A stretch of 64,000 nucleotides of DNA from Methylomonas sp. EFPC3 (GTDB taxonomy: Bacteria; Pseudomonadota; Gammaproteobacteria; Methylococcales; Methylomonadaceae), in the NCBI RefSeq assembly GCF_029643245.1, contig NZ_CP116398.1, positions 62,001 through 126,000 of the forward strand, in the 5' to 3' direction. Shown in pieces: positions 1 through 64,000 of the stretch. Position 1 is the first letter of the stretch; each line of letters starts with the position of its first letter. Position numbers and translations under genes: made by a program. The notes under the pieces were generated by a model that was given only the letters and a program-made list of their open reading frames with translations, ran no database searches and had not been told where the DNA came from.

Positions 1-453
1 CAGATAGTTTTCCAAACCGACCATTTCGATCAAACCCAGTTGTTTTTCCAGCCAGTGGGCGTGGTCGATTTCGGTATCGTCCAGCATCACTTTCAAAATT
101 TCCCGGGTCTGGTAGTCGCGGACGCTTTCGCAATAGGCCATGACCTTACGCAAATCGGCCACCACTTTTAACTCGACCGCCAGATCGTTTTTCAACATGT
201 CCGGCACCGTGGCGCCCACCGCCAGCGGTTCGCGTTTCGATAAATCCGGCGTGCCTTCCAGAAACAGAATCCGCTTGATCAGCGCGTCGGCGTGGTTGGT
301 TTCGTCCTGGACTTCGTGGTTGATGCGTTCGTACAGCTTTTCCAGGCCCCAGTTTTGGTACATCCGCGAATGGATGAAATATTGGTCGATGGCCGTCAAT
401 TCGCCGGCCAGTAATTCGTTCAAGTAGCTAATGACTTGTTTGTCGCCTTGCAT
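1..453 (-). CDS. bfr: Bacterioferritin lacking the haem-ligand methionine (3' end cut by window)
   Basis: Iron-storage ferritin of the bacterioferritin family; the window holds the first 151 codons and the last few residues lie outside. The start is the ATG at 453, preceded by a GGGAGG ribosome site. Ferroxidase-centre residues are visible at E18, E51, H54, E94 and about E128/H131. Position 52, the methionine that binds haem between subunits in classical Bfr, is threonine here (D50-E51-T52-N53-H54). Some bacteria carry two Bfr subunits of which one lacks this residue, so this is likely the haem-free partner of a second Bfr encoded elsewhere (inference). Family assignment is secure. Confidence 0.93.
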
Positions 454-537
454 GGTCTGCCTCCCGCTGAATGTCTGCAATTACGCTGCCTGCTATGGTA
501 ATACAAATAACCTAGCCCCGTATCCGGTTTTCGTCGT

Positions 538-568
538 AAAACCCGCCCGCAGCGCCGGGTTGGGCGGG
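538..568 (-). terminator. Rho-independent terminator after the COG0523 GTPase
   Basis: On the minus strand a 7-bp GC stem (CCCGCCC with GGGCGGG) encloses a 13-base loop and runs into a short T tract. It lies 8 bases after the stop codon of the GTPase gene at 576 and before the bacterioferritin gene. Confidence 0.75.
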
Positions 569-575
569 ATCAGCG

Positions 576-1556
576 CTAGATCCTCGTGCCGGTTTCCGTG
601 CCGAAAGCTTTGCTCAGATCTTCCGCTAACGCGTCGGTATTCCCGTCGGCGATGAATACCAGGCGCCCGTAGTGGTCGCCGTCATCGCGCGCTGGCAACA
701 CCTGGGGCGGATACAAGCGCTCCCCGGCCGCCTGCACCGCAACCGGCTCCGCACGGTCGGCGAGATAAACCACGCCTTTGATACGCAGCAATTCGGGGTG
801 GCCGGCGAGCAGTGAACTGAGGATGGATGCCAACCTTGACCAGGCCGGCGCAGCTGCCAAGGCCACGGACAGGCTGTTGAAGCCGTGCGCAATCGGCGCG
901 GCGCCCGGTAAACGCCGCAATTGCGGCGTGTCCAGGCCGAGTATCTCCGCCGGAAGGTCCGTACCCGGTTGCAAGGTCAGAGTCGGCGTCGCCGGGGCCA
1001 ATGTACGCAGGCGTTGCGCCAACGCATCTCGTTGCCCGGCAGCGGCCAGATCGGCATGCGTCAGCAGCAATCGGTCCGCCCATGCGACCTGGGCCGCGGC
1101 TTCCGGAAAACGTTCGATTTGTTGGATCGCCGACGGGATCGCCAGCGTCGCCAGCACAGCCTGCAGCCGGTAACGGCCGGCCAGCCAGCGCTCGCGCAAC
1201 AGGGTATCCAGAATCGGCGCCGGGCTGGCGACGCCGCTGGTTTCGATCACGACGCGGGCGAACGGTTTGTCTGGCGCGGCGTCCCAGGCCATCCGTAAAT
1301 TTTTCAAGGTTGGCGCCAGCGCGCCTTTTACCTGGCAGCACAAACAGCCGCCGGACAGCACCGTCAGCGGCGTGTCCTGGCGTTGCAGCAAATCCTGGTC
1401 GACCGGCTCGGCGCCGAATTCGTTGATCACCACCGCGGTGTTGATACCGTCTGCCAGCAAGCGGTTCAGCAAGGTCGTCTTGCCGCTGCCGAGGAAGCCG
1501 GTAATCAACACGACCGGGATTTTGGGAAGAGGGGCGTTGGTTGCAGGTTTAAGCAA
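576..1556 (-). CDS. COG0523 (CobW/YjiA-type) P-loop GTPase
   Basis: Predicted metallochaperone or metal-enzyme activator GTPase of 326 residues. A P-loop (TGFLGSGKTT) starts near residue 19. The metal-binding signature CLCC lies at residues 71-74 (family form CxCC), followed by the switch segment ETSGVASP and a CobW C-terminal domain near residues 225-320. It is the most divergent of the three COG0523 proteins here and lacks a histidine-rich loop. A Zur-like palindrome lies at 1611-1623, about 55 bases before the start, so zinc control is possible. The client metal cannot be read from sequence. Confidence 0.88.
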   Translation of the reverse strand: MLKPATNAPLPKIPVVLITGFLGSGKTTLLNRLLADGINTAVVINEFGAEPVDQDLLQRQDTPLTVLSGGCLCCQVKGALAPTLKNLRMAWDAAPDKPFARVVIETSGVASPAPILDTLLRERWLAGRYRLQAVLATLAIPSAIQQIERFPEAAAQVAWADRLLLTHADLAAAGQRDALAQRLRTLAPATPTLTLQPGTDLPAEILGLDTPQLRRLPGAAPIAHGFNSLSVALAAAPAWSRLASILSSLLAGHPELLRIKGVVYLADRAEPVAVQAAGERLYPPQVLPARDDGDHYGRLVFIADGNTDALAEDLSKAFGTETGTRI

Positions 1557-1577
1557 ATCGTTTGGGTTCCGAGGTTG

Positions 1578-1600
1578 GTGACTTAGTCACTGAGTCAGTG
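1578..1600. promoter_or_regulatory. Two overlapping 13-bp palindromes
   Basis: GTGACTTAGTCAC (1578-1590) and CACTGAGTCAGTG (1588-1600) are each perfect around one central base and share three bases. They lie between the GTPase start and the Zur-like box at 1611. They look like operator half-sites, but I do not recognise the regulator; the neighbouring Crp/Fnr protein is one candidate by proximity only. Confidence 0.35.
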
Positions 1601-1610
1601 GCCGGCCGGC

Positions 1611-1623
1611 GTTACATTGTAAC
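1611..1623. promoter_or_regulatory. Zur-like operator candidate
   Basis: GTTACATTGTAAC is a perfect palindrome around one base. It matches the inner core of the strong Zur-type box at 25489-25503 except for two symmetrical changes. It sits 55 bases upstream of a COG0523 GTPase, a gene class often under Zur. The assignment is inferred from resemblance and context. Confidence 0.4.
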
Positions 1624-1688
1624 CGCCTTGCGGCCGGCTGAGCCGGTCGAATAGGGCAACTCTAACAACAAGACGGTAGGTATCGGTT

Positions 1689-1862
1689 ATGAAAGAACTC
1701 ATTTTCGGTTTTGCTTCGAACATCCTGCAGATGAATCTGCGCGATCCGCACGACATCCCGTTTGCATTGCCGCTGATGCTGGCGGCGGGCTTGGGCTTTA
1801 TCCTCGGCTTCATTTTTATCCAGTTGGTCGGTAACGAGCAGCGCCAACAGCGCGACGACTAA
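1689..1862 (+). CDS. Small single-pass membrane protein (57 aa)
   Basis: An ATG at 1689 opens a 57-residue frame ending in TAA at 1860-1862. The N-terminal third contains NILQMNLRDPHDIP. A hydrophobic stretch, about residues 25-47 (FALPLMLAAGLGFILGFIFI), forms one membrane helix. The C-terminus is polar (GNEQRQQRDD), suggesting a cytoplasmic tail. The stop overlaps the stop of the convergent Crp/Fnr gene by three bases. Composition is typical of a real membrane microprotein, but no function is recognised and the ribosome site is weak. Confidence 0.55.
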   Translation: MKELIFGFASNILQMNLRDPHDIPFALPLMLAAGLGFILGFIFIQLVGNEQRQQRDD

Positions 1863-2527
1863 TCGCCGGCGGACAGCATGTCGCGTAACGCGGCGGCGTC
1901 GACGATTTCGATGCTGCCGCGGCTTAAATTCAGCCAGCCCAGGCTTTCGAAACGCTTCAAATGCCTGGACACCACTTCCCGCACCGAGCCCAATTCCAGC
2001 GCCAGTTCCTGGTGGGTTTTCCGGATCGGATTAGTCTTTTCCGCCAACAGCGTTTGCGCCAGCCGCTGGTCGATACTGGCGAAACTCAAGGCCGCCATGC
2101 GTTTGATCACGTCGGCCAGACGCCCCGAAAAATTGCGAAATACGAACTCGCGGAAAAACGCCGATTGCTGCAAACAGCGGTGGAATACGTGGGCCGGAAT
2201 CGCGAACGCGCTGATGTCGGATTCGGTATAACCCTCCGCCGGATAAGCGCTATCGCCGAGCAGGCAGGAGGTGGTCAGCACACAGGAATCGCCCGGCAAC
2301 ACCCGGTACAACAACACCTCGCGGCCGTCCGCCGACAAAATCTGCGCCTTGACGCTGCCGGACAGCAGCAATAAATAATTCTCGCAAGCCTGGCCCGGAT
2401 AAAACACCTGCTGCCCGGCCGGTACCGTCACCAGCGTCGCCGCCGCCATCAATTGCGCCACCACCGCGTCGCCACAGCAGGCGAATTCCGGGAACTGGTC
2501 TTTCCAGGCGTTGGCGTGTTTGAGCAT
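1859..2527 (-). CDS. Crp/Fnr-family transcriptional regulator
   Basis: Protein of 222 residues with an N-terminal cyclic-nucleotide-binding-like beta-barrel (about residues 25-130, including VFYPGQACENYLLLLSGSVK) and a C-terminal winged helix (about 150-215, recognition helix near SVREVVSRHLKRFESLG). There is no Fnr-type N-terminal cysteine cluster, only a CC pair at residues 17-18, so iron-sulfur oxygen sensing is not evident. Ligand and targets are unknown. It ends tail-to-tail with the 57-residue membrane protein. Confidence 0.9.
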   Translation of the reverse strand: MLKHANAWKDQFPEFACCGDAVVAQLMAAATLVTVPAGQQVFYPGQACENYLLLLSGSVKAQILSADGREVLLYRVLPGDSCVLTTSCLLGDSAYPAEGYTESDISAFAIPAHVFHRCLQQSAFFREFVFRNFSGRLADVIKRMAALSFASIDQRLAQTLLAEKTNPIRKTHQELALELGSVREVVSRHLKRFESLGWLNLSRGSIEIVDAAALRDMLSAGD

Positions 2528-2729
2528 GGGGGTGTCGGGTGGTTATTGCATTTTGGGATTATACGGTGTCTGGGGTAGCCGATGGAGTTTGGTAGTTTGG
2601 CGAGATTTAACCGGGGATGGAGATGTTTGTTAGAATGGGCCGGGTTGTATTTCAGCTCGGAATGAGTGATATACGGAACTTTTTGATTACTAGTTAGGTA
2701 GGTGGGCAACCCCACAGTGGAGAATTAAC

Positions 2730-3686
2730 ATGAACAGCGTCAACAAAGCTTTATTAATCTGTTCGACAATGATGGTTGCGCAGACTGCCTACGGGGCAAT
2801 TATTCCGTTAGGTTCCCAATCTATATCCATGCGGGTTAATGCTTATCACAACAGTGACTCCAGTTCCCAATCGGGAACTGGAAGTCTGGGTATTGCAGAC
2901 AGTGTTTTTGCAGGGGATGAAGTTGTTGAACGTAATCGGTACGGAGACACTATTCATTCAGTAAAGTTGACCGCAGACGCATTTGCTTTTGCTAGTCGTC
3001 TATCGATTGGCGCGTCGGCAAATGTCCATGTGACAGCTGCAAATGGCGTAACTGGTTTCTATGGAACGGGTGGTACTGCATTTAGTCAAGCCAGTCTTAC
3101 TCGGTATTTTGAAGTAAATGCCCCAGGATTAACTGGTCAATATGGAACTATGGTTGTTCCTCTTTTAGTGTCCGGTAATATTCTGACGGGCGGGGCTTCT
3201 CAATTTGGTACAGCTGATAACCGTGCCTATGCACTTTTATGGGCAACGGGGCTTGCGGCAGATAACAACTGTAGGTCAGCTGCTGGTGCTTGTAACGAAG
3301 TAAGCAATTACGGTGGGCAATCATCCGCTTACGCAACAATACCAGGGACGCTCACCTTATCCATACCGGTTCGATTTGGATATGTTAATAACTTTAGCAT
3401 GGAACTATGGGCTTCAGCAGATGCTACCGCAGTCGCGGAAAGCTATAGCACTGTAGGCTCGCTGGCGGAAGTAAATTTTCACCATACGGTTAATTGGGGC
3501 GGGATTTCAAACATATTGGACAGCAATGGTCATGTTGTAAAGGGATGGGCCATCCAGTCTGAGCCCGGCATAGATCTTACGGCCCCGGTACCGGTTCCTG
3601 CTTCAATTTTCCTTTTTCTCTCTGGCTTGGGCTTGTTGGGTCTGAAACCCGTAAGGTGGAACGCGCCAGCGGTTCAGCTGAATTAG
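2730..3686 (+). CDS. Secreted protein with PEP-CTERM-type sorting tail
   Basis: 318 residues with a signal peptide (cleavage near QTAYGA, about residue 23), a serine/glycine/alanine-rich body with few charges, and a C-terminal tail of the VPVPASIFLFLSGLGLLGL type followed by basic residues. This is the PEP-CTERM layout recognised by exosortase in EPS-producing bacteria. Two cysteines near residues 181 and 188 may pair. The gene is richer in A and T than its neighbours and stands alone between the Crp/Fnr gene and a terminator-like hairpin. No specific function is recognised. Confidence 0.72.
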   Translation: MNSVNKALLICSTMMVAQTAYGAIIPLGSQSISMRVNAYHNSDSSSQSGTGSLGIADSVFAGDEVVERNRYGDTIHSVKLTADAFAFASRLSIGASANVHVTAANGVTGFYGTGGTAFSQASLTRYFEVNAPGLTGQYGTMVVPLLVSGNILTGGASQFGTADNRAYALLWATGLAADNNCRSAAGACNEVSNYGGQSSAYATIPGTLTLSIPVRFGYVNNFSMELWASADATAVAESYSTVGSLAEVNFHHTVNWGGISNILDSNGHVVKGWAIQSEPGIDLTAPVPVPASIFLFLSGLGLLGLKPVRWNAPAVQLN

Positions 3687-3712
3687 GAATAACGTATTTG
3701 CCTAATCGGGTA

Positions 3713-3735
3713 AGGGCGAGTTTCTCTCTCGCCCT
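3713..3735 (+). terminator. Terminator-like hairpin after the PEP-CTERM gene
   Basis: An 8-bp stem (AGGGCGAG with CTCGCCCT) with a 7-base loop, 27 bases after the stop codon. There is no T tract, so intrinsic termination is uncertain. Confidence 0.5.
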
Positions 3736-3864
3736 CCCCACTCCACCTAGGACCATAGGATGTGCTGAACAACGTGAAGCGCATCGATAGAGTAGAAAGG
3801 CGTCCGCTCGTTTTAAACGCTTTTTGTTTTAATGGTTTCTCTGCAGCGAAGGCTAGTTTAAATG

Positions 3865-3920
3865 TCGGGTTTCGGCCCGAAAGCCGAGTTTCTTTTTTTG
3901 CTTGGCCAAAAGAAAGAAAC
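3865..3920. repeat. Two adjacent inverted repeats
   Basis: A 5-bp-arm hairpin (TCGGG with CCCGA, 3865-3880) is followed by GTTTCTTT (3888-3895) and AAAGAAAC (3913-3920) around a TTGGCCAA-containing centre. This resembles dispersed intergenic palindromes of proteobacteria. The stretch 3687-3985 has no gene I can support. Confidence 0.45.
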
Positions 3921-3985
3921 CAAAACGCGAAGAGCCGGACAGGCCGCTCACTTCCACGTTGGGTACACGAGGAGAAATCGTTGTA

Positions 3986-4258
3986 ATGCCTACAATTTCA
4001 ATGTTCTACGGCATCCTTATTCGAATGTTTTTCTATGACACGGATAAGCACAACATGCCGCATATTCATGCAGAATATCAAGGGCAAGTAGCCGTTTACT
4101 CGATTCTCGATGGAACCGTCTTGGCCGGTGAACTTCCAGCGAAAAGACACAAGTTAGTTGTTGCATGGATTGAAATACACCAAGAGGATTTGCTGGCCGA
4201 TTGGCAATTGGCTGTCAATGGCAAAAAACCATTTCCAATTCGAGGGCTTGACCAATGA
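3986..4258 (+). CDS. DUF4160 protein, first gene of a pair
   Basis: 90-residue protein of the DUF4160 family: MPTISMFYGILIRMFFYD followed by the family hallmark HNMPHIHAEYQG, then an acidic/aromatic helix (WIEIHQEDLLADWQLA). The ATG at 3986 follows a GAGGAG site and removes an upstream extension that reads through repeat DNA. It overlaps the next gene by four bases (ATGA). DUF4160 and DUF2442 genes often occur as mobile pairs resembling toxin-antitoxin modules, but their activity is not established. Confidence 0.8.
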   Translation: MPTISMFYGILIRMFFYDTDKHNMPHIHAEYQGQVAVYSILDGTVLAGELPAKRHKLVVAWIEIHQEDLLADWQLAVNGKKPFPIRGLDQ

Positions 4259-4542
4259 ATATCTCTGAGATAATCGCTAAAGAAAACTACACGCTGTACA
4301 TCAAGGCCGAAGATGGCAAAACTGGTTTATTCGATGTAAAGCCCTATCTTGAATCCGAAGCTTTCGCTCCATTGAAAGATAAAGCCGAGTTTGAACGAAT
4401 TCATAACGGTAAGTACTTTATTGAATGGGATTGCGGTGCAGACCTTTCCGCAGACACTATTCAATCACGTTGGGTAATCATCCATACTGATCACGCCCAA
4501 CAAAATGCTCCAGTGAACTCCGTTGACGCCCCGTTGAGCTAA
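4255..4542 (+). CDS. DUF2442 protein, second gene of a pair
   Basis: 95 residues; the region about 10-65 (LYIKAEDGKTGLFDVKPYL, then FIEWDCGADLSADTI) matches the DUF2442 fold that follows DUF4160 in many genomes. It is translationally coupled to the preceding gene. The last residues of the frame (PVNSVDAPLS) look like read-through into intergenic sequence before the REP hairpin. Function unknown. Confidence 0.8.
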   Translation: MNISEIIAKENYTLYIKAEDGKTGLFDVKPYLESEAFAPLKDKAEFERIHNGKYFIEWDCGADLSADTIQSRWVIIHTDHAQQNAPVNSVDAPLS

Positions 4543-4553
4543 TCGCTAAGCCC

Positions 4554-4656
4554 TGTAGGCCGGAATAAGCGAAGCGTTTCCGGCAAGTTTTTAAATTTGC
4601 CAGATACGCCGTGCTCGTGGATTTCGCCGGAAACGCTGCGCTTATTCCGGCCTACA
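4554..4656. repeat. REP-type inverted repeat next to a RAYT transposase
   Basis: Two 31-base arms (4554-4584 and 4626-4656) are inverted copies with one mismatch, separated by 41 bases. The core is TGTAGGCCGGAATAAGCG at the outer ends. The element ends 43 bases before the transposase start, the usual arrangement of a REPtron. Related cores recur at 19539, 24212 and 41907. Confidence 0.85.
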
Positions 4657-4699
4657 ATGTTTGGAATGATTTACCCCCTCCGGAAGCTCGGAAAGGCCG

Positions 4700-5218
4700 A
4701 TGAGCGATTATCGACGCGTTTACATACCCGGTGGCTGCTATTTTTTCACGGTGGTGACTTACCGGCGGCAACCGATTTTTGCTGACGAGCGAAATGTGGC
4801 ATGGCTTCGGCAAGCGTTTAAAATTGTGAAGGCCAAGCGGCCGTTCGAGTTAACTGCTGCGGTCGTCTTGCCGGACCACTTACACAGTATTTGGCAATTA
4901 CCGGACGGCGATGCCGATTATTCGACACGCTGGCAAATGGTTAAAACCGCCTTCTCTCGCCAGCTCTCGGTTCCGGTCAGAAGCGATGGCACCAAAACGG
5001 TCTGGCAGCCGCGTTTTTTCGAACATTGCATCCGCGACGAAGCCGATTTTCATCGCCACCTGGATTACATTCACTACAATCCGGTCAAGCACGGATTGGC
5101 AGATGCGCCGGCGAGTTGGCCGCACAGTTCCTTCCGTCATTTCGTCGCCAGCGGTTGGTATCCGCTAAATTGGGGCGATGGTGGTATCCCCGCTAGCGCG
5201 GATTTCGACCGCGAATAA
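4700..5218 (+). CDS. REP-associated tyrosine transposase (RAYT, Y1/IS200-like)
   Basis: 172-residue Y1 transposase-fold protein. It contains the N-terminal segment YIPGGCYFFTVVTYRR, the metal-binding HUH-like motif in VVLPDHLHSIWQLP near residues 54-67, and the catalytic-helix region HLDYIHYNPVKHGL near residues 112-125. RAYTs are single-domain enzymes thought to mobilise or maintain REP hairpins. A REP inverted repeat stands directly upstream and none was found immediately downstream. The frame is intact, so it may be active. Confidence 0.88.
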   Translation: MSDYRRVYIPGGCYFFTVVTYRRQPIFADERNVAWLRQAFKIVKAKRPFELTAAVVLPDHLHSIWQLPDGDADYSTRWQMVKTAFSRQLSVPVRSDGTKTVWQPRFFEHCIRDEADFHRHLDYIHYNPVKHGLADAPASWPHSSFRHFVASGWYPLNWGDGGIPASADFDRE

Positions 5219-5270
5219 CCGGCTGCCGCCACGCCCTAGCGATTCCCGTCGACCAAAACCCATTGAAATC

Positions 5271-6065
5271 ATGCCAACCCAAATACTCAAAACCAGCCTT
5301 GCCATTCTGTTGTTGGCCGTTTCCATAGCCGATCCGGTTCAGGCCGAAGACCCAGTCTTGGCCAAGCTGTTTGCCGAGCAAGGCCTGGATGGCAGTGTCG
5401 TGATTTCCTCGGTTCGGACCGGCCGGACTTTTGTTCACAACGACGCCCGCGCCAACCGGCGCTTGCCGGTCGCATCGACCTTTAAAATCCTGAACACGCT
5501 GATTGCGCTGCAGGAACGGGCGATTGCCGGCAAGGACGACACTTTGCACTGGGATGGACAAATCCGCGATGTTCCGGACTGGAACCGCGACCAGACTTTG
5601 GCCTCGGCGTTCAAGGTGTCCTGCGTTTGGTGTTACCAGGACTTGGCGCGGCGGGTCGGTGCCGATGCCTATCGCCACTATTTGCGGCAAACCGAATATG
5701 GCGAATTGCGCGAGCCGTTCGGGTTGAGCGAGTTCTGGCTGGACGGCTCGTTACGGATCAGCGCAGCGGAACAGCTGGAATTTCTGCGCAAACTGGTTCG
5801 GCGCTCGCTGCCGTTCGATGGATTTGCTTACGACACCTTGCGCGAGATCATGCTGGCCGAGCAAACTCCGGATTATGCGTTGTGGGCCAAAACCGGCTGG
5901 GCGGCGCGCGTCGATCCGCAAGTCGGATGGTACGTCGGTTACGTCGAGAGCCGCGGCGAGGTCTGGCTGTTTGCGCTTAACATCGATTTGCGCGGCAAGG
6001 ACGATTTGGCGCTCCGGCCAAAGCTGGCCCGCGCGGCTCTGGCAGCCAAGGGTATCATCGACTAG
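5271..6065 (+). CDS. Class D (OXA-like) beta-lactamase homologue
   Basis: 264 residues with a signal peptide (cleavage near VQA-ED, residue 25), so periplasmic. Class D motifs are present in order: S69-T-F-K72 (nucleophile and carboxylatable lysine), S117-C-V119, Y143-G-E145 where most OXA enzymes have YGN, W156 and K207-T-G209. I chose the ATG at 5271 because the signal peptide begins there; the upstream extension is not signal-like. Hydrolysis of beta-lactams is expected from the family but unproven. It directly follows the RAYT gene. Confidence 0.87.
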   Translation: MPTQILKTSLAILLLAVSIADPVQAEDPVLAKLFAEQGLDGSVVISSVRTGRTFVHNDARANRRLPVASTFKILNTLIALQERAIAGKDDTLHWDGQIRDVPDWNRDQTLASAFKVSCVWCYQDLARRVGADAYRHYLRQTEYGELREPFGLSEFWLDGSLRISAAEQLEFLRKLVRRSLPFDGFAYDTLREIMLAEQTPDYALWAKTGWAARVDPQVGWYVGYVESRGEVWLFALNIDLRGKDDLALRPKLARAALAAKGIID

Positions 6066-6297
6066 CCATCCACCCAGCGGTTACGCGTGGCCGGGTATCC
6101 AACCTTTCGCCGCTGAAAACGAGCCCGTCGGTGCATGCCGAAGTTCCTAAACAGCGGCTGCACCGACGATTGACACTAGACTGCTTTCACCGCATGCTTG
6201 GCGCCGCTGCTTTGGGCCGTTATGGTTGGCGTTCTCGGAACAACCCGGCGGACCGAGCAAACAGCCCATTGGATAAAATAACGAGAAGAGGACTTTC

Positions 6298-9200
6298 ATG
6301 TCGATACGTAAACACGTGCCGATCGAACACGCCGAATGGTCGGTGCAGCCGCCGGCCGATTGGGTGCAACAGCGTTCCGTGGATTGGGCCTGGCGGCCCG
6401 GCGAGGGCCACGGCTTCGGTTATTTACTGATCGACGAACAACACCACGTGGCCAGCCAGGCCATTTTTGCGCGCACCGTCAAGCTGCTGGCTTCGCTGTC
6501 GGCGGTGCAGACCCAAAGCCAGGTGGTGGTCGAGTTCGATCCGGCCGCCCAGCGATTGCAACTTCATGAGCTGGCGATCTGGCGCATGGCCGCCGACGGC
6601 GCCTGGCAAAAGCGCGAGCCGGTGGCCAAAGAGGCGTTTCTGCTCAGGCAGCGCGAGCAGCAATTTGAACAGCAAATGCTGAAAGGCTATGTCTCGCTGG
6701 TGGCGTTGCTGGAAGACGTGCGGATCGGTGACGTGATCGACTTGTCCTGGACCCTGTCGCCGCGGGAACCGCTGCCGGGCCTGCGTTTCACGGCCCTGCA
6801 TTTCCTGGCCTGGAGCGTGCCGGTGGCGACTTATTATCTGGCCTTGACGGCGTATTTCGGCCAGGACCTGCGCTGGCGCTTGCTGGTGCCGGACGCGGTT
6901 GCGGCGCCGGCCGAGACGGTGGCAGCGGATCGCGTCACCTGGCAATTCGAGCGGCCGCCGCTGTTTCAGGCCGAAGGCAACGTGCCGGGTGGGCATTGGC
7001 CGTTTCCTGTATTGGAAGCCACCGTCTGGCAGACCTGGGGCCAAGTTTCGGCCTTTTTCGCCGAACTTTGGGCTGACGCTGCAACCGAGGATTCGGCGAG
7101 TATCGCTGCGGAAGCCGAGCGATTAGCCGCCGGAAAAACCGCTGCCGACGCCGCGCTGGCCGCGTTGCACTTCGTCCAAAACGAGATCCGCTATTTGAGC
7201 GTCGATTTCGGCCACGGCGCCGGCATGTTGCCGAACGGCGCCGGCACGGTGTTGAGGCGGAGATTCGGCGACTGCAAGGATAAATCGATCTTGTTGGTGG
7301 CCTTGCTGCGCGAGCTGGGCGTCGCGGCACGGCCGGTATTGGTCGCCAGCACATGGCGCGACGGCATCAAACGCTTGATGCCGTCCACGGCCTGTTTCAA
7401 CCACGTTATCGTCATGTTCGATCTGGACGGCCAACGTTATTTCGCCGATCCGACCGTGGTCGGCCAGGGCGGCGATCTGGCAAACCTGAGCGTGCCGCCG
7501 TTCGCGGCCGGCCTGGAAATCGATCAGGCAACGGCGGGTTTACTCGACTTGCCGCCAGCGGCGCTCGCCGAATTGACCTTGACCGAAACCTTCATACTGG
7601 ATCGGCGCGGGGTTAACGGTGCCGTCGAGCAAGTGCTGGAGGCCAGCGGCTGGCTGGCCGACGACATTCGCGCGGCAATCCTTAACCAAGGCCAACGCCA
7701 ATTTGCCAAACATCGGGCCGACGCCTTGCAGCAAAATTTCCCGGCACTGCAACCGAATCCGGACAGCCTGCAGCTCGACGACGACAGCGACGGCAATCGC
7801 ATCGCATTACGCAGCCGCCACGGCTTGCCGACCTGGGGCCAGGCCGGACGCAAACCGCCCGACTTTTTCAGTTACGGCGCCCACGGCCTGTTTTTGGCGG
7901 TGGAAACCATCGATCCGCACCAGCAGCGCGCACAGCCTTTCCAATTGCGCCATCCGCTGCGGGTCTGCCACAGCGTCGTCGTCCGCGGCAAAACGGTGAA
8001 GAAGCAGAAACCCGGCGCATTCCGCCACGAAGGGCCGGGCTTTCGTTATCGGGTCGATATCCGGTCGCGCCGGCGCGAAGTCCGCTTCGATTACCGTTGG
8101 GAAAGTACCGCCGCGGAAATCGCCGCCGAACAATGGCCGGGCTACTGCCAGCAACGCGCCGTCGCGCTGGAACGGGCCGGCGCTTTGGTGCATACCCCGG
8201 CTTTCAAACCGCTGACTGCCGCGCTGAGCTTTTTTCCGGTTCTCGCCGTGGTCGGCGGCTTGGCGGCCGGCTGGCTCGGTAATGCCGGGAATAACAGTAT
8301 CGTTCGCGAGGCCGGCGGTATCGAAGCGGCGGGTTCAAAAGCTTTCGAACATATCAAACGCAGCGAATTCACCCAGGGTTACGCCTTGGCTGCCGCCGTT
8401 CAGCCCAATTACCGCAACAATTTCGATTTTCAGATCATGTTTAGCGAAGCCGCACTCCGCACCGGCCATTTCGCCGAAGCCGAGCAGGCGCTGGAACAGG
8501 CACGCAGCCTGCGGGCTGGCGACATCCTGCCGGAGCAATTGCAGGCGGCGTTATTCGAGGCGCGCGGCCAATTGCCGCAAGCGCTGGAATTGCTGAAACG
8601 GTTGGCAAGCCAGGCCGGCGCGCCGGAACGGGTATACGCCGATTTGGCGCGTATCTCGGAGCGGATGGGTGAATTCGGCGGCGCGCGGACTGCCTGGGAA
8701 ACCGTGTTGGCGCGGCATCCGGCGGAGCCCGAGGCTTTGTATAGTCTGGCGCGGCTGATGTGGCTGGCCGGCGAGCGGGAGCGCGCGGATAGCCTGATTA
8801 CCGGCGTGATTGCCGCGCAACCCGTGTCCAGCGCGGCGCTGGAGAGCGCCTTGGCGCGCTATTTTTCAGTAACCGGCCGGCCCGAACGCGCCATCGACCC
8901 GGCCCGCCGCGCCGCCGAACGCGAACCGGGCGACCCGTATTTGGCCTACAAGCATGTCAGGGCGCTGATCGAAAGCCGCCGTTACGACGAGGCCTTGACG
9001 GTTGCGATCGGCGTCAGCGAAAAATTCCCGAAACAGCCTATGGCCGCCGCGGCCTTGGCTACCGCCGCGGCGATGGCCAACGACAACCTGCGCGCCGAAC
9101 CGGCGTTTAAAGAATGGGTGGAGCTGGCGCCGGACAATCCGGATGCGGTGTCGAGCTACGGCTTTTTCCTGCATCGCCTCGGCCGCGACCTCGAGTCGCA

Positions 9201-9363
9201 AACCGTGCTGGAGCAGGCAACCCGCAAATTTCCGTCCCACGGTAACCTGTGGCTGAATTACGCGGTAACCCTGGAAGCCCTGGGCGACCCCGCCGCCGCC
9301 CAAGCCCGCCAACAAGCCGCCCGCCTGATGACCGACGAACAGCGGGCGACCTTGGTGAGGTGA
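6298..9363 (+). CDS. DUF3857-transglutaminase-like-TPR protein (1021 aa)
   Basis: Large multidomain protein. Residues about 1-260 resemble the DUF3857 beta-sandwich. A transglutaminase-like core follows with a complete candidate triad: C326 in GDCKDKS, H369 in FNHVIV and D384 in FADPT. A hydrophobic segment lies near residues 640-660 (ALSFFPVLAVVGGLAAGWL). The C-terminal 350 residues form tetratricopeptide repeats. There is no N-terminal signal peptide, so a single internal membrane anchor is likely. GAGAAG-like purines precede the start. The gene stands alone; substrate unknown. Confidence 0.85.
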   Translation: MSIRKHVPIEHAEWSVQPPADWVQQRSVDWAWRPGEGHGFGYLLIDEQHHVASQAIFARTVKLLASLSAVQTQSQVVVEFDPAAQRLQLHELAIWRMAADGAWQKREPVAKEAFLLRQREQQFEQQMLKGYVSLVALLEDVRIGDVIDLSWTLSPREPLPGLRFTALHFLAWSVPVATYYLALTAYFGQDLRWRLLVPDAVAAPAETVAADRVTWQFERPPLFQAEGNVPGGHWPFPVLEATVWQTWGQVSAFFAELWADAATEDSASIAAEAERLAAGKTAADAALAALHFVQNEIRYLSVDFGHGAGMLPNGAGTVLRRRFGDCKDKSILLVALLRELGVAARPVLVASTWRDGIKRLMPSTACFNHVIVMFDLDGQRYFADPTVVGQGGDLANLSVPPFAAGLEIDQATAGLLDLPPAALAELTLTETFILDRRGVNGAVEQVLEASGWLADDIRAAILNQGQRQFAKHRADALQQNFPALQPNPDSLQLDDDSDGNRIALRSRHGLPTWGQAGRKPPDFFSYGAHGLFLAVETIDPHQQRAQPFQLRHPLRVCHSVVVRGKTVKKQKPGAFRHEGPGFRYRVDIRSRRREVRFDYRWESTAAEIAAEQWPGYCQQRAVALERAGALVHTPAFKPLTAALSFFPVLAVVGGLAAGWLGNAGNNSIVREAGGIEAAGSKAFEHIKRSEFTQGYALAAAVQPNYRNNFDFQIMFSEAALRTGHFAEAEQALEQARSLRAGDILPEQLQAALFEARGQLPQALELLKRLASQAGAPERVYADLARISERMGEFGGARTAWETVLARHPAEPEALYSLARLMWLAGERERADSLITGVIAAQPVSSAALESALARYFSVTGRPERAIDPARRAAEREPGDPYLAYKHVRALIESRRYDEALTVAIGVSEKFPKQPMAAAALATAAAMANDNLRAEPAFKEWVELAPDNPDAVSSYGFFLHRLGRDLESQTVLEQATRKFPSHGNLWLNYAVTLEALGDPAAAQARQQAARLMTDEQRATLVR

Positions 9364-9394
9364 TGGGAGTGTAGTGTTGATTTAACAAACGCAC

Positions 9395-9475
9395 GTCATC
9401 CCGGCGGGGAATGCCGGAGGCTAGTTGCCAAGGATGGCGAGATTTTCCATATCCCTGCCGGAATGGTACCCAACT
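9395..9475. repeat. Degenerate intergenic inverted repeat
   Basis: CATCCCGGCGGGGAATGCCGG near 9395-9418 is partly repeated in inverted orientation by CCCTGCCGGAATG near 9456-9468. It resembles dispersed palindromes of the type found between genes. The rest of the gap 9364-9577 shows nothing recognisable. Confidence 0.35.
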
Positions 9476-9577
9476 TACGGTGGGGGGCTACCGCGCGATG
9501 CTTAACTTTGCCGGTGAGTTAGACCTTGCCGGAAACACTGGTGCTTGTTCGGGCACACACTGCCACGTAACGAATTG

Positions 9578-11191
9578 TCAAACTATATGACATGCGAAGT
9601 TGCCAAAGTACTTTTTAAGCGATCTTGTTAATTCTTCACGGCATTCGCCTTTAGCCAACCGAACAACCAACTCAGGGAGGCTTCCGTTAGCAAGACCAAG
9701 TGCTGAACTTGCCTGAGAAGATAGTGACTTGCGGTTGTACAGTGTCAAGAGTCCTTGAAAGTCGTTTGTCGATAAAACCTTATTTAATTCCGCAAGAGAT
9801 TGAGAATAGATGGCCTCTACGTCTATGCCATTAGCAAGCGACTGTAACGCTTCCGCTAAAGCCGCAGAGCCCTTTGCCTTTTCATCAAACATGCTGAGTT
9901 GATATTTGATTTCACTCGCGGCGCGAAGTGAAGCCTGATTTTCTAATTCCTGATTTAACCTAGAGAATATCTCTGAAGAAACCGCCCTGAAGTCGGAATC
10001 TACATCGCGCGCAAGACGTTTGCTAACTACCTCTAAAACTTCTTTGGTACAAAATAAATTCTCTACTTCCGCTACCAAGAGGACGAAGATCGAGTCTTGT
10101 TCCAACTTCTGAATTTCCGCAGGGACTCGTCGGTCTCGATCAATAATTCCAAAAACATTTAGATGGTGAAGCTGGGGATTTGCTTTTAAAGCCTTAACGG
10201 ATTGAATTACCTGACTGCAACTGCCTACCGGTATTACTAGGAAATTACTTAGGATTGCTCCATAAAGGGCAGTGTCAAAGCTACCGGAGATACCTTCGAC
10301 AAAAAGGATGGGTTTTCTGCTACCCAATACCTCTAAGAGTAATTCCTCCGGGATATTTTCATCTGGCTTTATCAATTCCCAATCCCAATGATCGCCATCA
10401 AAAGACTTTAACCACACCTTTGTCGACTCCTCCATGGCGGAGGCAAAATCTACATCGTGAGTCAGATATATGAAAGAGCAGTCAGGCCTGGATTGTTCTA
10501 TCTGATCCCATAATGGTGCTTGAATTGATTTATGGAGATGTAGCTCTGGTTCGTCAACAATGATTATTGCCTTTTGCGGTGCAGCCAAACATTGGCCTAT
10601 AAGATAAAATATAACTCTTTCTCCATCGCTCATTTCTGATGAGTTATAAAACCTCTCCTGTTCACCTTTTGTTTTTGTTTGAATCGAGAGTCCTCTGATA
10701 TTAAGTTCCCTGTGGGGGAGTATTTTTTCCCAAATTTCCTTTACCACATCCAATTTTGTAATTGGCGGTTCTACTCTGGCCGTTGTTAGTCTCGAAGCGT
10801 TGAGGTATTTTGCACTCTCTTCGGTGTGATCTGAAAAAAGAAACACCATCAACTGGTGATAATCATCAAGAAGGCCAACTGCTGGTTTGTTTCGCCATCT
10901 ATGCCCGTGTTTGTATGCAGCGAAATTATTTTCGGCTAAAGCGCGTTCGTTTCCTGTCCATAATTCCGACCTTGCCAAGTCTATAGATTTAGGTGTCGTT
11001 GAATCTGGCATTGCTAGTGATTTCTGAGCTGAAATGCGATGAACTATATTCTGATATTGTGGGGAAAACTCTATCTGTGTTCCCAGCCTAGTTTTGCCTG
11101 CGCCATTTGCGCCTACGACCATTATGCTTTTTGCGAACTCGATTAGAGATTTTCCGCTTCTGTTTTGTGGGAAGGAAATTTGTTTTTTCAT
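9578..11191 (-). CDS. ABC-type ATPase fused to a DUF4435/TOPRIM-like domain (PARIS/OLD-like)
   Basis: 537 residues. The N-terminal half is an AAA_15/ABC-type ATPase: Walker A GANGAGKT at about residue 28, signature MSDGERVIF near 187, Walker B IIIVDEPELHLH near 209, and switch histidine LTHD. The C-terminal half has TOPRIM/DUF4435 features: ILFVEG, then GIIDRDRR, then AEVENLF. That order matches fused AriA-AriB (PARIS) proteins or short OLD-family nucleases, both anti-phage systems. The gene and the 250 bases upstream are much richer in A and T than their surroundings, a sign of transfer. No clear ribosome site is seen. Defence role is inferred. Confidence 0.75.
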   Translation of the reverse strand: MKKQISFPQNRSGKSLIEFAKSIMVVGANGAGKTRLGTQIEFSPQYQNIVHRISAQKSLAMPDSTTPKSIDLARSELWTGNERALAENNFAAYKHGHRWRNKPAVGLLDDYHQLMVFLFSDHTEESAKYLNASRLTTARVEPPITKLDVVKEIWEKILPHRELNIRGLSIQTKTKGEQERFYNSSEMSDGERVIFYLIGQCLAAPQKAIIIVDEPELHLHKSIQAPLWDQIEQSRPDCSFIYLTHDVDFASAMEESTKVWLKSFDGDHWDWELIKPDENIPEELLLEVLGSRKPILFVEGISGSFDTALYGAILSNFLVIPVGSCSQVIQSVKALKANPQLHHLNVFGIIDRDRRVPAEIQKLEQDSIFVLLVAEVENLFCTKEVLEVVSKRLARDVDSDFRAVSSEIFSRLNQELENQASLRAASEIKYQLSMFDEKAKGSAALAEALQSLANGIDVEAIYSQSLAELNKVLSTNDFQGLLTLYNRKSLSSQASSALGLANGSLPELVVRLAKGECREELTRSLKKYFGNFACHIV

Positions 11192-11449
11192 TATTTATTA
11201 ATTACCCGAAAATGGTTTGAATAACATGGCCAAAAATAGATGGTTAACGGAATATTTTTTGGTAAATTGGTATCTACAGTAAGATTATTTAGTAAATGTG
11301 ATATTTATATTTAGATATGTCGTTTTTGAACCGGTAAAAATCTACGGGATGCTTCCAGTCTAAGCGGACTTATAATCCATGGCCTGGGAAATTTCTCTCC
11401 CATTCGTCTTCAATTGATACTAACCAGATTTTTTGAATCAGTATAACCA

Positions 11450-11644
11450 ATGAACACATCCGACAAGCCTGAGATACCGCCTGACGCCCTCGCTATCCTC
11501 GAATGCCTACGCCAAACCGCCGAACAAACCTTGGAACGCAAACGTCGCTTGGGTCATTATGCGGTGATTTGGCAGGACGGCCGGACGGTGTTGGTTGGGG
11601 ACGACGCTCCTGAATCCGATACGGATGGCGATCCGAGCTTGTAG
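11450..11644 (+). CDS. Small hypothetical protein (64 aa)
   Basis: Short acidic protein. An amphipathic N-terminal helix (PDALAILECLRQTAEQTLERKRRLG) is followed by a beta-like segment (HYAVIWQDGRTVLVGDD) and an acidic tail. The layout recalls small hypotheticals of gammaproteobacteria, but no family is recognised. It follows the AT-rich tract 11192-11449, which contains no gene I can support. Confidence 0.5.
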   Translation: MNTSDKPEIPPDALAILECLRQTAEQTLERKRRLGHYAVIWQDGRTVLVGDDAPESDTDGDPSL

Positions 11645-11687
11645 TATTGCCGGCGGATTTCGCTAACGCCCCGTTCAATTAGCCGCG

Positions 11688-12383
11688 TCAATTCCAGTCA
11701 GGCAAACGCCCGGCCATATCCGCTTTGCGGGCGATCAGTTTTTCCGCCAGGTTGAGCGTGCCGCCGTGGTCTAGGACGGTTTGGCATATCGATTCGTCTG
11801 AAATCCCCGTCACCACCCGGATAGCGGCGGCGATGTCGGCCGGGGTCATGCTGCCGAACAGGGCGACGGCGTGCGGGTTGCCGCTGTCCTGTCGTAATTG
11901 ATCGATTTCGTCGACCCGGTCGCCGAAGGCTTTGCCTTTTGGGTCGCCTTGGGCGCGGAAGGCCAGTGCACCGCCCAGGTCCAGCGTCAGCACTCGGCCG
12001 GCGGCCACGCCCTGGTTGTCGCCGTGGTAGCCGGCGGCGTCCCAGTTGGCGGTCCAGGCGTGGACGCCGAACCAGCGTTGCGCCTGACTGCGCTCGCCGG
12101 CATCGAGATGGGCGACGCAGGTCTTGGCGAGTGCGAGCCACTCGGTGGCAATCTGGTCCGGTGCTCGTGTGGCGACGTAAGTCAAAGTCGGCGCGCCGGC
12201 CAGTTGATAGAGCTGGGCGGCGAGCCATTCGTTGCGGGCGTGGGCCGGGGACTCCAGGGTTTTGACGTAGTAACGCTTGCCGGCTGGGTCTTGAAAGATG
12301 CCGGCCGGGTTGCTGCCCAGTTGTCCGCTCACTCGCTGCAGCGCGGCGGTGTCGATGGCCGGCAAATCCCTGCTAATCGCCAT
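11688..12383 (-). CDS. HipA/PI-kinase-like fold protein
   Basis: 231 residues with a plausible kinase-fold motif set: K41 in YYVKTL (nucleotide-binding lysine), E52 in RNEWLAAQLY, a loop NWDAAGYHGDNQG (N113-N123) resembling the HipA/PI-kinase catalytic loop, and LDLGGA (D135) as metal-binding motif. It therefore probably transfers phosphate, but the substrate is unknown and the family match is by motif reading only. It ends an apparent two-gene operon; the upstream phosphatase gene stops 8 bases before this start. Confidence 0.55.
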   Translation of the reverse strand: MAISRDLPAIDTAALQRVSGQLGSNPAGIFQDPAGKRYYVKTLESPAHARNEWLAAQLYQLAGAPTLTYVATRAPDQIATEWLALAKTCVAHLDAGERSQAQRWFGVHAWTANWDAAGYHGDNQGVAAGRVLTLDLGGALAFRAQGDPKGKAFGDRVDEIDQLRQDSGNPHAVALFGSMTPADIAAAIRVVTGISDESICQTVLDHGGTLNLAEKLIARKADMAGRLPDWN

Positions 12384-12391
12384 GCGCCGGC

Positions 12392-12946
12392 TCAGGGAAT
12401 GGGCAGGGTGCGGCGGACCACGGCCAGTTGCGCCGGGGTTTCGATGGCGCCTTTACGCGCGCCGCGCACGGTTTGAATCGCAGCGTCCGGCGGCATGCCC
12501 AGTTCCGCCAGCAGGCGGGCGGCGATCATGCCGGCCCGGCCCAGGCCGCCCTTGCAGTGCACCAGCACGTCGCCGCCGCTGCGCAACAGGTCGCGGATGT
12601 CCCGGCCGTGGCTTGCCCATTGCTGTTCGAAATCGTGGCTGGGTACCGAAAAGTCGGCGATCGGCAGATGCCGCCAGTCGATGCCGCGGCGTTTGATTTC
12701 GTGGCCCAATTGCGGCACCTTCAGGGCGATCAATTCCGCCGGTTCGACCAGCGTCAGCACCAGCTTGGCGCCCCAGGCGGCGATGGCGTCCAGATCGATG
12801 CCCAGGTCGCGCTCCCAGGCGCCGGTATGGGCGAAACGGTCGTGTTTGCCGGGACAAAAGGTAATGCCGATCCGGCCATGGGCCGGGCTGGCCCGCACTT
12901 CGGCGATTTGTAAAGGGTGGCTATGGCTGGTGCGCACGGTGGTCAT
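12392..12946 (-). CDS. Dual-specificity/tyrosine phosphatase (CDKN3-like)
   Basis: 184 residues of cysteine-based protein phosphatase type. The signature VHCKGGLGRAGMIAARLL has the CX5R P-loop (C then R six residues later), and an upstream aspartate in LPIADFSVP is a likely general acid. The N-terminal portion GRIGITFCPGKHD is typical of the bacterial CDKN3-like subfamily. It is followed 8 bases later by the kinase-like gene, suggesting a reversible phosphorylation pair. Substrate unknown. Confidence 0.85.
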   Translation of the reverse strand: MTTVRTSHSHPLQIAEVRASPAHGRIGITFCPGKHDRFAHTGAWERDLGIDLDAIAAWGAKLVLTLVEPAELIALKVPQLGHEIKRRGIDWRHLPIADFSVPSHDFEQQWASHGRDIRDLLRSGGDVLVHCKGGLGRAGMIAARLLAELGMPPDAAIQTVRGARKGAIETPAQLAVVRRTLPIP

Positions 12947-13134
12947 GTTCGGTCCTGACGAGTTAACGACGCTCTGGCTGCGAGTTTAGCATGGCGCCGG
13001 GCCGGCGCTCGCGGTCGCCCGTTCACAGGGGTGTGGAATCTGTTATACGCCATCCTTGGCGGTATTTTTCCAGCCGGGCTGACTAACCTAAGAGCATTGG
13101 CTTTAAACCTTCATGCGCTCCGGTGGTGGTTCCG

Positions 13135-14130
13135 TCAAGCCGGTATTTGGCAAGATTCCAACGCGGCCAACATGTCTTCCCGCGGCAAATTGCGGCCGAT
13201 GAAAACCAGATTCGATTCTTTGTTTTCGTCGGGCTGCCAAGGGCTGCCGAAGCTTTCGGTCATCAGCATGTGCACGCCTTGGTAGATGACTTTTTTGTCG
13301 CAGCCGGCAATGTTCAAAATGCCTTTGTAGCGTAGCAGGTCGTTGCCGTAGTCGCGCACCATGATGTCCAGAAAGGCCAGGATGCGCGCGGCGTCCAGTT
13401 CGCGCGCGGTGCGGAACACGAACGAACTGATGTCGTCTTCGTGTTCGTGGCTGACGTCTTCCAGAAAATCCGGTTCGACTTTCAAAATGTCGTCCAGGTT
13501 GAAGCCGTCGATGTCGAGGATGTCGTGCAGCTCGGTGGCGCCGAAATGCACGCGCTTGATCGGCGCCCTGGGGTTCATCGCCCGCAAGCGGGTTTCCAGA
13601 TCGGCAACCACTTCGGCTTCCTGCAAATCGGTTTTGGACAACAGGATGCGGTCGGCAAAGCCGACCTGTTCCTGGGCTTCGTGGTGTTCCTGCAATTGTT
13701 GATGAGCATGCACCGCATCGACCACGGTGACGATGGCATCCAATTTATAGTTTTCGGCGATGTCCGCTTCGATGAAGAAAGTCTGCGCCACCGGTGCCGG
13801 ATCGGCCAAACCGGTGGTTTCGATGATGACCCGCTCGAAGTGAATGTCGCCGGTTTCACGCCGCTCTGACAATTCGCCGAGGATGCGCACCAAGTCACCG
13901 CGTACGGTGCAGCAGATGCAGCCGTTGTTCATGGTCACGATTTGCTCGTCGGCTTGTACCAGCAGTTCGTTGTCGATACCGGTTTCGCCGAATTCGTTTT
14001 CGATCACGGCGATACGGCGGCCGTGGTGTTCGGTGAGGATGCGGTTCAGCAGCGTGGTTTTGCCGGCGCCGAGAAAGCCGGTGAGGATGGTGACCGGCAC
14101 CGGGTAGTTCAATTTGGCTGTAGCGGACAT
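13135..14130 (-). CDS. COG0523 (YjiA-like) zinc-associated GTPase
   Basis: 331 residues. P-loop [10 protein letters not shown] near residues 17-26, metal motif C71-I-C-C74, guanine-specificity segment LLSKTD, a short charged/histidine patch HEHEDD, and a CobW C-terminal domain. The start is the ATG at 14130 with a GGAGA site; the extension upstream overlaps the previous gene's spacer. It is the last gene of the run starting at 18515: surface protein, TonB receptor, dockerin protein, GTPase. Its role is probably delivery or sparing of zinc, by family and context. The spacer 12947-13134 holds only a half-box TGTTATA. Confidence 0.9.
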   Translation of the reverse strand: MSATAKLNYPVPVTILTGFLGAGKTTLLNRILTEHHGRRIAVIENEFGETGIDNELLVQADEQIVTMNNGCICCTVRGDLVRILGELSERRETGDIHFERVIIETTGLADPAPVAQTFFIEADIAENYKLDAIVTVVDAVHAHQQLQEHHEAQEQVGFADRILLSKTDLQEAEVVADLETRLRAMNPRAPIKRVHFGATELHDILDIDGFNLDDILKVEPDFLEDVSHEHEDDISSFVFRTARELDAARILAFLDIMVRDYGNDLLRYKGILNIAGCDKKVIYQGVHMLMTESFGSPWQPDENKESNLVFIGRNLPREDMLAALESCQIPA

Positions 14131-14156
14131 CGGTAGTCTCCGTTCAAGGGGCGTGG

Positions 14157-15446
14157 TTAACGGCGGGTCGGGTAGCACAGGCGCAGGGTGCAGCGGGCTT
14201 GGGCCAGCTTGCCGTCCTGGACGTTGATGGTGCCGTTGCCGTCCAGGTCGCGGACGTCGTTGGCGGTCGCCTGCGGGCTTTTACTGGCTGCGGCCAGAAT
14301 CAGCGCGATGTCGATCCGGTCGATATCGCCGTCCAGATCGATGTCGCCCAAGGCCGGCACGCTGAAGGTGACTTCGTCATAGCCGGGATTGGCGCCGTCG
14401 CTTACCGTCAGTTTGAAGGTGTAATTGCCGGTTTTAAGCGGCAGGAAGCTCGGCGTCGCGGTCGCGGCACCAACCAGGGTCACGGCCGGGCCTTGAGTTT
14501 GCTGCCAGGCGTAGCTGAGCGGACTCGGGCCGGGTTGCGGATCGCTGCTGGCGCTGCCGTTCAGGCCGACGCTGCTGTTCAGGCGGATCACCCGATCGGC
14601 GCCGGCATTGGCTTTTGGCAGTAATTGCGGCGGCGGAGGCGGCGGCAGGGTGTCGACCAGATCGAGCAGGGCGGCGGAATAGTCGGCGGCGCTCAGGCCG
14701 GCGTTGAACAGCACGTAAAACGGTTCGGAGGCCTGGCTGCGCTGGTTGGAGGTGACTTGTAGCTCCACCAAATAGGCGCCGACCGGGCCGCCGGCCACGC
14801 CGATCGCGCTTTCCAGAAAGAAGTTTAAATGCGTGTGCAGGCTGCCCTGGTTATTGGCGGCGTCGACGATCATTTCGGCTTTGCCGCCGATGCCGGTACC
14901 GGTAAAGAAGGTGAAGCTTTCCTGGCCGCTGCCGGGTGTGAAACAGAACAGTTGGCCGCCGCATTGGTTGTAATCGGTGATGACCGTGGCCGGATCGATA
15001 CCGCCGGCCAATTTGATGCGGACGTTGCCGGGCGCGTCGGCCCAGGCGCCGGCGGCAGTGCTCCAGTAGCGCAATTTGCCGATGGCCCGGTAGCGCACCA
15101 GTTCGGCCGGATTCAACATGTTTTGCACGGCTTGGAAGCCGGGATTGGGGGTTTTGTTCGGGCCGCCGGAAAAGTCGCGGAAATCGCTCAAAAACACCAT
15201 TTGGCCGGTGGCACCTTCGATCGGTAGCGTGTTCGGCGGCAAGTTCAGGCCGGCGACCAGTTGCGCCAGATCGCAGCCGACCGCGCCCGGCGTGCGGCAG
15301 AAGCCGGCTTGCATCGCATTGCCGTCGCCCCAGATTTCCACGTCCAGATGCACCGCTTGTGCCGGCGCGGACAAAGCGAGCAGCAAGGGCAGAGCGGGGA
15401 GCCATGGGCGGGTGGTTAAGAATGATCGCTGTATCGAAGCTGGCAT
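14157..15446 (-). CDS. Secreted protein with PKD-like and dockerin-like C-terminus
   Basis: 429 residues with a signal peptide (cleavage near AQA-VHLD, about residue 31). The N-terminal 270 residues are related to the PEP-CTERM protein at 17808-18515: both share a G-x-[IL]-H-x-HL segment followed by GGxVGAY and an [FV]N-x-GL motif. A proline linker leads to a PKD-like domain (about 285-365), then two dockerin-like calcium loops (DIDLDGDIDRID and DLDGNGTINVQD). It lacks the PEP-CTERM anchor of its paralogue. An AGGAG site precedes the ATG. Probably a zinc-stress surface or secreted protein; no enzymatic motif seen. Confidence 0.75.
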   Translation of the reverse strand: MPASIQRSFLTTRPWLPALPLLLALSAPAQAVHLDVEIWGDGNAMQAGFCRTPGAVGCDLAQLVAGLNLPPNTLPIEGATGQMVFLSDFRDFSGGPNKTPNPGFQAVQNMLNPAELVRYRAIGKLRYWSTAAGAWADAPGNVRIKLAGGIDPATVITDYNQCGGQLFCFTPGSGQESFTFFTGTGIGGKAEMIVDAANNQGSLHTHLNFFLESAIGVAGGPVGAYLVELQVTSNQRSQASEPFYVLFNAGLSAADYSAALLDLVDTLPPPPPPQLLPKANAGADRVIRLNSSVGLNGSASSDPQPGPSPLSYAWQQTQGPAVTLVGAATATPSFLPLKTGNYTFKLTVSDGANPGYDEVTFSVPALGDIDLDGDIDRIDIALILAAASKSPQATANDVRDLDGNGTINVQDGKLAQARCTLRLCYPTRR

Positions 15447-15497
15447 GGGTTTAACTCCTGGATGGCGGTAGGGTTGACTGAAACAAGGGTGTTGTCG

Positions 15498-17726
15498 CTA
15501 GAACGTGGCGCGGAAGCCGAGCACGACGCTGCGGCCCGGCTCCGGCGCGAAGTTGCGTAAAAACGAGACCGAGCTGCGGATTTCTTCGTTGAGCAGGTTG
15601 TTGGCTTTGGCGAACAGCCACAGATCCAGCGGCTCCAGGCCGCGCCAGTGGTAATCGGCGGAGGCGTTGAGCAAGTGGTAGCCTGGGGTGGCGGTCTCGT
15701 CGTTGCCCGGCCGGTTTTGCATTTGGCCTCTGGTGTAACGTAGTGCTGCATTCCAGCGCTGGTCGCCGAAGCCGATTTCCGCGCCCAGCCGCAGCGGCGG
15801 CAGGCGCGGCACGTCATCATCGACAAATCGGCCGCGGACGAAATCGGAGAACAGGGTCAGCTTCAATTGGCCGAAGCGGGTATCGGCCAGGGTGGTCTGG
15901 GCTTCGGCTTCGTACCCCAGGAATAAGGCGTCGCGCTGGTTGTAGGCGTAGACCGGCAGACACTCGATCAGGTTGACGCAGGCCGGGTAGAACTGGGCTT
16001 CGTGGTAATTGTAAAAAACCTCGGGCTGGCGCTTCTGGTAAATATAATTTTCGGTCCAGTTGGCGTAGGCGTTGAATTTTGCCGCCAGCCTTTGGCTATG
16101 CCAATCCAGGCCCAGGTCGGCCAGATTAGAGGTCTCGTTGCCGAGACGCACATTGCCGATCTCGAAGTTGCGGGTCGACAAGTGCGGGCCCAGCGCCAGC
16201 AATTCCTGGATATCGGGCGAGCGCTTGGAGCGGCTCAAGGACAGGCTCAGCGTGGCTTCTGTCGTGGCTTGCCAACTGGTGGTCAGCGAGACCGAGTCGG
16301 CGCGGAAATTCAAAGAGTCCGGCAAGGTCACGGCCGAGTAGATCGGCACTTGTCCCGGTGGAGCCGGAAAGGCCAGTTGCGTCGCCGTTGGATTGATACG
16401 GCTGCGTTCGGTACGCAAACCCAGTTCGAATTGCCACTCGCCGAATTTCAGTTTTTGCAGGCTGAACAGGCCCAGCGTGTCGCCGTTGGTGGGCGGGACG
16501 AAGGTTTCTACGCCCAGCGCCGAAAAATAGCGATCCTGCCATTGGGCGCCGAGGGTGCCGGACCAGGGTTCCAGAAAATGGTGTTCGATCTCGAAGCGGC
16601 CCTCGCCAACCTGATTGTTGAAAGTGGTAAACGGCAGTCGGCCTTCCCATTCGGTGTGAATGTAGTCGACCAGACCGTAGCGGAATGCGGCTTTGTCGAT
16701 GCCGCGTACCGGCTCGTACCATTCGCTTTTGAAGTCGTAGCGGGTCTGGCGCATGTCGATCCGAATGTCAGGGTTCAGGGCTTCCATGCTGAGAATGTCG
16801 GCGAACTGCTCCAGCAAGGCCGGGTCGATGTCCGGCAGGATCAGTTCCAGACCGTCCAGGCTGCTCGCGTCGACGCCGTGGCTGCCTTTCGGGATGCCGT
16901 AGCGGTTGGTGAAGTGGCCGACCGACATGCCGGCCATGCCGTGATCGCCCAGCCAGGAGGCACCCAGAAAACCGCCGACGCTCTCGCTGTCGGTATTGGG
17001 GATGGTGCCGCGGGCGTTCAGAATCTTGCTCAGGCCGAATTGTTCGCGGACCGCGTCGGCGGCGATGGCTTCGCCGGGAATTTCGGTGTCGTTGCGGTTG
17101 CGGTGAAAACCGCCGATTTTGAACGCGAGCTGGTCCCGGCCCAAATCCAGTTTGAAGCCGGCGTTGGTGCCGTCGGCGTTGGTATCGAAGCGCTGTTCCA
17201 GCGCGCCTTGCAGCAAGCGTTCCGGTACCCGCTCGGGGATGCGGTTGTCCTTGACGTTGACCATGCCGCCGATGGCGTTGCCGCCGTAGCGGATGGTGTC
17301 GGCGCCGCGCGCGACCTCGATTTGTTCGGCGAACAGCGGCTCGATGGCGCTGGCGTGGTCGGGGCTGAGAAACGATGCGTCGTGGCTGCCGATGCCGTCC
17401 TGCATGATTCTGACCCGCGAACCGGTCAGGCCGCGAATCACCGGCAGGCCGACGCCGGGGCCGAACGAGGCGTTGGCCACGCCCATTTGGTTTTGCAGGG
17501 TTTGGCCCAGATTGTCGGCTTGCTGCAATTTGAGCGCGTCGCCTTTAATCGAGCTGAAGCTGGGCGTGATGCGTTGTTTGGGGGCGTCGGCAGTGACTTC
17601 TAATGCCTCCAATTCCGTTTCCGGTTCTGCCGCAGCGGCCGAGACCGGATCCGGTGTGTCCGTTGCCGCGGCCGGCAATGCAGCGGATGCCGCCAGCCAC
17701 AGTAGTCCTAAAGCGTGTGCTTTCAT
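15498..17726 (-). CDS. ZnuD-like TonB-dependent outer-membrane receptor
   Basis: 742-residue TonB-dependent receptor with a signal peptide (about 21 residues). The plug region carries the ZnuD-like series SFGPGVGLPVIRG, then SPDHASAIEP, then YGGNAIGGMVNV, and the protein ends in a 22-strand-type barrel with the terminal sequence VVLGFRATF. The TonB box is not sharply defined (LEALEVTAD). Family members import zinc or zinc complexes, and the neighbours (COG0523 GTPase, secreted zinc-stress proteins) agree. It follows the PEP-CTERM gene after an 81-base gap containing a hairpin. Confidence 0.9.
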   Translation of the reverse strand: MKAHALGLLWLAASAALPAAATDTPDPVSAAAAEPETELEALEVTADAPKQRITPSFSSIKGDALKLQQADNLGQTLQNQMGVANASFGPGVGLPVIRGLTGSRVRIMQDGIGSHDASFLSPDHASAIEPLFAEQIEVARGADTIRYGGNAIGGMVNVKDNRIPERVPERLLQGALEQRFDTNADGTNAGFKLDLGRDQLAFKIGGFHRNRNDTEIPGEAIAADAVREQFGLSKILNARGTIPNTDSESVGGFLGASWLGDHGMAGMSVGHFTNRYGIPKGSHGVDASSLDGLELILPDIDPALLEQFADILSMEALNPDIRIDMRQTRYDFKSEWYEPVRGIDKAAFRYGLVDYIHTEWEGRLPFTTFNNQVGEGRFEIEHHFLEPWSGTLGAQWQDRYFSALGVETFVPPTNGDTLGLFSLQKLKFGEWQFELGLRTERSRINPTATQLAFPAPPGQVPIYSAVTLPDSLNFRADSVSLTTSWQATTEATLSLSLSRSKRSPDIQELLALGPHLSTRNFEIGNVRLGNETSNLADLGLDWHSQRLAAKFNAYANWTENYIYQKRQPEVFYNYHEAQFYPACVNLIECLPVYAYNQRDALFLGYEAEAQTTLADTRFGQLKLTLFSDFVRGRFVDDDVPRLPPLRLGAEIGFGDQRWNAALRYTRGQMQNRPGNDETATPGYHLLNASADYHWRGLEPLDLWLFAKANNLLNEEIRSSVSFLRNFAPEPGRSVVLGFRATF

Positions 17727-17751
17727 CGAGATTGTTGCATTGTTCCATGTC

Positions 17752-17802
17752 GCAAACGCGTTGCCGGGCTTGCATAGCCCGACAACGCTGCTGCGTGTTT
17801 GC
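17752..17802. other. Long intercistronic hairpin
   Basis: Nested inverted repeats: GCAAAC/GTTTGC outside and a 13-base arm GCGTTGCCGGGCT (17758-17770) pairing with its complement at 17776-17788 with one mismatch. It fills most of the gap between the PEP-CTERM gene and the TonB receptor. It lacks a T tract, so partial termination or mRNA stabilisation is more likely than full termination. Confidence 0.6.
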
Positions 17803-17807
17803 TTGGT

Positions 17808-18515
17808 TCACGCGGCCGATTTGCGGCGGCCGAAACCCACCAGGCCGGCGATTGCCGGAGCGAACAGCCAAGCCGCGCCGGGCAGAGGTACTGCTGCGGC
17901 AGCCGATACGGCCGTTTCGAAGGCGTCGTGCGCCAGTCCGCGGTTGAATACGATATGGAACGGTGTGGATGCGGCCGAGACCGGTGTGGTGCTGTTCGGG
18001 AGCGTTTCGAACAATTGCAGGGTGATCCAGTAGGCGCCGACGCTGCCTCCCAGGGCATTGGAAGCGTTGCGGATGGCCATGTCCAGGTGTTCGTGGATGT
18101 CGCCGGTATTGCCGAATTGGCCGATCACGCCGGGGCCGTTTTGCACGCCGGATGTGGTGAACGTGGTGACGTTACCCAAGGCATCGGAGACTTCGATATG
18201 CTCGCCGTTAGGTGCCGAGTTCGACCAGATACTGCCGTCCCAGACTTTCAAATTGCCCAGGCCGCTAAACCATAACCAGTTGCCGGCACCGAAGGCGCCC
18301 AATGCGGTGTTGGCGTCGTAGCCCGGATCGTCGGTGCGGTAAAGTCCGCCCGACAAATCGCCGAAATCGGCTTCGAACCAATCGCCGTTGACGAAGATTT
18401 GACCATTGGCTTTCCAGGGCTGAATGTCGCCGTCGTGTTGGTCGGCGGCCGAAGCCGCGGTTAAATTCAAGCTCAAACCCAGTGCCAAAATTGGTGCTAT
18501 CCATTGATTACGCAT
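17808..18515 (-). CDS. Zinc-stress PEP-CTERM surface protein
   Basis: 235 residues starting at the ATG at 18515 behind an AAGGAG site. Signal peptide to about residue 23 (ASAADQHDG follows). The body includes GDIHEHLDMAIRNASNALGG and the tail is VPLPGAAWLFAPAIAGLVGFGRRKSAA, a PEP-CTERM sorting signal. A Zur-type box lies about 70 bases upstream of the start (18584-18598). It is the first gene of the lower half of the island, followed by the TonB receptor and its own dockerin-bearing paralogue. A role in surface zinc binding is inferred from regulation and histidines; no enzyme motif. Confidence 0.78.
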   Translation of the reverse strand: MRNQWIAPILALGLSLNLTAASAADQHDGDIQPWKANGQIFVNGDWFEADFGDLSGGLYRTDDPGYDANTALGAFGAGNWLWFSGLGNLKVWDGSIWSNSAPNGEHIEVSDALGNVTTFTTSGVQNGPGVIGQFGNTGDIHEHLDMAIRNASNALGGSVGAYWITLQLFETLPNSTTPVSAASTPFHIVFNRGLAHDAFETAVSAAAAVPLPGAAWLFAPAIAGLVGFGRRKSAA

Positions 18516-18583
18516 GAACGATCTCCTTAAAACAAAAATAAAAACCTGACAAAAAATACGAGGAAGTGTGAGGTGTCTCACGA

Positions 18584-18598
18584 TGCAACAATATAACA
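18584..18598 (-). promoter_or_regulatory. Zur-type operator upstream of the PEP-CTERM/TonB operon
   Basis: On the minus strand TGTTATATTGTTGCA. Its left half equals the half-site of the perfect palindrome at 25489-25503, and the whole 15-mer differs by one base each from the two boxes before the second TonB receptor. It lies about 70 bases upstream of the 18515 start. Confidence 0.7.
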
Positions 18599-18709
18599 TT
18601 ACTGATATGCGATGCAATCGGGAATTTGCTTTAATTCATCTTGTGCTTTGCCGAATTCAGTATTAGCAAACCATAAACCGATATGTCGCGGCAGCGGCCA
18701 TAGCCGTGG

Positions 18710-18725
18710 TCCTTAGCGCTAAGGA
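18710..18725. repeat. 16-base perfect palindrome at the folE2 stop codon
   Basis: TCCTTAGCGCTAAGGA spans the folE2 stop codon (18719-18721). Possibly part of a transcript end; there is no T tract. Confidence 0.4.
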
Positions 18726-19504
18726 TGGGTTAGTCGTTCGATGCGGGCATACGCGGAATGGTTGTGTATCGACTCGAAGTTTTCCGATTCCACGGTGTAG
18801 GCGTTGATGCGCGGGTCGGCGTCCAGTCGGGCGGCGACGTCGCGCACCATATCTTCGACGAATTTGGGGTGGTCGTAGGCGTATTCGGTGACGTATTTTT
18901 CGTCCGGTCGTTTCAGCAAGCCGTAGATTGGCGACGAGGCTTCGGCTTCGACCAGCGCAATCAACTCTTCAAGCCAGATAAATTCGCTGGCCGCCACGGT
19001 AATCGTCACATGCGACCGCTGGTTGTGGGCGCCGCGCTCGGAAATTTCCTTGGAACAGGGGCACAGGCTGGTGACCGGCACTACGATTTTGACTTTGATC
19101 CGGCAGCCGTTGCTGTCGATTTCGCCGATGAAGCTGACCTGATAATCCAACAGACTGCGTACGCCGCTGACCGGCGCGGCTTTTTCGACGAAGTACGGAA
19201 AGCGCATGTCGATATAGCCGGATTCGGCTTCCAGTCGCTGTAGCATTTCCTGCAACATGACCGGAAACGAGGCAATGCTGATCTCCCGGTCGTGGCTATT
19301 CAAAATTTCCACGAAGCGCGACATGTGGGTGCCCTTGAAGTCGTGCGGCAGATTCACGTACATATCAAAACGAGCCACGGTATGTTGTTCGCCGCAGCTC
19401 CGGTCTTTGACCCGCACCGGATGCAGGATGTCTTTGATGCCGACTTTGTCGATGGCGATGCGGCGACTGTCGGCACGGGCTTGGATGTCTTCGATGGGGA
19501 TCAT
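18719..19504 (-). CDS. folE2: GTP cyclohydrolase IB (FolE2)
   Basis: 261 residues of the GCYH-IB family, which makes 7,8-dihydroneopterin triphosphate from GTP, the first step of folate (and pterin) synthesis. Unlike zinc-dependent FolE it works with other divalent metals and is a known zinc-sparing replacement. The active-site cysteine segment [11 protein letters not shown] (C148, C150) and H160 (RGAHNQRSH) are present, and length is normal. It lies 123 bases after fhcA on the same strand, with a REP-like hairpin between. Context strongly suggests Zur control. Confidence 0.95.
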
Positions 19505-19538
19505 GGGTTTTAATGGCTGTTACGGTTCTGTGGCGTTT

Positions 19539-19617
19539 TGTAGGCTGGGTAGAGCGAAGCGAAACTCAGCGGATAGGCTTTCAATGCTGGGTTTCGTTTC
19601 ACTCTCTCCAGCCTGCA
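19539..19617. repeat. REP-like inverted repeat between fhcA and folE2
   Basis: Imperfect 32-base arms at 19539-19570 and 19586-19617 with a 15-base loop; outer core TGTAGGCTGGGTAGAGCG. It is the same repeat family as the RAYT-linked hairpin at 4554. It may modulate read-through from fhcA into folE2. Confidence 0.7.
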
Positions 19618-19627
19618 TTCGATATTG

Positions 19628-21280
19628 TCAGTCATGCACCTTAAACCTGGGCCGTTCGCCGAAGTCGGCGTCGTTGACCGCGTATTGGCCGAGTTTCAGG
19701 CTGTAGAAGCGATCGAAGTGGTGTTTGACGGTGCGGGCGATGCCGGCGTCGTAGACCGGGGCGACGGTTTGCGCCAAGCCGGCCGGGCGGTCGAGAATCT
19801 GGCCGTCCTTCACCACCAGCTGGCCGTTTTTGAACAGCAAGGCCGCGTCGGCGAAGACGGCCCGGTAGTCGGGACGAGCGCCAGCGTGCTGGCCCGGATC
19901 GTACACGGCAACGTCGGCCACGGCGCCGGGGGCGAGATGGCCGCGATCGTTGAGCCCCAACAATTTGGCGGCGGCGGAGCGGGTCATGGTTGCAACTTCG
20001 CTCAGGCTCAATTCGCGTTTCAGGCCCGGCAACAAGGTGAGCGCCAGCGCTTCCTGATTCAAGTGTGCCATGCATTCTTGCCGGTAGTCGGCGTCCATCA
20101 GCAAGCGCAGCAGTTCCGGATAGGCTGTAAATGGCGCGCCGTTGGGGTGGTCGGTGGTGAAGAACAGGCGCTCCGGCGCCTCGGCCAGTAAAAATAGTTC
20201 CAGGCCAATCGCCCATTGCAGGGTGTTGACGAAGCTAGCTTGGCGGTAGCGGTACGGCACCACGCCGCCCGAGCCTTCGCATTCGGCGTCCCACATCACG
20301 TATTTACCGGGGCTGGCGTCGGCGTGACGGCTGTATTGGGCGATAACGTCGCCGGAAATGGTCACCGTTTGGCCGAACAACACTTGGCCGACGTCCATGG
20401 TGATGTTGGGGTGGCGGTTGAAGGCCTCCAGCAGCTTGGCTGCCGCCGAGGAAAAGCCTTTGGCGCCTTCCGTGCCGTAAGCGTAAAACTGGACGTGGGC
20501 CAGATGCATCGGTAGGCCTTGCGCGGCTTCCATGGTCGCGACGATGGTATCGACGTTGCCGGGAATGCCCAGGTTGTTGCAGTGAACGTGCGGTGGGTGC
20601 GGCACGCCGAGCTGATGCACGGCCGTTTGCAGGGTTTGCAAAATCTGCCGTGAGCTGACGCCGTAATCCGGCACGATATCGTCCAAACCGAACTGGCGGA
20701 CGTTGCTTTTAAAGGCGTTGGCGCCGCCGGCGTTGATGATTTTCAGACCCAGGGCGCGGGTGGCGTTCAAAGTCCAGGCCACGTAATCGTTGATCTGGTT
20801 CTGGCCGGCCTTGGCCCGCATCAAGCGCAGCAGTAAATCGTCATTACCGAGTATCGCCAGCGCGGCGGTGTCCAGAATCGGAATATCGGCCATTTGCAGG
20901 TGTACGTCCAAGGCGCCGACCGGCAGCATCGCCGGCTCGACCACGGTGGTGTAGCCCATGCGGGCGTAGCGGTAGCCGGTGTCGGTGCTGGACCATTTGG
21001 CGGTGGAAAAAGGGTGATTCAGCCGACGCGCCATATGGTTGCGGTGCTGCTCCGGCAGCAACAGCCGGGCGGTGTTGACGTTACCGCCGGCGATGTGGCT
21101 GTGGATGTCGATGGCTCCGGCCATCACGATCTTGTCTGTCGCGTCGTAAACTGCGTCGAGACGGGCATCCGGGCCGGGATCGGCGACGATCACGCCGTCG
21201 CGGATGAACAGGTCGCCGGCTTGGCCGTGCAGGTTTTGGCTGGGGTCGTAAATCGATCCATTGTGGAGTTTGATCAGCAT
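19628..21280 (-). CDS. fhcA: Formylmethanofuran dehydrogenase/formyltransferase-hydrolase subunit A, solitary copy
   Basis: 550 residues of the FwdA/FhcA amidohydrolase family. In methylotrophs the Fhc complex takes formyl groups from tetrahydromethanopterin via methanofuran and releases formate; subunit A hydrolyses the formyl-methanofuran at a binuclear metal site. Expected ligands are intact: H60 and H62 (DIHSH), K180 (GLKIINAGG, candidate carboxylated lysine), H231/H233, H262 and D377 (TTDHPNG). The genes fhcB, fhcC and fhcD, normally adjacent, are absent. Instead it sits between DUF1826 and folE2 in a zinc-limitation island. It is probably a second copy, but a genome check is needed. No clear ribosome site precedes the ATG. 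Confidence 0.9.
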   Translation of the reverse strand: MLIKLHNGSIYDPSQNLHGQAGDLFIRDGVIVADPGPDARLDAVYDATDKIVMAGAIDIHSHIAGGNVNTARLLLPEQHRNHMARRLNHPFSTAKWSSTDTGYRYARMGYTTVVEPAMLPVGALDVHLQMADIPILDTAALAILGNDDLLLRLMRAKAGQNQINDYVAWTLNATRALGLKIINAGGANAFKSNVRQFGLDDIVPDYGVSSRQILQTLQTAVHQLGVPHPPHVHCNNLGIPGNVDTIVATMEAAQGLPMHLAHVQFYAYGTEGAKGFSSAAAKLLEAFNRHPNITMDVGQVLFGQTVTISGDVIAQYSRHADASPGKYVMWDAECEGSGGVVPYRYRQASFVNTLQWAIGLELFLLAEAPERLFFTTDHPNGAPFTAYPELLRLLMDADYRQECMAHLNQEALALTLLPGLKRELSLSEVATMTRSAAAKLLGLNDRGHLAPGAVADVAVYDPGQHAGARPDYRAVFADAALLFKNGQLVVKDGQILDRPAGLAQTVAPVYDAGIARTVKHHFDRFYSLKLGQYAVNDADFGERPRFKVHD

Positions 21281-21310
21281 GTGGGGGTACGCACCAGTGG
21301 CATTAAGTTA

Positions 21311-21359
21311 AGGCTTAACCATTCGTCCTTCGACAAACTCGGGATGAACGGTTAAGCCT
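21311..21359. repeat. Intergenic palindrome upstream of fhcA
   Basis: AGGCTTAACC (21311 on) and GGTTAAGCCT (ending 21359) form a 10-bp stem continued by ATTCGTCC/GGATGAAC with mismatches. The TTCGTCCTTCGACAAACTC loop resembles a palindrome common between genes of related bacteria. Confidence 0.6.
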
Positions 21360-21446
21360 GGCGACATTGGGGGATACGCATCGCGTAACATGTTCAAGGT
21401 TACGGATGAATTGATGGTCAAAGGCTACGGACGCATAGCCTACGCT

Positions 21447-22163
21447 TTACAACATATCCAAGGTCAACAACAGCCGGCGCGGCTGCACCGCGGTCGGGGC
21501 CGGCGAGCGGTGCACCAGGCCGTGGCCCTCGTTGCCTTCCCAATGTTCGCCCTTCATCAGGCCCACCGCATAGGCCGGCATTTGCTGAATCGCGGTCGGA
21601 TCGGCAATCAGGCCGGAGCAGTCGTCGGGCTGGCCGCAAGCGCCCATGCCCAGCTTGGTGCGGTCAACGGCGTATTCGGGCAGCCATTCGGTGCCGATGC
21701 CGCCGTAGCTACAAATCAGCCGGGCCGGCACTCTATCGACGTGAAACCGCGGACACATGGCCTTGTCCAGGGTGCGCAGGCGCAGGCCGGCCTCGCGCTG
21801 GCCGAACAGTTCGCAGAAGGCGGCGGTCAGCAGTCGCAGGTCGTCCAGCCAGGCTCGGTAACCGGACAATTGCGCCGCTTGCGGCCAGAGCCGGTCGAAG
21901 TCGTAATGTTCGGGATCGACCAGGGCACTGAGCTCCACGCCGACCTTACCGGTCAGCGCGGCATATACGAAGGTCTCGATGTCGCGCGGCAGCGGCCGCT
22001 CGATCAGACACAGGTTGACGTCGTCCTCGTAAATCCGCGCCAAATCGGCGAAGCGGTTGGAAATCACGGTTTTGGTGGCGGGACGTATCGCCAGCGACCG
22101 GAATGGGCCGGAAAATATCGCCGGCGCGGCGGCAGGCTGGGCAAGAGGCACGCGAGAAAACAT
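21447..22163 (-). CDS. DUF1826 family protein
   Basis: 238 residues of the DUF1826 family, found repeatedly beside COG0523 GTPases and zinc transporters. Conserved-looking features are CPRFHVDRVPARLICSYGGIGTEWL and a C-terminal HRSP segment (GHGLVHRSPAPT), a pattern that recalls metal-dependent oxygenase-like folds with H-x-D and a distal histidine (speculative). The start has an AAGGAG site and lies 9 bases after the ZIP gene, so the two are cotranscribed. Function is not established. Confidence 0.85.
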   Translation of the reverse strand: MFSRVPLAQPAAAPAIFSGPFRSLAIRPATKTVISNRFADLARIYEDDVNLCLIERPLPRDIETFVYAALTGKVGVELSALVDPEHYDFDRLWPQAAQLSGYRAWLDDLRLLTAAFCELFGQREAGLRLRTLDKAMCPRFHVDRVPARLICSYGGIGTEWLPEYAVDRTKLGMGACGQPDDCSGLIADPTAIQQMPAYAVGLMKGEHWEGNEGHGLVHRSPAPTAVQPRRLLLTLDML

Positions 22164-22172
22164 GGGAGCTCC

Positions 22173-22943
22173 TTAAGGGGTTAACAGGGATTGTTCGAAC
22201 AGGACGATGCCTTGCATGAAGGCAATGCCGAGCGCGAACGAGGCGCTTTGGCCGCCGAGATGGCGGAAGCTGGAACGCTCGTGCAACACCGGGATCAGAT
22301 CCGAAGCGGCGATGTAGATAAAGCCGCCGGCGGCCACCGGCAGCAACACCAGCAAGGACGATTCGGCGACTTGGCTGAGCAGCAGTGTGAACAAGGCACC
22401 CGGCAGTACGCTCAGCGAGCAGTAGAAGTTGTACAGCACCGCTTGCCGGGGCCGGTAGCCGCCGCGCAGCAAGGCGCCGACATCGCCGAGTTCCTGCGGC
22501 ACTTCGTGGGCGACGATGGCCAGCGTGGTGGTCCATCCCAATATCGGGTCGGCTAAAAAGCTGCCGGCGATCAAAATGCCGTCCACGAAGTTGTGGATGG
22601 CGTCGCCGATCAGGTTCATTTTCGCCAGCGGTAAAATCTCGGCGCCGGGCCGGGTATCGACGTTGTGGTCGTGGCGCCAGCGCACCAGTTTTTCCAGCAC
22701 GAAAAAGCCGAACACGCCGACCAGCACGGTCAAACACACGTCGCTGACCGAGCCGTGGCGGGCGACCGCATCCGGAATCAGATGAATGAAGGCGTCGCCG
22801 AGCAACACGCCGACCGCCAGCGCCACCAGAAACGGTACGATGCGTTTCAAGGTTTCCGCGGGCAGCCATAGCGCGAAGGCGCTGGACAACGAGCACAAGC
22901 TGACGGCGAGACTGGCGGCGATGGTGGCGAGATAAATAGTCAT
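22173..22943 (-). CDS. ZIP-family zinc/metal transporter
   Basis: 256 residues, inner-membrane importer with about eight helices. ZIP metal-site motifs are present in the central helices: HNFVDGILIAGS and AHEVPQELGDVG. A cytoplasmic histidine-containing loop between helices 3 and 4 (RWRHDHNVDTR) is short. I start it at the ATG at 22943 with a GGAGTAA site; the longer frame would run into the preceding gene. It is tightly packed with the small membrane protein upstream (7 bases) and DUF1826 downstream. Confidence 0.92.
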   Translation of the reverse strand: MTIYLATIAASLAVSLCSLSSAFALWLPAETLKRIVPFLVALAVGVLLGDAFIHLIPDAVARHGSVSDVCLTVLVGVFGFFVLEKLVRWRHDHNVDTRPGAEILPLAKMNLIGDAIHNFVDGILIAGSFLADPILGWTTTLAIVAHEVPQELGDVGALLRGGYRPRQAVLYNFYCSLSVLPGALFTLLLSQVAESSLLVLLPVAAGGFIYIAASDLIPVLHERSSFRHLGGQSASFALGIAFMQGIVLFEQSLLTP

Positions 22944-22950
22944 GGCGGCG

Positions 22951-23184
22951 TTACTCCTGGCGCGGTAAGGATCGGTATTCGCGATGTGTGCCGTAGACGA
23001 AATGAGCGAAACGGTCGGGCAGGATATGTGAAACAAAATGGGCTAACAGGATGCCGAGCACGAGCAAAAATGCGCCGGACAGTGCCCGTTTCGCCGTTTT
23101 TTCACTCTGCAAAGCCATGGTTATGCCCAGGATGGCCAGCACTTCCAGCCCAATTAGATGCAGGTAAGTGTCGGTATCGACCAT
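22951..23184 (-). CDS. Small histidine-containing membrane protein upstream of ZIP (77 aa)
   Basis: Two predicted helices (about 8-25 and 35-55). Histidines cluster at the membrane boundary: LLAHFVSHILPDRFAHFVYGTHREY. It starts 7 bases before the ZIP gene. Not a recognised family. Position and histidines suggest an accessory subunit of the transporter (inference). Confidence 0.65.
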   Translation of the reverse strand: MVDTDTYLHLIGLEVLAILGITMALQSEKTAKRALSGAFLLVLGILLAHFVSHILPDRFAHFVYGTHREYRSLPRQE

Positions 23185-23223
23185 GTTCTAATCCATCGCG
23201 TGTCGAGATAATCAGCCGAGAAT

Positions 23224-23248
23224 GCCGCCGTCGCGATGCGACGGCGGC
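23224..23248. other. Perfect 11-bp hairpin in the zinc island
   Basis: GCCGCCGTCGC and GCGACGGCGGC enclose a 3-base loop. It lies in the 161-base gap between the PEP-CTERM gene at 23346 and the small membrane protein. No T tract; may attenuate or stabilise the message. Confidence 0.65.
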
Positions 23249-23345
23249 AAGTCGGTGCCAGCAAGCGAACAGGAGAATCCGCTGCCGCTGCTGGCCGACG
23301 CCGTAATCTCACCCTTGGGTAAGCTAACACGGCGTTGCATCGGGA

Positions 23346-24179
23346 CTATGCCGACAGCGGCTTAGCTTTGCGTTTCAATCCCAGCAATCCGATCAGGCCG
23401 GAGCCGAACAGCCAGGCTGCGGCCGGCACCGGCACTGCTACCGGGGCGAAGTCGAAATAGAAACGGCCGGAATTGATGCTGGCGTCATTCAGGCCGACCA
23501 GACGAAATTCCGCCGTATAAGTGCCGGCCGGAACGTTGGCGGCAGTCCAGAAGATCGGCGCGAAGCCATCGTCGAGAAAGCTATCCAGGCTGATGGTGTC
23601 GCCGTTGGCAAACAGATTGGCGGTTTGGTGGTCGCCGACGAACAAACCGGCGGTGGCGGAAATCAGTTGCAAGCCGATAGCAGTATTGCCCAACAAGGTC
23701 GACCAGCGGTTGCCGCTGCTGCTGAACAGGATTTGTTCTTCGCTGCCGGTTTCGTGTCCGGCCAAACTGTCTACCCTGGCGAAGGTCAGGTTACCGTAGT
23801 CTTCCGACGAATTGTTTTGGGACGTAAGTTTGCCGCTATACAGGCTGCCGCTGCCCCAATTCAGCGCCAATGGCGCATCCAGCGAGGAAATTTCCGGAAC
23901 GCGGTTGTTGGTATTGGTGTCGTTGGTCGTTGGCGATCCTGCCGGGCCACTGTATGCGTAGGCGCCGATGCCGTGGTAGTGGTCGCCGTGGTTTAACAGC
24001 AAGGTCAGATTGCCGTAATTGGGATTGGCAAGACCGTTGTAAGTACCCGAGGTGATGCCAGCTCTGCCGTCGATGCCGATGTAATAGCCGGCCAGACCGC
24101 TTTCGTGAGCTTGAGACTGAGCGGATACAGTCAACCCCATGCCAATCAGGGCGACCGATAACAGTTGGTTTTTTTTCAT
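23346..24179 (-). CDS. Zur-linked PEP-CTERM protein (all3515-like)
   Basis: 277 residues from the ATG at 24179 (GGAGGG site). Signal peptide to about residue 24 (SQAHES). A histidine-rich segment LLLNHGDHYHGIGAYAY near residue 68 is a likely metal site. C-terminal PEP-CTERM tail VPVPAAAWLFGSGLIGLLGLKRK. It resembles the Zur-repressed PEP-CTERM proteins named after cyanobacterial all3515 (my recollection of the family, not searched). It follows zigA in the presumed operon and would be displayed at or released from the cell surface when zinc is low. Confidence 0.8.
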   Translation of the reverse strand: MKKNQLLSVALIGMGLTVSAQSQAHESGLAGYYIGIDGRAGITSGTYNGLANPNYGNLTLLLNHGDHYHGIGAYAYSGPAGSPTTNDTNTNNRVPEISSLDAPLALNWGSGSLYSGKLTSQNNSSEDYGNLTFARVDSLAGHETGSEEQILFSSSGNRWSTLLGNTAIGLQLISATAGLFVGDHQTANLFANGDTISLDSFLDDGFAPIFWTAANVPAGTYTAEFRLVGLNDASINSGRFYFDFAPVAVPVPAAAWLFGSGLIGLLGLKRKAKPLSA

Positions 24180-24211
24180 GGTATTGCCCTCCAAGGCAAA
24201 AGTCGGAAAAG

Positions 24212-24241
24212 TAGGCCGGCGCAGCGGATTGCATCGCCGGC
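24212..24241. repeat. REP-like hairpin between zigA and the PEP-CTERM gene
   Basis: GCCGGCG (24215-24221) pairs with CGCCGGC (24235-24241) and is preceded by TAG. The start TAGGCCGGCGCAGCG resembles the RAYT-linked repeat core at 4554. Confidence 0.5.
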
Positions 24242-24264
24242 GGGTGAAACCGTTACATTGCGCG

Positions 24265-25479
24265 TCATTCCGCGAACCAAAGCGGAAACGGATCTGCGTA
24301 TTGGCGCCAAGCCGACGGTCCTGCCGCCAATTCCGCGTCGTTTAGCAGGCAGGCATCGAGTTCGCGACAGACTTGTTCGGCATCGACGTTTTGGCCGATG
24401 AACACCAGCTCCTGGCGGCAATCGCCATAGGGTTCTTGCCAATGTTCGCGAATGTCTTCCAGGTACTCTTCCGGCCATTGATCCTCCGGCACCGACGCCC
24501 ACCAGCGCCCGGCCAGACCGTGGCGCATGATGCCGCCGGCTTGCGACCAGTTGCCGGCGTGCTCGGGTCTGGAAGCCAGCCAAAAAAAGCCTTTGGAGCG
24601 CAGTAGGGTGCCGTTTTCCCACTCGCCTTCGTGCAAATGCCGGTAAAAGCGTGTTGGGTGGAAAGGGCGGCGGGCAGAGTACACAAAGCTGCTGATGCCG
24701 TATTCTTCCGTCTCGGGAACATGCTCGCCGCGCAATTCCTTGAGCCAGCCGGGTGCCTGTTCGGCTTTTTCAAAATCGAATAGCCCGGTATTCAATACTT
24801 TGCCGAGGTCGACTTGACCCATGACTATCGGCACGATTTCGGCGTCGGGATTCAGGCTGTGCAAGATGGCCTTGAGGTTGACGATTTCGTCACTGCTGAT
24901 CAGATCGATCTTGGAAATCAGGATCACGTTGGCGAATTCGATTTGATCGACCAGCAGGTCGGCGACATTGCGCTCGTCGTCTTCGCCCAAAGCCTCGCCG
25001 GCTTCCTTCAGACTCAGGGCTTCCTGGTAGTTGCGCATGAAGTTGACCGCGTCTACCACGGTTACCATGGTATCCAGTCGGGCGATGTCGGCCAGGCTGG
25101 CGCCGGTTTCGTCGCGAAAGGTGAAGGTTTCGGCGATCGGCAGCGGCTCGGCGATGCCGGTGGATTCGATCACCAAATAATCAAAGTGGCCGTCCCTGGC
25201 CAGGTTGCCGACCTCAATCAGCAAGTCCTCTCGCAGGGTGCAGCAAATACACCCGTTGCTCATTTCGACTAGTTTTTCCTGGCCACGATTCAGTTGCACC
25301 TCGTTTTTGACCAGCGCGGCGTCGATGTTGACTTCGCTCATGTCGTTGACGATCACAGCCACCCGCCGGTTTTCGCGGTTATTGAGAATATGATTCAGCA
25401 GCGTGGTTTTGCCGGCGCCGAGAAAGCCGGACAACACGGTGACAGGTAATTTGGATGCGGCGGATGGATTCGGTGTCAT
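24265..25479 (-). CDS. zigA: ZigA-type zinc metallochaperone GTPase (COG0523)
   Basis: 404 residues. P-loop [10 protein letters not shown] (about 17-26), metal-binding C77-I-C-C80, specificity motif SKID, and an extended C-terminal domain ([22 protein letters not shown] to QELVFIGQN) typical of the longer ZigA branch. Family members are induced by zinc limitation and pass zinc to client enzymes. A perfect Zur-type palindrome (25489-25503) ends only 9 bases before the ATG and no ribosome site is visible, so the transcript may be nearly leaderless. It is likely the first gene of a long operon running to folE2. Confidence 0.93.
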
Positions 25480-25488
25480 GGGTGTAGA

Positions 25489-25503
25489 TGTTATATTATA
25501 ACA
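25489..25503. promoter_or_regulatory. Zur operator (perfect palindrome) at zigA
   Basis: TGTTATATTATAACA, a perfect 7-1-7 palindrome matching the gammaproteobacterial Zur-box core. It covers TATAAT/TATAAC -10-like sequences; a TTGAAA hexamer lies about 15 bases upstream on the minus strand. Zur binding here would block the zigA promoter. Confidence 0.82.
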
Positions 25504-25514
25504 ATTGGAATTTC

Positions 25515-25543
25515 AAAAAAAGGCGCGTTTTCCGGCGCGCCTT
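25515..25543 (-). terminator. Rho-independent terminator after the second TonB receptor
   Basis: On the minus strand GGCGCG pairs with CGCGCC around an 8-base loop, flanked by AAA and a run of seven T. It lies 17 bases after the receptor stop codon and just upstream of the zigA promoter. Confidence 0.88.
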
Positions 25544-25560
25544 TGTTAACGGGCTTGGAT

Positions 25561-27591
25561 TTAATAGCTCAACCGAAACCCAACTTCGGCGCCGCGTCCC
25601 GCTTCCGGCGCGAAATTGCGCAGGTACGAAGTGGCGTTGCGGATGTTTTGGTCCAGCAGGTTGTTGCCTTTGGCGAACACCATCAGTTTGGCGTCGCTGG
25701 CGGCTTTGATCTGGTAATTGACGCCGACATTGAGCAGATAGTAACCGGCAGTCGAGGTCTCGAACTCGCCGACATGGGTTTGGTCGTCGGCCCGAGTCAG
25801 GCGCAGGTAGCTGGAGAGTTTGTCCCGGTTGTAGTCCAGCTGCAGGCCGTAACGCAGCGGCGGCATGCGCGGCACGTCGCCGCCATTCACGAATTGGCCG
25901 CGGGTGTAATCGCTGAACAAGCTCAGTTCCAGCAGACCGAGGTAGTTTTCCATCATAGGAAAAATCAGCTTGGCTTCATAGCCTTTGAAAATGGCGTCCT
26001 GCTGGCTGCTTTGCACGACGGGTTTGCAATCGACGGCGCAAGGGTTGCCGTCTTCGTCGACGAATTCGCCGGTACGGCGTTGGTAAATGTAATCGCTGGC
26101 CCAGTTGTGGAACAAATCGAGTTCGGCGCGCATCCAGTCGCTTTTAAAGCGGTAACCGAGATCCAAATTATAGGAAGTTTCTTCCTTCAAACTTAGGCGA
26201 CCCATTTCAAAGCTGCGGGTGGCGTCGTGGTAACCGTTGGCTAGCAATTCCTGGACATTCGGCGCCCGCGACGAGCGGGTTATTGCCAGATTCACACTAT
26301 TGCGGCTATCCAATTTCCACAAGGCCGACATCGAAGCGCTGACCGGTGTGTAACTCAGAGGCGTGAAGCCGTCCGGGTGGATGTCGGTTTGCTCGACGCG
26401 GGTGCCCAATTGGTAGGTGACCGGGCCAAGGTCGAAGGCTTCGACGCCGAACACGCCGTAGCTATAGGTGTCGGAACGCGGCACGATGCTGGCTCCGGTC
26501 AGTTTTTCGATGGCATTGAAGTCGCTGACCTGAGCTTGAAAACCCACGGCGCCGCGTAACGGGCCGATGTCGTGATGATTCAATTCGATTCGGCCTTCGT
26601 AGCTTTTGTTGGTGAAAAAGGCGCCGGGTTCGCCGTTCGCCACTTCGGTATGTTGGTAATCGGTGTAACCAAGGCGGGTGCGCAGGCTTTTGGCGAACGG
26701 CAGCGGGTTGTTCAGCTCGCTTTTGAAATCGTATTTGTTTTGCCGCATTGCGATTCTTACGGTTTCTTCGCCGGTGCCGTCCGGTGCGATGCCGTAGGTA
26801 TTATTTAGGTTGTTGATCGAAACCCCGGCAAAACCGAAGTCGTCTACCCACGACAAACCTGCCGAGCCGCTGATCGCTTCGGCGCCGGTGTTGTTTAAAT
26901 AGCCGCGCGGATTGTCGACGACTGCTAACGATGGATCCGTAATTCCTACCTTGGCGGTATCGATGCCCTGGCCACCAATGTCCATGTTGTTGCGGTGGCG
27001 ATAAAAGCCGTCCACGTGGTAGGCGATGTGATCCTTGCTGCCTTCGACCTTCATCGTGGTGCTGGTTTCGTCGCTGGTCGAGTCGAAGCGTTGTTCAAGT
27101 GCCGCGTTCAAAGCTTTATCGAACGCTCTGCCCGGAATCCGGTTGTCGATGACGTTGACCACGCCGCCGATCGCGCCGCTGCCGTAGAGCAAGGTCGCCG
27201 GGCCGCGCAAGACTTCAATGCGTTCGGCCAGCAGAGGTTCGACGCTGGTGGCGTGGTCCGGGCTGATGGCCGAGACGTCGTTGGCGCCGATGCCGTTATT
27301 CAATACCCGCACCCGCGGGCCGGCCTGGCCGCGGATGACCGGTGTGCCGACGCCGGGGCCGAAGGATTGGCTGGAAATGCCCAACTCGTTTTTTAATGTA
27401 TCACCGATGCTGTGACCGGTTTTCAGACGCAATTCGTCGTCGCTCAACACGGTGACCGGAGAACTGGCGTCGGCTTTGCTGACCGGCAGCGGTGCCGTGA
27501 CGATGATTTCGTCCAGCTTGTTGTCCGTTTGGGTTTCTGCGTGCAGCAGGCTGGCGGGTAGCAGCAACAGAAAGGGCGACAATTTATTCAT
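25561..27591 (-). CDS. ZnuD-like TonB-dependent outer-membrane zinc receptor
   Basis: 676 residues from the ATG at 27591; a TTG 30 bases further upstream is less likely because the signal peptide (MNKLSPFLLLLPASLLHAE) begins at the ATG. TonB box-like LDEIIVTAP; plug motifs SFGPGVGTPVIRG, NGIGANDVSAISPDHA and YGSGAIGGVVNVIDNR are characteristic of the ZnuD branch; C-terminal GAEVGFRLSY. Paralogous to the receptor at 15498. Two Zur-type boxes lie 34 to 71 bases upstream and a terminator follows, so it forms a single-gene zinc-controlled unit. Confidence 0.92.
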   Translation of the reverse strand: MNKLSPFLLLLPASLLHAETQTDNKLDEIIVTAPLPVSKADASSPVTVLSDDELRLKTGHSIGDTLKNELGISSQSFGPGVGTPVIRGQAGPRVRVLNNGIGANDVSAISPDHATSVEPLLAERIEVLRGPATLLYGSGAIGGVVNVIDNRIPGRAFDKALNAALEQRFDSTSDETSTTMKVEGSKDHIAYHVDGFYRHRNNMDIGGQGIDTAKVGITDPSLAVVDNPRGYLNNTGAEAISGSAGLSWVDDFGFAGVSINNLNNTYGIAPDGTGEETVRIAMRQNKYDFKSELNNPLPFAKSLRTRLGYTDYQHTEVANGEPGAFFTNKSYEGRIELNHHDIGPLRGAVGFQAQVSDFNAIEKLTGASIVPRSDTYSYGVFGVEAFDLGPVTYQLGTRVEQTDIHPDGFTPLSYTPVSASMSALWKLDSRNSVNLAITRSSRAPNVQELLANGYHDATRSFEMGRLSLKEETSYNLDLGYRFKSDWMRAELDLFHNWASDYIYQRRTGEFVDEDGNPCAVDCKPVVQSSQQDAIFKGYEAKLIFPMMENYLGLLELSLFSDYTRGQFVNGGDVPRMPPLRYGLQLDYNRDKLSSYLRLTRADDQTHVGEFETSTAGYYLLNVGVNYQIKAASDAKLMVFAKGNNLLDQNIRNATSYLRNFAPEAGRGAEVGFRLSY

Positions 27592-27624
27592 AACCAGAGT
27601 TGGACCAGGAAAGCGGGTCAAAAA

Positions 27625-27639
27625 TGTTATATTGTTGCC
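27625..27639 (+). promoter_or_regulatory. Zur-type box A before the TonB receptor
   Basis: TGTTATATTGTTGCC on the plus strand, one base different from the box at 18584. Its centre is 23 bases from that of box B, and the two face each other. Confidence 0.65.
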
Positions 27640-27647
27640 ATTGATTT

Positions 27648-27662
27648 TGCAACACTATAACA
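27648..27662 (-). promoter_or_regulatory. Zur-type box B before the TonB receptor
   Basis: On the minus strand TGTTATAGTGTTGCA. Box A and box B are inverted copies spaced about two helical turns, allowing two repressor dimers side by side. Confidence 0.65.
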
Positions 27663-27752
27663 AAGCCACTTGCTGCGAAGTTTGAGTCTGTATGCCTCCG
27701 GCGCTTCAGGCAGATCAGGTCGGCGCTGTCTAAGCAGTCCGGCTATACAATG

Positions 27753-29000
27753 TCATTCCGTTATCGGCGCCGCGGAGGCTGGCGATTGAACGGCCACGGC
27801 CAGGGTATTGGCTGATTTCGCCACACACTCCGCCGTTTGCAAGGCGATTTCAAGTTCTTCGTTGGTCGCGATCACCATGACCGCAATCTCGGAGTCCGGC
27901 GGACTGACGATTGCGGCGGGTTTGGCCGGCGCGGCGTTCAGCGCCGGATCGACGGCGATGCCTAGGGCCGTCAGGCCGGCGCAGCAAGTCTGGCGCAGCC
28001 AGGCGTCGTTCTCGCCGATGCCGCCGGTGAATACCAGCGCATCGACCCGGCCCAGCACCGCGTAATAAGCGCCGATGTATTTCTTGATGCGGTAGGCGTA
28101 CATCGCCAATGCCAGCTTGGCCGAGTCGTCGCCCGCTTCGGCGTTGGCATGGATCGCCCGCATGTCGTTTTCGCCGCAAACGCCGAGGCAACCGCTGGCT
28201 TTGTTGTAAAGCTGGTCGATCGCATCCAGTTCCATGCCCAGCGTGCGTGCCAGATAAAAGGCGATGGCCGGGTCGATGTCGCCGCAGCGGCTGCCCATCA
28301 TCAAGCCTTCCAACGGCGTCATGCCCATCGAGGTATCGACGCTGATGCCGCCGGCAATTGCGGCAACGCTGGCGCCGTTGCCCAGGTGCAAGGTAATCAG
28401 ATGGGTCTCCGACAACGGTTTGCCCAGGCAATTGGCCGCCTGTTTGGCAATGTAGGCGTGCGAGGTGCCGTGGAAGCCGTAGCGGCGCACGCCGTACTCG
28501 GTGTACAAACGGCCGGGTAAGGGGTAGCGGTAGGCGTAGTCCGGCAGCGTCTGGTGAAAGGCGGTATCGAACACCGCAACTTGCGGCACCGTGTCCAATA
28601 GCTGCAAGGTTGCTTCGATTCCCAGCAGGTTGGCGGGATTGTGCAGCGGTGCCAACGGACTGGCCGCTGCGATGTGGGCGATGACCTGACGGTCGATCAA
28701 CGCCGGTTCGCGAAAGAATTCGCCGCCGTGGACGACGCGGTGGCCGACGGCGGCCAGTTCCCTCAAATCCGGTAGTACCGTTTCGGTTAACAGAGCGAAT
28801 AGTGCTTGCAGCGCATCGCGGTGGTGATCGCAGCTCACTGGCTGTTGCAGTGGATCCGATGCGCCGATGCGATAGCGGTGGCTGGCGCCGGCTGCGCCGA
28901 TGCGCTCTATCAAGCCGCTTAGCAATGCGGTTTGCCCGGCCATGTCGAACAGGCTGTATTTCAGCGACGAACTGCCAGCGTTTAGAACCAGAATTTTCAT
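27753..29000 (-). CDS. ackA: Acetate kinase
   Basis: 415 residues converting acetyl phosphate and ADP to acetate and ATP. Signature segments NAGSSSLKYSLFD at the N-terminus, FDTAFHQT, GFHGTSHAYI, HLGNGASVAAI and GGIGEN near the C-terminus are all present. The C-terminus has a short extra tail (SANTLAVAVQSPASAAPITE). It overlaps the upstream DUF2380 gene by four bases and forms an operon with pta, so the two enzymes interconvert acetyl-CoA and acetate. Confidence 0.97.
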   Translation of the reverse strand: MKILVLNAGSSSLKYSLFDMAGQTALLSGLIERIGAAGASHRYRIGASDPLQQPVSCDHHRDALQALFALLTETVLPDLRELAAVGHRVVHGGEFFREPALIDRQVIAHIAAASPLAPLHNPANLLGIEATLQLLDTVPQVAVFDTAFHQTLPDYAYRYPLPGRLYTEYGVRRYGFHGTSHAYIAKQAANCLGKPLSETHLITLHLGNGASVAAIAGGISVDTSMGMTPLEGLMMGSRCGDIDPAIAFYLARTLGMELDAIDQLYNKASGCLGVCGENDMRAIHANAEAGDDSAKLALAMYAYRIKKYIGAYYAVLGRVDALVFTGGIGENDAWLRQTCCAGLTALGIAVDPALNAAPAKPAAIVSPPDSEIAVMVIATNEELEIALQTAECVAKSANTLAVAVQSPASAAPITE

Positions 29001-29533
29001 TTGGAGTCGATCACCCGTTTTTGCGGCGGAGGCGGCGAGTAGCGCTTATCCAAATCCCGGTCGATTTTCAAGGTCAAGCTCTCTACCGCTTTGCCGGTCA
29101 GACCGACATTCGGGCCTTTGGATTCGGTGATGTAATCGCCGATCAAACGGCCGTCGCTTACCCGTATCAGATGCGCCATCAGGTAGGCGAACAGAAAGCT
29201 GGGCTTATGCAGGCGACCGACCACAATGTAATCGGCATCGAAGCCCTTGCCCAGGGTCGCCGCGGCGTCGGCGTGGTCGAACAAGTAACCGACGCCGCTG
29301 TCCGCCGCTTTCCTCGATTCGGCCGGAATCTCGACGATTTGGTAACCGGCCGATTGTAACTCCTTGGCCAGTAACGGCTTGATCGAGGCGGTGCGGGCGA
29401 TTTCGGCCGGGATGCCGGGCGCCAGCGTCAGGTCTTTTAACTCGAAATCGAGCACGGCGACTCGGGTTTCCGCTTCGGCCAGGGGGGCGGCCAACGCCAG
29501 CAACAGGGCAAAACAGCTGCGAATTATGGACAT
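28997..29533 (-). CDS. DUF2380-type periplasmic protein between pta and ackA
   Basis: 178 residues with a signal peptide (ALAAPLAEAE). The body starts VAVLDFELKDLT and includes GVGYLFDHADAAATLGKGFDADYIVVGRLHKPS, typical of secreted DUF2380/DUF3280 proteins whose role is unknown; it ends in a proline-rich tail. It overlaps pta by 10 bases and ackA by four, so translation of all three is coupled. Confidence 0.82.
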   Translation of the reverse strand: MSIIRSCFALLLALAAPLAEAETRVAVLDFELKDLTLAPGIPAEIARTASIKPLLAKELQSAGYQIVEIPAESRKAADSGVGYLFDHADAAATLGKGFDADYIVVGRLHKPSFLFAYLMAHLIRVSDGRLIGDYITESKGPNVGLTGKAVESLTLKIDRDLDKRYSPPPPQKRVIDSK

Positions 29534-31647
29534 GATTTACCGCCCTCCTGAGCCTGAATTGCCGTGATAATCACGGTGTTGACGATGTCGGTGACGGTGC
29601 AGCCCCGGCTCAGGTCATTGACCGGCTTGTTCAGGCCTTGCAGAATCGGGCCGACCGCAATCGCGCCGGACGAGCGCTGCACCGCTTTGTAGGTATTGTT
29701 GCCGGTATTCAAGTCCGGGAAGATGAATACCGTGGCGCGGCCGGCGACCTGGCTGTCCGGCAATTTGGTTTTGGCGACGCTGGCGTCCACGGCGGCGTCA
29801 TATTGCATCGGGCCTTCCAGCAGCAAATCCGGGCGTAACGCCTTGGCGATTTTCACCGCTTCGCGCACCTTGTCCACCGCTTCGCCCTTACCGGATTCGC
29901 CGGTCGAGTAGGACAGCATCGCGATGCGCGGTTCGATATTGAATATGCGCGCGGTTTCGGCGGCGTTGATCGCGATGTCCGCCAGTTGCGCGGCGTCCGG
30001 ATTGGGAATCACCGCGCAGTCGCCGTAGACCAGTACCCGGTCCTCCAGACACATGAAAAAGATGCTGGAGACGATGGACGCACCGGGTTTGGTTTTAATA
30101 ATCTCGAACGCCGGCCGGATCGTGTGTTGGGTGGAATGCACCGCGCCGGAGACCATGCCGTCGGCGTAACCCAGATGAATCATCAAGGTGCCGAAATAGC
30201 TGGGGTCGGCCATCAAGTCGTAAGCGGTGTCGTACAAGATGCATTTGTGTTTGCGCGCCTGGTAATAGGTTTCGGCAAACAACGGCCGCAGTTCGGAGCT
30301 GACCGGGTCGATGATGTTGACCGCATCCAGCTTTAACGCCATGCTCTGGATTTTTTGCCGAATCTCGCTCTCATTGCCCAGCAGCGTGATTTTAGCCACG
30401 TCACGTAACAGCAGAATTTCGGCGGCTAATAGAATCCGCTCCTCGTTGCCTTCCGGCAGCACGATGTGTTGCTTGCGGGCTTTGGCCCGTTGCAGCATGT
30501 CGTATTCGAACATCAGCGGCGTGGTTTTGTGGCCGACTTTGCTGCACAACCGCAGCCGCAGCTCGACCATGTTGATGTTGCTTTCGATCAGGCCCAAGGC
30601 CGCGGCGATCTTGCGCTCATCCTGCGAATGCAAGCTGGCCGGTACCTGGCTGACTTGCATCGCCGTGGTAAAGGTATCGGAATCGACCGCCAGCACTGCG
30701 AACGGGATGCCGCCCAGGCCGTCGATCAGTTTTTGCACTTGCGGCGGCGGTTGCTGGTGGCCGGTCAGAATCAAGCCGGCGATCTGCGGATAGCTGGCCG
30801 AACTGTAGGCCATGATGCTGGCCAACAGGATGTCGGAACGATCGCCCGGGGTGATGATCAGATCGCCGGTTTCGACGTAATCCAGAAAATCCGGAATCAG
30901 CATCGCCGCAACCTTGTAGTGGTAGACTTCGCGACTCATCGTCGCGGCCTCGCCGCACAGTACTCTAGCGCCCAGGGCTTTGGCGATGTTGCCGACGCTG
31001 GGTTTTTCCAACGAGGCTTCGGCCGGGACCAGGTAAATCGGGAAATCCTTGGCAGAGTTCAGGTCGTGGCGCAGGCCGGCCAATTGGTTACCGGCTACGC
31101 CCATCACGACGCTGGCTAGCAGCTCGCAATCGTTCTCGTGCAAGGAGTGTTTCAAACTGGCGATGCTGCTCAGCAGTTGTTCGTTACTGCGGTTTTGGCC
31201 TTGAATCACCGGCATGATCAAGCAGCCCAGGTTATTGGCGACGTCGGCGTTGAAGTCGAATTCGAATACCGCATTGCCGTGGCTGTAATCGGAGCCGACG
31301 CACAGTACGTGCAGGCATTGCCGCTTCAAGGCCCGGAATTTGCCGAGAATGGTTTTGACCAGTTCGTCGTATTGTTCGCTGGCCAGCAATTCGCGGGCTT
31401 CGGCGCTGGTACAGCCGTACATCGCGGTGTGCGGTACGTTGACCGGGTAGCGGTGGCTGATGAACTGGATTAAATCGTCCTTATCCGGCGTGCTGTGGAT
31501 AATCGGCCGGAAGAAGCCGATATTGTCGGCCAGGCCGGACAGCATTTCCATCATCGCCAGCATCACCAGCGTTTTGCCGTTACCTTCGTCGAGGCTGGCG
31601 ATGTAAATGTCTTGGGCAAAACAGGCGGCGTCGGTCGTGGAATTCAT
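29524..31647 (-). CDS. pta: Phosphate acetyltransferase (long form)
   Basis: 707 residues, the long Pta form: N-terminal P-loop-like/DRTGG region (about 1-340) and C-terminal PTA_PTB catalytic domain (about 370-700, with HIVLPEGNEERIL, DGMVSGAVHSTQHTIRPA and LPDSQVAGRATVFIFPDLNTGN). It interconverts acetyl-CoA and acetyl phosphate. First gene of pta-DUF2380-ackA. The 211-base gap upstream (31648-31858) holds no gene or box that I can support. Confidence 0.96.
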   Translation of the reverse strand: MNSTTDAACFAQDIYIASLDEGNGKTLVMLAMMEMLSGLADNIGFFRPIIHSTPDKDDLIQFISHRYPVNVPHTAMYGCTSAEARELLASEQYDELVKTILGKFRALKRQCLHVLCVGSDYSHGNAVFEFDFNADVANNLGCLIMPVIQGQNRSNEQLLSSIASLKHSLHENDCELLASVVMGVAGNQLAGLRHDLNSAKDFPIYLVPAEASLEKPSVGNIAKALGARVLCGEAATMSREVYHYKVAAMLIPDFLDYVETGDLIITPGDRSDILLASIMAYSSASYPQIAGLILTGHQQPPPQVQKLIDGLGGIPFAVLAVDSDTFTTAMQVSQVPASLHSQDERKIAAALGLIESNINMVELRLRLCSKVGHKTTPLMFEYDMLQRAKARKQHIVLPEGNEERILLAAEILLLRDVAKITLLGNESEIRQKIQSMALKLDAVNIIDPVSSELRPLFAETYYQARKHKCILYDTAYDLMADPSYFGTLMIHLGYADGMVSGAVHSTQHTIRPAFEIIKTKPGASIVSSIFFMCLEDRVLVYGDCAVIPNPDAAQLADIAINAAETARIFNIEPRIAMLSYSTGESGKGEAVDKVREAVKIAKALRPDLLLEGPMQYDAAVDASVAKTKLPDSQVAGRATVFIFPDLNTGNNTYKAVQRSSGAIAVGPILQGLNKPVNDLSRGCTVTDIVNTVIITAIQAQEGGKSCP

Positions 31648-31858
31648 GGTCGTTGCGGATGGCTGTTTACGCTAAAGTCTAAACCAGTACGGCGATGGCG
31701 TCAGAAACTTTACCCGCTTACTCGATTGCAGGCCTAGTAGTAATTTCCGCGAGCGGGCGCGGTTTGTTCGATACTCGAAATTAATCTCGATTAATCTGCA
31801 AGCTTGGCTTTAGTGGCTATACTACTAGCCGGGCGCAGGGAATTACCAACCAACAGCG

Positions 31859-32503
31859 ATGGCGAAATTTACCGTTTACTTCAAAGATAAAGCAATCCAC
31901 ACAGGCGTTTTTGATTCCGGCATCGTCCGTATCGGCCGTGACGAAACCAACGATTTGGTGGTGGATAGCTTGGCGGTGGCGCCGGCGCATGCCGTGGTCG
32001 TGATCAAAAACGGCAGTTGCGTGATGAAGCAAATGAACGAGAAGTTTCCGCTGGTGGTGAACAATCAGCCGACCAAGGAATGTCATTTGCAAAACAACGA
32101 CATCATCAACATCGGCAAACACTACATCGTTTACCACACGATAGACGAGTTTCCGGAAACAGTGCTGGTCAGTTCGTTGGGGAATTCGACCGATGCCGAT
32201 CTTCAGGCCTTGAACGAAAAACTCGAGGAAACGGTAAAAACGCCCGACGCCAGCCTGCAAGTTCTGAACGGAGTCCATATCGGCCGTATCTTGCCTTTAA
32301 AAAAAGCCATGACCCGGCTCGGTCACGAGGGGGCTGGCATTGTCGTCATCGCCCGGCGCAAGGATGGCTACTATTTGTCGGCCTTGCAGGGTCACGACGG
32401 GCTTGCGGTGAACAATGAGCCTTTGGGCGATCGTACCGTGCATTTGCAAAACAACGACGTGGTCGTGGTCGACCATACTTCCATGCAATTTTTCCTGGAT
32501 TAG
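31859..32503 (+). CDS. Protein with two FHA domains
   Basis: 214 residues with two forkhead-associated domains. The first (about 5-95) has GIVRIGRDETNDLVV, PAHAVVV and an asparagine-rich strand VNNQPTKE. The second (about 120-214) has NGVHIGRILPLKK and HLQNNDVVVVD but a weaker phosphopeptide-binding loop. FHA domains bind phosphothreonine, so a partner kinase is expected elsewhere. The PilZ gene follows after 4 bases, so they are cotranscribed. Confidence 0.88.
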   Translation: MAKFTVYFKDKAIHTGVFDSGIVRIGRDETNDLVVDSLAVAPAHAVVVIKNGSCVMKQMNEKFPLVVNNQPTKECHLQNNDIINIGKHYIVYHTIDEFPETVLVSSLGNSTDADLQALNEKLEETVKTPDASLQVLNGVHIGRILPLKKAMTRLGHEGAGIVVIARRKDGYYLSALQGHDGLAVNNEPLGDRTVHLQNNDVVVVDHTSMQFFLD

Positions 32504-32507
32504 GCGC

Positions 32508-32882
32508 ATGAGCGAAAAAACCGAAGAAAAACGCCGCTTTCACCGAATTTTCTATCATGCCGACGCCCAAGTGGCAGCGACCGGCGGCCAGTCTCAGAGT
32601 TGCAAGATTGTCGATTTGTCGTTGCGCGGCTGTCTACTGGAACTGTCTGCGCCGCTGGCCGAGATCAGCGACCAGTCTTACGAGCTGACATTCGAATTGT
32701 CGCCGGAAGCCGTGATTCGGATGGAAATCGTGGCAACGCATACGGAAGGCAATCTGGCCGGATTCCGCTGTGCGCATATCGATATCGACAGCATTTCCTT
32801 ATTACGGCGTCTGGTGGAGTTGAATCTGGGCGACAGCGAACTGCTGGAACGCGAGCTGTCGGCGCTGGGTAATTTTTCCTAA
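32508..32882 (+). CDS. PilZ domain protein (c-di-GMP effector type)
   Basis: 124 residues. The c-di-GMP contacts of PilZ are present: an N-terminal RRFHR (RxxxR type) and DLSLRGCLLE (D/NxSxxG type). I use the ATG at 32508, 4 bases after the FHA gene; the longer frame overlaps that gene and is not PilZ-like. It probably reads c-di-GMP and acts with the FHA protein. Confidence 0.9.
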   Translation: MSEKTEEKRRFHRIFYHADAQVAATGGQSQSCKIVDLSLRGCLLELSAPLAEISDQSYELTFELSPEAVIRMEIVATHTEGNLAGFRCAHIDIDSISLLRRLVELNLGDSELLERELSALGNFS

Positions 32883-32898
32883 GGTCTGCGGTTACGGT

Positions 32899-33381
32899 TT
32901 AGAACAGTCCCGCCAGCCACAAACGGGCTCTGATGCCCCATTCCGAGGTATAACCGGCCGTGGCGAATACGATGCTGCCGTTCCGGTCGGTGAAAAACAG
33001 GGCCGGCACGGCTTTGACGCCGTAACGCTGGCCAATTTCGCCGCCGTTGTCGTTGACGACCGGCCAATTCAAATTCTTGTCCTGCAGATAGCTTTGCAGT
33101 TTGGCGTCGTCGCCGGACCGTATCGCGACGGTCGCCAGCGGATGATCTTTGCCGACCTGCGTCACCGAATTTTGCATGCTACGGCAGACCCCGCACCATT
33201 CCGCCCAGAAATAAATCAAGGCCGGCCGCTTGCCGAGCGCCTGCAAGGCGGCTTCGCCGTTCAGCGCGGTTTGCGTAATCGACGGTGGTGTGCCGGTGAC
33301 TAAATCCCGATGCGCCAGAAATTGGCCGCCGAAAATAAACAGCGCGGCGAACAGGTAAAACGCCCATTCCTTTTTCGGCAT
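32899..33381 (-). CDS. Membrane-anchored thioredoxin-like protein
   Basis: 160 residues. An N-terminal hydrophobic helix (FYLFAALFIFGGQFLA) anchors or exports the protein; the thioredoxin fold has the redox pair in WCGVC (C63, C66) and the cis-proline region VKAVPALFF. It resembles the ScsD/TlpA group acting in the periplasm. Its ATG overlaps the stop of the YgjP gene (TGATG). Last gene of the globin-lapD-lapG operon. Confidence 0.88.
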   Translation of the reverse strand: MPKKEWAFYLFAALFIFGGQFLAHRDLVTGTPPSITQTALNGEAALQALGKRPALIYFWAEWCGVCRSMQNSVTQVGKDHPLATVAIRSGDDAKLQSYLQDKNLNWPVVNDNGGEIGQRYGVKAVPALFFTDRNGSIVFATAGYTSEWGIRARLWLAGLF

Positions 33382-34100
33382 CACAAACCCCGCATCAAGC
33401 TGGCGCCGTGCTGCTTCAGCCACAAGCGGCGCTGGCGGTAATCCGGCACATGTTCGGCCACCAACGCCCAAAACGCGGCGGAGTGGTTTCTGTGGCGGAT
33501 ATGGCACAACTCGTGAACCACTACGTATTCCAAAGCCGCCGGCGGTGCCAGCAGCAACAGCCAATTCAGGTTGATGTCGTTGTCCGGGCCGCAACTACCC
33601 CAGCGGCTTTTTTGGGTTTTGATGCGGATGCTGCGCGGGTACAAGCCGTGGCGCGGCGCGTGAATGTCTATGAAGCGTTGCGCCTGCTGGCGGGCCTGGC
33701 TTTTCATCCAGCGGATCAAGGCTTGGCGGACCAGTTCGGAATGCTGGTCGGGTGCAATGCCGGCCGGCAATTTGGCGCAAAACCAGGCGTCGTCGTGCAA
33801 ATCAAAACGCGGGGTTTTGTTGTGGCTGGTTTCGATGCGCAGCGGCAGCAGCCGGCCGAGATAGGGAATGGCGATGCCGTCGCGGTAACTGGCCGGCGCC
33901 AATGTCGGTACCTCGCGGGTTTTGGCGGCGACCCGGCGCAACGCCGACTCGATCCAGTCCCGTTGCGCCAGCACGAAGCTGTGAATGTTGCGTTCCGAAA
34001 CCTTGGGCGGGGCTACCACTTCGATTTGGCCGGCTTTGACCACGATACGGGTATGTTTGGCGCGGCTACTGCGGCGCAGGGTATAACTTGGGGCGTTCAA
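33381..34100 (-). CDS. YgjP-type metallopeptidase (M48-like)
   Basis: 239 residues with the YgjP/WLM-like core: the WGSC motif (RWGSCGPDNDINLNW, about 167-180) and the zinc-binding HELCHIRHRNHS (H196, E197, H200). Cytoplasmic, no signal peptide. Substrates are unknown for this family. It overlaps lapG by four bases and the thioredoxin gene by one, within a five-gene operon. Confidence 0.9.
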   Translation of the reverse strand: MNAPSYTLRRSSRAKHTRIVVKAGQIEVVAPPKVSERNIHSFVLAQRDWIESALRRVAAKTREVPTLAPASYRDGIAIPYLGRLLPLRIETSHNKTPRFDLHDDAWFCAKLPAGIAPDQHSELVRQALIRWMKSQARQQAQRFIDIHAPRHGLYPRSIRIKTQKSRWGSCGPDNDINLNWLLLLAPPAALEYVVVHELCHIRHRNHSAAFWALVAEHVPDYRQRRLWLKQHGASLMRGL

Positions 34101-34768
34101 AAAGGCGATTCCAACATTCTAGACTTGAGTTCGGTCCACAGGCTTAACCGGTCCGAACCGCCGACATGTTGCCCGGAACCCCGGCTTTTGGCAAGCCATA
34201 AACCGGTACCGTTGAAGCTATAGACCGGCTGCAGATCGCTGCGTTGCGTGGCCGGCAGAATCGCCGGTTTCAGATTGTCCAGCACCAGCGGCGGCGAGCG
34301 CATCGATTCGAAATAGGTCAGTACCATGTGGGCCTGGTTCAGTTCCAAGGCCTTGACGTAAGTGATGCGCAGTTTGCTTTCGTCGACGCCCATTTCCACC
34401 AGCGTGAAATATTTGGCGATTGAGTAATCCTCGCAATCGCCGGCCCCCTTGGCCAGAAACTCGGTCGGCGTTGCCCAATAATCGATTTTGTTCCACAGCA
34501 TAATGTCGTCGACAAACTCGACATTGCGATTGAAGAAATCGTTGACCCGGCGCAATTTCTCGGTATCCGACCAATCTTTGCCGGTTTCGATCAGGTTTTG
34601 CCAATCGACGAAGCGCTGCCGGGCTGCAGCGCCGTATTTATTGCCGACTTTGTCCAGCAATTCTTCATCGAAAAACAGGCTGCCGGCCAGGGCGATGCCG
34701 CAGCATAGGCTGACGGCAAAAACGGCGAGAGCGGCGAGGTGGGAGCGGCCGGTGTTAACGGCTGGCAC
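34097..34768 (-). CDS. lapG: LapG-type periplasmic cysteine protease
   Basis: 223 residues, bacterial transglutaminase-like cysteine peptidase. Signal peptide or anchor at about 10-29. Catalytic triad visible: C112 (GAGDCEDYS), H147 (AHMVLTYF) and D164 (LVLDNL). LapG cuts the N-terminus of large RTX adhesins to release biofilm cells and is held inactive by c-di-GMP-bound LapD. The start overlaps the lapD 3' end by 14 bases. No LapA-like adhesin lies in the window. Confidence 0.93.
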   Translation of the reverse strand: MPAVNTGRSHLAALAVFAVSLCCGIALAGSLFFDEELLDKVGNKYGAAARQRFVDWQNLIETGKDWSDTEKLRRVNDFFNRNVEFVDDIMLWNKIDYWATPTEFLAKGAGDCEDYSIAKYFTLVEMGVDESKLRITYVKALELNQAHMVLTYFESMRSPPLVLDNLKPAILPATQRSDLQPVYSFNGTGLWLAKSRGSGQHVGGSDRLSLWTELKSRMLESPF

Positions 34769-36659
34769 CGGCGATGCCTATGCCGCGCAGGGCGGCAAAG
34801 TCGGAATCGGCTTGCACGTTTTCGGCCAGCACCGAAATATCCAGCAAAGCCGCCATTTCGGCAATGGTTTGCACGAAAGCGTGGGTTTGCTGCGAGTCGG
34901 CGATGCCGTTGCCGATATCCCGCGCCAGCCGGATGTAGTCCGGTTTCAGTTGTTTGATCAACTCGGCCGACATCGATTGGGTTTCGAAGCGTTTGATCAT
35001 GACTCTGGCGCCGCATTGGTGCACCACCTCGATAAAGGCCTTGTAAGCCTCGATGTCTTTGACTACTGCGTAGGCCGACAAGCTGAACACCAGATATTTG
35101 GCCGCGCCGGCATTGCGCTGAATCAAGCGTTCCAGCCAGACCCGGAAGTCGCCGTTCTTGATGGTGCGGGTCGAGACGTTGACGGCAATCGCATGCTCGA
35201 CGTGGTTATGCAGAATATGGTCGATCACCATGCCGATCACGCCTTTGTCCAGATCGACGATTTTGGCGAATTTTTCGGCAATCGAAATGAACGGGCCGAT
35301 CGCTACCAGTTCGCCTTGTCGGTCGTGGACCTGAATGAAGGCTTCCTCCATCATCAGCTCGCCGTGTTTCATGCCGTGGATCGGGCCGATGTACCAGATC
35401 GAATAAGCGGTGTTGTCCACGCAATCGAACACCAGTTCCTTCCAGGTGGCGATGTCGCGGGCGAAATTGTCGCTGCTGCGGATGAAATAACTGTTGGCGC
35501 CGATCAAATGGGCTTGTTCGTAGGCTTCGTGGGCGGCTTCCAACATGCTTTCGCTGGTAGTCAGCGGATTGAACGCTACCACGCCGATATGGGCCAGATC
35601 GGCCTTTTGGTATTGCTCGCCCAGTTCGCCCAGGCGGTTGCTCAGCGTTTTAGCCAGCAATTCGATTTGCGGCCGGTCTGCGGTTTTGACCAATAGAGCG
35701 AATTCGGCGCCGTAGAAACGGTAGGCTTTGCCGGCGTCGCTACCAGCTGTCGCGGCGACGTGTTCCAGGGTGGCGGCGACGGCTTTGATGAAGCGGTCGA
35801 CGGCATCGCTATCGAGTTCTTTGACCAATTCCAGCAAACCGTCGATTTTAACCAGCACGATAAACGCTTCGGCTTCTTCCAGGGCCAGGTGCTTGATGTC
35901 GGTCTCGAACACCGACTTTTTGTAGAGGCCGGTCAGGTCGTCGCGCAACAGGCTGGCGCCCATGCTGTCCAGCTTGCCGTGCAGCCCGGCGATGGTGGTT
36001 TTGATTTTTTGCGACATCGTGTTCATCGACATCGCCACGTTACGCACCTCGCGGGTCCAGGGCAGTTCGGCAATGCTCTCGAACTGGCCGTCGCTGATCT
36101 GCCGGGCCAGTTGATCGATCCGCGACAGCGACGCCAAGGTAAAGCGCAAGGTCAGTGCCAGCAGGCCGATCGAAACGATGAACGCCGCCAGCGAATAATA
36201 AAAGCCGGATTTGGCTTGTTCGTACAGTTTTAAATAGCCGTAGCCGGAATTGACGGTGACGTAGATCACGCCGCTCAGATTCCAGCCGGAGCTGATCTCG
36301 CTTTCGGCGGTCGCGGAAGTCATCGGCAGCAGTTCCATGAACCAGTCCGGCACGCCTGCCACCGCCTTGTCGCTGACCAGCGCCACCAATTCCTTATTTT
36401 CGGCGTCGACTAAACGGATTTCCTTGTAATAACCCATGTCGAAAATCGCCTTCATCATGGTCTCGATGACCGGGTCCTTGTCGTTGGCCATGTAGGGGCT
36501 CAACGAAAGGCCCAGCGAGGTCGCGGTATCCTGGGCGTGGTTTTTGGATTCGCCTTCCAGATAATCCTTGATGTTATTGACGCTGAGCGCGAAATTGACG
36601 CTGAAAATCATCAGGAACAGCGCCGAAATCAGAATTAACAGTTGTTTGGATAACGACAT
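34755..36659 (-). CDS. lapD: LapD-type c-di-GMP receptor
   Basis: 634 residues from the ATG at 36659: membrane helix (about 5-27), periplasmic LapD/MoxY-type domain (about 28-150) with SSGWNLSG, second helix (about 158-180), HAMP, then degenerate GGDEF (FYGAEFALL) and EAL (MEEAFIQV) domains. Both enzyme motifs are broken, as expected for a receptor rather than an enzyme. It would sequester LapG when c-di-GMP is high. It starts 5 bases after the globin gene. Confidence 0.93.
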   Translation of the reverse strand: MSLSKQLLILISALFLMIFSVNFALSVNNIKDYLEGESKNHAQDTATSLGLSLSPYMANDKDPVIETMMKAIFDMGYYKEIRLVDAENKELVALVSDKAVAGVPDWFMELLPMTSATAESEISSGWNLSGVIYVTVNSGYGYLKLYEQAKSGFYYSLAAFIVSIGLLALTLRFTLASLSRIDQLARQISDGQFESIAELPWTREVRNVAMSMNTMSQKIKTTIAGLHGKLDSMGASLLRDDLTGLYKKSVFETDIKHLALEEAEAFIVLVKIDGLLELVKELDSDAVDRFIKAVAATLEHVAATAGSDAGKAYRFYGAEFALLVKTADRPQIELLAKTLSNRLGELGEQYQKADLAHIGVVAFNPLTTSESMLEAAHEAYEQAHLIGANSYFIRSSDNFARDIATWKELVFDCVDNTAYSIWYIGPIHGMKHGELMMEEAFIQVHDRQGELVAIGPFISIAEKFAKIVDLDKGVIGMVIDHILHNHVEHAIAVNVSTRTIKNGDFRVWLERLIQRNAGAAKYLVFSLSAYAVVKDIEAYKAFIEVVHQCGARVMIKRFETQSMSAELIKQLKPDYIRLARDIGNGIADSQQTHAFVQTIAEMAALLDISVLAENVQADSDFAALRGIGIAGASR

Positions 36660-36664
36660 GGCGT

Positions 36665-37057
36665 TCAGTTTTCCGTGGTTTCTTGGTTGATCATGTGCGT
36701 GGCCAGTTGCTGCAAGGCGGTGCGGATGTTTTCGCGCAGCCGGGAATCCATCGTGATTTCGTCCAAGGCCTTGTTCATGCACAGCATCCATTGATCGCGT
36801 TCGGCTTCGCCGATCGCAAATGGAAAATGGCGGGCGCGCAGCATCGGATGGCCGAATTCCTCGATAAACAGATTGGGACCGCCCAGCCAGCCCGACATGA
36901 ATTTGAATAGCTTGTCTTTCGCAGAAGCCAGATTGGGCGAGTGCATTGCCCGGATGCCCTTGGCCTGCGGCAGGATATCCATATAAAAGTAAAATTTGTC
37001 CACCAGCCGTCTGATGCCGGTTTCGCCGCCGATCAGGTCGTAAGGCGTCGTGCTCAT
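36665..37057 (-). CDS. Group II truncated haemoglobin
   Basis: 130 residues of the trHbO-like group: GGETGIRRLVDKFYFYM at the B helix with its distal tyrosine, FGHPMLRARHFPF containing the proximal histidine, and RDQWMLCMNKAL with the conserved G-helix tryptophan. It binds oxygen or NO in the cytoplasm. Being first in an operon with lapD-lapG, 5 bases apart, it is a candidate for linking gas availability to adhesion (inference). Confidence 0.92.
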   Translation of the reverse strand: MSTTPYDLIGGETGIRRLVDKFYFYMDILPQAKGIRAMHSPNLASAKDKLFKFMSGWLGGPNLFIEEFGHPMLRARHFPFAIGEAERDQWMLCMNKALDEITMDSRLRENIRTALQQLATHMINQETTEN

Positions 37058-37183
37058 GCTTGAATTAACCTCGTAGCTGCATTTTGTTTAGGTATACTAG
37101 CAGACGGCGCCGACAATGGCGGGAAACTCCGGCCCATTTGCGCGGTCACAGTTTCGTTCGTAACTTTCAAAGGACAATTGACC

Positions 37184-37852
37184 ATGAGATTATCAACTGC
37201 AACCACCCGATCGGAAGCCAGTGTACTGGCGACCAACAAGGTCTTGAGAAACACTTACATGTTGTTGGCGATGACGCTGTTGTTCAGCGCGGCGACGGCC
37301 GGCTTGTCCATGGCATTGAATCTGCCGCATCCGGGCATGATCGTCAGCATGGTGGGCTATTTCGGTTTGCTGTTTTTGACCACCCGGTTCAGTAACAGCG
37401 CCTGGGGCTTGGTGTGGGTATTCGCCCTGACCGGCTTCATGGGCATGACCCTGGGTCCGATTTTGAACATGTACGTCAACGCTTTCAGCAACGGCCACCA
37501 ATTGATCATGACCGCGTTGGGCGGTACCGGCGTGATCTTTTTGGGCTTGTCCGGCTACGCCTTGACCACCCGTAAGGATTTCAGTTTTATGGCCGGATTC
37601 CTGATGGTTGGCGTGCTGGTCGCGTTTTTCGCCGGTTTGGCCGCGGTCCTGTTCTCGGTACCGGCCTTGTCGTTGGCGGTTTCGGCCATGTTCATCCTGT
37701 TGATGTCCGGCATGATTTTGTTCCAAACCAGTGAAATCATCCACGGCGGCGAAACCAACTACATTTTGGCGACGGTATCGTTGTACGTATCGATCTACAA
37801 CCTGTTCGTCAGCTTGCTGCAGTTGTTGGGCGTATTCGGCGGCGACGATTGA
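37184..37852 (+). CDS. Bax inhibitor-1/YccA-family membrane protein
   Basis: 222 residues with seven predicted helices, ending in the family-type segment ILATVSLYVSIYNLFVSLLQLLG. YccA relatives modulate FtsH proteolysis; whether this one does is unknown. The ATG at 37184 follows AAAGGA; a TTG two codons earlier is less likely. A strong terminator follows at 37902. Confidence 0.92.
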   Translation: MRLSTATTRSEASVLATNKVLRNTYMLLAMTLLFSAATAGLSMALNLPHPGMIVSMVGYFGLLFLTTRFSNSAWGLVWVFALTGFMGMTLGPILNMYVNAFSNGHQLIMTALGGTGVIFLGLSGYALTTRKDFSFMAGFLMVGVLVAFFAGLAAVLFSVPALSLAVSAMFILLMSGMILFQTSEIIHGGETNYILATVSLYVSIYNLFVSLLQLLGVFGGDD

Positions 37853-37901
37853 TGCGCTAGCACCGGACCTGCTCAGGTGGCATAGCCTGGCATAATCGGC
37901 A

Positions 37902-37933
37902 AAAGCCTCCGCCAACCGGCGGGGGCTTTTTTG
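37902..37933 (+). terminator. Rho-independent terminator after the Bax-inhibitor-like gene
   Basis: AAAGCCTCCGCC and GGCGGGGGCTTT form a long stem around AACC, ending in a T6 run. Confidence 0.92.
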
Positions 37934-37954
37934 TGTCTGCGGAGGGTAAACACG

Positions 37955-38578
37955 ATGGGATTCGAAGATCGGGATTATTACCGGGAGCAACTGCGCAAAC
38001 GGGCGAGCCGGCCGCTTGATGGCGAACCGCGCCAGCAGACTGTCGCATCCGGCCGGCACAGTTCGGCCGGTACGTTGCGGTATCTGCTGATGCCGCTGGC
38101 GGCCCTGGCCGGACTTTGGTACGGCGCGGATGCGCTGTTGGCAAAGCAGGCCGCGGCCCGCCACCCGTTACCGGAAATTGTGCTGCCGGCTACGGCGGAC
38201 GGCGAGGTCGGCGGTATAGGCGCAGTCCGAATCAAGGCCGACAGCCAAGGCCATTTTCGCGGCACCTTGTTGATCAATAACGTGCCGATGCCGTTCATGA
38301 TCGATACCGGCGCCACCAAAACCTCGATTCCGGAAAAATACGCGCGTGCCGCCGGTTTGCCCGTCGGCGGCGCAGTGCAAGCCGAAACCGCCGGCGGCCG
38401 GGTAACCGACTACCAGACTCGCATCGCCAGCCTGAAACTCGGCAATCTGGAATTGCGCGACCTGGACGCCCATATCAACCGCTATCTGGACGAAGTGCTG
38501 GTCGGCATGAATACGTTGAAATATTTCCGGATCGAGCAGAGTGGGGATTCTTTGGTGTTGGTGGCGGAGGCGTCGTAA
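37955..38578 (+). CDS. Retropepsin-like aspartic protease, membrane-anchored
   Basis: 207 residues. One membrane helix near residues 41-60, then a single-domain retropepsin-like fold with the active site FMIDTGATKTSIP and the flap region before GMNTLKYFRIEQ. Such proteins act as dimers; this TIGR02281-type family is common in proteobacteria with unknown substrate. The ATG at 37955 follows GGAGGG. Confidence 0.87.
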   Translation: MGFEDRDYYREQLRKRASRPLDGEPRQQTVASGRHSSAGTLRYLLMPLAALAGLWYGADALLAKQAAARHPLPEIVLPATADGEVGGIGAVRIKADSQGHFRGTLLINNVPMPFMIDTGATKTSIPEKYARAAGLPVGGAVQAETAGGRVTDYQTRIASLKLGNLELRDLDAHINRYLDEVLVGMNTLKYFRIEQSGDSLVLVAEAS

Positions 38579-38641
38579 GGTGCGGTTGAGCTATTGGCGT
38601 AGGCGTGGTGAGAACCTTCTGTTGGAACACATAGTGCCACG

Positions 38642-39025
<384 letters not shown>

Positions 39026-39053
39026 CTAGTGGGTGGAAGCAGGAACCGCCAGT

Positions 39054-39698
39054 TCAATTCAATCGGGACACAGGATTTTCGTCTTCGCCAAACAACACCC
39101 GCTCAACCAGCGCCAAGGCCTCGCGCATGTGTTCGAAGCCGTGCGAGCCGCCCTCGAAGCAAACCACGCGGGCCTTGGTGTGGTACAGGTCGCGGGTGGC
39201 GGCCGAGTCCAGAAGTTCGTCGTCTAGGTCCAGCAGTAGCGTCAAATCCAGTTTTTGCCGGTTCGCCGCCAGTTCTTGCTCGAATTTCGGGTACTGGTCG
39301 CAGTGGTTTTGCTGCCAGTCGTAAGGTTCGCCGGTTTCGAAATTGGCGGTGACGCCGATGAACTGCGGCAGCAATGTGCTGGGGCTGACGGCGGGGTTGA
39401 TCATGATCGCTCTGGCGCCGGTCTTATAAGCCAGGTATTCGCTGCTGAAGCCACCCATCGACGAGCCCATGAACACCACGTCGTAACCTTGGTCCAGCAG
39501 TTGGTTCCATTCGAACAACAGGTCTTCGATCAGGCCTTGGAAGTCGCGGTAATCCAGGTTCGGCGCGTACAGCATTACGTCGCGTTCGTTACAGAAGGCT
39601 TGCAGCACGGCCAGCTTTTCTTTGGCGGTCAAGAGATTGCCGTGCAAATCCAGCGACGCCGAGTTGAAACCGTGCAGGTAGACGATGGCCCGTTTCAT
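39054..39698 (-). CDS. YqiA/YcfP-type alpha/beta-hydrolase
   Basis: 214 residues: IVYLHGFNSA near the N-terminus, nucleophile elbow GSSMGGFSSEY, and a late GGSHGFEHM histidine complete an alpha/beta hydrolase triad, with an aspartate in DLDDELLD. Probable esterase. It lies 3 bases after the isomerase gene on the same strand, so they are cotranscribed. Confidence 0.88.
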   Translation of the reverse strand: MKRAIVYLHGFNSASLDLHGNLLTAKEKLAVLQAFCNERDVMLYAPNLDYRDFQGLIEDLLFEWNQLLDQGYDVVFMGSSMGGFSSEYLAYKTGARAIMINPAVSPSTLLPQFIGVTANFETGEPYDWQQNHCDQYPKFEQELAANRQKLDLTLLLDLDDELLDSAATRDLYHTKARVVCFEGGSHGFEHMREALALVERVLFGEDENPVSRLN

Positions 39699-39701
39699 GG
39701 C

Positions 39702-40562
39702 TTAATAGCGCTGTTTGATGAAGTCCAAGGCTTTGCCGGCCAGGTCGTCGGAGTCGTGCCACAGGTTGCGCCAGACGCAGAGGGTGTTGGACAGTTTGGG
39801 ATCGACGATTTCCGACGAAAACGATTCGAAGGTGATCGGGCCGCGGTAATCGATTTGTTTCAACGCGTTGAAGAAACTGGCGAAATCGACGTTGCCGGTA
39901 CCCAGGTAGCCGCGGTGGCTTTCGCCGATATGCACGTAACCCAGCCGGTCGCCGGCGGCCAATACCGACTTGGCCATGCCGTCTTCCTCGATGTTCATAT
40001 GGTAGGTGTCCAGATGCAGGAAGGCGTTCGGCCGGTCGACTTCGTCCAGAAACGCCAGGCCTTCCAGGCCGGTATTCATGATGTTGGTTTCGTAGCGGTT
40101 TACCACTTCCAGATCGATATTGATGCCTTTGTCGGCGGCATAGTCGGCCAGACGCTGCATCGCCGCCACCGAATTGGCGCGGTTTTCCCTGGATGCCGGG
40201 CCGGGATATTTGCCCAGCGCGCAATAGATCACACCGCACAATTCGCTGCCGCCCAATGCGTACAGCACGTCGGTGGCCTTGCGCAACAGTTCGTCGCCTT
40301 TGGCGACGATGGCCGGGTCGGTGCTGGTGACGTCGGTCGCGGCCGACAAACCCAACGAGGCGTGGGCGCGCAGATTGTATTCCTGCAACAAATCTTTGGT
40401 CAGGGCGACGTCGATTTGCCACGGGTCGAGCAGGGCGATTTCGATGTAGTCGTAACCGGCGCGGGCGGCACCGGCGATGGCTTTGCGGGCGCCTGCTTCG
40501 GACCAGTCGCCGGACCAGACCAGGGCGTGGCCGCCGTATTCCAAACGTTTGGGAAATGCCAT
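39702..40562 (-). CDS. Sugar epimerase/isomerase of the tagatose 3-epimerase type (TIM barrel)
   Basis: 286 residues, xylose-isomerase-like TIM barrel. Metal ligands expected for the D-tagatose/psicose 3-epimerase group are recognisable: E in LEVVNRYETN, D and H in HLDTYHMNIEE, H in GYVHIGESHRG and E in ITFESFS. In a methanotroph with ribulose monophosphate metabolism a role in ketose interconversion is plausible but not shown. Confidence 0.86.
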   Translation of the reverse strand: MAFPKRLEYGGHALVWSGDWSEAGARKAIAGAARAGYDYIEIALLDPWQIDVALTKDLLQEYNLRAHASLGLSAATDVTSTDPAIVAKGDELLRKATDVLYALGGSELCGVIYCALGKYPGPASRENRANSVAAMQRLADYAADKGINIDLEVVNRYETNIMNTGLEGLAFLDEVDRPNAFLHLDTYHMNIEEDGMAKSVLAAGDRLGYVHIGESHRGYLGTGNVDFASFFNALKQIDYRGPITFESFSSEIVDPKLSNTLCVWRNLWHDSDDLAGKALDFIKQRY

Positions 40563-40609
40563 AGTGGGTCTCCTGTGGTTATCGTTTTATGCTAGCGACG
40601 CTCGCGCGC

Positions 40610-41164
40610 TCAAAGCATCGGCACCAGATCCAACGCAAACATGATGGCGTCTTCTTTGCCGTTCTTGGCCGGATAGTAATTTTTGCGGATGCCGATTTCG
40701 CGGAAGCCGCTGCTGCGGTACAGATGAATCGCTCCGGGGTTGCTGGGACGGACTTCCAGAAAGAGGGTTTCGGCGCGGGGGCGGGCGTATTCGATCAAAT
40801 GTTCCAGCATCTTGCGGCCGACGCCCTGGCGTTGAAACGCCGGGTTGACGCTGATGTTCATGATGTGGGCTTCGCCGGCGGCGACCGAAATGATGGCGTA
40901 GCCGGCGATGGTTTCGTCCGGCGCTTCGCAAATCCAGTTGGTGTAGTTCATGGCCCGGAAGCAATCCTTGAACACGCCTTCCGACCAGGGAAATTCGTAA
41001 TTGATGGTTTCGATCGCCATCACGCCGGGCAGGTCGGCGTGGTCCATTTTGCGCAAGCGCAGCAGGTCGCGCGCCTCCACCGAGTCCGGGAACACTTTGG
41101 CGTAAAACTCGCGGTCGGCGTCGTAGACCACGGCTGATTTCAGTTTATGTAACAGTTTCCACAT
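40610..41164 (-). CDS. rimI: Ribosomal protein S18-alanine N-acetyltransferase-like
   Basis: 184 residues from the ATG at 41164. The GNAT fold occupies about residues 35-180 with acetyl-CoA loop VNPAFQRQGVGRKML and IHLYRSSGFREIGIRKNYY, typical of RimI. An N-terminal extension of about 34 residues precedes it. It starts 5 bases after the uracil-DNA glycosylase gene, an arrangement common in gammaproteobacteria. Confidence 0.88.
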   Translation of the reverse strand: MWKLLHKLKSAVVYDADREFYAKVFPDSVEARDLLRLRKMDHADLPGVMAIETINYEFPWSEGVFKDCFRAMNYTNWICEAPDETIAGYAIISVAAGEAHIMNISVNPAFQRQGVGRKMLEHLIEYARPRAETLFLEVRPSNPGAIHLYRSSGFREIGIRKNYYPAKNGKEDAIMFALDLVPML

Positions 41165-41169
41165 CGTTG

Positions 41170-42039
41170 TTATTGTTCTAGGGATTGGTAAACGGAGAGC
41201 GCGAATTGCAGGTCTTCCCAAGCTTTGGCTTTTTCGGGCAGCGAGCGTAACAGATAAGCCGGGTGGTGCACCACCGTCAGCGGAATGCCTTCCAGTTCGT
41301 GGCGCATGCCGCGTAGCCGCGACAGCGGTTGCTGGGTATGCAGCAGGTTTTGTGCGGCGATGCGGCCCACGGCCAGAATCAACTTGGGCTGGATCAGTTC
41401 GATCTGGCGTTTCAAAAAGCCGTGGCAGGCAGCGACCTCATCGGCCTGCGGGTCGCGGTTGTTGGGCGGCCGGCATTTCAGCATATTGGCGATATAGACT
41501 TGCTCGCGGCGCAGGCCGATGGCGCGGATCATTTCGTTCAACAACTGGCCGGCGCGACCGACGAAGGGTTCGCCTTGCAGGTCTTCGTCGCGGCCGGGCG
41601 CTTCGCCGATCAGCAGCCAATCCGCATGTTTGTTGCCGACGCCGAACACGGTCTGGGTGCGGGTTTCGCACAACGAACAAGCACGGCAGATCGAGACCTG
41701 GTGTTGCAGGTCTTTCCAGGCGAGGTCGTCGGTATGGGGTTTGGGGTGGTGCGGTGGCGATGAAACTAGAGCGGGTCCGGTCGTCAACTCCAGGCTTATA
41801 CGAGTTGGCGGCGGAGTGGGAATGGTCTCGCCGCCGGCCGTTGCAGATACGGTGGTTGCTGTAGAGATCGCGGGCGAACCCGGTTGGCTGGATGCGTCAG
41901 CGGCCGGATGCTGGGTATCGCGATGCTCAATCCAGCCTACGTTCTGGTGATTGACGGTAGTTTCGTCTTTGGCCGAATGTTCCGCTGTTGGCGCAGCTTT
42001 GTTGGCGGGGGAGCCGACGCGGTCGGCTTCGCTTGGCAA
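41170..42039 (-). CDS. Family 4 uracil-DNA glycosylase (catalytic part; 5' end frameshifted)
   Basis: The frame from a TTG at 42039 encodes 289 residues. The last 185 are a complete family 4 (Fe-S) uracil-DNA glycosylase: cluster cysteines CRACSLC, motif [33 protein letters not shown] and motif [11 protein letters not shown]. The first 100 residues are low-complexity linker encoded partly by REP-like DNA (41907-41940). The true N-terminus (MEESVRLQYLEAMGIDVWV) is encoded at 42048-42152 in another frame. Adding one base to the G6 tract at 42053-42058 would join the two frames. Domain intact, translation start uncertain. Confidence 0.82.
41907..41940. repeat. REP-like element inside the glycosylase linker
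   Basis: GATGCTGGGTATCGCGATGC followed by TCAATCCAGCCTAC matches about 25 of 32 positions of the inverted left arm of the REP at 19539-19570. It is read through in frame as part of the linker. Confidence 0.55.
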
Positions 42040-42047
42040 TGCCCTCC

Positions 42048-42152
42048 CTACAGGGGGGTAACCGCTTGCTCGGCGACGACGGGCGGATGCCGGGGAACCC
42101 AGACATCGATGCCCATCGCCTCCAGATATTGCAAGCGGACCGATTCTTCCAT
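42048..42152 (-). pseudogene. Detached N-terminal piece of the uracil-DNA glycosylase gene
   Basis: ATG at 42152 opens 34 codons (MEESVRLQYLEAMGIDVWVPRH...) ending in TAG at 42048-42050. RLQYLEAMGIDVW is the usual start of gammaproteobacterial family 4 glycosylases. A one-base shortfall in the G6 tract (42053-42058) separates it from the catalytic part. It begins 10 bases after the leuA stop. Confidence 0.65.
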
Positions 42153-42161
42153 CGTCAGCGG

Positions 42162-43706
42162 CTAGACATCGCCTTTCTGCGGATGTTGGCGCTGCTCGGG
42201 ACTTTGCAGCTTGTTGACCGCGTTGATGTAAGCCTTGGCCGAGGCAATGACGATGTCGGTGTCGGCGCCGGAGCCGTTGACGATGCGGCCGGCGTTTTCC
42301 AGCCGGATCGTTACTTCACCCTGCGAATCGGTGCCGGTGGTGATGTTGTTCACCGAGTACAAAGCCAGCGTCGCGCCGGTTTTCACCAGGCTTTCAATAG
42401 CTTTGAGGCTGGCGTCGACCGCGCCGCCGCCGCTGGCGCTGCCGGTCATTTCCTTGCCGTCTACCAGGATGGTCACGGTGGCGTTCGGCACTTCGCCGGT
42501 TTCGGAGCAGACTTTCAGTGCCACCAGTTTGATGTGTTCGTCTTCGGCCTCGAAGCTTTGTTCGGAGATCAAGGCCTGCAGGTCTTCGTCGAAAATCTCG
42601 TGTTTCTTGTCGGCCAGTTGTTTGAAACGGTAAAACGCATCGTTCAAATCGGCTTCGCCGGCGAACTCCACGCCCAATTCGGCCATCCGGGTCTTGAAGG
42701 CGTTGCGGCCGGAATGCTTGCCCAGCACCATGCGGTTGGTGGTCCAACCCACATCTTCGGCTCGCATGATTTCGTAGGTCTCGCGGTTCTTGAGGACGCC
42801 GTCCTGGTGGATGCCGGACTCGTGGGCGAAGGCGTTGGCGCCGACGATAGCCTTGTTCGGCTGCACCGGGAAGCCGGTGATCGACGACACCAGTTTCGAG
42901 CAGGTGACGATCTCGCGGGTATCCAGGCGGGTGTCGCATTGAAAGAAGTCCTGGCGGGTACGGATCGCCATCACCACTTCTTCCAGCGAGGCGTTACCTG
43001 CGCGTTCGCCCAAACCGTTGATGGTGCATTCGACCTGGCGCGCGCCGTTCATCACCGCCGCCAGCGAGTTGGCCACGGCCAAACCCAAGTCGTTATGGCA
43101 ATGCACCGAGAAGATGGCCTTGTCCGAGTTCGGTATCCGCTGAATCAAATTGGCGATGGTGGCGCCGAACTGTTGCGGCATGCTGTAACCGACCGTGTCC
43201 GGGATGTTCAGAGTAGTGGCGCCGGCGTCGATCACCGCCTCCAAGATCCGGCACAGGAAATCCTCTTCCGAGCGGCCGGCGTCTTCCGGCGAGAACTCGA
43301 CATTGTCGGTGTACTGGCGGGCGCGTTTGACGGCGCGGACCGCGTACTCGATGACCTGGTCCGGCTGCATGTTCAGCTTCTTCGCCATGTGGATCGGCGA
43401 GGTGGCAATGAAGGTGTGAATCCGCGAACTTTTCGCGCCTTTCAAGGCTTCGCCGGCGCGGTCGATGTCCTTGTCCAGCGCCCGCGCCAAGCCGCAGACG
43501 GTGCTGTCTTTGATCGCATCGGCGACGGCTTGGACCGCCTCGAAATCGCCCTGGCTGGCGGCCGGGAAGCCGGCCTCGATCACGTCGACTTTCATCCGCT
43601 CCAGCGCCCGCGCGATGCGGACTTTTTCGTCGCGGGTCATCGACGCGCCGGGGCTTTGTTCGCCGTCGCGCAAGGTGGTATCGAAAATAATCAATTGGTC
43701 TTTCAT
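42162..43706 (-). CDS. leuA: 2-isopropylmalate synthase
   Basis: 514 residues, first committed enzyme of leucine synthesis (acetyl-CoA plus 2-ketoisovalerate). HMGL-like TIM barrel with [13 protein letters not shown], metal-ligand segment [27 protein letters not shown], and a C-terminal regulatory LeuA dimer domain (about 390-500) for leucine feedback. I use the ATG at 43706 with its GGAGCC site; an ATG 15 bases earlier overlaps that site. The last residues are [10 protein letters not shown]. Confidence 0.97.
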
Positions 43707-44349
43707 GAGGGCTCCGTTCATGAAACGTTCGGCCTCGAGCCGAGAATATGGAAAAGGGTGATTTTACTTGATAAAGAAAGATTGCACGCCCCTCAGGGCA
43801 GCAGTCTTAGAGGCAGCCCGGACGGCAAGCGGGTGGCAGCCGGCGTGCGGCTTGCTGTGGGTGCGGTAAACATCGGCCGAATCTTCATGCCGCGGCACTA
43901 TACTGCATTGCCCGGTGGCGCTCAACTGCGGCGGTATCTAAATATCCCTGGTCTTGGCTATCGATGGACCAGGGGCGCTGGCGCCCGCCGTTTTGGCCCG
44001 GTCACTGTGAAAAAAATCACCGCCGGACAGTGGTGCGCGCCACCGACAAACACCACTGCCACCATTACCCTTGATCCAAGCCTCAATTCCCGGCTAATGC
44101 CAGGCCTGCCAAACCGACCCGGATCGATACCTGGATTTTCGGTGCGAACAAGGGTGGCGGATGACGCCGGAGTGAAGCGAAAACTGCGCTGGTACGAGAT
44201 ACCGTAAGCCGTGACGGCAGGTCGTCACGGAATGGGCCGCCGATAATAACGACCAGAATTTATGATTCTGATTTTTATAGGGGTTTTTCTGCTGGCGCAA
44301 CTAATGCATTTACTTGATCGAGTTCGATCAACAGCCTCGGGAGAGTGTC
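43707..44349. other. Long upstream region of leuA with possible leucine leader
   Basis: No gene of normal size fits. On the minus strand 43793-43873 is a 26-codon frame (MFTAPTASRTPAATRLP...) whose end LPSGLPLRLLP is rich in leucine codons, including one rare CTA, 87 bases before leuA; it could be an attenuation leader, but pairing downstream is weak. Hairpins CCGTGAC/GTCACGG (44209-44230) and CAGAAT/ATTCTG (44254-44270, followed by a T-rich run) lie further away. Low confidence for any specific element. Confidence 0.3.
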
Positions 44350-44559
44350 ATGGAAACTATGCATCAAACTAACGAAATCAACAATTTGCGGATTGTGTTC
44401 ATCGAAACCTTGAGCCGGCAATTCATTGCCATAACCGGCTGCGGCATTTATGCCTTTTTGAATCCGGTTACGATCAATGAATTGTTTAATCACTATCTGG
44501 ACAGTAACGTGCCCATCAATGCCTACGCCCGGCAATGCGTCCGTAACGTGGTGGCCTGA
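44350..44559 (+). CDS. Small hypothetical protein (69 aa)
   Basis: ATG at 44350 behind GGGAG. METMHQTNEINNLRIVFIETLSRQFIAITG... is a helical protein with one moderately hydrophobic stretch (IAITGCGIYAFLN). No family recognised. It converges with efpL, leaving 14 bases between stops. Confidence 0.5.
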   Translation: METMHQTNEINNLRIVFIETLSRQFIAITGCGIYAFLNPVTINELFNHYLDSNVPINAYARQCVRNVVA

Positions 44560-44573
44560 TTAGCATCAAGCAC

Positions 44574-45140
44574 TTAGGCGCGCGAGGAGAACTCGCCGGT
44601 TTCGCTGTTGATCTTGATCAGTTCGCCGGACTCGATGTACTCCGGAATCTGCACTTCCAGGCCGGTGGTAAGTTTGGCGGTCTTGGTCCGCTTGGTGGCG
44701 CTGGAGCCTTTCATGGCCGGTGGGGTTTCGACGATTTGCAGCGTTACCGTGGTCGGCAACTGGATGCCCAACGGCGCGTCGTCCATCAGCAACATGATGA
44801 TGCCGTCCAGACCGTCGGTCAGGTATAAGGTTTGACCTTCCAAATCCTCGGCCGACAGCGCGTATTGGTCGTAGGTCTCGCTGTTCATGAAGTAGTAGGT
44901 GTCGCCGTCCTGGTAGGAAAACTGCACGTTGCAGCGCGAACAATCGGCGGCTTTCAGCATGTCGTCGCTTTTAAAGGTTTCGTCCAGCTTCTGCTTGGTT
45001 TTCATGTGGTTGAAGCGGACTTTATACAGCGTCGTCGCGCCGCGCGAGGTCGGGTTGCGCACGTCGATGTGTTTGACCACATACGGTTCGCCGTTGATTT
45101 CGATCGCGGTTCCCAGTTTCAGTTCGTTGGCTTTCGGCAC
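44574..45140 (-). CDS. efpL: Elongation factor P-like protein (EfpL/YeiP)
   Basis: 188 residues with the three EF-P domains. The KOW-domain loop reads NPTSRGATTLYKVRF with R33 at the tip, the feature that separates EfpL/YeiP from lysine-modified EF-P. EfpL helps ribosomes through proline and other stalling motifs. It starts 3 bases after the bpt stop; aat-bpt-efpL therefore look like one operon for translation and protein turnover. Confidence 0.93.
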   Translation of the reverse strand: MPKANELKLGTAIEINGEPYVVKHIDVRNPTSRGATTLYKVRFNHMKTKQKLDETFKSDDMLKAADCSRCNVQFSYQDGDTYYFMNSETYDQYALSAEDLEGQTLYLTDGLDGIIMLLMDDAPLGIQLPTTVTLQIVETPPAMKGSSATKRTKTAKLTTGLEVQIPEYIESGELIKINSETGEFSSRA

Positions 45141-45143
45141 TGC

Positions 45144-45863
45144 TTATTCCTCGTTAATTGTATGATTTGAAAGGGGTTGCCACCTGTCGCGGATCAAGCC
45201 CTGCAGCGGCTGATATTCGATTTTGTAGCGCATTTTACGACAGTCTTCGATCCAAAAGCCCAGATAAACGTAAGGTAAGCCCCATTGCGCGGCGGTTTCG
45301 ATTTGCCATAACACGGCATAGACGCCTGGGCTGTAGTCGGCGAACTCGGGATCGAAGAAGGTATAGACCGCCGATAAGCCGTCGTCGACGATATCCACCA
45401 CCGCAACTGCCGCCAGCCGGCCGCCGATCAGAAATTCGACGAAGCGGGTATCGCACCAGCGGCTGCCCAGAAAATTCAGATAATCATCCGGTTCGATCGG
45501 TTCTTTGTGCGGATCGTCGTGGCGAGCCGCCAGATAACGCCGGTACAAGTCGAAATGGCGCGGGTCGAATTCGGCCGGCTTGACGACGCTGCGGGTATCG
45601 AGGTTGCGCTTGCGGCAACGCTTTTGCCGGCGGTCCGGCGCGAACGCGGCGACCGGCAGCCGGGTTGGTATGCAAGCCTGGCAACTCGAGCAATAGGGTT
45701 TGTAAACGTAGTTGCCGCTGCGGCGGAAGCCGAGCGCGATCAGTTGGGAGTATAGTTGCGGCGTCATTGTTACCGACGGATGCACGAAGCCGGAGCGGGC
45801 CTGCCGGTCGGACAGGTAGCCGCACGCGTGTTCGTCGTCCAGCCAAATCGGCAAGCTGCCCAT
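45144..45863 (-). CDS. bpt: Aspartate/glutamate leucyltransferase
   Basis: 239 residues from the ATG at 45863, overlapping the aat stop by one base. Cysteine pair in KPYCSSCQACIPTRLPV, ATE1-type C-terminal GNAT-like region with YTFFDPEFADYSPGVYAVLWQIE and FWIEDCRKMRYKIEYQP. It adds leucine to N-terminal Asp/Glu of proteins to mark them for ClpS/ClpAP (N-end rule). Confidence 0.95.
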   Translation of the reverse strand: MGSLPIWLDDEHACGYLSDRQARSGFVHPSVTMTPQLYSQLIALGFRRSGNYVYKPYCSSCQACIPTRLPVAAFAPDRRQKRCRKRNLDTRSVVKPAEFDPRHFDLYRRYLAARHDDPHKEPIEPDDYLNFLGSRWCDTRFVEFLIGGRLAAVAVVDIVDDGLSAVYTFFDPEFADYSPGVYAVLWQIETAAQWGLPYVYLGFWIEDCRKMRYKIEYQPLQGLIRDRWQPLSNHTINEE

Positions 45864-46552
45864 CAGCGCCAGGCCTCGGCTGCGGGGGCTTGCCGACAAA
45901 GCTGTTCCAGCAATTCGGCGAAACGTTGGCGCGGAATTTCCTCGGCACCCAGGCTGAGCAGATGTTCGCTGCGTACTTGGCAATCGATCAAACGGTAACC
46001 CCAGCCGCTCAGACGTTCGACCAGATTGACGAACGCCACTTTCGAGGCGTCGGTTTCGCGGTGGAACATCGATTCGCCGAAGAAGACCTGGCCGATGGCC
46101 AAACCATAGAGGCCGCCGGCCAGCTTACCGTCCAGCCAGGCTTCGCAGCTGTGGGCAATACCGAGATGGTGCAAGGTCAGGTAAGCCCGGCACATGTCTT
46201 CGGTGATCCAGGTGCCGCCGCTGTCGCTACGCGGCGCGGCGCAGGCGGCAATTACTTCTTTGAACGCCGTGTCGTAGCGGATCTCGAACCGGCCTTTGCG
46301 CAGGGTTTTGGTCAGGCTGCGCGAGACTTGCAAATGCTCCGGAAACAGGACCAGGCGCGGGTCCGGCGACCACCACAGGATGGGCTCGCCGGGGTTGAAC
46401 CAGGGAAAGGCGCCGTGCCGGTAGGCATTGACGATCCGTTTCGGCGACAGGCAGCCGCCGAAGGCGAGCAGGCCGTTGGGTTCTTTCAGTGCCTTATCTA
46501 AAGGCGGAAAAGCCTGTTCGGGTTGGTCGGAGTCGAGTAAGGTGAGTTGCAT
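45863..46552 (-). CDS. aat: Leucyl/phenylalanyl-tRNA-protein transferase
   Basis: 229 residues. [53 protein letters not shown] and FGESMFH are diagnostic for Aat, which adds Leu/Phe to N-terminal Lys/Arg in the N-end rule pathway. It pairs with bpt in one operon. A TATAAT-like sequence and a GC-rich inverted repeat lie just upstream (46570-46620). Confidence 0.96.
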
Positions 46553-46634
46553 GCGATAAGCCGCGGCTGTCAGGTACGCGGATTATAGACAATTCGGCCC
46601 GGCCGGTCTGCGCCCGGCCGGCTTGAGGCAGGAC

Positions 46635-47363
46635 TTAAGGCGCTTCCAGTTTGTAGCCGAAACCGCGCACTGTTTTCAGCAGTTTTTGTTCGTAATCGTC
46701 GTCGATTTTGCGGCGTAACTGGCGGATGTAAACGTCGACCACATTGGTCAGCGGGTCGGCGCTGTAGCCCCAAACTTGCTCCAGTATCCGGGTACGGCTC
46801 AAGACCTTGCCGGGCATGCGCATGAAGCATTCCAATAGCGCGAATTCCTTCGGCGTCAGCTCGATCGCGGTATTGCCGCGGCGTACTTCGTGGGTTTCGC
46901 CATTCAATACCAGATCGGCGATGCGCAGTTCTTTGGCTTCCGATTTGATGTCGCCGCCGCGGCGGCGTAGCAGTACTTCGATCCGCGCCAGCAATTCCTC
47001 GAAAGCAAACGGCTTGGTCATGTAATCGTCGGCGCCGGCGCGCAGACCGGAAACTTTATCCTGCACGGTGTCGCGCGCAGTCAGCATCAATACCGGCGTA
47101 TCGACGCCGTTACCACGCAGGCGTTCGCAAATCTGGCGACCGTTCATGTCCGGCAGCCCCAGGTCCAGCACGATCACCTGGAACGAACCTTCGCCGCCGA
47201 GGGCAATTGCCTCTTGGCCGGTACGAGCCACTTCCACGGAATAGCCTTCCGCCTTCAGGCCGCGCTGGACGAAATCAACGATGCGTTCGTCGTCTTCCAC
47301 CAGCAGCACGCGCATGTAGCCCATGCCGCTCAAATTACCGGATGATGTGTATTTATCGCTCAT
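46635..47363 (-). CDS. OmpR-type response regulator
   Basis: 242 residues: receiver domain (phosphoacceptor D in VIVLDLGLPDMNG, T in LTARD, K in MTKPF) and a winged-helix domain ending RRKIDDDYEQKLLKTVRGFGYKLEAP. It follows its histidine kinase gene by 12 bases (AGGAAT site). Last gene of the kinase-lipoprotein-kinase-regulator run; output genes unknown. Confidence 0.93.
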   Translation of the reverse strand: MSDKYTSSGNLSGMGYMRVLLVEDDERIVDFVQRGLKAEGYSVEVARTGQEAIALGGEGSFQVIVLDLGLPDMNGRQICERLRGNGVDTPVLMLTARDTVQDKVSGLRAGADDYMTKPFAFEELLARIEVLLRRRGGDIKSEAKELRIADLVLNGETHEVRRGNTAIELTPKEFALLECFMRMPGKVLSRTRILEQVWGYSADPLTNVVDVYIRQLRRKIDDDYEQKLLKTVRGFGYKLEAP

Positions 47364-47375
47364 GTGTGCTTATTC

Positions 47376-48956
47376 CTATGTACTGGGTAGCAACGGCAAA
47401 GTTACGGTAAAGGTCGAGCCGAGGTTCTCCCGGCTGTCCACCGCAACGCGCCCGCCGTGCGCTTTTGTAATCGATTTTGCCATCGGCAGGCCCAGGCCGG
47501 AGCCTTCGTCGCGCGAACTTTGCGCGTTATCGCTACGGAAGTGTCGCTCGAAAATGCGTTCCAAATCTCCGCTGGGAATACCGATCCCCTGGTCGGTAAG
47601 GCTGAAACTCGCTTCCTTACCCTGCACCCATAAGGCTACCGAAATATGCCCCCCGGGATTTGAGTAGCGGCACGCATTTTCTCCCAAAATAAATAGCACC
47701 TGTCTTAAGCGCTGCTTATCGCCGCGTACCCAGACCGGGTGCTCCGGACCCGAGAACGATACGCTGAGCGAACGCTCCTCGGCCATGACCTGAAAGTCCT
47801 CGACCGCATTGCCGACCAGCTCGGCCAGATCGACCTTGCCCCACTCGAATTGGAGATGGGCGGTTTCGGCACGGGCCAGAAACAGCAAATCGTTGACGTA
47901 TTTACCAAGCTGCATCGCCAGTTCGACGATGCGTTGTAATGCATCCTTGTATTCTTCGGTATGGCGGTCTTCGCCGCGTAAGGTGACTTCGGCCTCGCCG
48001 CGGATTACCGTAATCGGTGTCCGCAATTCGTGGCTGATGTCGGCCAAAAACTCGCGGCGGGCCTTGTCCATCCGCTTCAATTCCTCGTTCAACAGATTCA
48101 ATTCCAAGGTCCGTTCCGCTACCCGCTGCTCCAGTACCGCCCGGCTTTCGCGCAACTTGTTTTGTTGAACTTCAAGTTCTTGCGCCATTTGATTAAAGTG
48201 GCTGGCCAGATAAGCGAATTCGTCGCGGGTATAGAGTTTGATCCGGTATTCCAGATTGCCGCTGGCGATTTCGTCGGTACCTTTCATCAGAGCCTGGATC
48301 GGCCGGCGGAAGCGACGCATCAACAGGATGCCGGACATCAGGCTGAACAGCGCGGCCGTCACGGACGCCAGGATAGCGGTCAGTCGCGACTGGCGGACCA
48401 GGCTTTCCAATTCGCGCTTGGCTTGCTTGGCCTTTTCGCGTTCGGCGTCGATCGCGGCATCGATCAAGGGCTGAAATTTGCCGTCGATTTCTTCTTCGGT
48501 AAATTTGGTCAAGGCCTGCACGGCGTTCGCCAGTTTGCCTTGCAGGCGCAAGCGCTCCACCTCTTCGAAGCGGTATTCGCTGGCTTCCAAAAACGCCGTC
48601 AAATGGGCGACGCGCTCCAGCTCGGCCGGCTTGTCGACCCAAGTCTCGCCGCCGATCACCGGTTCCTTGACCGCGGTGTCCCTCAGCGCCTGGATCGCTG
48701 CTTGCAGCCGCCGCTTGGACGATTCGACGCCGGTTTCCGAATTCGGATTCGCGGTAATCAGCCGATCCATCCGCTGTTTGAAATGGCGGTAGGCTTCCTG
48801 CGATAACTGTTCGTAATCGTCGAAGGTTTCGTAAGCGGTCTGGCTGTGCTGGAAGTGCAGGGCCATTTCGTCGGCGCCCAGATACAGGGCCACGCCCAGG
48901 CTGAGGACGAAGCCGAACGAAATGAACATGACTATGGCCAGCCGAAACCGAAACAT
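47376..48956 (-). CDS. Sensor histidine kinase with long periplasmic domain
   Basis: 526 residues. Helix at about 5-27, a helical sensory region (about 28-195), second helix about 198-215, HAMP, coiled coil, HisKA with LADISHELRTPITVI, and HATPase with ENACRYSNPGG, DQGIGIP and GSGLGLPMAKSI. It starts 5 bases after the lipoprotein gene. Signal unknown; cognate to the following OmpR-type regulator. Confidence 0.92.
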   Translation of the reverse strand: MFRFRLAIVMFISFGFVLSLGVALYLGADEMALHFQHSQTAYETFDDYEQLSQEAYRHFKQRMDRLITANPNSETGVESSKRRLQAAIQALRDTAVKEPVIGGETWVDKPAELERVAHLTAFLEASEYRFEEVERLRLQGKLANAVQALTKFTEEEIDGKFQPLIDAAIDAEREKAKQAKRELESLVRQSRLTAILASVTAALFSLMSGILLMRRFRRPIQALMKGTDEIASGNLEYRIKLYTRDEFAYLASHFNQMAQELEVQQNKLRESRAVLEQRVAERTLELNLLNEELKRMDKARREFLADISHELRTPITVIRGEAEVTLRGEDRHTEEYKDALQRIVELAMQLGKYVNDLLFLARAETAHLQFEWGKVDLAELVGNAVEDFQVMAEERSLSVSFSGPEHPVWVRGDKQRLRQVLFILGENACRYSNPGGHISVALWVQGKEASFSLTDQGIGIPSGDLERIFERHFRSDNAQSSRDEGSGLGLPMAKSITKAHGGRVAVDSRENLGSTFTVTLPLLPST

Positions 48957-48961
48957 GGTTG

Positions 48962-49537
48962 CTATTTGGCGTCGCCGGTTTCGTCCAACTGTTTTTCCAT
49001 GGAACGGATGGCTTCCAGTTTTTCCCGCAGCAGGTGCGATTCGGTTTTTTTCGAACCGGCGGTTTCCTTGGCATCCAGCACGTTCTGCACCGATTTTTGT
49101 TTGCGTTCCAATGATCCGACTTTCTTGTTGGTGCTGTTGATCCGCTTCAAGGCTTCGGTATGGATCGCCACCAGTCGGCGGGTGCGGTCATCGGCGTAGC
49201 TTTCCGGCGGGATGTCGGCCAATTCGTCCAGGATTTTCGGGATGTCGCCGCAGGCGTCCGACAAAAGGCGGCCGGTCATCAATTGCAGGGTTATGGTCTT
49301 GTCCGGGTTTTCCTTATGCCGTTTCGCCAGGCCGCGGCAGGTTTCGCTTCGGCCTTGGCTGTTCATCGCCGCCAGGTTGGCGCCGAAATCCAGCAAATCC
49401 TCGAAGTCGGAATGGACGGTCGGCGCAGCGGCGGCCACCGGCGGCCCCTGCCGCACGTTGGAATCGACTTCGGCGCAGCCGGCGAATAATAGGATCAGCG
49501 GCGCCGGTAGTAACAGGCGCGGGTTGAAAAACGTCAT
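48962..49537 (-). CDS. Lipoprotein with coiled coil, QseG/YfhG-like position
   Basis: 191 residues. Lipobox LLFAGC (C21) gives a lipidated N-terminus; the body is helical with a charged coiled coil near the end (KLEAIRSMEKQLDET). It lies between two histidine kinase genes with 5- and 7-base gaps. The order kinase then small lipoprotein recalls glrK-qseG, but sequence similarity is not obvious. Confidence 0.75.
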   Translation of the reverse strand: MTFFNPRLLLPAPLILLFAGCAEVDSNVRQGPPVAAAAPTVHSDFEDLLDFGANLAAMNSQGRSETCRGLAKRHKENPDKTITLQLMTGRLLSDACGDIPKILDELADIPPESYADDRTRRLVAIHTEALKRINSTNKKVGSLERKQKSVQNVLDAKETAGSKKTESHLLREKLEAIRSMEKQLDETGDAK

Positions 49538-49544
49538 GGTTGGT

Positions 49545-51005
49545 TTAGAACTCCCCGTTTAGCGGCAATTGCACCCGGATACGGGCGCCGTGTTGGTCTT
49601 GTCGGGCGTCGATGATTTCGACATTGCCCTGGTGGTTGGCGACGTATTCCTTGACGATGGCCAGCCCCAGGCCCGGACCTTCCGGAATGTCCTCGGCCTG
49701 CGCCGCCTTGCCGCGGTAGAACGGTTCGAAGGCGTGGGCCCGTTCGTCCAGTGGAATTCCCGGGCCTTCGTCTTCGACTTCCAGCTCCATCTGAGTGCCG
49801 GTATCGCGCAGCATGATGCGGATTTCGCCTTTCGGCGGCGAAAATTTCACCGCATTGTCCAGCAGTTGCTCAATGATGCCGCGCAGTTGCGGCGCGTTGC
49901 CGGAAATATGCACCGGCCGCAACAACATGCGCATTTCGATCGATTTGGTTGCCAGCGCCGGTTGAAACTCGGCGACCACCGTTTCCAGCAACTCCTTCAT
50001 ATTCAAAGTTTGTTTGCGTTTGGCTTCGCTTTGCGCGCTCAATTTGCTGTAACGCAGCAAGTCGTCCGAAACGGCTTGCAGTTTGTCGATGTTGGCGCCC
50101 AGCTTGCGGACGATGTCCTGTTGGCGCAGATTGCCGTCCAGTTCGGCCTCGTCGGCCATTTGTTCGGCGCCATAGCGGATGCCGGCCAGCGGCGCCTCGA
50201 TTTCGTGGGCGACGTTGTGGATGAATTGCTGCTTCGACGATTCCAGCTCCATCAGCCGGGTGCGCAACCATTCCAGGCGGTTGCCGAGAAACGCCAAATC
50301 GGACGGACCGCTGACGGCTACCGGCTCCTTCAGTTCCCCGGCACCCAAACGTCGGATCGAGGAATCCAATTGTCGCATCGAGCGCGAAATCACCAGCAAC
50401 AGCAGCGCAATTGCGGCTGACGACAAGGCCAACAGCGCGGCGCCTCTGATTAACAAGCCTTGCTCCAGCGATTCCGACATTTGCCGGAGCTCGTTGAATT
50501 CATGGTCGACGTGGCTTTCGAACTCGCGCGACAACGTGTATGACGATTCGCGCAGCCCTTGAAACGCTTCGTCCAGCGGCAGTTTCAGGTTGTTGTCGCC
50601 CTCCGAGCCGATGATTTGCTGGTAAATCAGGTTTTCCTTTTCCGACAATTCGTTGACCAGCAACGCGATGCGGTTGTCGACCTGCAGTTTCAACAGATCG
50701 CTCAATGCCTGTTTGAACGAAGCGCGGACTGTTTCGTAGGACTGGCGTTCGTAAGGTTGGCGCAATTCGGGGTCGGATAGCAGCACGAACAACTTGGCTT
50801 TGCGCTCGATATCGGAGGCTCGTTGCAATACCAAGCGGATGGTTTTGGTTTGTTCGAATACTTGCGAATTGACGGTTCGGCCCAAAGCCGAAGTCTGGCG
50901 CATGCCGAATGCAGCGTACATCACGGCCAGGAACAGCGGGATCACGGCAATGACAAATCCCAGCACAATCAGGGATTTCAGAGACAGCAGGTTTTTGAAT
51001 TTCAT
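49545..51005 (-). CDS. Sensor histidine kinase, GlrK/QseE-like
   Basis: 486 residues. Two helices (about 12-34 and 187-207) frame a helical periplasmic domain, then HAMP-like region, HisKA with a divergent H-box NVAHEIEAPLAGI (glutamate where HELK/RTPL is usual) and HATPase motifs DNAVKFSPPKG, DEGPGIP and GPGLGLAIVKEY. First gene of the signalling run. No second response regulator is present, so it either shares the OmpR-type one or signals elsewhere. Confidence 0.9.
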   Translation of the reverse strand: MKFKNLLSLKSLIVLGFVIAVIPLFLAVMYAAFGMRQTSALGRTVNSQVFEQTKTIRLVLQRASDIERKAKLFVLLSDPELRQPYERQSYETVRASFKQALSDLLKLQVDNRIALLVNELSEKENLIYQQIIGSEGDNNLKLPLDEAFQGLRESSYTLSREFESHVDHEFNELRQMSESLEQGLLIRGAALLALSSAAIALLLLVISRSMRQLDSSIRRLGAGELKEPVAVSGPSDLAFLGNRLEWLRTRLMELESSKQQFIHNVAHEIEAPLAGIRYGAEQMADEAELDGNLRQQDIVRKLGANIDKLQAVSDDLLRYSKLSAQSEAKRKQTLNMKELLETVVAEFQPALATKSIEMRMLLRPVHISGNAPQLRGIIEQLLDNAVKFSPPKGEIRIMLRDTGTQMELEVEDEGPGIPLDERAHAFEPFYRGKAAQAEDIPEGPGLGLAIVKEYVANHQGNVEIIDARQDQHGARIRVQLPLNGEF

Positions 51006-51224
51006 CCTTGGCGACAGCGTCTGTAAATCCGCAATAGTATAGCTTGGCTGATGAAATTCGTGACGGGGCCTGCAAAAAATCGTATTTGAGTTGCCAGCGG
51101 TATTGCGTCGGCCTTGGCGTTTCCCGGTTGTCGGAAAACGATGCGGATTGTCATATGATGCAGTTTACAGGGATGTTTACGATTCCGGGGCTGCCCGGAG
51201 TGTTGCTAATCGACAAGGACTTGC

Positions 51225-54200
51225 ATGCTTATTTTTTCATTGGCCGTTCTACGGCAATTCGCCGCCGAGATTTCGCATTATCTGGTGTCTTGGCGAACAT
51301 TCCCATCCCCCCGTATTCGGGGGTGTCGCGCGGCCATAGTGTTTGTCGCATGGTTGGCAATCGCCGGTGCGCGGCCGGCGACAGCCGATGGCGGCGAGGC
51401 GGCAGGGATACCGGTTTCGGCGCTAACCGGTCAGCCGGTCGTGTTACTCGAACTTGGCAGCGCGGCAAGCGCTCCATCCGGCTTAGTGGCGAATGTACTA
51501 GCTGTTTCCGGCCAACTGTTGCCAGATTTTCAGCACGGGGTTGCTTGGCAAGTCGAGCCGGAGGCGGTCAACGTATTGCATCCGGGCTTTGGTCAATGGC
51601 GGGCGGCGTTTCGCTTCCATTTGACTCAGGCTGTCTCCGGCGATTTTCGGTTTTGGGCACGCTGGCGTCAGGGCGGCGATCCGGCGGTGTGCCGACAGAC
51701 CTTTGCTATATGGGCCGGGCCGGATGTTAACCATCTGCAACAACGCGGCAGCGTACAACTGACGCCGAAAGGCTGGGAGTACGCCTGGTTGAGCAGTCCG
51801 GAACCGATTCAACTCAAGGCTGGCGACCGGGTCATCGAAGTGCGCAACATTGGCGCCGGCCACGATGCCAAAGTGTTCGATGCGTTTTTGCTGGCATCGC
51901 CGTGGGCGGAGTTGCCGGTGGCCACGACCGCCAATCAACCGGCGCTACTGCTGGAACTGGGCAAGGCCCCGGCTTTGCTGGATTTGCCGAAACCGGACCA
52001 TTTGACGGTGGTGCAGGGCACGGCCGAGGCCGGCACCAATACCGGTGCGTTGGCGATCGAGCAGGACGAAGCCTTGTTGTTCCATTCCGGCTTCGGTGAC
52101 TGGAGCGGCAGCTTCCGTTTTGCGTTGCCTCCGGACAGCAAGCCCGGCCAATACCGGTTGTGGGCGCGTTACAAAAGCGGCGGCGAGGTCTCCCAAGTCG
52201 AGCAGCGTTTTAGCGTCAAGGCCGGTGCCAAGCCGGAGGAGTTGGCGAGCCGCGGCGAATTTGCCCTGACCAACACCACGCCGTGGGACTACCAATGGCT
52301 GCCCGCCGCCGAGACAGTGACTTTGTTGCCCGGCGATCGCTGGCTGACTCTGGAAAACAGCGGCAAGGCCGACGGCGCCAAGGTGTTCGACGCCTTTTTG
52401 CTGCAACTGCAACAGCCGCTAGCCGCGGCGATGACCGGCGAGCAGGCGCAACTGCGCAACCGGTTTTTGGCTTTGACCCGGCCCGACGCCAAAGGTCCGC
52501 GGCGTTTAGTGGTGCTGGACGGTAGCGGCGCGCACGGCGAGCCTTTGTTGCGCGGTTTGTCCGCCGATGCGGCAAGAGCACATTATCAAAACATGCCGGT
52601 GACTTATTTGATCGGCCAAGCCGCCGAGACGATGGCCCGCAATTTGAATTTGCCGACATTGCCGGCGGCCATCGTCACCGACGATCATCACACTGTGCTG
52701 GGCGTGTTGACGCAGCCGGCTGATGCAGCAAGCGTGGCAAAATTTCTAGCCGAGCCGGACCAAATCGGCTGGATGCCGCAACCTGTCGCAATCCCGGCGC
52801 CAACGCCAGTGCTGTTAAAAAACGGCATCCCGGCCGCCTGGCTGGTCGGCGGTTTGCAGGACGGTCAAGCCGGTCTGTCGGTATTTGGTTTGGACACGGA
52901 AACTATTGCCAGGCCCAATCCCGATCAGTCCTATCTGAGTCTGGCAATGATGGGCGGAAAACTAAGCAAATGGCGGGTGGCGGCGACCGATGCCAACGGT
53001 GAAACCACGATTATGGACAGCACCGAACACGCCTACGGCTGGTCGCGCGGCACCGGCTACGCCCAGTTGTATCTGCACGCCGACCGTCCTCTGCAGGCGC
53101 AATTGCATCTGCGCCAGTCCGGCATTAAAGCGGCAGCCTGGCTGGACGGGCAGGCATTGCCTCTGACGGATGACGGGCAACCGCCAGGGGGCTTCAAGGC
53201 CTCGCTGGGCACTCAAGCTCAAGCCCTGTTGCACGGCTTGACCACAGAAGGCTTGCTGGCCACCGCCAGCGCCGAGCGGCCGCAAGCGCCGCAAGTGGCC
53301 GCGTTAAATTTGACGCCGGGTTGGCATAGCTTGCTGGTGAAACTGGTGATGCAACACGATCAGGGCCAGCGCTTTTACTTTGCCGGGTTGTTCAGCGACG
53401 CCGGCGGCAAACCGCTGGACGGCTTGCGGACGCAAACCGCCGATCCCGACGCCGATTTGGCCTTAAACCATATCGCCGCCAAACTCAGGCCGGTGATTTT
53501 CAATACTGCCCCGGCCAATCTTCCGCATCCCGGTGAGCCGATCAAGCTGAGTATCGATCTGCGCTGGCAGCCGATTTTGGAGGAAGCCAAACTGGAGACG
53601 CCGCTGCCGCGCTTCCCGGCCAAATTGCGTCTGTGGTTGGTCGATTACAGCGGTCGGCAAATCGCCGAACGGGAGATTCGCGGCCGTTTTCCCGCCCAGG
53701 TCGAAGCCGATTTTGGCCCCCTGACGCAGACCGGTTATTACGCGGTGTATCCGTCTTTGTACACCGAAGACGGCCGGCCGATCATGCACTATCCGGCCGA
53801 CGGCTTTAGCGTCGTCGCCGGCAACAACGCCCAAAAGCAACGGCTGGTGCAAAAGAAAGTCTGGAACAACGATTACTATGCCTTGGCTGACGGCGACAAA
53901 AGTTTCCGCCAAACCGGCGCTTACTTCGATTGGCTGGAGCGGATGGCTATTTTCAGAAGCTTGGGCAGTTATCCGGGCTTCGATCCGCAATACCGGCTAT
54001 TGTGGGAGCAAGCCAAACAGCGCGGTCTGGACCTGTTTGCCGACTCGGCCGGCGATAGTCATTGGCTGAACGACAAATCTGAAGACGGCCGCCGTTTTAT
54101 CGATGCTGCCGCCGGTTTTACCCGCTTCTTCAAAGCCAGCAACGAGATCGACATTCGCCACGAGCCGGAATGGCAAAAACTGCGCGAACCTAAGCATTGG

Positions 54201-54965
54201 CTGGAACGGGCGAAGTCGGAATACCAAATGGCCCATCAAGCCCGCAACGATGCCCATTACCTGGGCGGCAGCCTGGTGCGGCCGGGCGAGGGCGACTGGT
54301 TCAAGCAGGTGTTGCAACTGGGTTTGGATAATGTCCAGGATGCCTGGGACGTGCACGCCTACCCGCAACGGCCGCCGCGTTTCGGCGGACCGATCGGCAA
54401 CGGCGAGTTGGAAGACGAGCGCGGCGTATTGGCGGCTCATGCCAGCCTGGGCAAAACCAATAAATTGCCGTTCTGGCTGGGCGAAACCGGCGCCAAGGCC
54501 ATGCACGGTTTCAGCGGTCGGCGCTGGCAGGCGGAGCAGGTGGCCAAAATCGTGGCTTGGGTGAATAGTCGCCCTGATTATTTGGGGGTGGCGCTTTGCA
54601 TCGCCCATGAATACGACCTGGCCTACGGCCGGATCTGGGATTATTCGCTTGGCCATAAACCCGGCGAAGCAGCGCTGTACACCGCCAGCGCGCTGATCGA
54701 CGGCCTGCCGTACCGGCCGGTCGCTACCCACGACGTCAACGTCCAGGCCGGCTATTTCGGCGAGACCTTGATGGTGTGGCGCGAGCAAGGCGAGGGTGTG
54801 TGGCCGGTACAACTCGACTCTGAGCGGCAATGGGTTTTGGTGAATGTGGTCGGGCAGATGCAGAAATTGGCGACCGATGCGTCAGGTATCGCCGGCGTGC
54901 CGATTTCGGCTAGCCCGGTGTATGTCCTACCCGAGGCCGTTTACCGTCTTTTAACTGCGGGCTAA
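51225..54965 (+). CDS. Large secreted clan GH-A glycoside hydrolase-like protein (1246 aa)
   Basis: A hydrophobic export segment lies at about residues 37-54 (AAIVFVAWLAIAGARPATA). Two homologous beta-domains follow (about 70-235 and 240-400, each with a FGxWxxxFRF segment and a KVFDAFLL end), then further beta-rich domains. The C-terminal 350 residues resemble a TIM-barrel glycosidase: N973-E974 (KASNEIDI, candidate acid/base) and E1087 (WLGETGAK, candidate nucleophile). AAGGAC precedes the ATG. It probably acts on an exopolysaccharide, given the EPS operon nearby; substrate unknown. Confidence 0.72.
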   Translation: MLIFSLAVLRQFAAEISHYLVSWRTFPSPRIRGCRAAIVFVAWLAIAGARPATADGGEAAGIPVSALTGQPVVLLELGSAASAPSGLVANVLAVSGQLLPDFQHGVAWQVEPEAVNVLHPGFGQWRAAFRFHLTQAVSGDFRFWARWRQGGDPAVCRQTFAIWAGPDVNHLQQRGSVQLTPKGWEYAWLSSPEPIQLKAGDRVIEVRNIGAGHDAKVFDAFLLASPWAELPVATTANQPALLLELGKAPALLDLPKPDHLTVVQGTAEAGTNTGALAIEQDEALLFHSGFGDWSGSFRFALPPDSKPGQYRLWARYKSGGEVSQVEQRFSVKAGAKPEELASRGEFALTNTTPWDYQWLPAAETVTLLPGDRWLTLENSGKADGAKVFDAFLLQLQQPLAAAMTGEQAQLRNRFLALTRPDAKGPRRLVVLDGSGAHGEPLLRGLSADAARAHYQNMPVTYLIGQAAETMARNLNLPTLPAAIVTDDHHTVLGVLTQPADAASVAKFLAEPDQIGWMPQPVAIPAPTPVLLKNGIPAAWLVGGLQDGQAGLSVFGLDTETIARPNPDQSYLSLAMMGGKLSKWRVAATDANGETTIMDSTEHAYGWSRGTGYAQLYLHADRPLQAQLHLRQSGIKAAAWLDGQALPLTDDGQPPGGFKASLGTQAQALLHGLTTEGLLATASAERPQAPQVAALNLTPGWHSLLVKLVMQHDQGQRFYFAGLFSDAGGKPLDGLRTQTADPDADLALNHIAAKLRPVIFNTAPANLPHPGEPIKLSIDLRWQPILEEAKLETPLPRFPAKLRLWLVDYSGRQIAEREIRGRFPAQVEADFGPLTQTGYYAVYPSLYTEDGRPIMHYPADGFSVVAGNNAQKQRLVQKKVWNNDYYALADGDKSFRQTGAYFDWLERMAIFRSLGSYPGFDPQYRLLWEQAKQRGLDLFADSAGDSHWLNDKSEDGRRFIDAAAGFTRFFKASNEIDIRHEPEWQKLREPKHWLERAKSEYQMAHQARNDAHYLGGSLVRPGEGDWFKQVLQLGLDNVQDAWDVHAYPQRPPRFGGPIGNGELEDERGVLAAHASLGKTNKLPFWLGETGAKAMHGFSGRRWQAEQVAKIVAWVNSRPDYLGVALCIAHEYDLAYGRIWDYSLGHKPGEAALYTASALIDGLPYRPVATHDVNVQAGYFGETLMVWREQGEGVWPVQLDSERQWVLVNVVGQMQKLATDASGIAGVPISASPVYVLPEAVYRLLTAG

Positions 54966-54997
54966 TGGGATGTGCCGTTGCTGCCGGAATGTTGGAG

Positions 54998-55029
54998 GCC
55001 AACGGGTATCTGTTTGGATACCCGTTGGC
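54998..55029. terminator. Perfect 13-bp hairpin between convergent genes
   Basis: GCCAACGGGTATC and GATACCCGTTGGC around a TGTTTG loop, between the stops of the glycosidase-like and metzincin-like genes. Likely a shared transcript end although no T tract follows. Confidence 0.7.
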
Positions 55030-55089
55030 GGCGAGTGGAATCGCAAACTAGGCGCGGCGTTAACCGCACCCGTTGCATACTCTGGTGCC

Positions 55090-57414
55090 TTACCAGGAAA
55101 AGCTGCCCGCAACTTGACCGCTACCGTCGTAATTGAAACCGGATTTGACGACGTTGGTGACCGTGAACGCGCAGGTACCGGAGGTGCTGCTCGGCAAAGT
55201 CGAACTGCTGATGCTGACGCTGCCGTTGGTAGCCGTGGTTCCGGACGTTTTGCCCGTTACCGCAGTGGAGCCCGAAGTTGTGGCGACCGAACCGCTCCAG
55301 CTTCCATATACCGTCGCGCTGGCGACGCCGGACGTGCCGTAGTTGACCGTGACACTGGCCACGCACTGCGACTTGCCCCTGCTCAATAATTTACGCGAGA
55401 TCTTTGTGCTGCCTACCGTCATGTTCGCCGCGACCGGTGTTTGCGTCACGTTAACCGTTTGCGTCGTGCTGTTTTTCAAGCCGCTATTGTCGGTTACGGT
55501 CAAAGTTGCCGTGTAGTTGCCCGGTGTGTTGTAGACGTGGCTTGCGCTGCTGCTACTGCCGCTGCTGCTGCCGTCGCCGTAGTTCCAGTCGTAGCTGACG
55601 ATGCTGCCGTCCTGGTCGCTGGAGCCAGAGCCGTTGAAGGTGGTGGTCAGCGGCGCATCGCCGCTGGTCGGCAATGCGGAAATTACCGCGGTGGGCGAAA
55701 CCAGCGTGTTCGAGCTTTTCGGGTAGTTGCCGGTGATTTGATATTGCCCAACGCTGCCGTAGTCGGAGTAGCCGGTCGTCAAGTCGCCGAATCCGACACC
55801 TTCCACTTGCAGAAAATATTGGCCGGCAGGCAAGGTCGCGGTTACTGCCGCGGACAGGCTATCCGCCGGATTTGCCGCGCCCACGGTATTGCCGGCGCTG
55901 TCGACCAGTTTCATGGAAATATCCAGATTCGGAGCCACCGAACCGGAACCGACGTTGAACTGCACGTTGCCGCCGTCGGTAAAGAAGGTAAACACGTCGA
56001 CATCGGTATTGCGCTCGATCACGCCGGTTTGCGATACGGCAGCGGCATCGCCCGACAGCGGCGCGGCGCTTGCGGTTGTGCTCGGATAGTCGTCTGCGCG
56101 GATCGGAGCGCCGGCCGCGCTGATGACCGCGATATCGTCCTGCAGATTATTGGCGTCGGGATACTCGCCTTTGCTCCACTGCGACACCGGTTTGTAATAG
56201 CCGACCCCCATAATCGGCGCCCAACCGGTGGCGCCGCTGCCTTGGCCGGAGTAATAGCCGACGGTCGATGTACCATCGTGATTCAGGTTCAGGTTATGCC
56301 CGACTTCGTGCGATACCGCTTCGGCAACATATTTCGGAAAACCGTTGCCTAATTTATCGAAGAACGCCCAGGCGGGTTGGTAACGGTCCGGCGTGGTGGA
56401 GGAATAGTATGAGAAAACATTGACATAAGCCACGCCACCGCAGGACTGGCTGCAAAGTTCCGGCATGGAGCGGGTGATCACGGCTCGGGTACCGTACTGG
56501 ATATCGCTGCTGCTGGTGCGTTGCAGCGCGTCCGCCGTCGGCTCTTGGGTAGTGACGTCCACATCGAACGGCGCATAATCTTCAGCGACGCGTTGCCAAA
56601 TTTCGCGGATATTACTCAACTCCGCGCTACTGAATGCGCCCGGATTGCCGTCGGTATCGTAGGCCTGAGCAGTCAACGTGCCGCTGTTCCAGGCCGTGTT
56701 GCTGGCGACGTGGCCGTTGAAATCCAGATAAATGACCCGGTTCGAGCCGGGTTTACTGTGCAATGCAAACGGATCTGCCGTCGAGGTTGCCAACGATGAA
56801 AAGGTCGAAGATTCGGCCGTGGTTGCGTAGGCTTCGTTAGCGGCGCTGTTTCCGCCTTGGGGCGCGGGTACCGGTTTGGTATCGGATTCGACGTAAAGCA
56901 AGCGGCCGCCTTGGTCTATCCACGCGGTTTGATCGGTTTGCAGAATGTTTTCCAGGCGTTCGGCGGACATGTCGTAAGCCTGAGCCACCAGCGGCAAGTT
57001 ACTGCCCAATGCGTCGATGGCGGCTTGGCCGTTCACATTGCCGGGCAGGGTAATCGTCGGAAACGGGGTTTCGGATTCCGCAGTTTGGCTAGCTTGGGTG
57101 GCATTGGACAAGGATTTTTGGGCGTTGTCCTTGATGACCGACAAGGGATTGGACTGACCGGAACCGTTCAACCCGGAGACAAAGGCCTGTACCCGGCCGT
57201 CAGCGAGCATGGTGAGGCCGTAGTTGTAGCCAACCAATGCCTTTTCCGCGTCTTCGCGTGATGCAAAGTAGATAGTCTCCGTGGGAATGCCGGCTGCGGT
57301 GGCCGGTAAGCTTTGGCTGGGGTCGGCGTCTATCGATGCCGTTTGTTCGGACGTTGCGGCGCAACCCAACAACGAGCTGAGTAGCGCGGAAGCGATGAAG
57401 GTTTGGTTGTTCAT
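55090..57414 (-). CDS. Metzincin-like lipoprotein metalloprotease with PKD domain
   Basis: 774 residues. Lipobox SSLLGC (C18). A metzincin zinc site HEVGHNLNLNH (H369, E370, H373, H379) is followed by a Met-turn-like PIMGVGYY. Then comes a pre-peptidase-type beta domain (about 450-560), a PKD domain (about 580-660, YDWNYGDGSS...HVYNTPGNYTATLTV) and a serine/threonine-rich C-terminal domain. Predicted outer-surface protease. It is transcribed away from the EPS operon, back to back with it. Confidence 0.85.
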   Translation of the reverse strand: MNNQTFIASALLSSLLGCAATSEQTASIDADPSQSLPATAAGIPTETIYFASREDAEKALVGYNYGLTMLADGRVQAFVSGLNGSGQSNPLSVIKDNAQKSLSNATQASQTAESETPFPTITLPGNVNGQAAIDALGSNLPLVAQAYDMSAERLENILQTDQTAWIDQGGRLLYVESDTKPVPAPQGGNSAANEAYATTAESSTFSSLATSTADPFALHSKPGSNRVIYLDFNGHVASNTAWNSGTLTAQAYDTDGNPGAFSSAELSNIREIWQRVAEDYAPFDVDVTTQEPTADALQRTSSSDIQYGTRAVITRSMPELCSQSCGGVAYVNVFSYYSSTTPDRYQPAWAFFDKLGNGFPKYVAEAVSHEVGHNLNLNHDGTSTVGYYSGQGSGATGWAPIMGVGYYKPVSQWSKGEYPDANNLQDDIAVISAAGAPIRADDYPSTTASAAPLSGDAAAVSQTGVIERNTDVDVFTFFTDGGNVQFNVGSGSVAPNLDISMKLVDSAGNTVGAANPADSLSAAVTATLPAGQYFLQVEGVGFGDLTTGYSDYGSVGQYQITGNYPKSSNTLVSPTAVISALPTSGDAPLTTTFNGSGSSDQDGSIVSYDWNYGDGSSSGSSSSASHVYNTPGNYTATLTVTDNSGLKNSTTQTVNVTQTPVAANMTVGSTKISRKLLSRGKSQCVASVTVNYGTSGVASATVYGSWSGSVATTSGSTAVTGKTSGTTATNGSVSISSSTLPSSTSGTCAFTVTNVVKSGFNYDGSGQVAGSFSW

Positions 57415-57909
57415 TGATGTATCCCCCTGAAAATTGCTGCACCAGAATCGGCCTGCAGCTTTGGCGAAGTCGCTGTTCGGGAGATATTTAAGAAAATTAA
57501 GTCATAATTTTTTGAGAGTTGTTTCTGCCTTTTGGCATCCCGCAAAACCGAGATTCGGCAATGTGACGCTGCACAAAATAACGCCGAATTCGAGGGGCGC
57601 TCCCGCAGCACCCCATCTCAATCCATGATCATGGGCTGTTTGGCTATCCGTTCACTGAGCGGGAGCGGCTCATTTCCGGGCCTGCGATTGGGTTGAAGTC
57701 GATGACGCTGAACCATTCGGCGCGCTTATCCAACTCTAATTTCCCTCTCATCTGCTCTTAATTAAACCCCCAGGTTTTCTCTCATTTTGCGCCGGTAAGC
57801 TTTGTACCCAAGCCGGCACTGCTGCATCGCAAACCCGGCAACAGGTTGAGGATGCCAAGGATGGCGTCCTTAAGTCTTCGGAACTAGACGCAACAGGGGG
57901 AACGCCGCT
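57415..57909. other. Divergent promoter region and leader of the EPS operon
   Basis: 495 bases without a supportable gene. An AT-rich tract (57480-57530, AAGAAAATTAAGTCATAATT) lies near the metalloprotease start. The 150 bases before the sugar transferase contain possible stems: GCCGG...CCGGC around 57791-57816 and GGATGCC/GGCGTCC near 57852-57872 (with a G-T pair). I looked for a c-di-GMP riboswitch core and did not find one. A structured leader is possible. Confidence 0.35.
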
Positions 57910-59331
57910 ATGCCGCTCGGCTTCGGAAATATCTTCAACGGACTCTTTCGCCAATACGGCCATACCGTGATTCTGCTGTTACGGATCATCGACGTGGCCA
58001 TGCTGTTAACCGCCGCTTGGGCGGCTCATTTTTTCTGGCTGCGCGAATATACGGTCGACCAGCATTACCGGATCGTAACTGCGTTGGGTGTGCTCGGCGC
58101 GATCATTTTCTTCGAGATCGGCCAAGTCTACCGGCCCTGGCGCAACGACGCGATGCGCGGCGAGATCGCCCGCATCGTTAGAGCCTGGCTGCTGGCGCTG
58201 CTGGCGGTGGTTTCCATCGTGTTTCTGGTGCGCTTGCATGTCTGGTTCGGTTCCAGTTACCGCTGGATTGCCTCCTGGGGCGTGCTGGGTTTGGTCTGCG
58301 TATTGGCTGCGCGCTCGGTGATGTCGCAGGTTTTGCGTTGGCTGCGGTCACGGGGTTGGTCGCAGGGCAAAATCATCATGGTTGGCCTGAATCAAATGGC
58401 GGTAGCTGTAGCGCGGCAGTTGAACCATTCGCCCTGGGCCGGTTTGCAGGCGGTGGGTTATGTCGACGACCGCGGCGCTGGCCGGCAGCCGCTGAACGAC
58501 CATGACCTGCCGTGCCTGGGCAGATTGGCTGACTTGCCGGCCCTGATCGACCGGCACGCTATCGACGAGGTCTGGGTGGCTTATCAAGGCGAATCCCTGA
58601 CCGAGCGGGCGCAATACCAATTGCGGCATTTGCCGGTCAGCATCCGGCTGGTGATCGATTGCTTTGCCTTCAAACAAAGCAAGTTTCTCAGCCTGAACAC
58701 CGTGGCCGGCATTCCAACTCTGGATTTTTCGGTGTCGCCGCTGCACGGCGTCAACCGCTACATCAAAGAAGTCGAAGACCGTTTGCTGGCTTTGATTTTA
58801 CTGGTGCTGATCAGCCCGCTGATGCTGTTGATCGCTGTCGGCGTCAAGTTGAGTTCGCCCGGCCCGGTGTTTTACCGTCAGGTCAGGGTGGGCTGGAACA
58901 ACCGCAAATTTACCATGCTGAAATTCCGCTCGATGCCGGTGGATGTCGAGTCCAAAACCGGCGCGGTCTGGGCCAAGCCCGGCGAAAACCGGGCCACCCC
59001 GTTCGGCAGCTTCCTGCGCAAAACCAGCCTGGACGAGTTGCCGCAATTGATCAACGTTTTGCGCGGCGACATGTCTCTGGTCGGCCCGCGGCCGGAACGG
59101 CCGGACTTCGTCGAAGTGTTCAAGGAACAAGTACCCAACTACATGAAAAAACACATGGTCAAGGCCGGCATCACCGGCTGGGCCCAAGTCAACGGCTGGC
59201 GCGGCGACACCGACTTGAACCGGCGCATCGAGCACGATTTGTATTACATCCAGAACTGGTCGTTGTGGTTCGATATCGAGATCGCTTTCCGCACCGTGCT
59301 GACCGGTTTTATCAACAAAAACGCCTATTAA
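57910..59331 (+). CDS. Undecaprenyl-phosphate sugar phosphotransferase (EPS initiation)
   Basis: 473 residues. Four N-terminal helices and a CoA-binding-like domain ([22 protein letters not shown]) precede a further helix near 290. The C-terminal bacterial sugar transferase domain has [35 protein letters not shown] and [15 protein letters not shown]. It transfers a hexose-1-phosphate, usually glucose or galactose, to undecaprenyl phosphate to start repeat-unit assembly. First gene of the EPS operon; the next gene follows by 12 bases. Confidence 0.94.
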
Positions 59332-59343
59332 GGAAACCTGAGC

Positions 59344-60447
59344 ATGTACAGACTGCTTCCCATCCTGTTGACGTTAGCGCTACCGGGCTGTTTTTTGGCG
59401 CCGGGCATGGACATGAACACCGACAGTAACGGCTTGACCGAAATCGAGTTGCCGGCCCGAAAGGACGGCCAGTTGGTGAAGGAGAAAGTCCGCGTCATGC
59501 CGATCACCGCCGACCTGATCATCGAGAAGGAAGTGGCCCGGCAACAGGCGGTCGGCCAATTGCTGCCGGTGGACAATACCAAGACCAGTTATCGGATCGG
59601 ACCGCAGGACCGGTTGCAGATTACGGTGTGGGAGCACCCGGAATTGAACGATCCCGGCGGCGAAAAAATTCTGCCGGAGATGGCAGGTAAGGTGGTCGAC
59701 GACAACGGCGATCTGTATTACCCCTATGTCGGCAATCTTCATGTCGGCGGCAAGACCATTCCGGAAGTGCGCGAAGAGCTGACCCGCGAATTGTCGCGTT
59801 TTTTCAAGAAGGTCAAACTCGACATTCGGGTGTTGTCGTTTCAGGCTCACCGGGTGGCGGTGGTCGGCGAGGTCAAGCAACCGGGGGTGTTGGCGATGAA
59901 CGAAACTCCGCTGACCGTGGCCGAGGCCATCAGCCGCGCCGGCGGCGCCACCAAAGATTCGGACATGAACAGCGTAGCGCTGGCCCGCGACGGCAAACTG
60001 TACAAACTGGATGTGCAAGCCCTGTATGAAAAGGGGTTGACCACGCAGAACGTGCTATTGAAAGACGGCGATGTGCTCAATGTCGGCGACCAGAAGGACA
60101 GCAAAGTCTACGTGATGGGCGAGGTCGGCCGGCAACAGGCGGTGCAGATAAACAAAGGCCGGATGAGTCTGGCCCAGGCATTGGCCGAGGCCTACGGCGT
60201 CGATTTCAACACCTCGCGTCCGGGCGACATTTATGTGGTGCGGGCCGGCGATATGAAACCGGAAATCTTCCAGCTCAATGCCGAATCGCCCGACGCGATG
60301 ATCCTGGCCGAGCAATTTCCGCTGCAAGCCCACGACACCTTGTTCGTCGGTACTGCCGGCGTTACCCAGTGGTCGCGGGTGTTGAACCAGATTCTGCCCG
60401 GATCGTTTACCGCGATCATGTCGCAAGCGGCACTGATGGGCATGTAG
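59344..60447 (+). CDS. Wza-type outer-membrane polysaccharide export lipoprotein
   Basis: 367 residues. Lipobox LALPGC; Poly_export domain starting YRIGPQDRLQITVWEHPEL (about 79-97), then SLBB domains (VAVVGEVKQPGVLAMNETPLTVAEAISRAGG; VYVMGEVGRQQAV) and a C-terminal amphipathic segment for the membrane pore (VTQWSRVLNQILPG). Forms the export channel paired with the Wzc-like protein downstream. Confidence 0.95.
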   Translation: MYRLLPILLTLALPGCFLAPGMDMNTDSNGLTEIELPARKDGQLVKEKVRVMPITADLIIEKEVARQQAVGQLLPVDNTKTSYRIGPQDRLQITVWEHPELNDPGGEKILPEMAGKVVDDNGDLYYPYVGNLHVGGKTIPEVREELTRELSRFFKKVKLDIRVLSFQAHRVAVVGEVKQPGVLAMNETPLTVAEAISRAGGATKDSDMNSVALARDGKLYKLDVQALYEKGLTTQNVLLKDGDVLNVGDQKDSKVYVMGEVGRQQAVQINKGRMSLAQALAEAYGVDFNTSRPGDIYVVRAGDMKPEIFQLNAESPDAMILAEQFPLQAHDTLFVGTAGVTQWSRVLNQILPGSFTAIMSQAALMGM

Positions 60448-60492
60448 TTAAAAAATCGCCCCCGGCTGCTGGTATGCGCAGAGGGGAATCGA

Positions 60493-62874
60493 ATGTTTTC
60501 AAGCGAAAAGGTTGTGAAAAGTATGTATCCACCCAATGAAGCCGTTCCGGTGTTACCGTTGCCGAATCCAAACCGCCTGCAAGAGCAGAGCGTCAGCATT
60601 CGCGACTACGTGGATTTGCTGATCGAAGGCCGTAAAACCCTATTGATCGCCCTCGCCGCGGTGTTGACCGTGACGCTGGTGTACCTGGTTTTGGCGCCGC
60701 GGACCTACAAAGCCGATGCCTTGCTGCGCATCGACAAGAACAAAGCCCTGCTGGCCGCCAATCTGCACGGCGACAACAATCAGACTCCGGCCGAAGCCGA
60801 GAGCCCGCGGGCGCAGCGCGAAGTCGAGATTCTGCGTTCACGTTCGGTGCTGGGTAAGGTGGTCGACAATCTGAATCTGGCGATTGAAATCGAGCCCAGT
60901 TATTTTCCGCTGATCGGCGAAACCCTGGCCCGTAAACACGATCGCCATGACGGTGTCGCCGGCGCTTGGTGGGGCTTCGGCCGTTGGGCCTGGGGCGGCG
61001 AGAAGGCCAAGGTGGCCGCGTTCGAGGTTCCGGACCGTTACTTGGAAAAGGAGTTTACCCTGATCGCACTGGAACACGGCCGCTACCAGATCCTGGCACC
61101 GAACGGCGCCGAGTTGTTGACCGGAGAAGTCGGCCAGGTCGTCACGGCCGAAATCGGCGAGAAAACCCCGGTGACGATTAAAATCGAAGTCCTGGACGCC
61201 CATCCCGGCACCCATTTCGAGCTGGTGCGGCGCACCGCCTTATCGGCGATCGAAACTTTGCAAAAAGCCTTTGCCGTCAAGGAAGTGTCGAAAGATACCG
61301 ACATTTTGAGTGTGGAACTGAAAGGCCGCGATCCCGAGCAATTGGCCAAATCGGTCAACGACATCGCCGCGATTTACGTCAACGCCACGGTGAATTGGGA
61401 ATCGGCCGAAGCCTCGCAAAAATTGGCCTTTCTGGAAAGCCAACTGCCGATCGTCAAAGAGCGCCTGGAAAAAGCCGAGCAGGGCCTGAGCGCCTACCGA
61501 CAACAGCACGGCGCGGTGGACATTTCCGCCGAGGCCGAGATTCTGTTGAAGCAGGCTTCGGACATGGAAACCCTGAGCATCCAGCTCAAGCAAAAATACG
61601 ACGAGCAAAGCCAGCGGCTGGAGTCCGAGCATCCCGACATGATGGCTACCAACGCCCAGATCAAGCGGGTGAATGGCAAGTTGGCGGCCTTGGAAAAACG
61701 CATCAAGGATTTGCCAAAAACCCAGCAAAATATGGTGAGCCTGTCGCGCGATGTGCAGGTCAATACCGAACTGTACACCTCGTTACTGAACAGCGCCCAG
61801 GAGCAACGCATCGCCGCCGCCGGCTCGTTGGGCAACTCGCGGATCGTCGATTTCGCGGTGACGCCGGAAAAACCGTATTGGCCGAAGCCGGGCCTGCTGC
61901 TGGCGATCGCCAGCCTGTTGGGCCTGAGCCTGGGATCGGCATGGGTGTTCCTGCGCCACTCGCTGCAGCGCCACGACAATTATCCGGCCTTGCTGGAATA
62001 CCAGGTCGGGCTGCCGATGTTCGCTGCCATCCCGCATAGCAAGAAACAACGCAAATTGGCCGGTCTGCTCGGCCGCGACAAAGACGGCGGCATCTTGGTC
62101 AACGAAGATCCGCTGGATATCTCGGTCGAATCGCTGCGCGGATTGCGCACCACGCTGGAGGCGACGCTGGCCAACCATGAAAGCAAGGTCATCATGGTCA
62201 GCAGTCCGGCGCCGGCGATGGGCAAGTCGTTTGTCAGCTCCAACCTGGCGGCACTGCTGGCCAGCATCAAGAAACGGGTGCTGGTGATCGACGCCGACAT
62301 GCGTAACGGCCGCCTGCACGAAACTTTCGGCATCGGTAAACAGCCCGGTTTGTCCGATCTGTTGGCCGGCCGCGCCAGCCTGGGCGAAGTCATCGTCAGC
62401 CTGCCGGAAGTCGGTATCGATCTGATTCCGCGCGGCAACATGGTGCTGAATCCGGCCGAACTGCTGGTGCTGGGCGAACTGGCCGAGACCCTGGAGCAAC
62501 TGAAAAGCTTTTACAACCACATCGTGATCGACTCGCCGCCGATTCTGGGTGCCACCGACGCCGCGATTCTGGGCAAGCATGCCGACGCCACCTTCCTGGT
62601 GGTCAAGGAAGGCCGATATACCGCGCAGGAGCTGGAAGTCAGCGCCCGCCGTTTCCAGCAAGTCGGCATCAAACCGAACGGCTTCATCATCAACGATATG
62701 AAGGAAGGCTCGTCCTACTATCCGTACTACGGCTACGCCTACCAACGCGCCGACCAGGAGCCGGCCGCCGCTGCCGGATGGACCGACAAATACCACGCCG
62801 TCGGCGATTGGCTGACCAAGCAACTGGAGCGGGACTGGGTACCGGCCGCCGCCGAAACCGACGAGCGGGGTTAA
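60493..62874 (+). CDS. Wzc-type chain-length regulator/tyrosine autokinase
   Basis: 793 residues. Wzz domain with helices at about 45-70 and 470-490, a long periplasmic coiled coil, then a BY-kinase domain: Walker A region SSPAPAMGKS (M576-S579), Walker A' VLVIDADMRNG (D600, D602) and Walker B HIVIDSPPILG. A tyrosine cluster SSYYPYYGYAYQ near the C-terminus is the autophosphorylation site. The Walker A glycines are partly replaced (SPAPAMGKS for GPSPGVGKS). It controls polymer length and export. Confidence 0.95.
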   Translation: MFSSEKVVKSMYPPNEAVPVLPLPNPNRLQEQSVSIRDYVDLLIEGRKTLLIALAAVLTVTLVYLVLAPRTYKADALLRIDKNKALLAANLHGDNNQTPAEAESPRAQREVEILRSRSVLGKVVDNLNLAIEIEPSYFPLIGETLARKHDRHDGVAGAWWGFGRWAWGGEKAKVAAFEVPDRYLEKEFTLIALEHGRYQILAPNGAELLTGEVGQVVTAEIGEKTPVTIKIEVLDAHPGTHFELVRRTALSAIETLQKAFAVKEVSKDTDILSVELKGRDPEQLAKSVNDIAAIYVNATVNWESAEASQKLAFLESQLPIVKERLEKAEQGLSAYRQQHGAVDISAEAEILLKQASDMETLSIQLKQKYDEQSQRLESEHPDMMATNAQIKRVNGKLAALEKRIKDLPKTQQNMVSLSRDVQVNTELYTSLLNSAQEQRIAAAGSLGNSRIVDFAVTPEKPYWPKPGLLLAIASLLGLSLGSAWVFLRHSLQRHDNYPALLEYQVGLPMFAAIPHSKKQRKLAGLLGRDKDGGILVNEDPLDISVESLRGLRTTLEATLANHESKVIMVSSPAPAMGKSFVSSNLAALLASIKKRVLVIDADMRNGRLHETFGIGKQPGLSDLLAGRASLGEVIVSLPEVGIDLIPRGNMVLNPAELLVLGELAETLEQLKSFYNHIVIDSPPILGATDAAILGKHADATFLVVKEGRYTAQELEVSARRFQQVGIKPNGFIINDMKEGSSYYPYYGYAYQRADQEPAAAAGWTDKYHAVGDWLTKQLERDWVPAAAETDERG

Positions 62875-62881
62875 GGCGGCC

Positions 62882-64000
62882 ATGCTGCTGAGGCTGGAAA
62901 AAGATCTGCCGCTGCTGCTGTTCGGCTTGGTCTGTACTTCCACCGTCGCCGCGTTACCGCAGGTGCAGTCGGCCTGGGCCGGCATCAAGGAAGTCTACGG
63001 CGAACAGGACATGGGCCTGCGCTTGCTGCGCGAAGCGATGCTGGCGCTGCTGGTGTGCTACGCCTGGGCCGAACCGCGTTTGCGCAACGGCATCGTTAGC
63101 GGTCCGGTGCTGGCGTTTTTGAGCGTGGTGGCGGCTTACGTTCTGTTCGAAATCGGCTACGCCCTCTATCTGGACTTGCCGTTGGTGGTGCCGCTGACCG
63201 GACTCAGGGTGTTCGAATATTTGCCGTTGGCGCTGATCGGCTTCGTCTGCGGTCGGCGCGGCGTTGCCGATTGGGTGATCGGCCGGTTCGCCCGCTGCTT
63301 GCGTTACTACCTGGTATTACAGGCCGGGCTGGCCCTGGCCCAGGCATTGTGGGCGCCGCCCTTGTTCGGCGTGTCGATGCTGGGCGGCGGCCGGCCGTTC
63401 GGTACCTTCGTCAGCCCGAATCTGTTCGGCGCGGCGATGGCGACTTGCGCGCTGGTATTCGCCGTGGTGCCGGGCATGCGCCGCTGGCTGGCGCTGAGCG
63501 TGTTGCTGGCGTTGTTGAGCGGCTCGCGCACCGCATTTCTCAGCGGCTTGCTGGTGGTGTTTTTCCAAATCTATGCCGCGCTGCGACCGCGCGACCGCTG
63601 GGCCTTGTGGATGCCGGCGCCGATGTTGGCGGTCGGCGCCTTGATCCTGGCCTCCAGTCCGCTATTAAGCGGCCGCGACGATGCCGATCCGACCGAGGAC
63701 GGCCGCATTGCCCTGTGGCAACGGGTGTTTGCCAACCACGTGCACGATGCCGCCGATTTGCTGTTCGGTTGGGGCCTGGGTTTGAGTTCCAACACCGTTA
63801 ACTTGCTGTTCGGCGCCGAACATTTTCCCGGCCAGTTCGATTCTGACAGTTTGTATCTGTTTCTACTGAACGGCTACGGCCTGATCGGTTTGCTGGCCTA
63901 TCTGGGATTTTTATGGGCAACGACAAGGATGTCAGTCCACCCTGCCAAGGGCTTGGTCGCGATGTTTATTTTCGTCGCCGGTTTGACCTTCAATTTGTGG
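62882..64000 (+). CDS. O-antigen ligase/polymerase-like membrane protein (3' end outside window)
   Basis: 373 codons from the ATG at 62882, 7 bases after the Wzc stop, running off the window with no stop. About ten helices; the segment GGGRPFGTFVSPNLFGAAMATCALVF and a large loop ending ADLLFGWGLGLSSNTVN...FDSDSLYLFLLNGYGLIGLLAY are typical of Wzy/WaaL-like proteins. It probably polymerises the EPS repeat units. Confidence 0.85.
   Translation, partial: MLLRLEKDLPLLLFGLVCTSTVAALPQVQSAWAGIKEVYGEQDMGLRLLREAMLALLVCYAWAEPRLRNGIVSGPVLAFLSVVAAYVLFEIGYALYLDLPLVVPLTGLRVFEYLPLALIGFVCGRRGVADWVIGRFARCLRYYLVLQAGLALAQALWAPPLFGVSMLGGGRPFGTFVSPNLFGAAMATCALVFAVVPGMRRWLALSVLLALLSGSRTAFLSGLLVVFFQIYAALRPRDRWALWMPAPMLAVGALILASSPLLSGRDDADPTEDGRIALWQRVFANHVHDAADLLFGWGLGLSSNTVNLLFGAEHFPGQFDSDSLYLFLLNGYGLIGLLAYLGFLWATTRMSVHPAKGLVAMFIFVAGLTFNLW

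Follow-up and report, generated by a model that had tools for sequence, protein, structure and literature searches.

What is a solitary gene for the FhcA subunit doing among the zinc-acquisition genes of a methanotroph? The FhcABCD formyltransferase/hydrolase complex converts formyl-H4MPT to formate in C1 oxidation, a step on the formaldehyde-to-formate route in these organisms, and FhcA is its zinc-dependent hydrolase subunit. The window analysed here is the whole stretch of 64,000 nucleotides at bases 62001–126000 of the one-contig 4.44 Mb genome of Methylomonas sp. EFPC3 (coordinates below are window positions unless placed on the genome), and the gene in question, fhcA2, occupies positions 19628–21280 on the minus strand. 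It starts with ATG and encodes a 550-aa protein that matches the family model TIGR03121 with 646.6 bits (E 2.5e-194) over residues 3–539, exceeding the curated cut-off of 392.75 over the full length. The original prediction, in which a full-length FwdA/FhcA-type amidohydrolase lies between DUF1826/ZIP and folE2, is borne out by the family matches of the flanking genes, all on the minus strand: upstream lie the DUF1826 gene (21447–22163; PF08856, 219 bits) and the ZIP-family zinc transporter gene (22173–22943; PF02535, 140 bits), and downstream lies folE2, encoding GTP cyclohydrolase IB (18719–19504; NF010200 and PF02649). Among the matches, the closest named relative is Methylomonas koyamae SM2, which is 98% identical at fhcA2. 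We consider it quite probable that FhcA2 is a Zur-controlled FhcA isoform that replaces FhcA1, the product of a second fhcA elsewhere in the genome, in the Fhc complex under zinc scarcity, a reading for which we infer Zur control, co-transcription, the subunit swap and a metal advantage from sequence.

Read along the minus strand, the island begins with a ZnuD-like TonB-dependent receptor (25561–27621; PF00593/PF07715, with NF038289 at 412.5 bits, below its cut-off of 950) and continues through zigA, encoding a COG0523 zinc metallochaperone GTPase (24265–25479; NF038288, 688 bits, above cut-off), a gene of the all3515 family, 'Zur-repressed PEP-CTERM protein' (23346–24194; NF040463, 274.5 bits), a small ORF, zip and duf1826 to fhcA2 and folE2. 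These are followed, on the same strand, by genes for a small secreted, PEP-CTERM-like protein without a Pfam family (17808–18515; name and start assigned by eye), a second ZnuD-like TonB-dependent receptor (15498–17726; NF038289 at 375 bits, below cut-off), a PKD-domain protein and a second, YjiA-like COG0523 GTPase (13135–14178; PF02492/PF07683, with NF008578 at 321.5 bits, below its cut-off of 361). As is typical of Zur-regulon paralogues, fhcA2 clusters with genes for COG0523 proteins, FolE2 and zinc transport. The presumed zigA...folE2 operon has internal gaps of 161 and 166 bp in this strain; the latter separates duf1826 from fhcA2, a distance of only 5–17 bases in many Methylomonas relatives. 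Between these two genes there is also an inverted repeat (21300–21365), whose arms measure about 18 bases as judged by eye and whose centre occurs once in the window.

A second fhcA inside a complete fhc cluster had been set as a test of the zinc-scarcity reading, and one was found. FhcA1, the housekeeping homologue, is encoded at genome positions 2567135–2568760 and is 52% identical to FhcA2; its cluster, ordered fhcB-fhcA1-methyltransferase-fhcD-fhcC, lies approximately 2.5 Mb along the contig from fhcA2. It was also correctly noted that no fhcB, fhcC or fhcD is found near fhcA2 (at about 0.08 Mb on the genome): the genome's only FhcB and FhcD matches and its only FhcC-sized PF01493 match are all near 2.57 Mb. 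There is one FhcB match and one FhcD match, and PF01493 gives two matches, the 288-aa FhcC frame and a 1,848-aa frame that we take to be glutamate synthase.

All seven expected metal ligands (H60, H62, K180, H231, H233, H262 and D377) are intact in the FhcA2 product, and they are present in 66/66 zinc-island rows, in 40/40 FhcA1 rows and in the three PDB rows. Since the ligands are kept, FhcA2 is not metal-free, just as the original prediction had it, and we rejected a metal-free FhcA2 as incompatible with them. An AlphaFold model of FhcA2 has a pLDDT of 82, with values below 50 in residues 66–95, 304–319, 321–342 and 379–385, and its best match is to the FhcA chains of Methylorubrum extorquens (6s6y chain A, TM 0.88). 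FhcA2 is under purifying selection, with dN/dS of about 0.08–0.13 against six relatives; for FhcA1 against two relatives the values are 0.10–0.11. At 41 positions, FhcA1 and FhcA2 have different residues, each fixed to at least 90% in its type. At positions 235, 266 and 338 (FhcA2 numbering), FhcA1 has C, H and C in all 40 rows whereas FhcA2 has N, Y and G in all 66; among the 17 other fhc-cluster rows, N and Y are found throughout and G in 14. By their place near the ligands, C235, H266 and C338 could form an extra metal site in FhcA1. Of the two archaeal FwdA rows, one shares the histidine and neither has the cysteines, and for this reason we do not claim that the site exists. A more specific version of the metal-controlled swap, in which FhcA2 joins the same FhcBCD and, by lacking this extra Cys/His site, spares zinc and keeps formyl-methylofuran hydrolysis going, strikes us as improbable.

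The kept ligands also bear on a simpler explanation, namely that FhcA2 is functionally equal to FhcA1 and that zinc-starved cells just make more FhcA, with an unchanged need for metal. Increased copy number has indeed been offered as an alternative for ligand-keeping paralogues in the main text of Haas 2009 (PMC2770081), and the full ligand set of the zinc-island rows agrees with it. The phylogeny, however, does not. In a quick IQ-TREE analysis (144 rows collected, 101 after thinning of near-copies), which has some long branches and for which the tool warns of joins, the two FhcA types separate. Solitary copies from Methylophaga and Methylococcales group in a clade of 45 rows (SH-aLRT 95), of which 41 rows have a zinc-type neighbour and four have none seen, and the fhc-cluster copies of the same groups, together with L187 and the Filomicrobium locus L197, form a 28-row clade (SH-aLRT 96). 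Further fhc-cluster copies, alphaproteobacterial ones and those of gammaproteobacteria such as Sedimenticola, also fall on the FhcA2 side of the tree. Because the clades are separate, FhcA2 is old or acquired and is no late copy of FhcA1; a recent duplication is incompatible with the tree and was rejected. That the same organism groups hold two separately supported clades, together with the 41 differently fixed positions, argues against a pure dosage copy, which would need no old, distinct sequence. We regard a dosage backup as possible but doubtful, and favour a zinc-controlled isoform that is distinct from FhcA1.

How widespread is the zinc setting of this isoform? In the genus, an FhcA2-type gene (at least 76% identical) is present in 20 of 37 Methylomonas genomes, and any FhcA match in 36 of 37; among these 20 copies the gene is split in G001 and forms a single longer frame with an insert in G011 and G018. 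In the family, 49 of 206 genomes with completeness of at least 80%, from 13 of 27 genera, have a match of at least 67%; G021, G078 and G089 carry two such copies, and the copy in G181 has an inner stop. A scan of 84,980 species genomes yielded 71 loci, including those of Methylococcus capsulatus Texas, Crenothrix, Methylocucumis, Methyloprofundus and Methylophaga. When the surroundings of 52 further family copies were fetched, one or more of zigA, zip, duf1826, znuD and folE2 turned up close to 48 of them. Each of the 13 family genera having the gene shows the zinc context in one copy or more, and so does Methylophaga. The gene order varies: the M. lenta operon reads duf1826-fhcA2-thrS-queD-folE2-hisI-COG0523-COG0523, and in Methylophaga muralis (L093) the end of a COG0523 gene runs into fhcA2, and a DksA homologue, zigA, duf1826, zrgA and a Zur-like regulator (below the NCBIfam cut-off) are encoded in the same stretch. 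The COG0523 neighbours of fhcA2 in Methylophaga and in Methylococcales belong to different deep branches (FastTree, with long-branch warnings), which lends no support to the idea of one dedicated COG0523 partner. Within the 37 genus genomes, FhcA2 and a close ZigA occur together in 19, FhcA2 alone in one, ZigA alone in four and neither in 13 (Fisher p 1.4e-5, a value that ignores shared ancestry). In the Methylomonas genome G012, which has no FhcA2, a 27-residue FhcA2-like stretch (G012:C1:1952488-1952568; 63%, E 2.6e-4) is found about 6 kb away from zigA and may be a remnant of FhcA2 loss.

The exceptions to the zinc-gene context are four of the 52 copies (L051, L141, L142 and L168). In L141, L142 and L168 the FhcA2-type gene is downstream of bioA and no zinc genes are seen in the fetched stretch; no bio gene was seen at L051, the second copy in G021, which is near a contig end. 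As a separate observation, a solitary FhcA2-type gene is located directly 3' of bioA in L082 (9992–11650), L142 (8079–9728) and L168 (7025–8749), from G078, G089 and G061, respectively, and the bioA-linked gene precedes bioD in L082 and L141. G078 is Candidatus Methylobacter titanis, and both it and G089 also have a zinc-island copy. Other arrangements of fhcA were met outside this set: the Methylosinus fhc clusters L121 and L125 (both 8119–11635) have two tandem fhcA genes (B-A-A-D-C), and in the sulfur bacterium Sedimenticola (L107, 8814–12928) fhcB-fhcA is followed one ORF on by a 4-HFC-P synthase gene, while fhcD sits on the same contig at a distance of about 15 kb (G218, G223). In HIMB59-type marine alphaproteobacteria a solitary fhcA adjoins a divergent folE encoding GTP cyclohydrolase I (L117 8835–11641, L116, L118–L120, L123, L124, L127, L128 and L132); hisI comes after folE in nine of these ten loci, L116 being cut by a contig end, and FhcD is found elsewhere in seven of the ten genomes, one of them as a partial match.

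Such loci invite the thought that FhcA2 works outside the Fhc complex, on another formamide-type substrate, for instance in making a pterin beside FolE2 or a metal-binding small molecule. The gene is solitary and near folE2 in many genomes, and the HIMB59-type alphaproteobacteria provide another solitary FhcA beside hisI and folE. The partner subunits, on the other hand, speak for the complex. FhcD was found in 32 of 35 genomes checked and FhcB likewise in 32, the misses being G070 and G071 (MAGs, 89 and 87% complete) and G224; a zinc-clade FhcA2 is encoded in 30 of the 35 genomes, of which 28 have FhcB as well as FhcD, the exceptions again being the two MAGs. Only G220 has two FhcD. Two FhcB rows in G021, G218 and G223 are pieces of one gene; G220 also has two FhcB rows (43 and 29%), and the second row in G221 is a weak partial match. 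FhcA2 thus has no private partners in these genomes, and a second fhcBCD set as its partner was discarded, there being none in the EFPC3 genome and two FhcD in G220 alone among the 35. Whole-genome searches of G209–G216 (Methylococcus capsulatus Texas, Crenothrix and six Methylophaga) found one FhcA2-type and one FhcA1-type gene in each. Furthermore, the residues around the FhcA2 ligands are those of M. extorquens FhcA.

One genome goes further. In the Methylomonas MAG G022 (95% complete), the sole FhcA2 carrier in the genus that lacks a close ZigA, FhcA2 at 87% is the only full FhcA match, found together with FhcB, FhcC and FhcD; otherwise there is one 61-residue FhcA stretch (E 1e-3). In this MAG a phosphopantetheinyl transferase gene comes after fhcB, on a contig of 148,839 bases. 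On a different contig, of 121,532 bases, an ORF without a Pfam family and a HupE/UreJ gene come before fhcD-fhcC. The two sites are away from the contig ends, and no fhcA1 remnant was seen in the 15 kb fetched around each. FhcA2 has probably become the only FhcA in G022, a natural replacement, although genes can be absent from a MAG and zip-fhcA2 still has a Zur-like box upstream, which is odd for an only copy. Taken with the single partner sets, G022 leaves a role on another substrate quite improbable in our judgement, and an exchange of FhcA2 for FhcA1 in the Fhc complex likely.

If the isoform answers to zinc, where is the control? We scored sites against a gammaproteobacterial Zur consensus of 22 positions. 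The top match in the window is a palindrome upstream of zigA (25485–25507, 18/22), followed by boxes at the listed start of the upstream ZnuD-like gene (27621–27643, 15/22) and upstream of the small secreted-protein gene (18580–18602, 15/22). Top scores in 20 simulated sequences were 14–17, and because seven of the 20 reached at least 15, the zigA site alone stands out by score; the boxes scoring 15 gain support from the fact that all three best sites sit at island genes. Allowing up to two mismatches to a 16-base core, the zigA site is the sole match in the genome, a rarity that is by itself no proof, since a reversed-pattern control gave one and two matches and a site this good may therefore arise by chance. 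A sigma-70-like promoter match (25488–25516, minus strand) has its -10 hexamer overlapping the zigA box, and it is the only such match in 18400–25700 as compared to 2.7 expected from shuffles, in what is a weak scan. A candidate for Zur itself is a Fur-family gene (L228) whose product is 34% identical to the Methylophaga Zur-like protein; it is not beside zinc-transport genes, and the next two genes are a DNA ligase and a phosphomethylpyrimidine-kinase gene.

The box at the head of the run is 4.2 kb upstream of fhcA2, and directly before fhcA2 the best score is 12/22, i.e. no Zur-like box. Combined with the 166-bp gap and its inverted repeat in this strain, this would fit a gene that sits in the island by chance, with its own promoter and no zinc control. 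We hold this to be very unlikely: the gap shrinks to a few bases in many relatives, the zinc context recurs across the genera, the only promoter match of the run, in that weak scan, lies under the Zur-like box, and at L099 a strong box is found 85 bp before a solitary fhcA. Across loci, a box scoring at least 16 within 6 kb upstream is present at 36 of 58 zinc-context loci but at only one of 34 fhc-cluster loci (L209), six rows with less than 1.5 kb upstream having been dropped (Fisher p 3e-9, uncorrected for ancestry), and at 8 of 15 loci with neither context, four of which (L099, L110, L119 and L120) reach p ≤0.05. The EFPC3 fhc cluster has no Zur-like box (best 12, p 1.0). L099 and L110 fall outside the zinc label, and the strong box of L110 is upstream of hisI-fhcA; in G220 a strong Zur-like box is situated about 130 bp upstream of hisI in hisI-fhcA. 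No box of at least 16 was found upstream in L141 and L142, and none was seen for the M. lenta operon, where the contig starts 864 bases before fhcA2. Of the 13 Methylophaga-type zinc-context loci that were scored, 12 lack a box matching this consensus in the 6 kb upstream (13–14 only), and five of those 12 have a box of 16–18 about 2.25 kb downstream of the start. The zinc context across the family genera and Methylophaga and the Zur-like box over the promoter match strongly suggest zinc control of fhcA2, and support the zinc-scarcity FhcA proposed at the outset.

We propose the following sequence of events. When zinc falls, Zur would leave the box heading the zigA-...-zip-duf1826-fhcA2-folE2 run, and FhcA2 would be made along with the zinc importers, the COG0523 GTPases and FolE2. 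FhcA2 would then substitute for FhcA1 alongside the one set of FhcB, FhcC and FhcD, so that formaldehyde oxidation could continue. Still a metalloenzyme, FhcA2 most likely holds or receives its metal better than FhcA1 does, and its gain would come from tighter binding or from help by the co-made COG0523 GTPases rather than from having no need for metal. The present evidence does not tell apart the mechanisms put forward at the outset, namely higher affinity, another metal or loading by the COG0523 GTPases. The distribution of the gene suggests that many methanotrophs guard a central energy pathway against zinc shortage. Among the titles and abstract openings listed from an open-licence library, none pointed to a zinc-linked FhcA. 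If our reading is true, zinc would join copper and lanthanides as a likely control point of methane and methanol oxidation in bacteria, and a dedicated zinc-starvation isoform would imply that the Fhc step becomes limiting in nature. The finding bears on the core of methane oxidation and would allow two isoforms to be tested on one scaffold.

Archaeal FwdA is part of the CO2-linked formylmethanofuran dehydrogenase. Its structures (5t5i, 8rja) have the same fold as FhcA2 at 32–33% identity in the fold match, and the FhcA2 ligands are the same in 8rja and 9sw6. The best structural and sequence match to FhcA2 is M. extorquens FhcA (6s6y), which shares its metal ligands and the neighbouring motifs HVHCNN and AHxQFYAYG; that FhcA, by the title of the entry, was co-crystallised in the FhcABCD complex, whereas FhcA2 is encoded by a lone gene within a zinc island. 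The FhcA1 of this genome, encoded at 2.567 Mb, shares family and ligands with FhcA2 and differs in having C235, H266 and C338 in place of N, Y and G. At the level of regulation, the relevant comparison is with the zinc-enzyme paralogues of Zur regulons, given in the main text of Haas 2009 (PMC2770081) as HisI, PyrC, Cam, HemB, CysRS, ThrRS, AmiA, QueD and DksA. FhcA is absent from these nine families, and neither 'formylmethanofuran' nor 'amidohydrolase' occurs in that main text. Like those paralogues, fhcA2 is an additional gene for a zinc enzyme with COG0523 and FolE2 genes close by, a Zur-like box heading the run and the housekeeping copy elsewhere, and the M. lenta operon unites fhcA2 with copies of ThrRS, QueD and HisI, families from the same list. 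The subclass of PyrC, HemB and DksA is marked by loss of zinc ligands; FhcA2 has lost none, and for that reason it belongs with the ligand-keeping subclass, the gain of which was left open in the main text of Haas 2009 (PMC2770081). Unlike the families listed there, FhcA belongs to a C1-oxidation complex of four subunits, the other three of which are single-copy here. As judged from its gene context and sequence, FhcA would be an added family within the known phenomenon of Zur-type zinc-enzyme backups, and a comparison of FhcA1 with FhcA2 on one FhcBCD scaffold would be a clean way to test what such a ligand-keeping paralogue gains.
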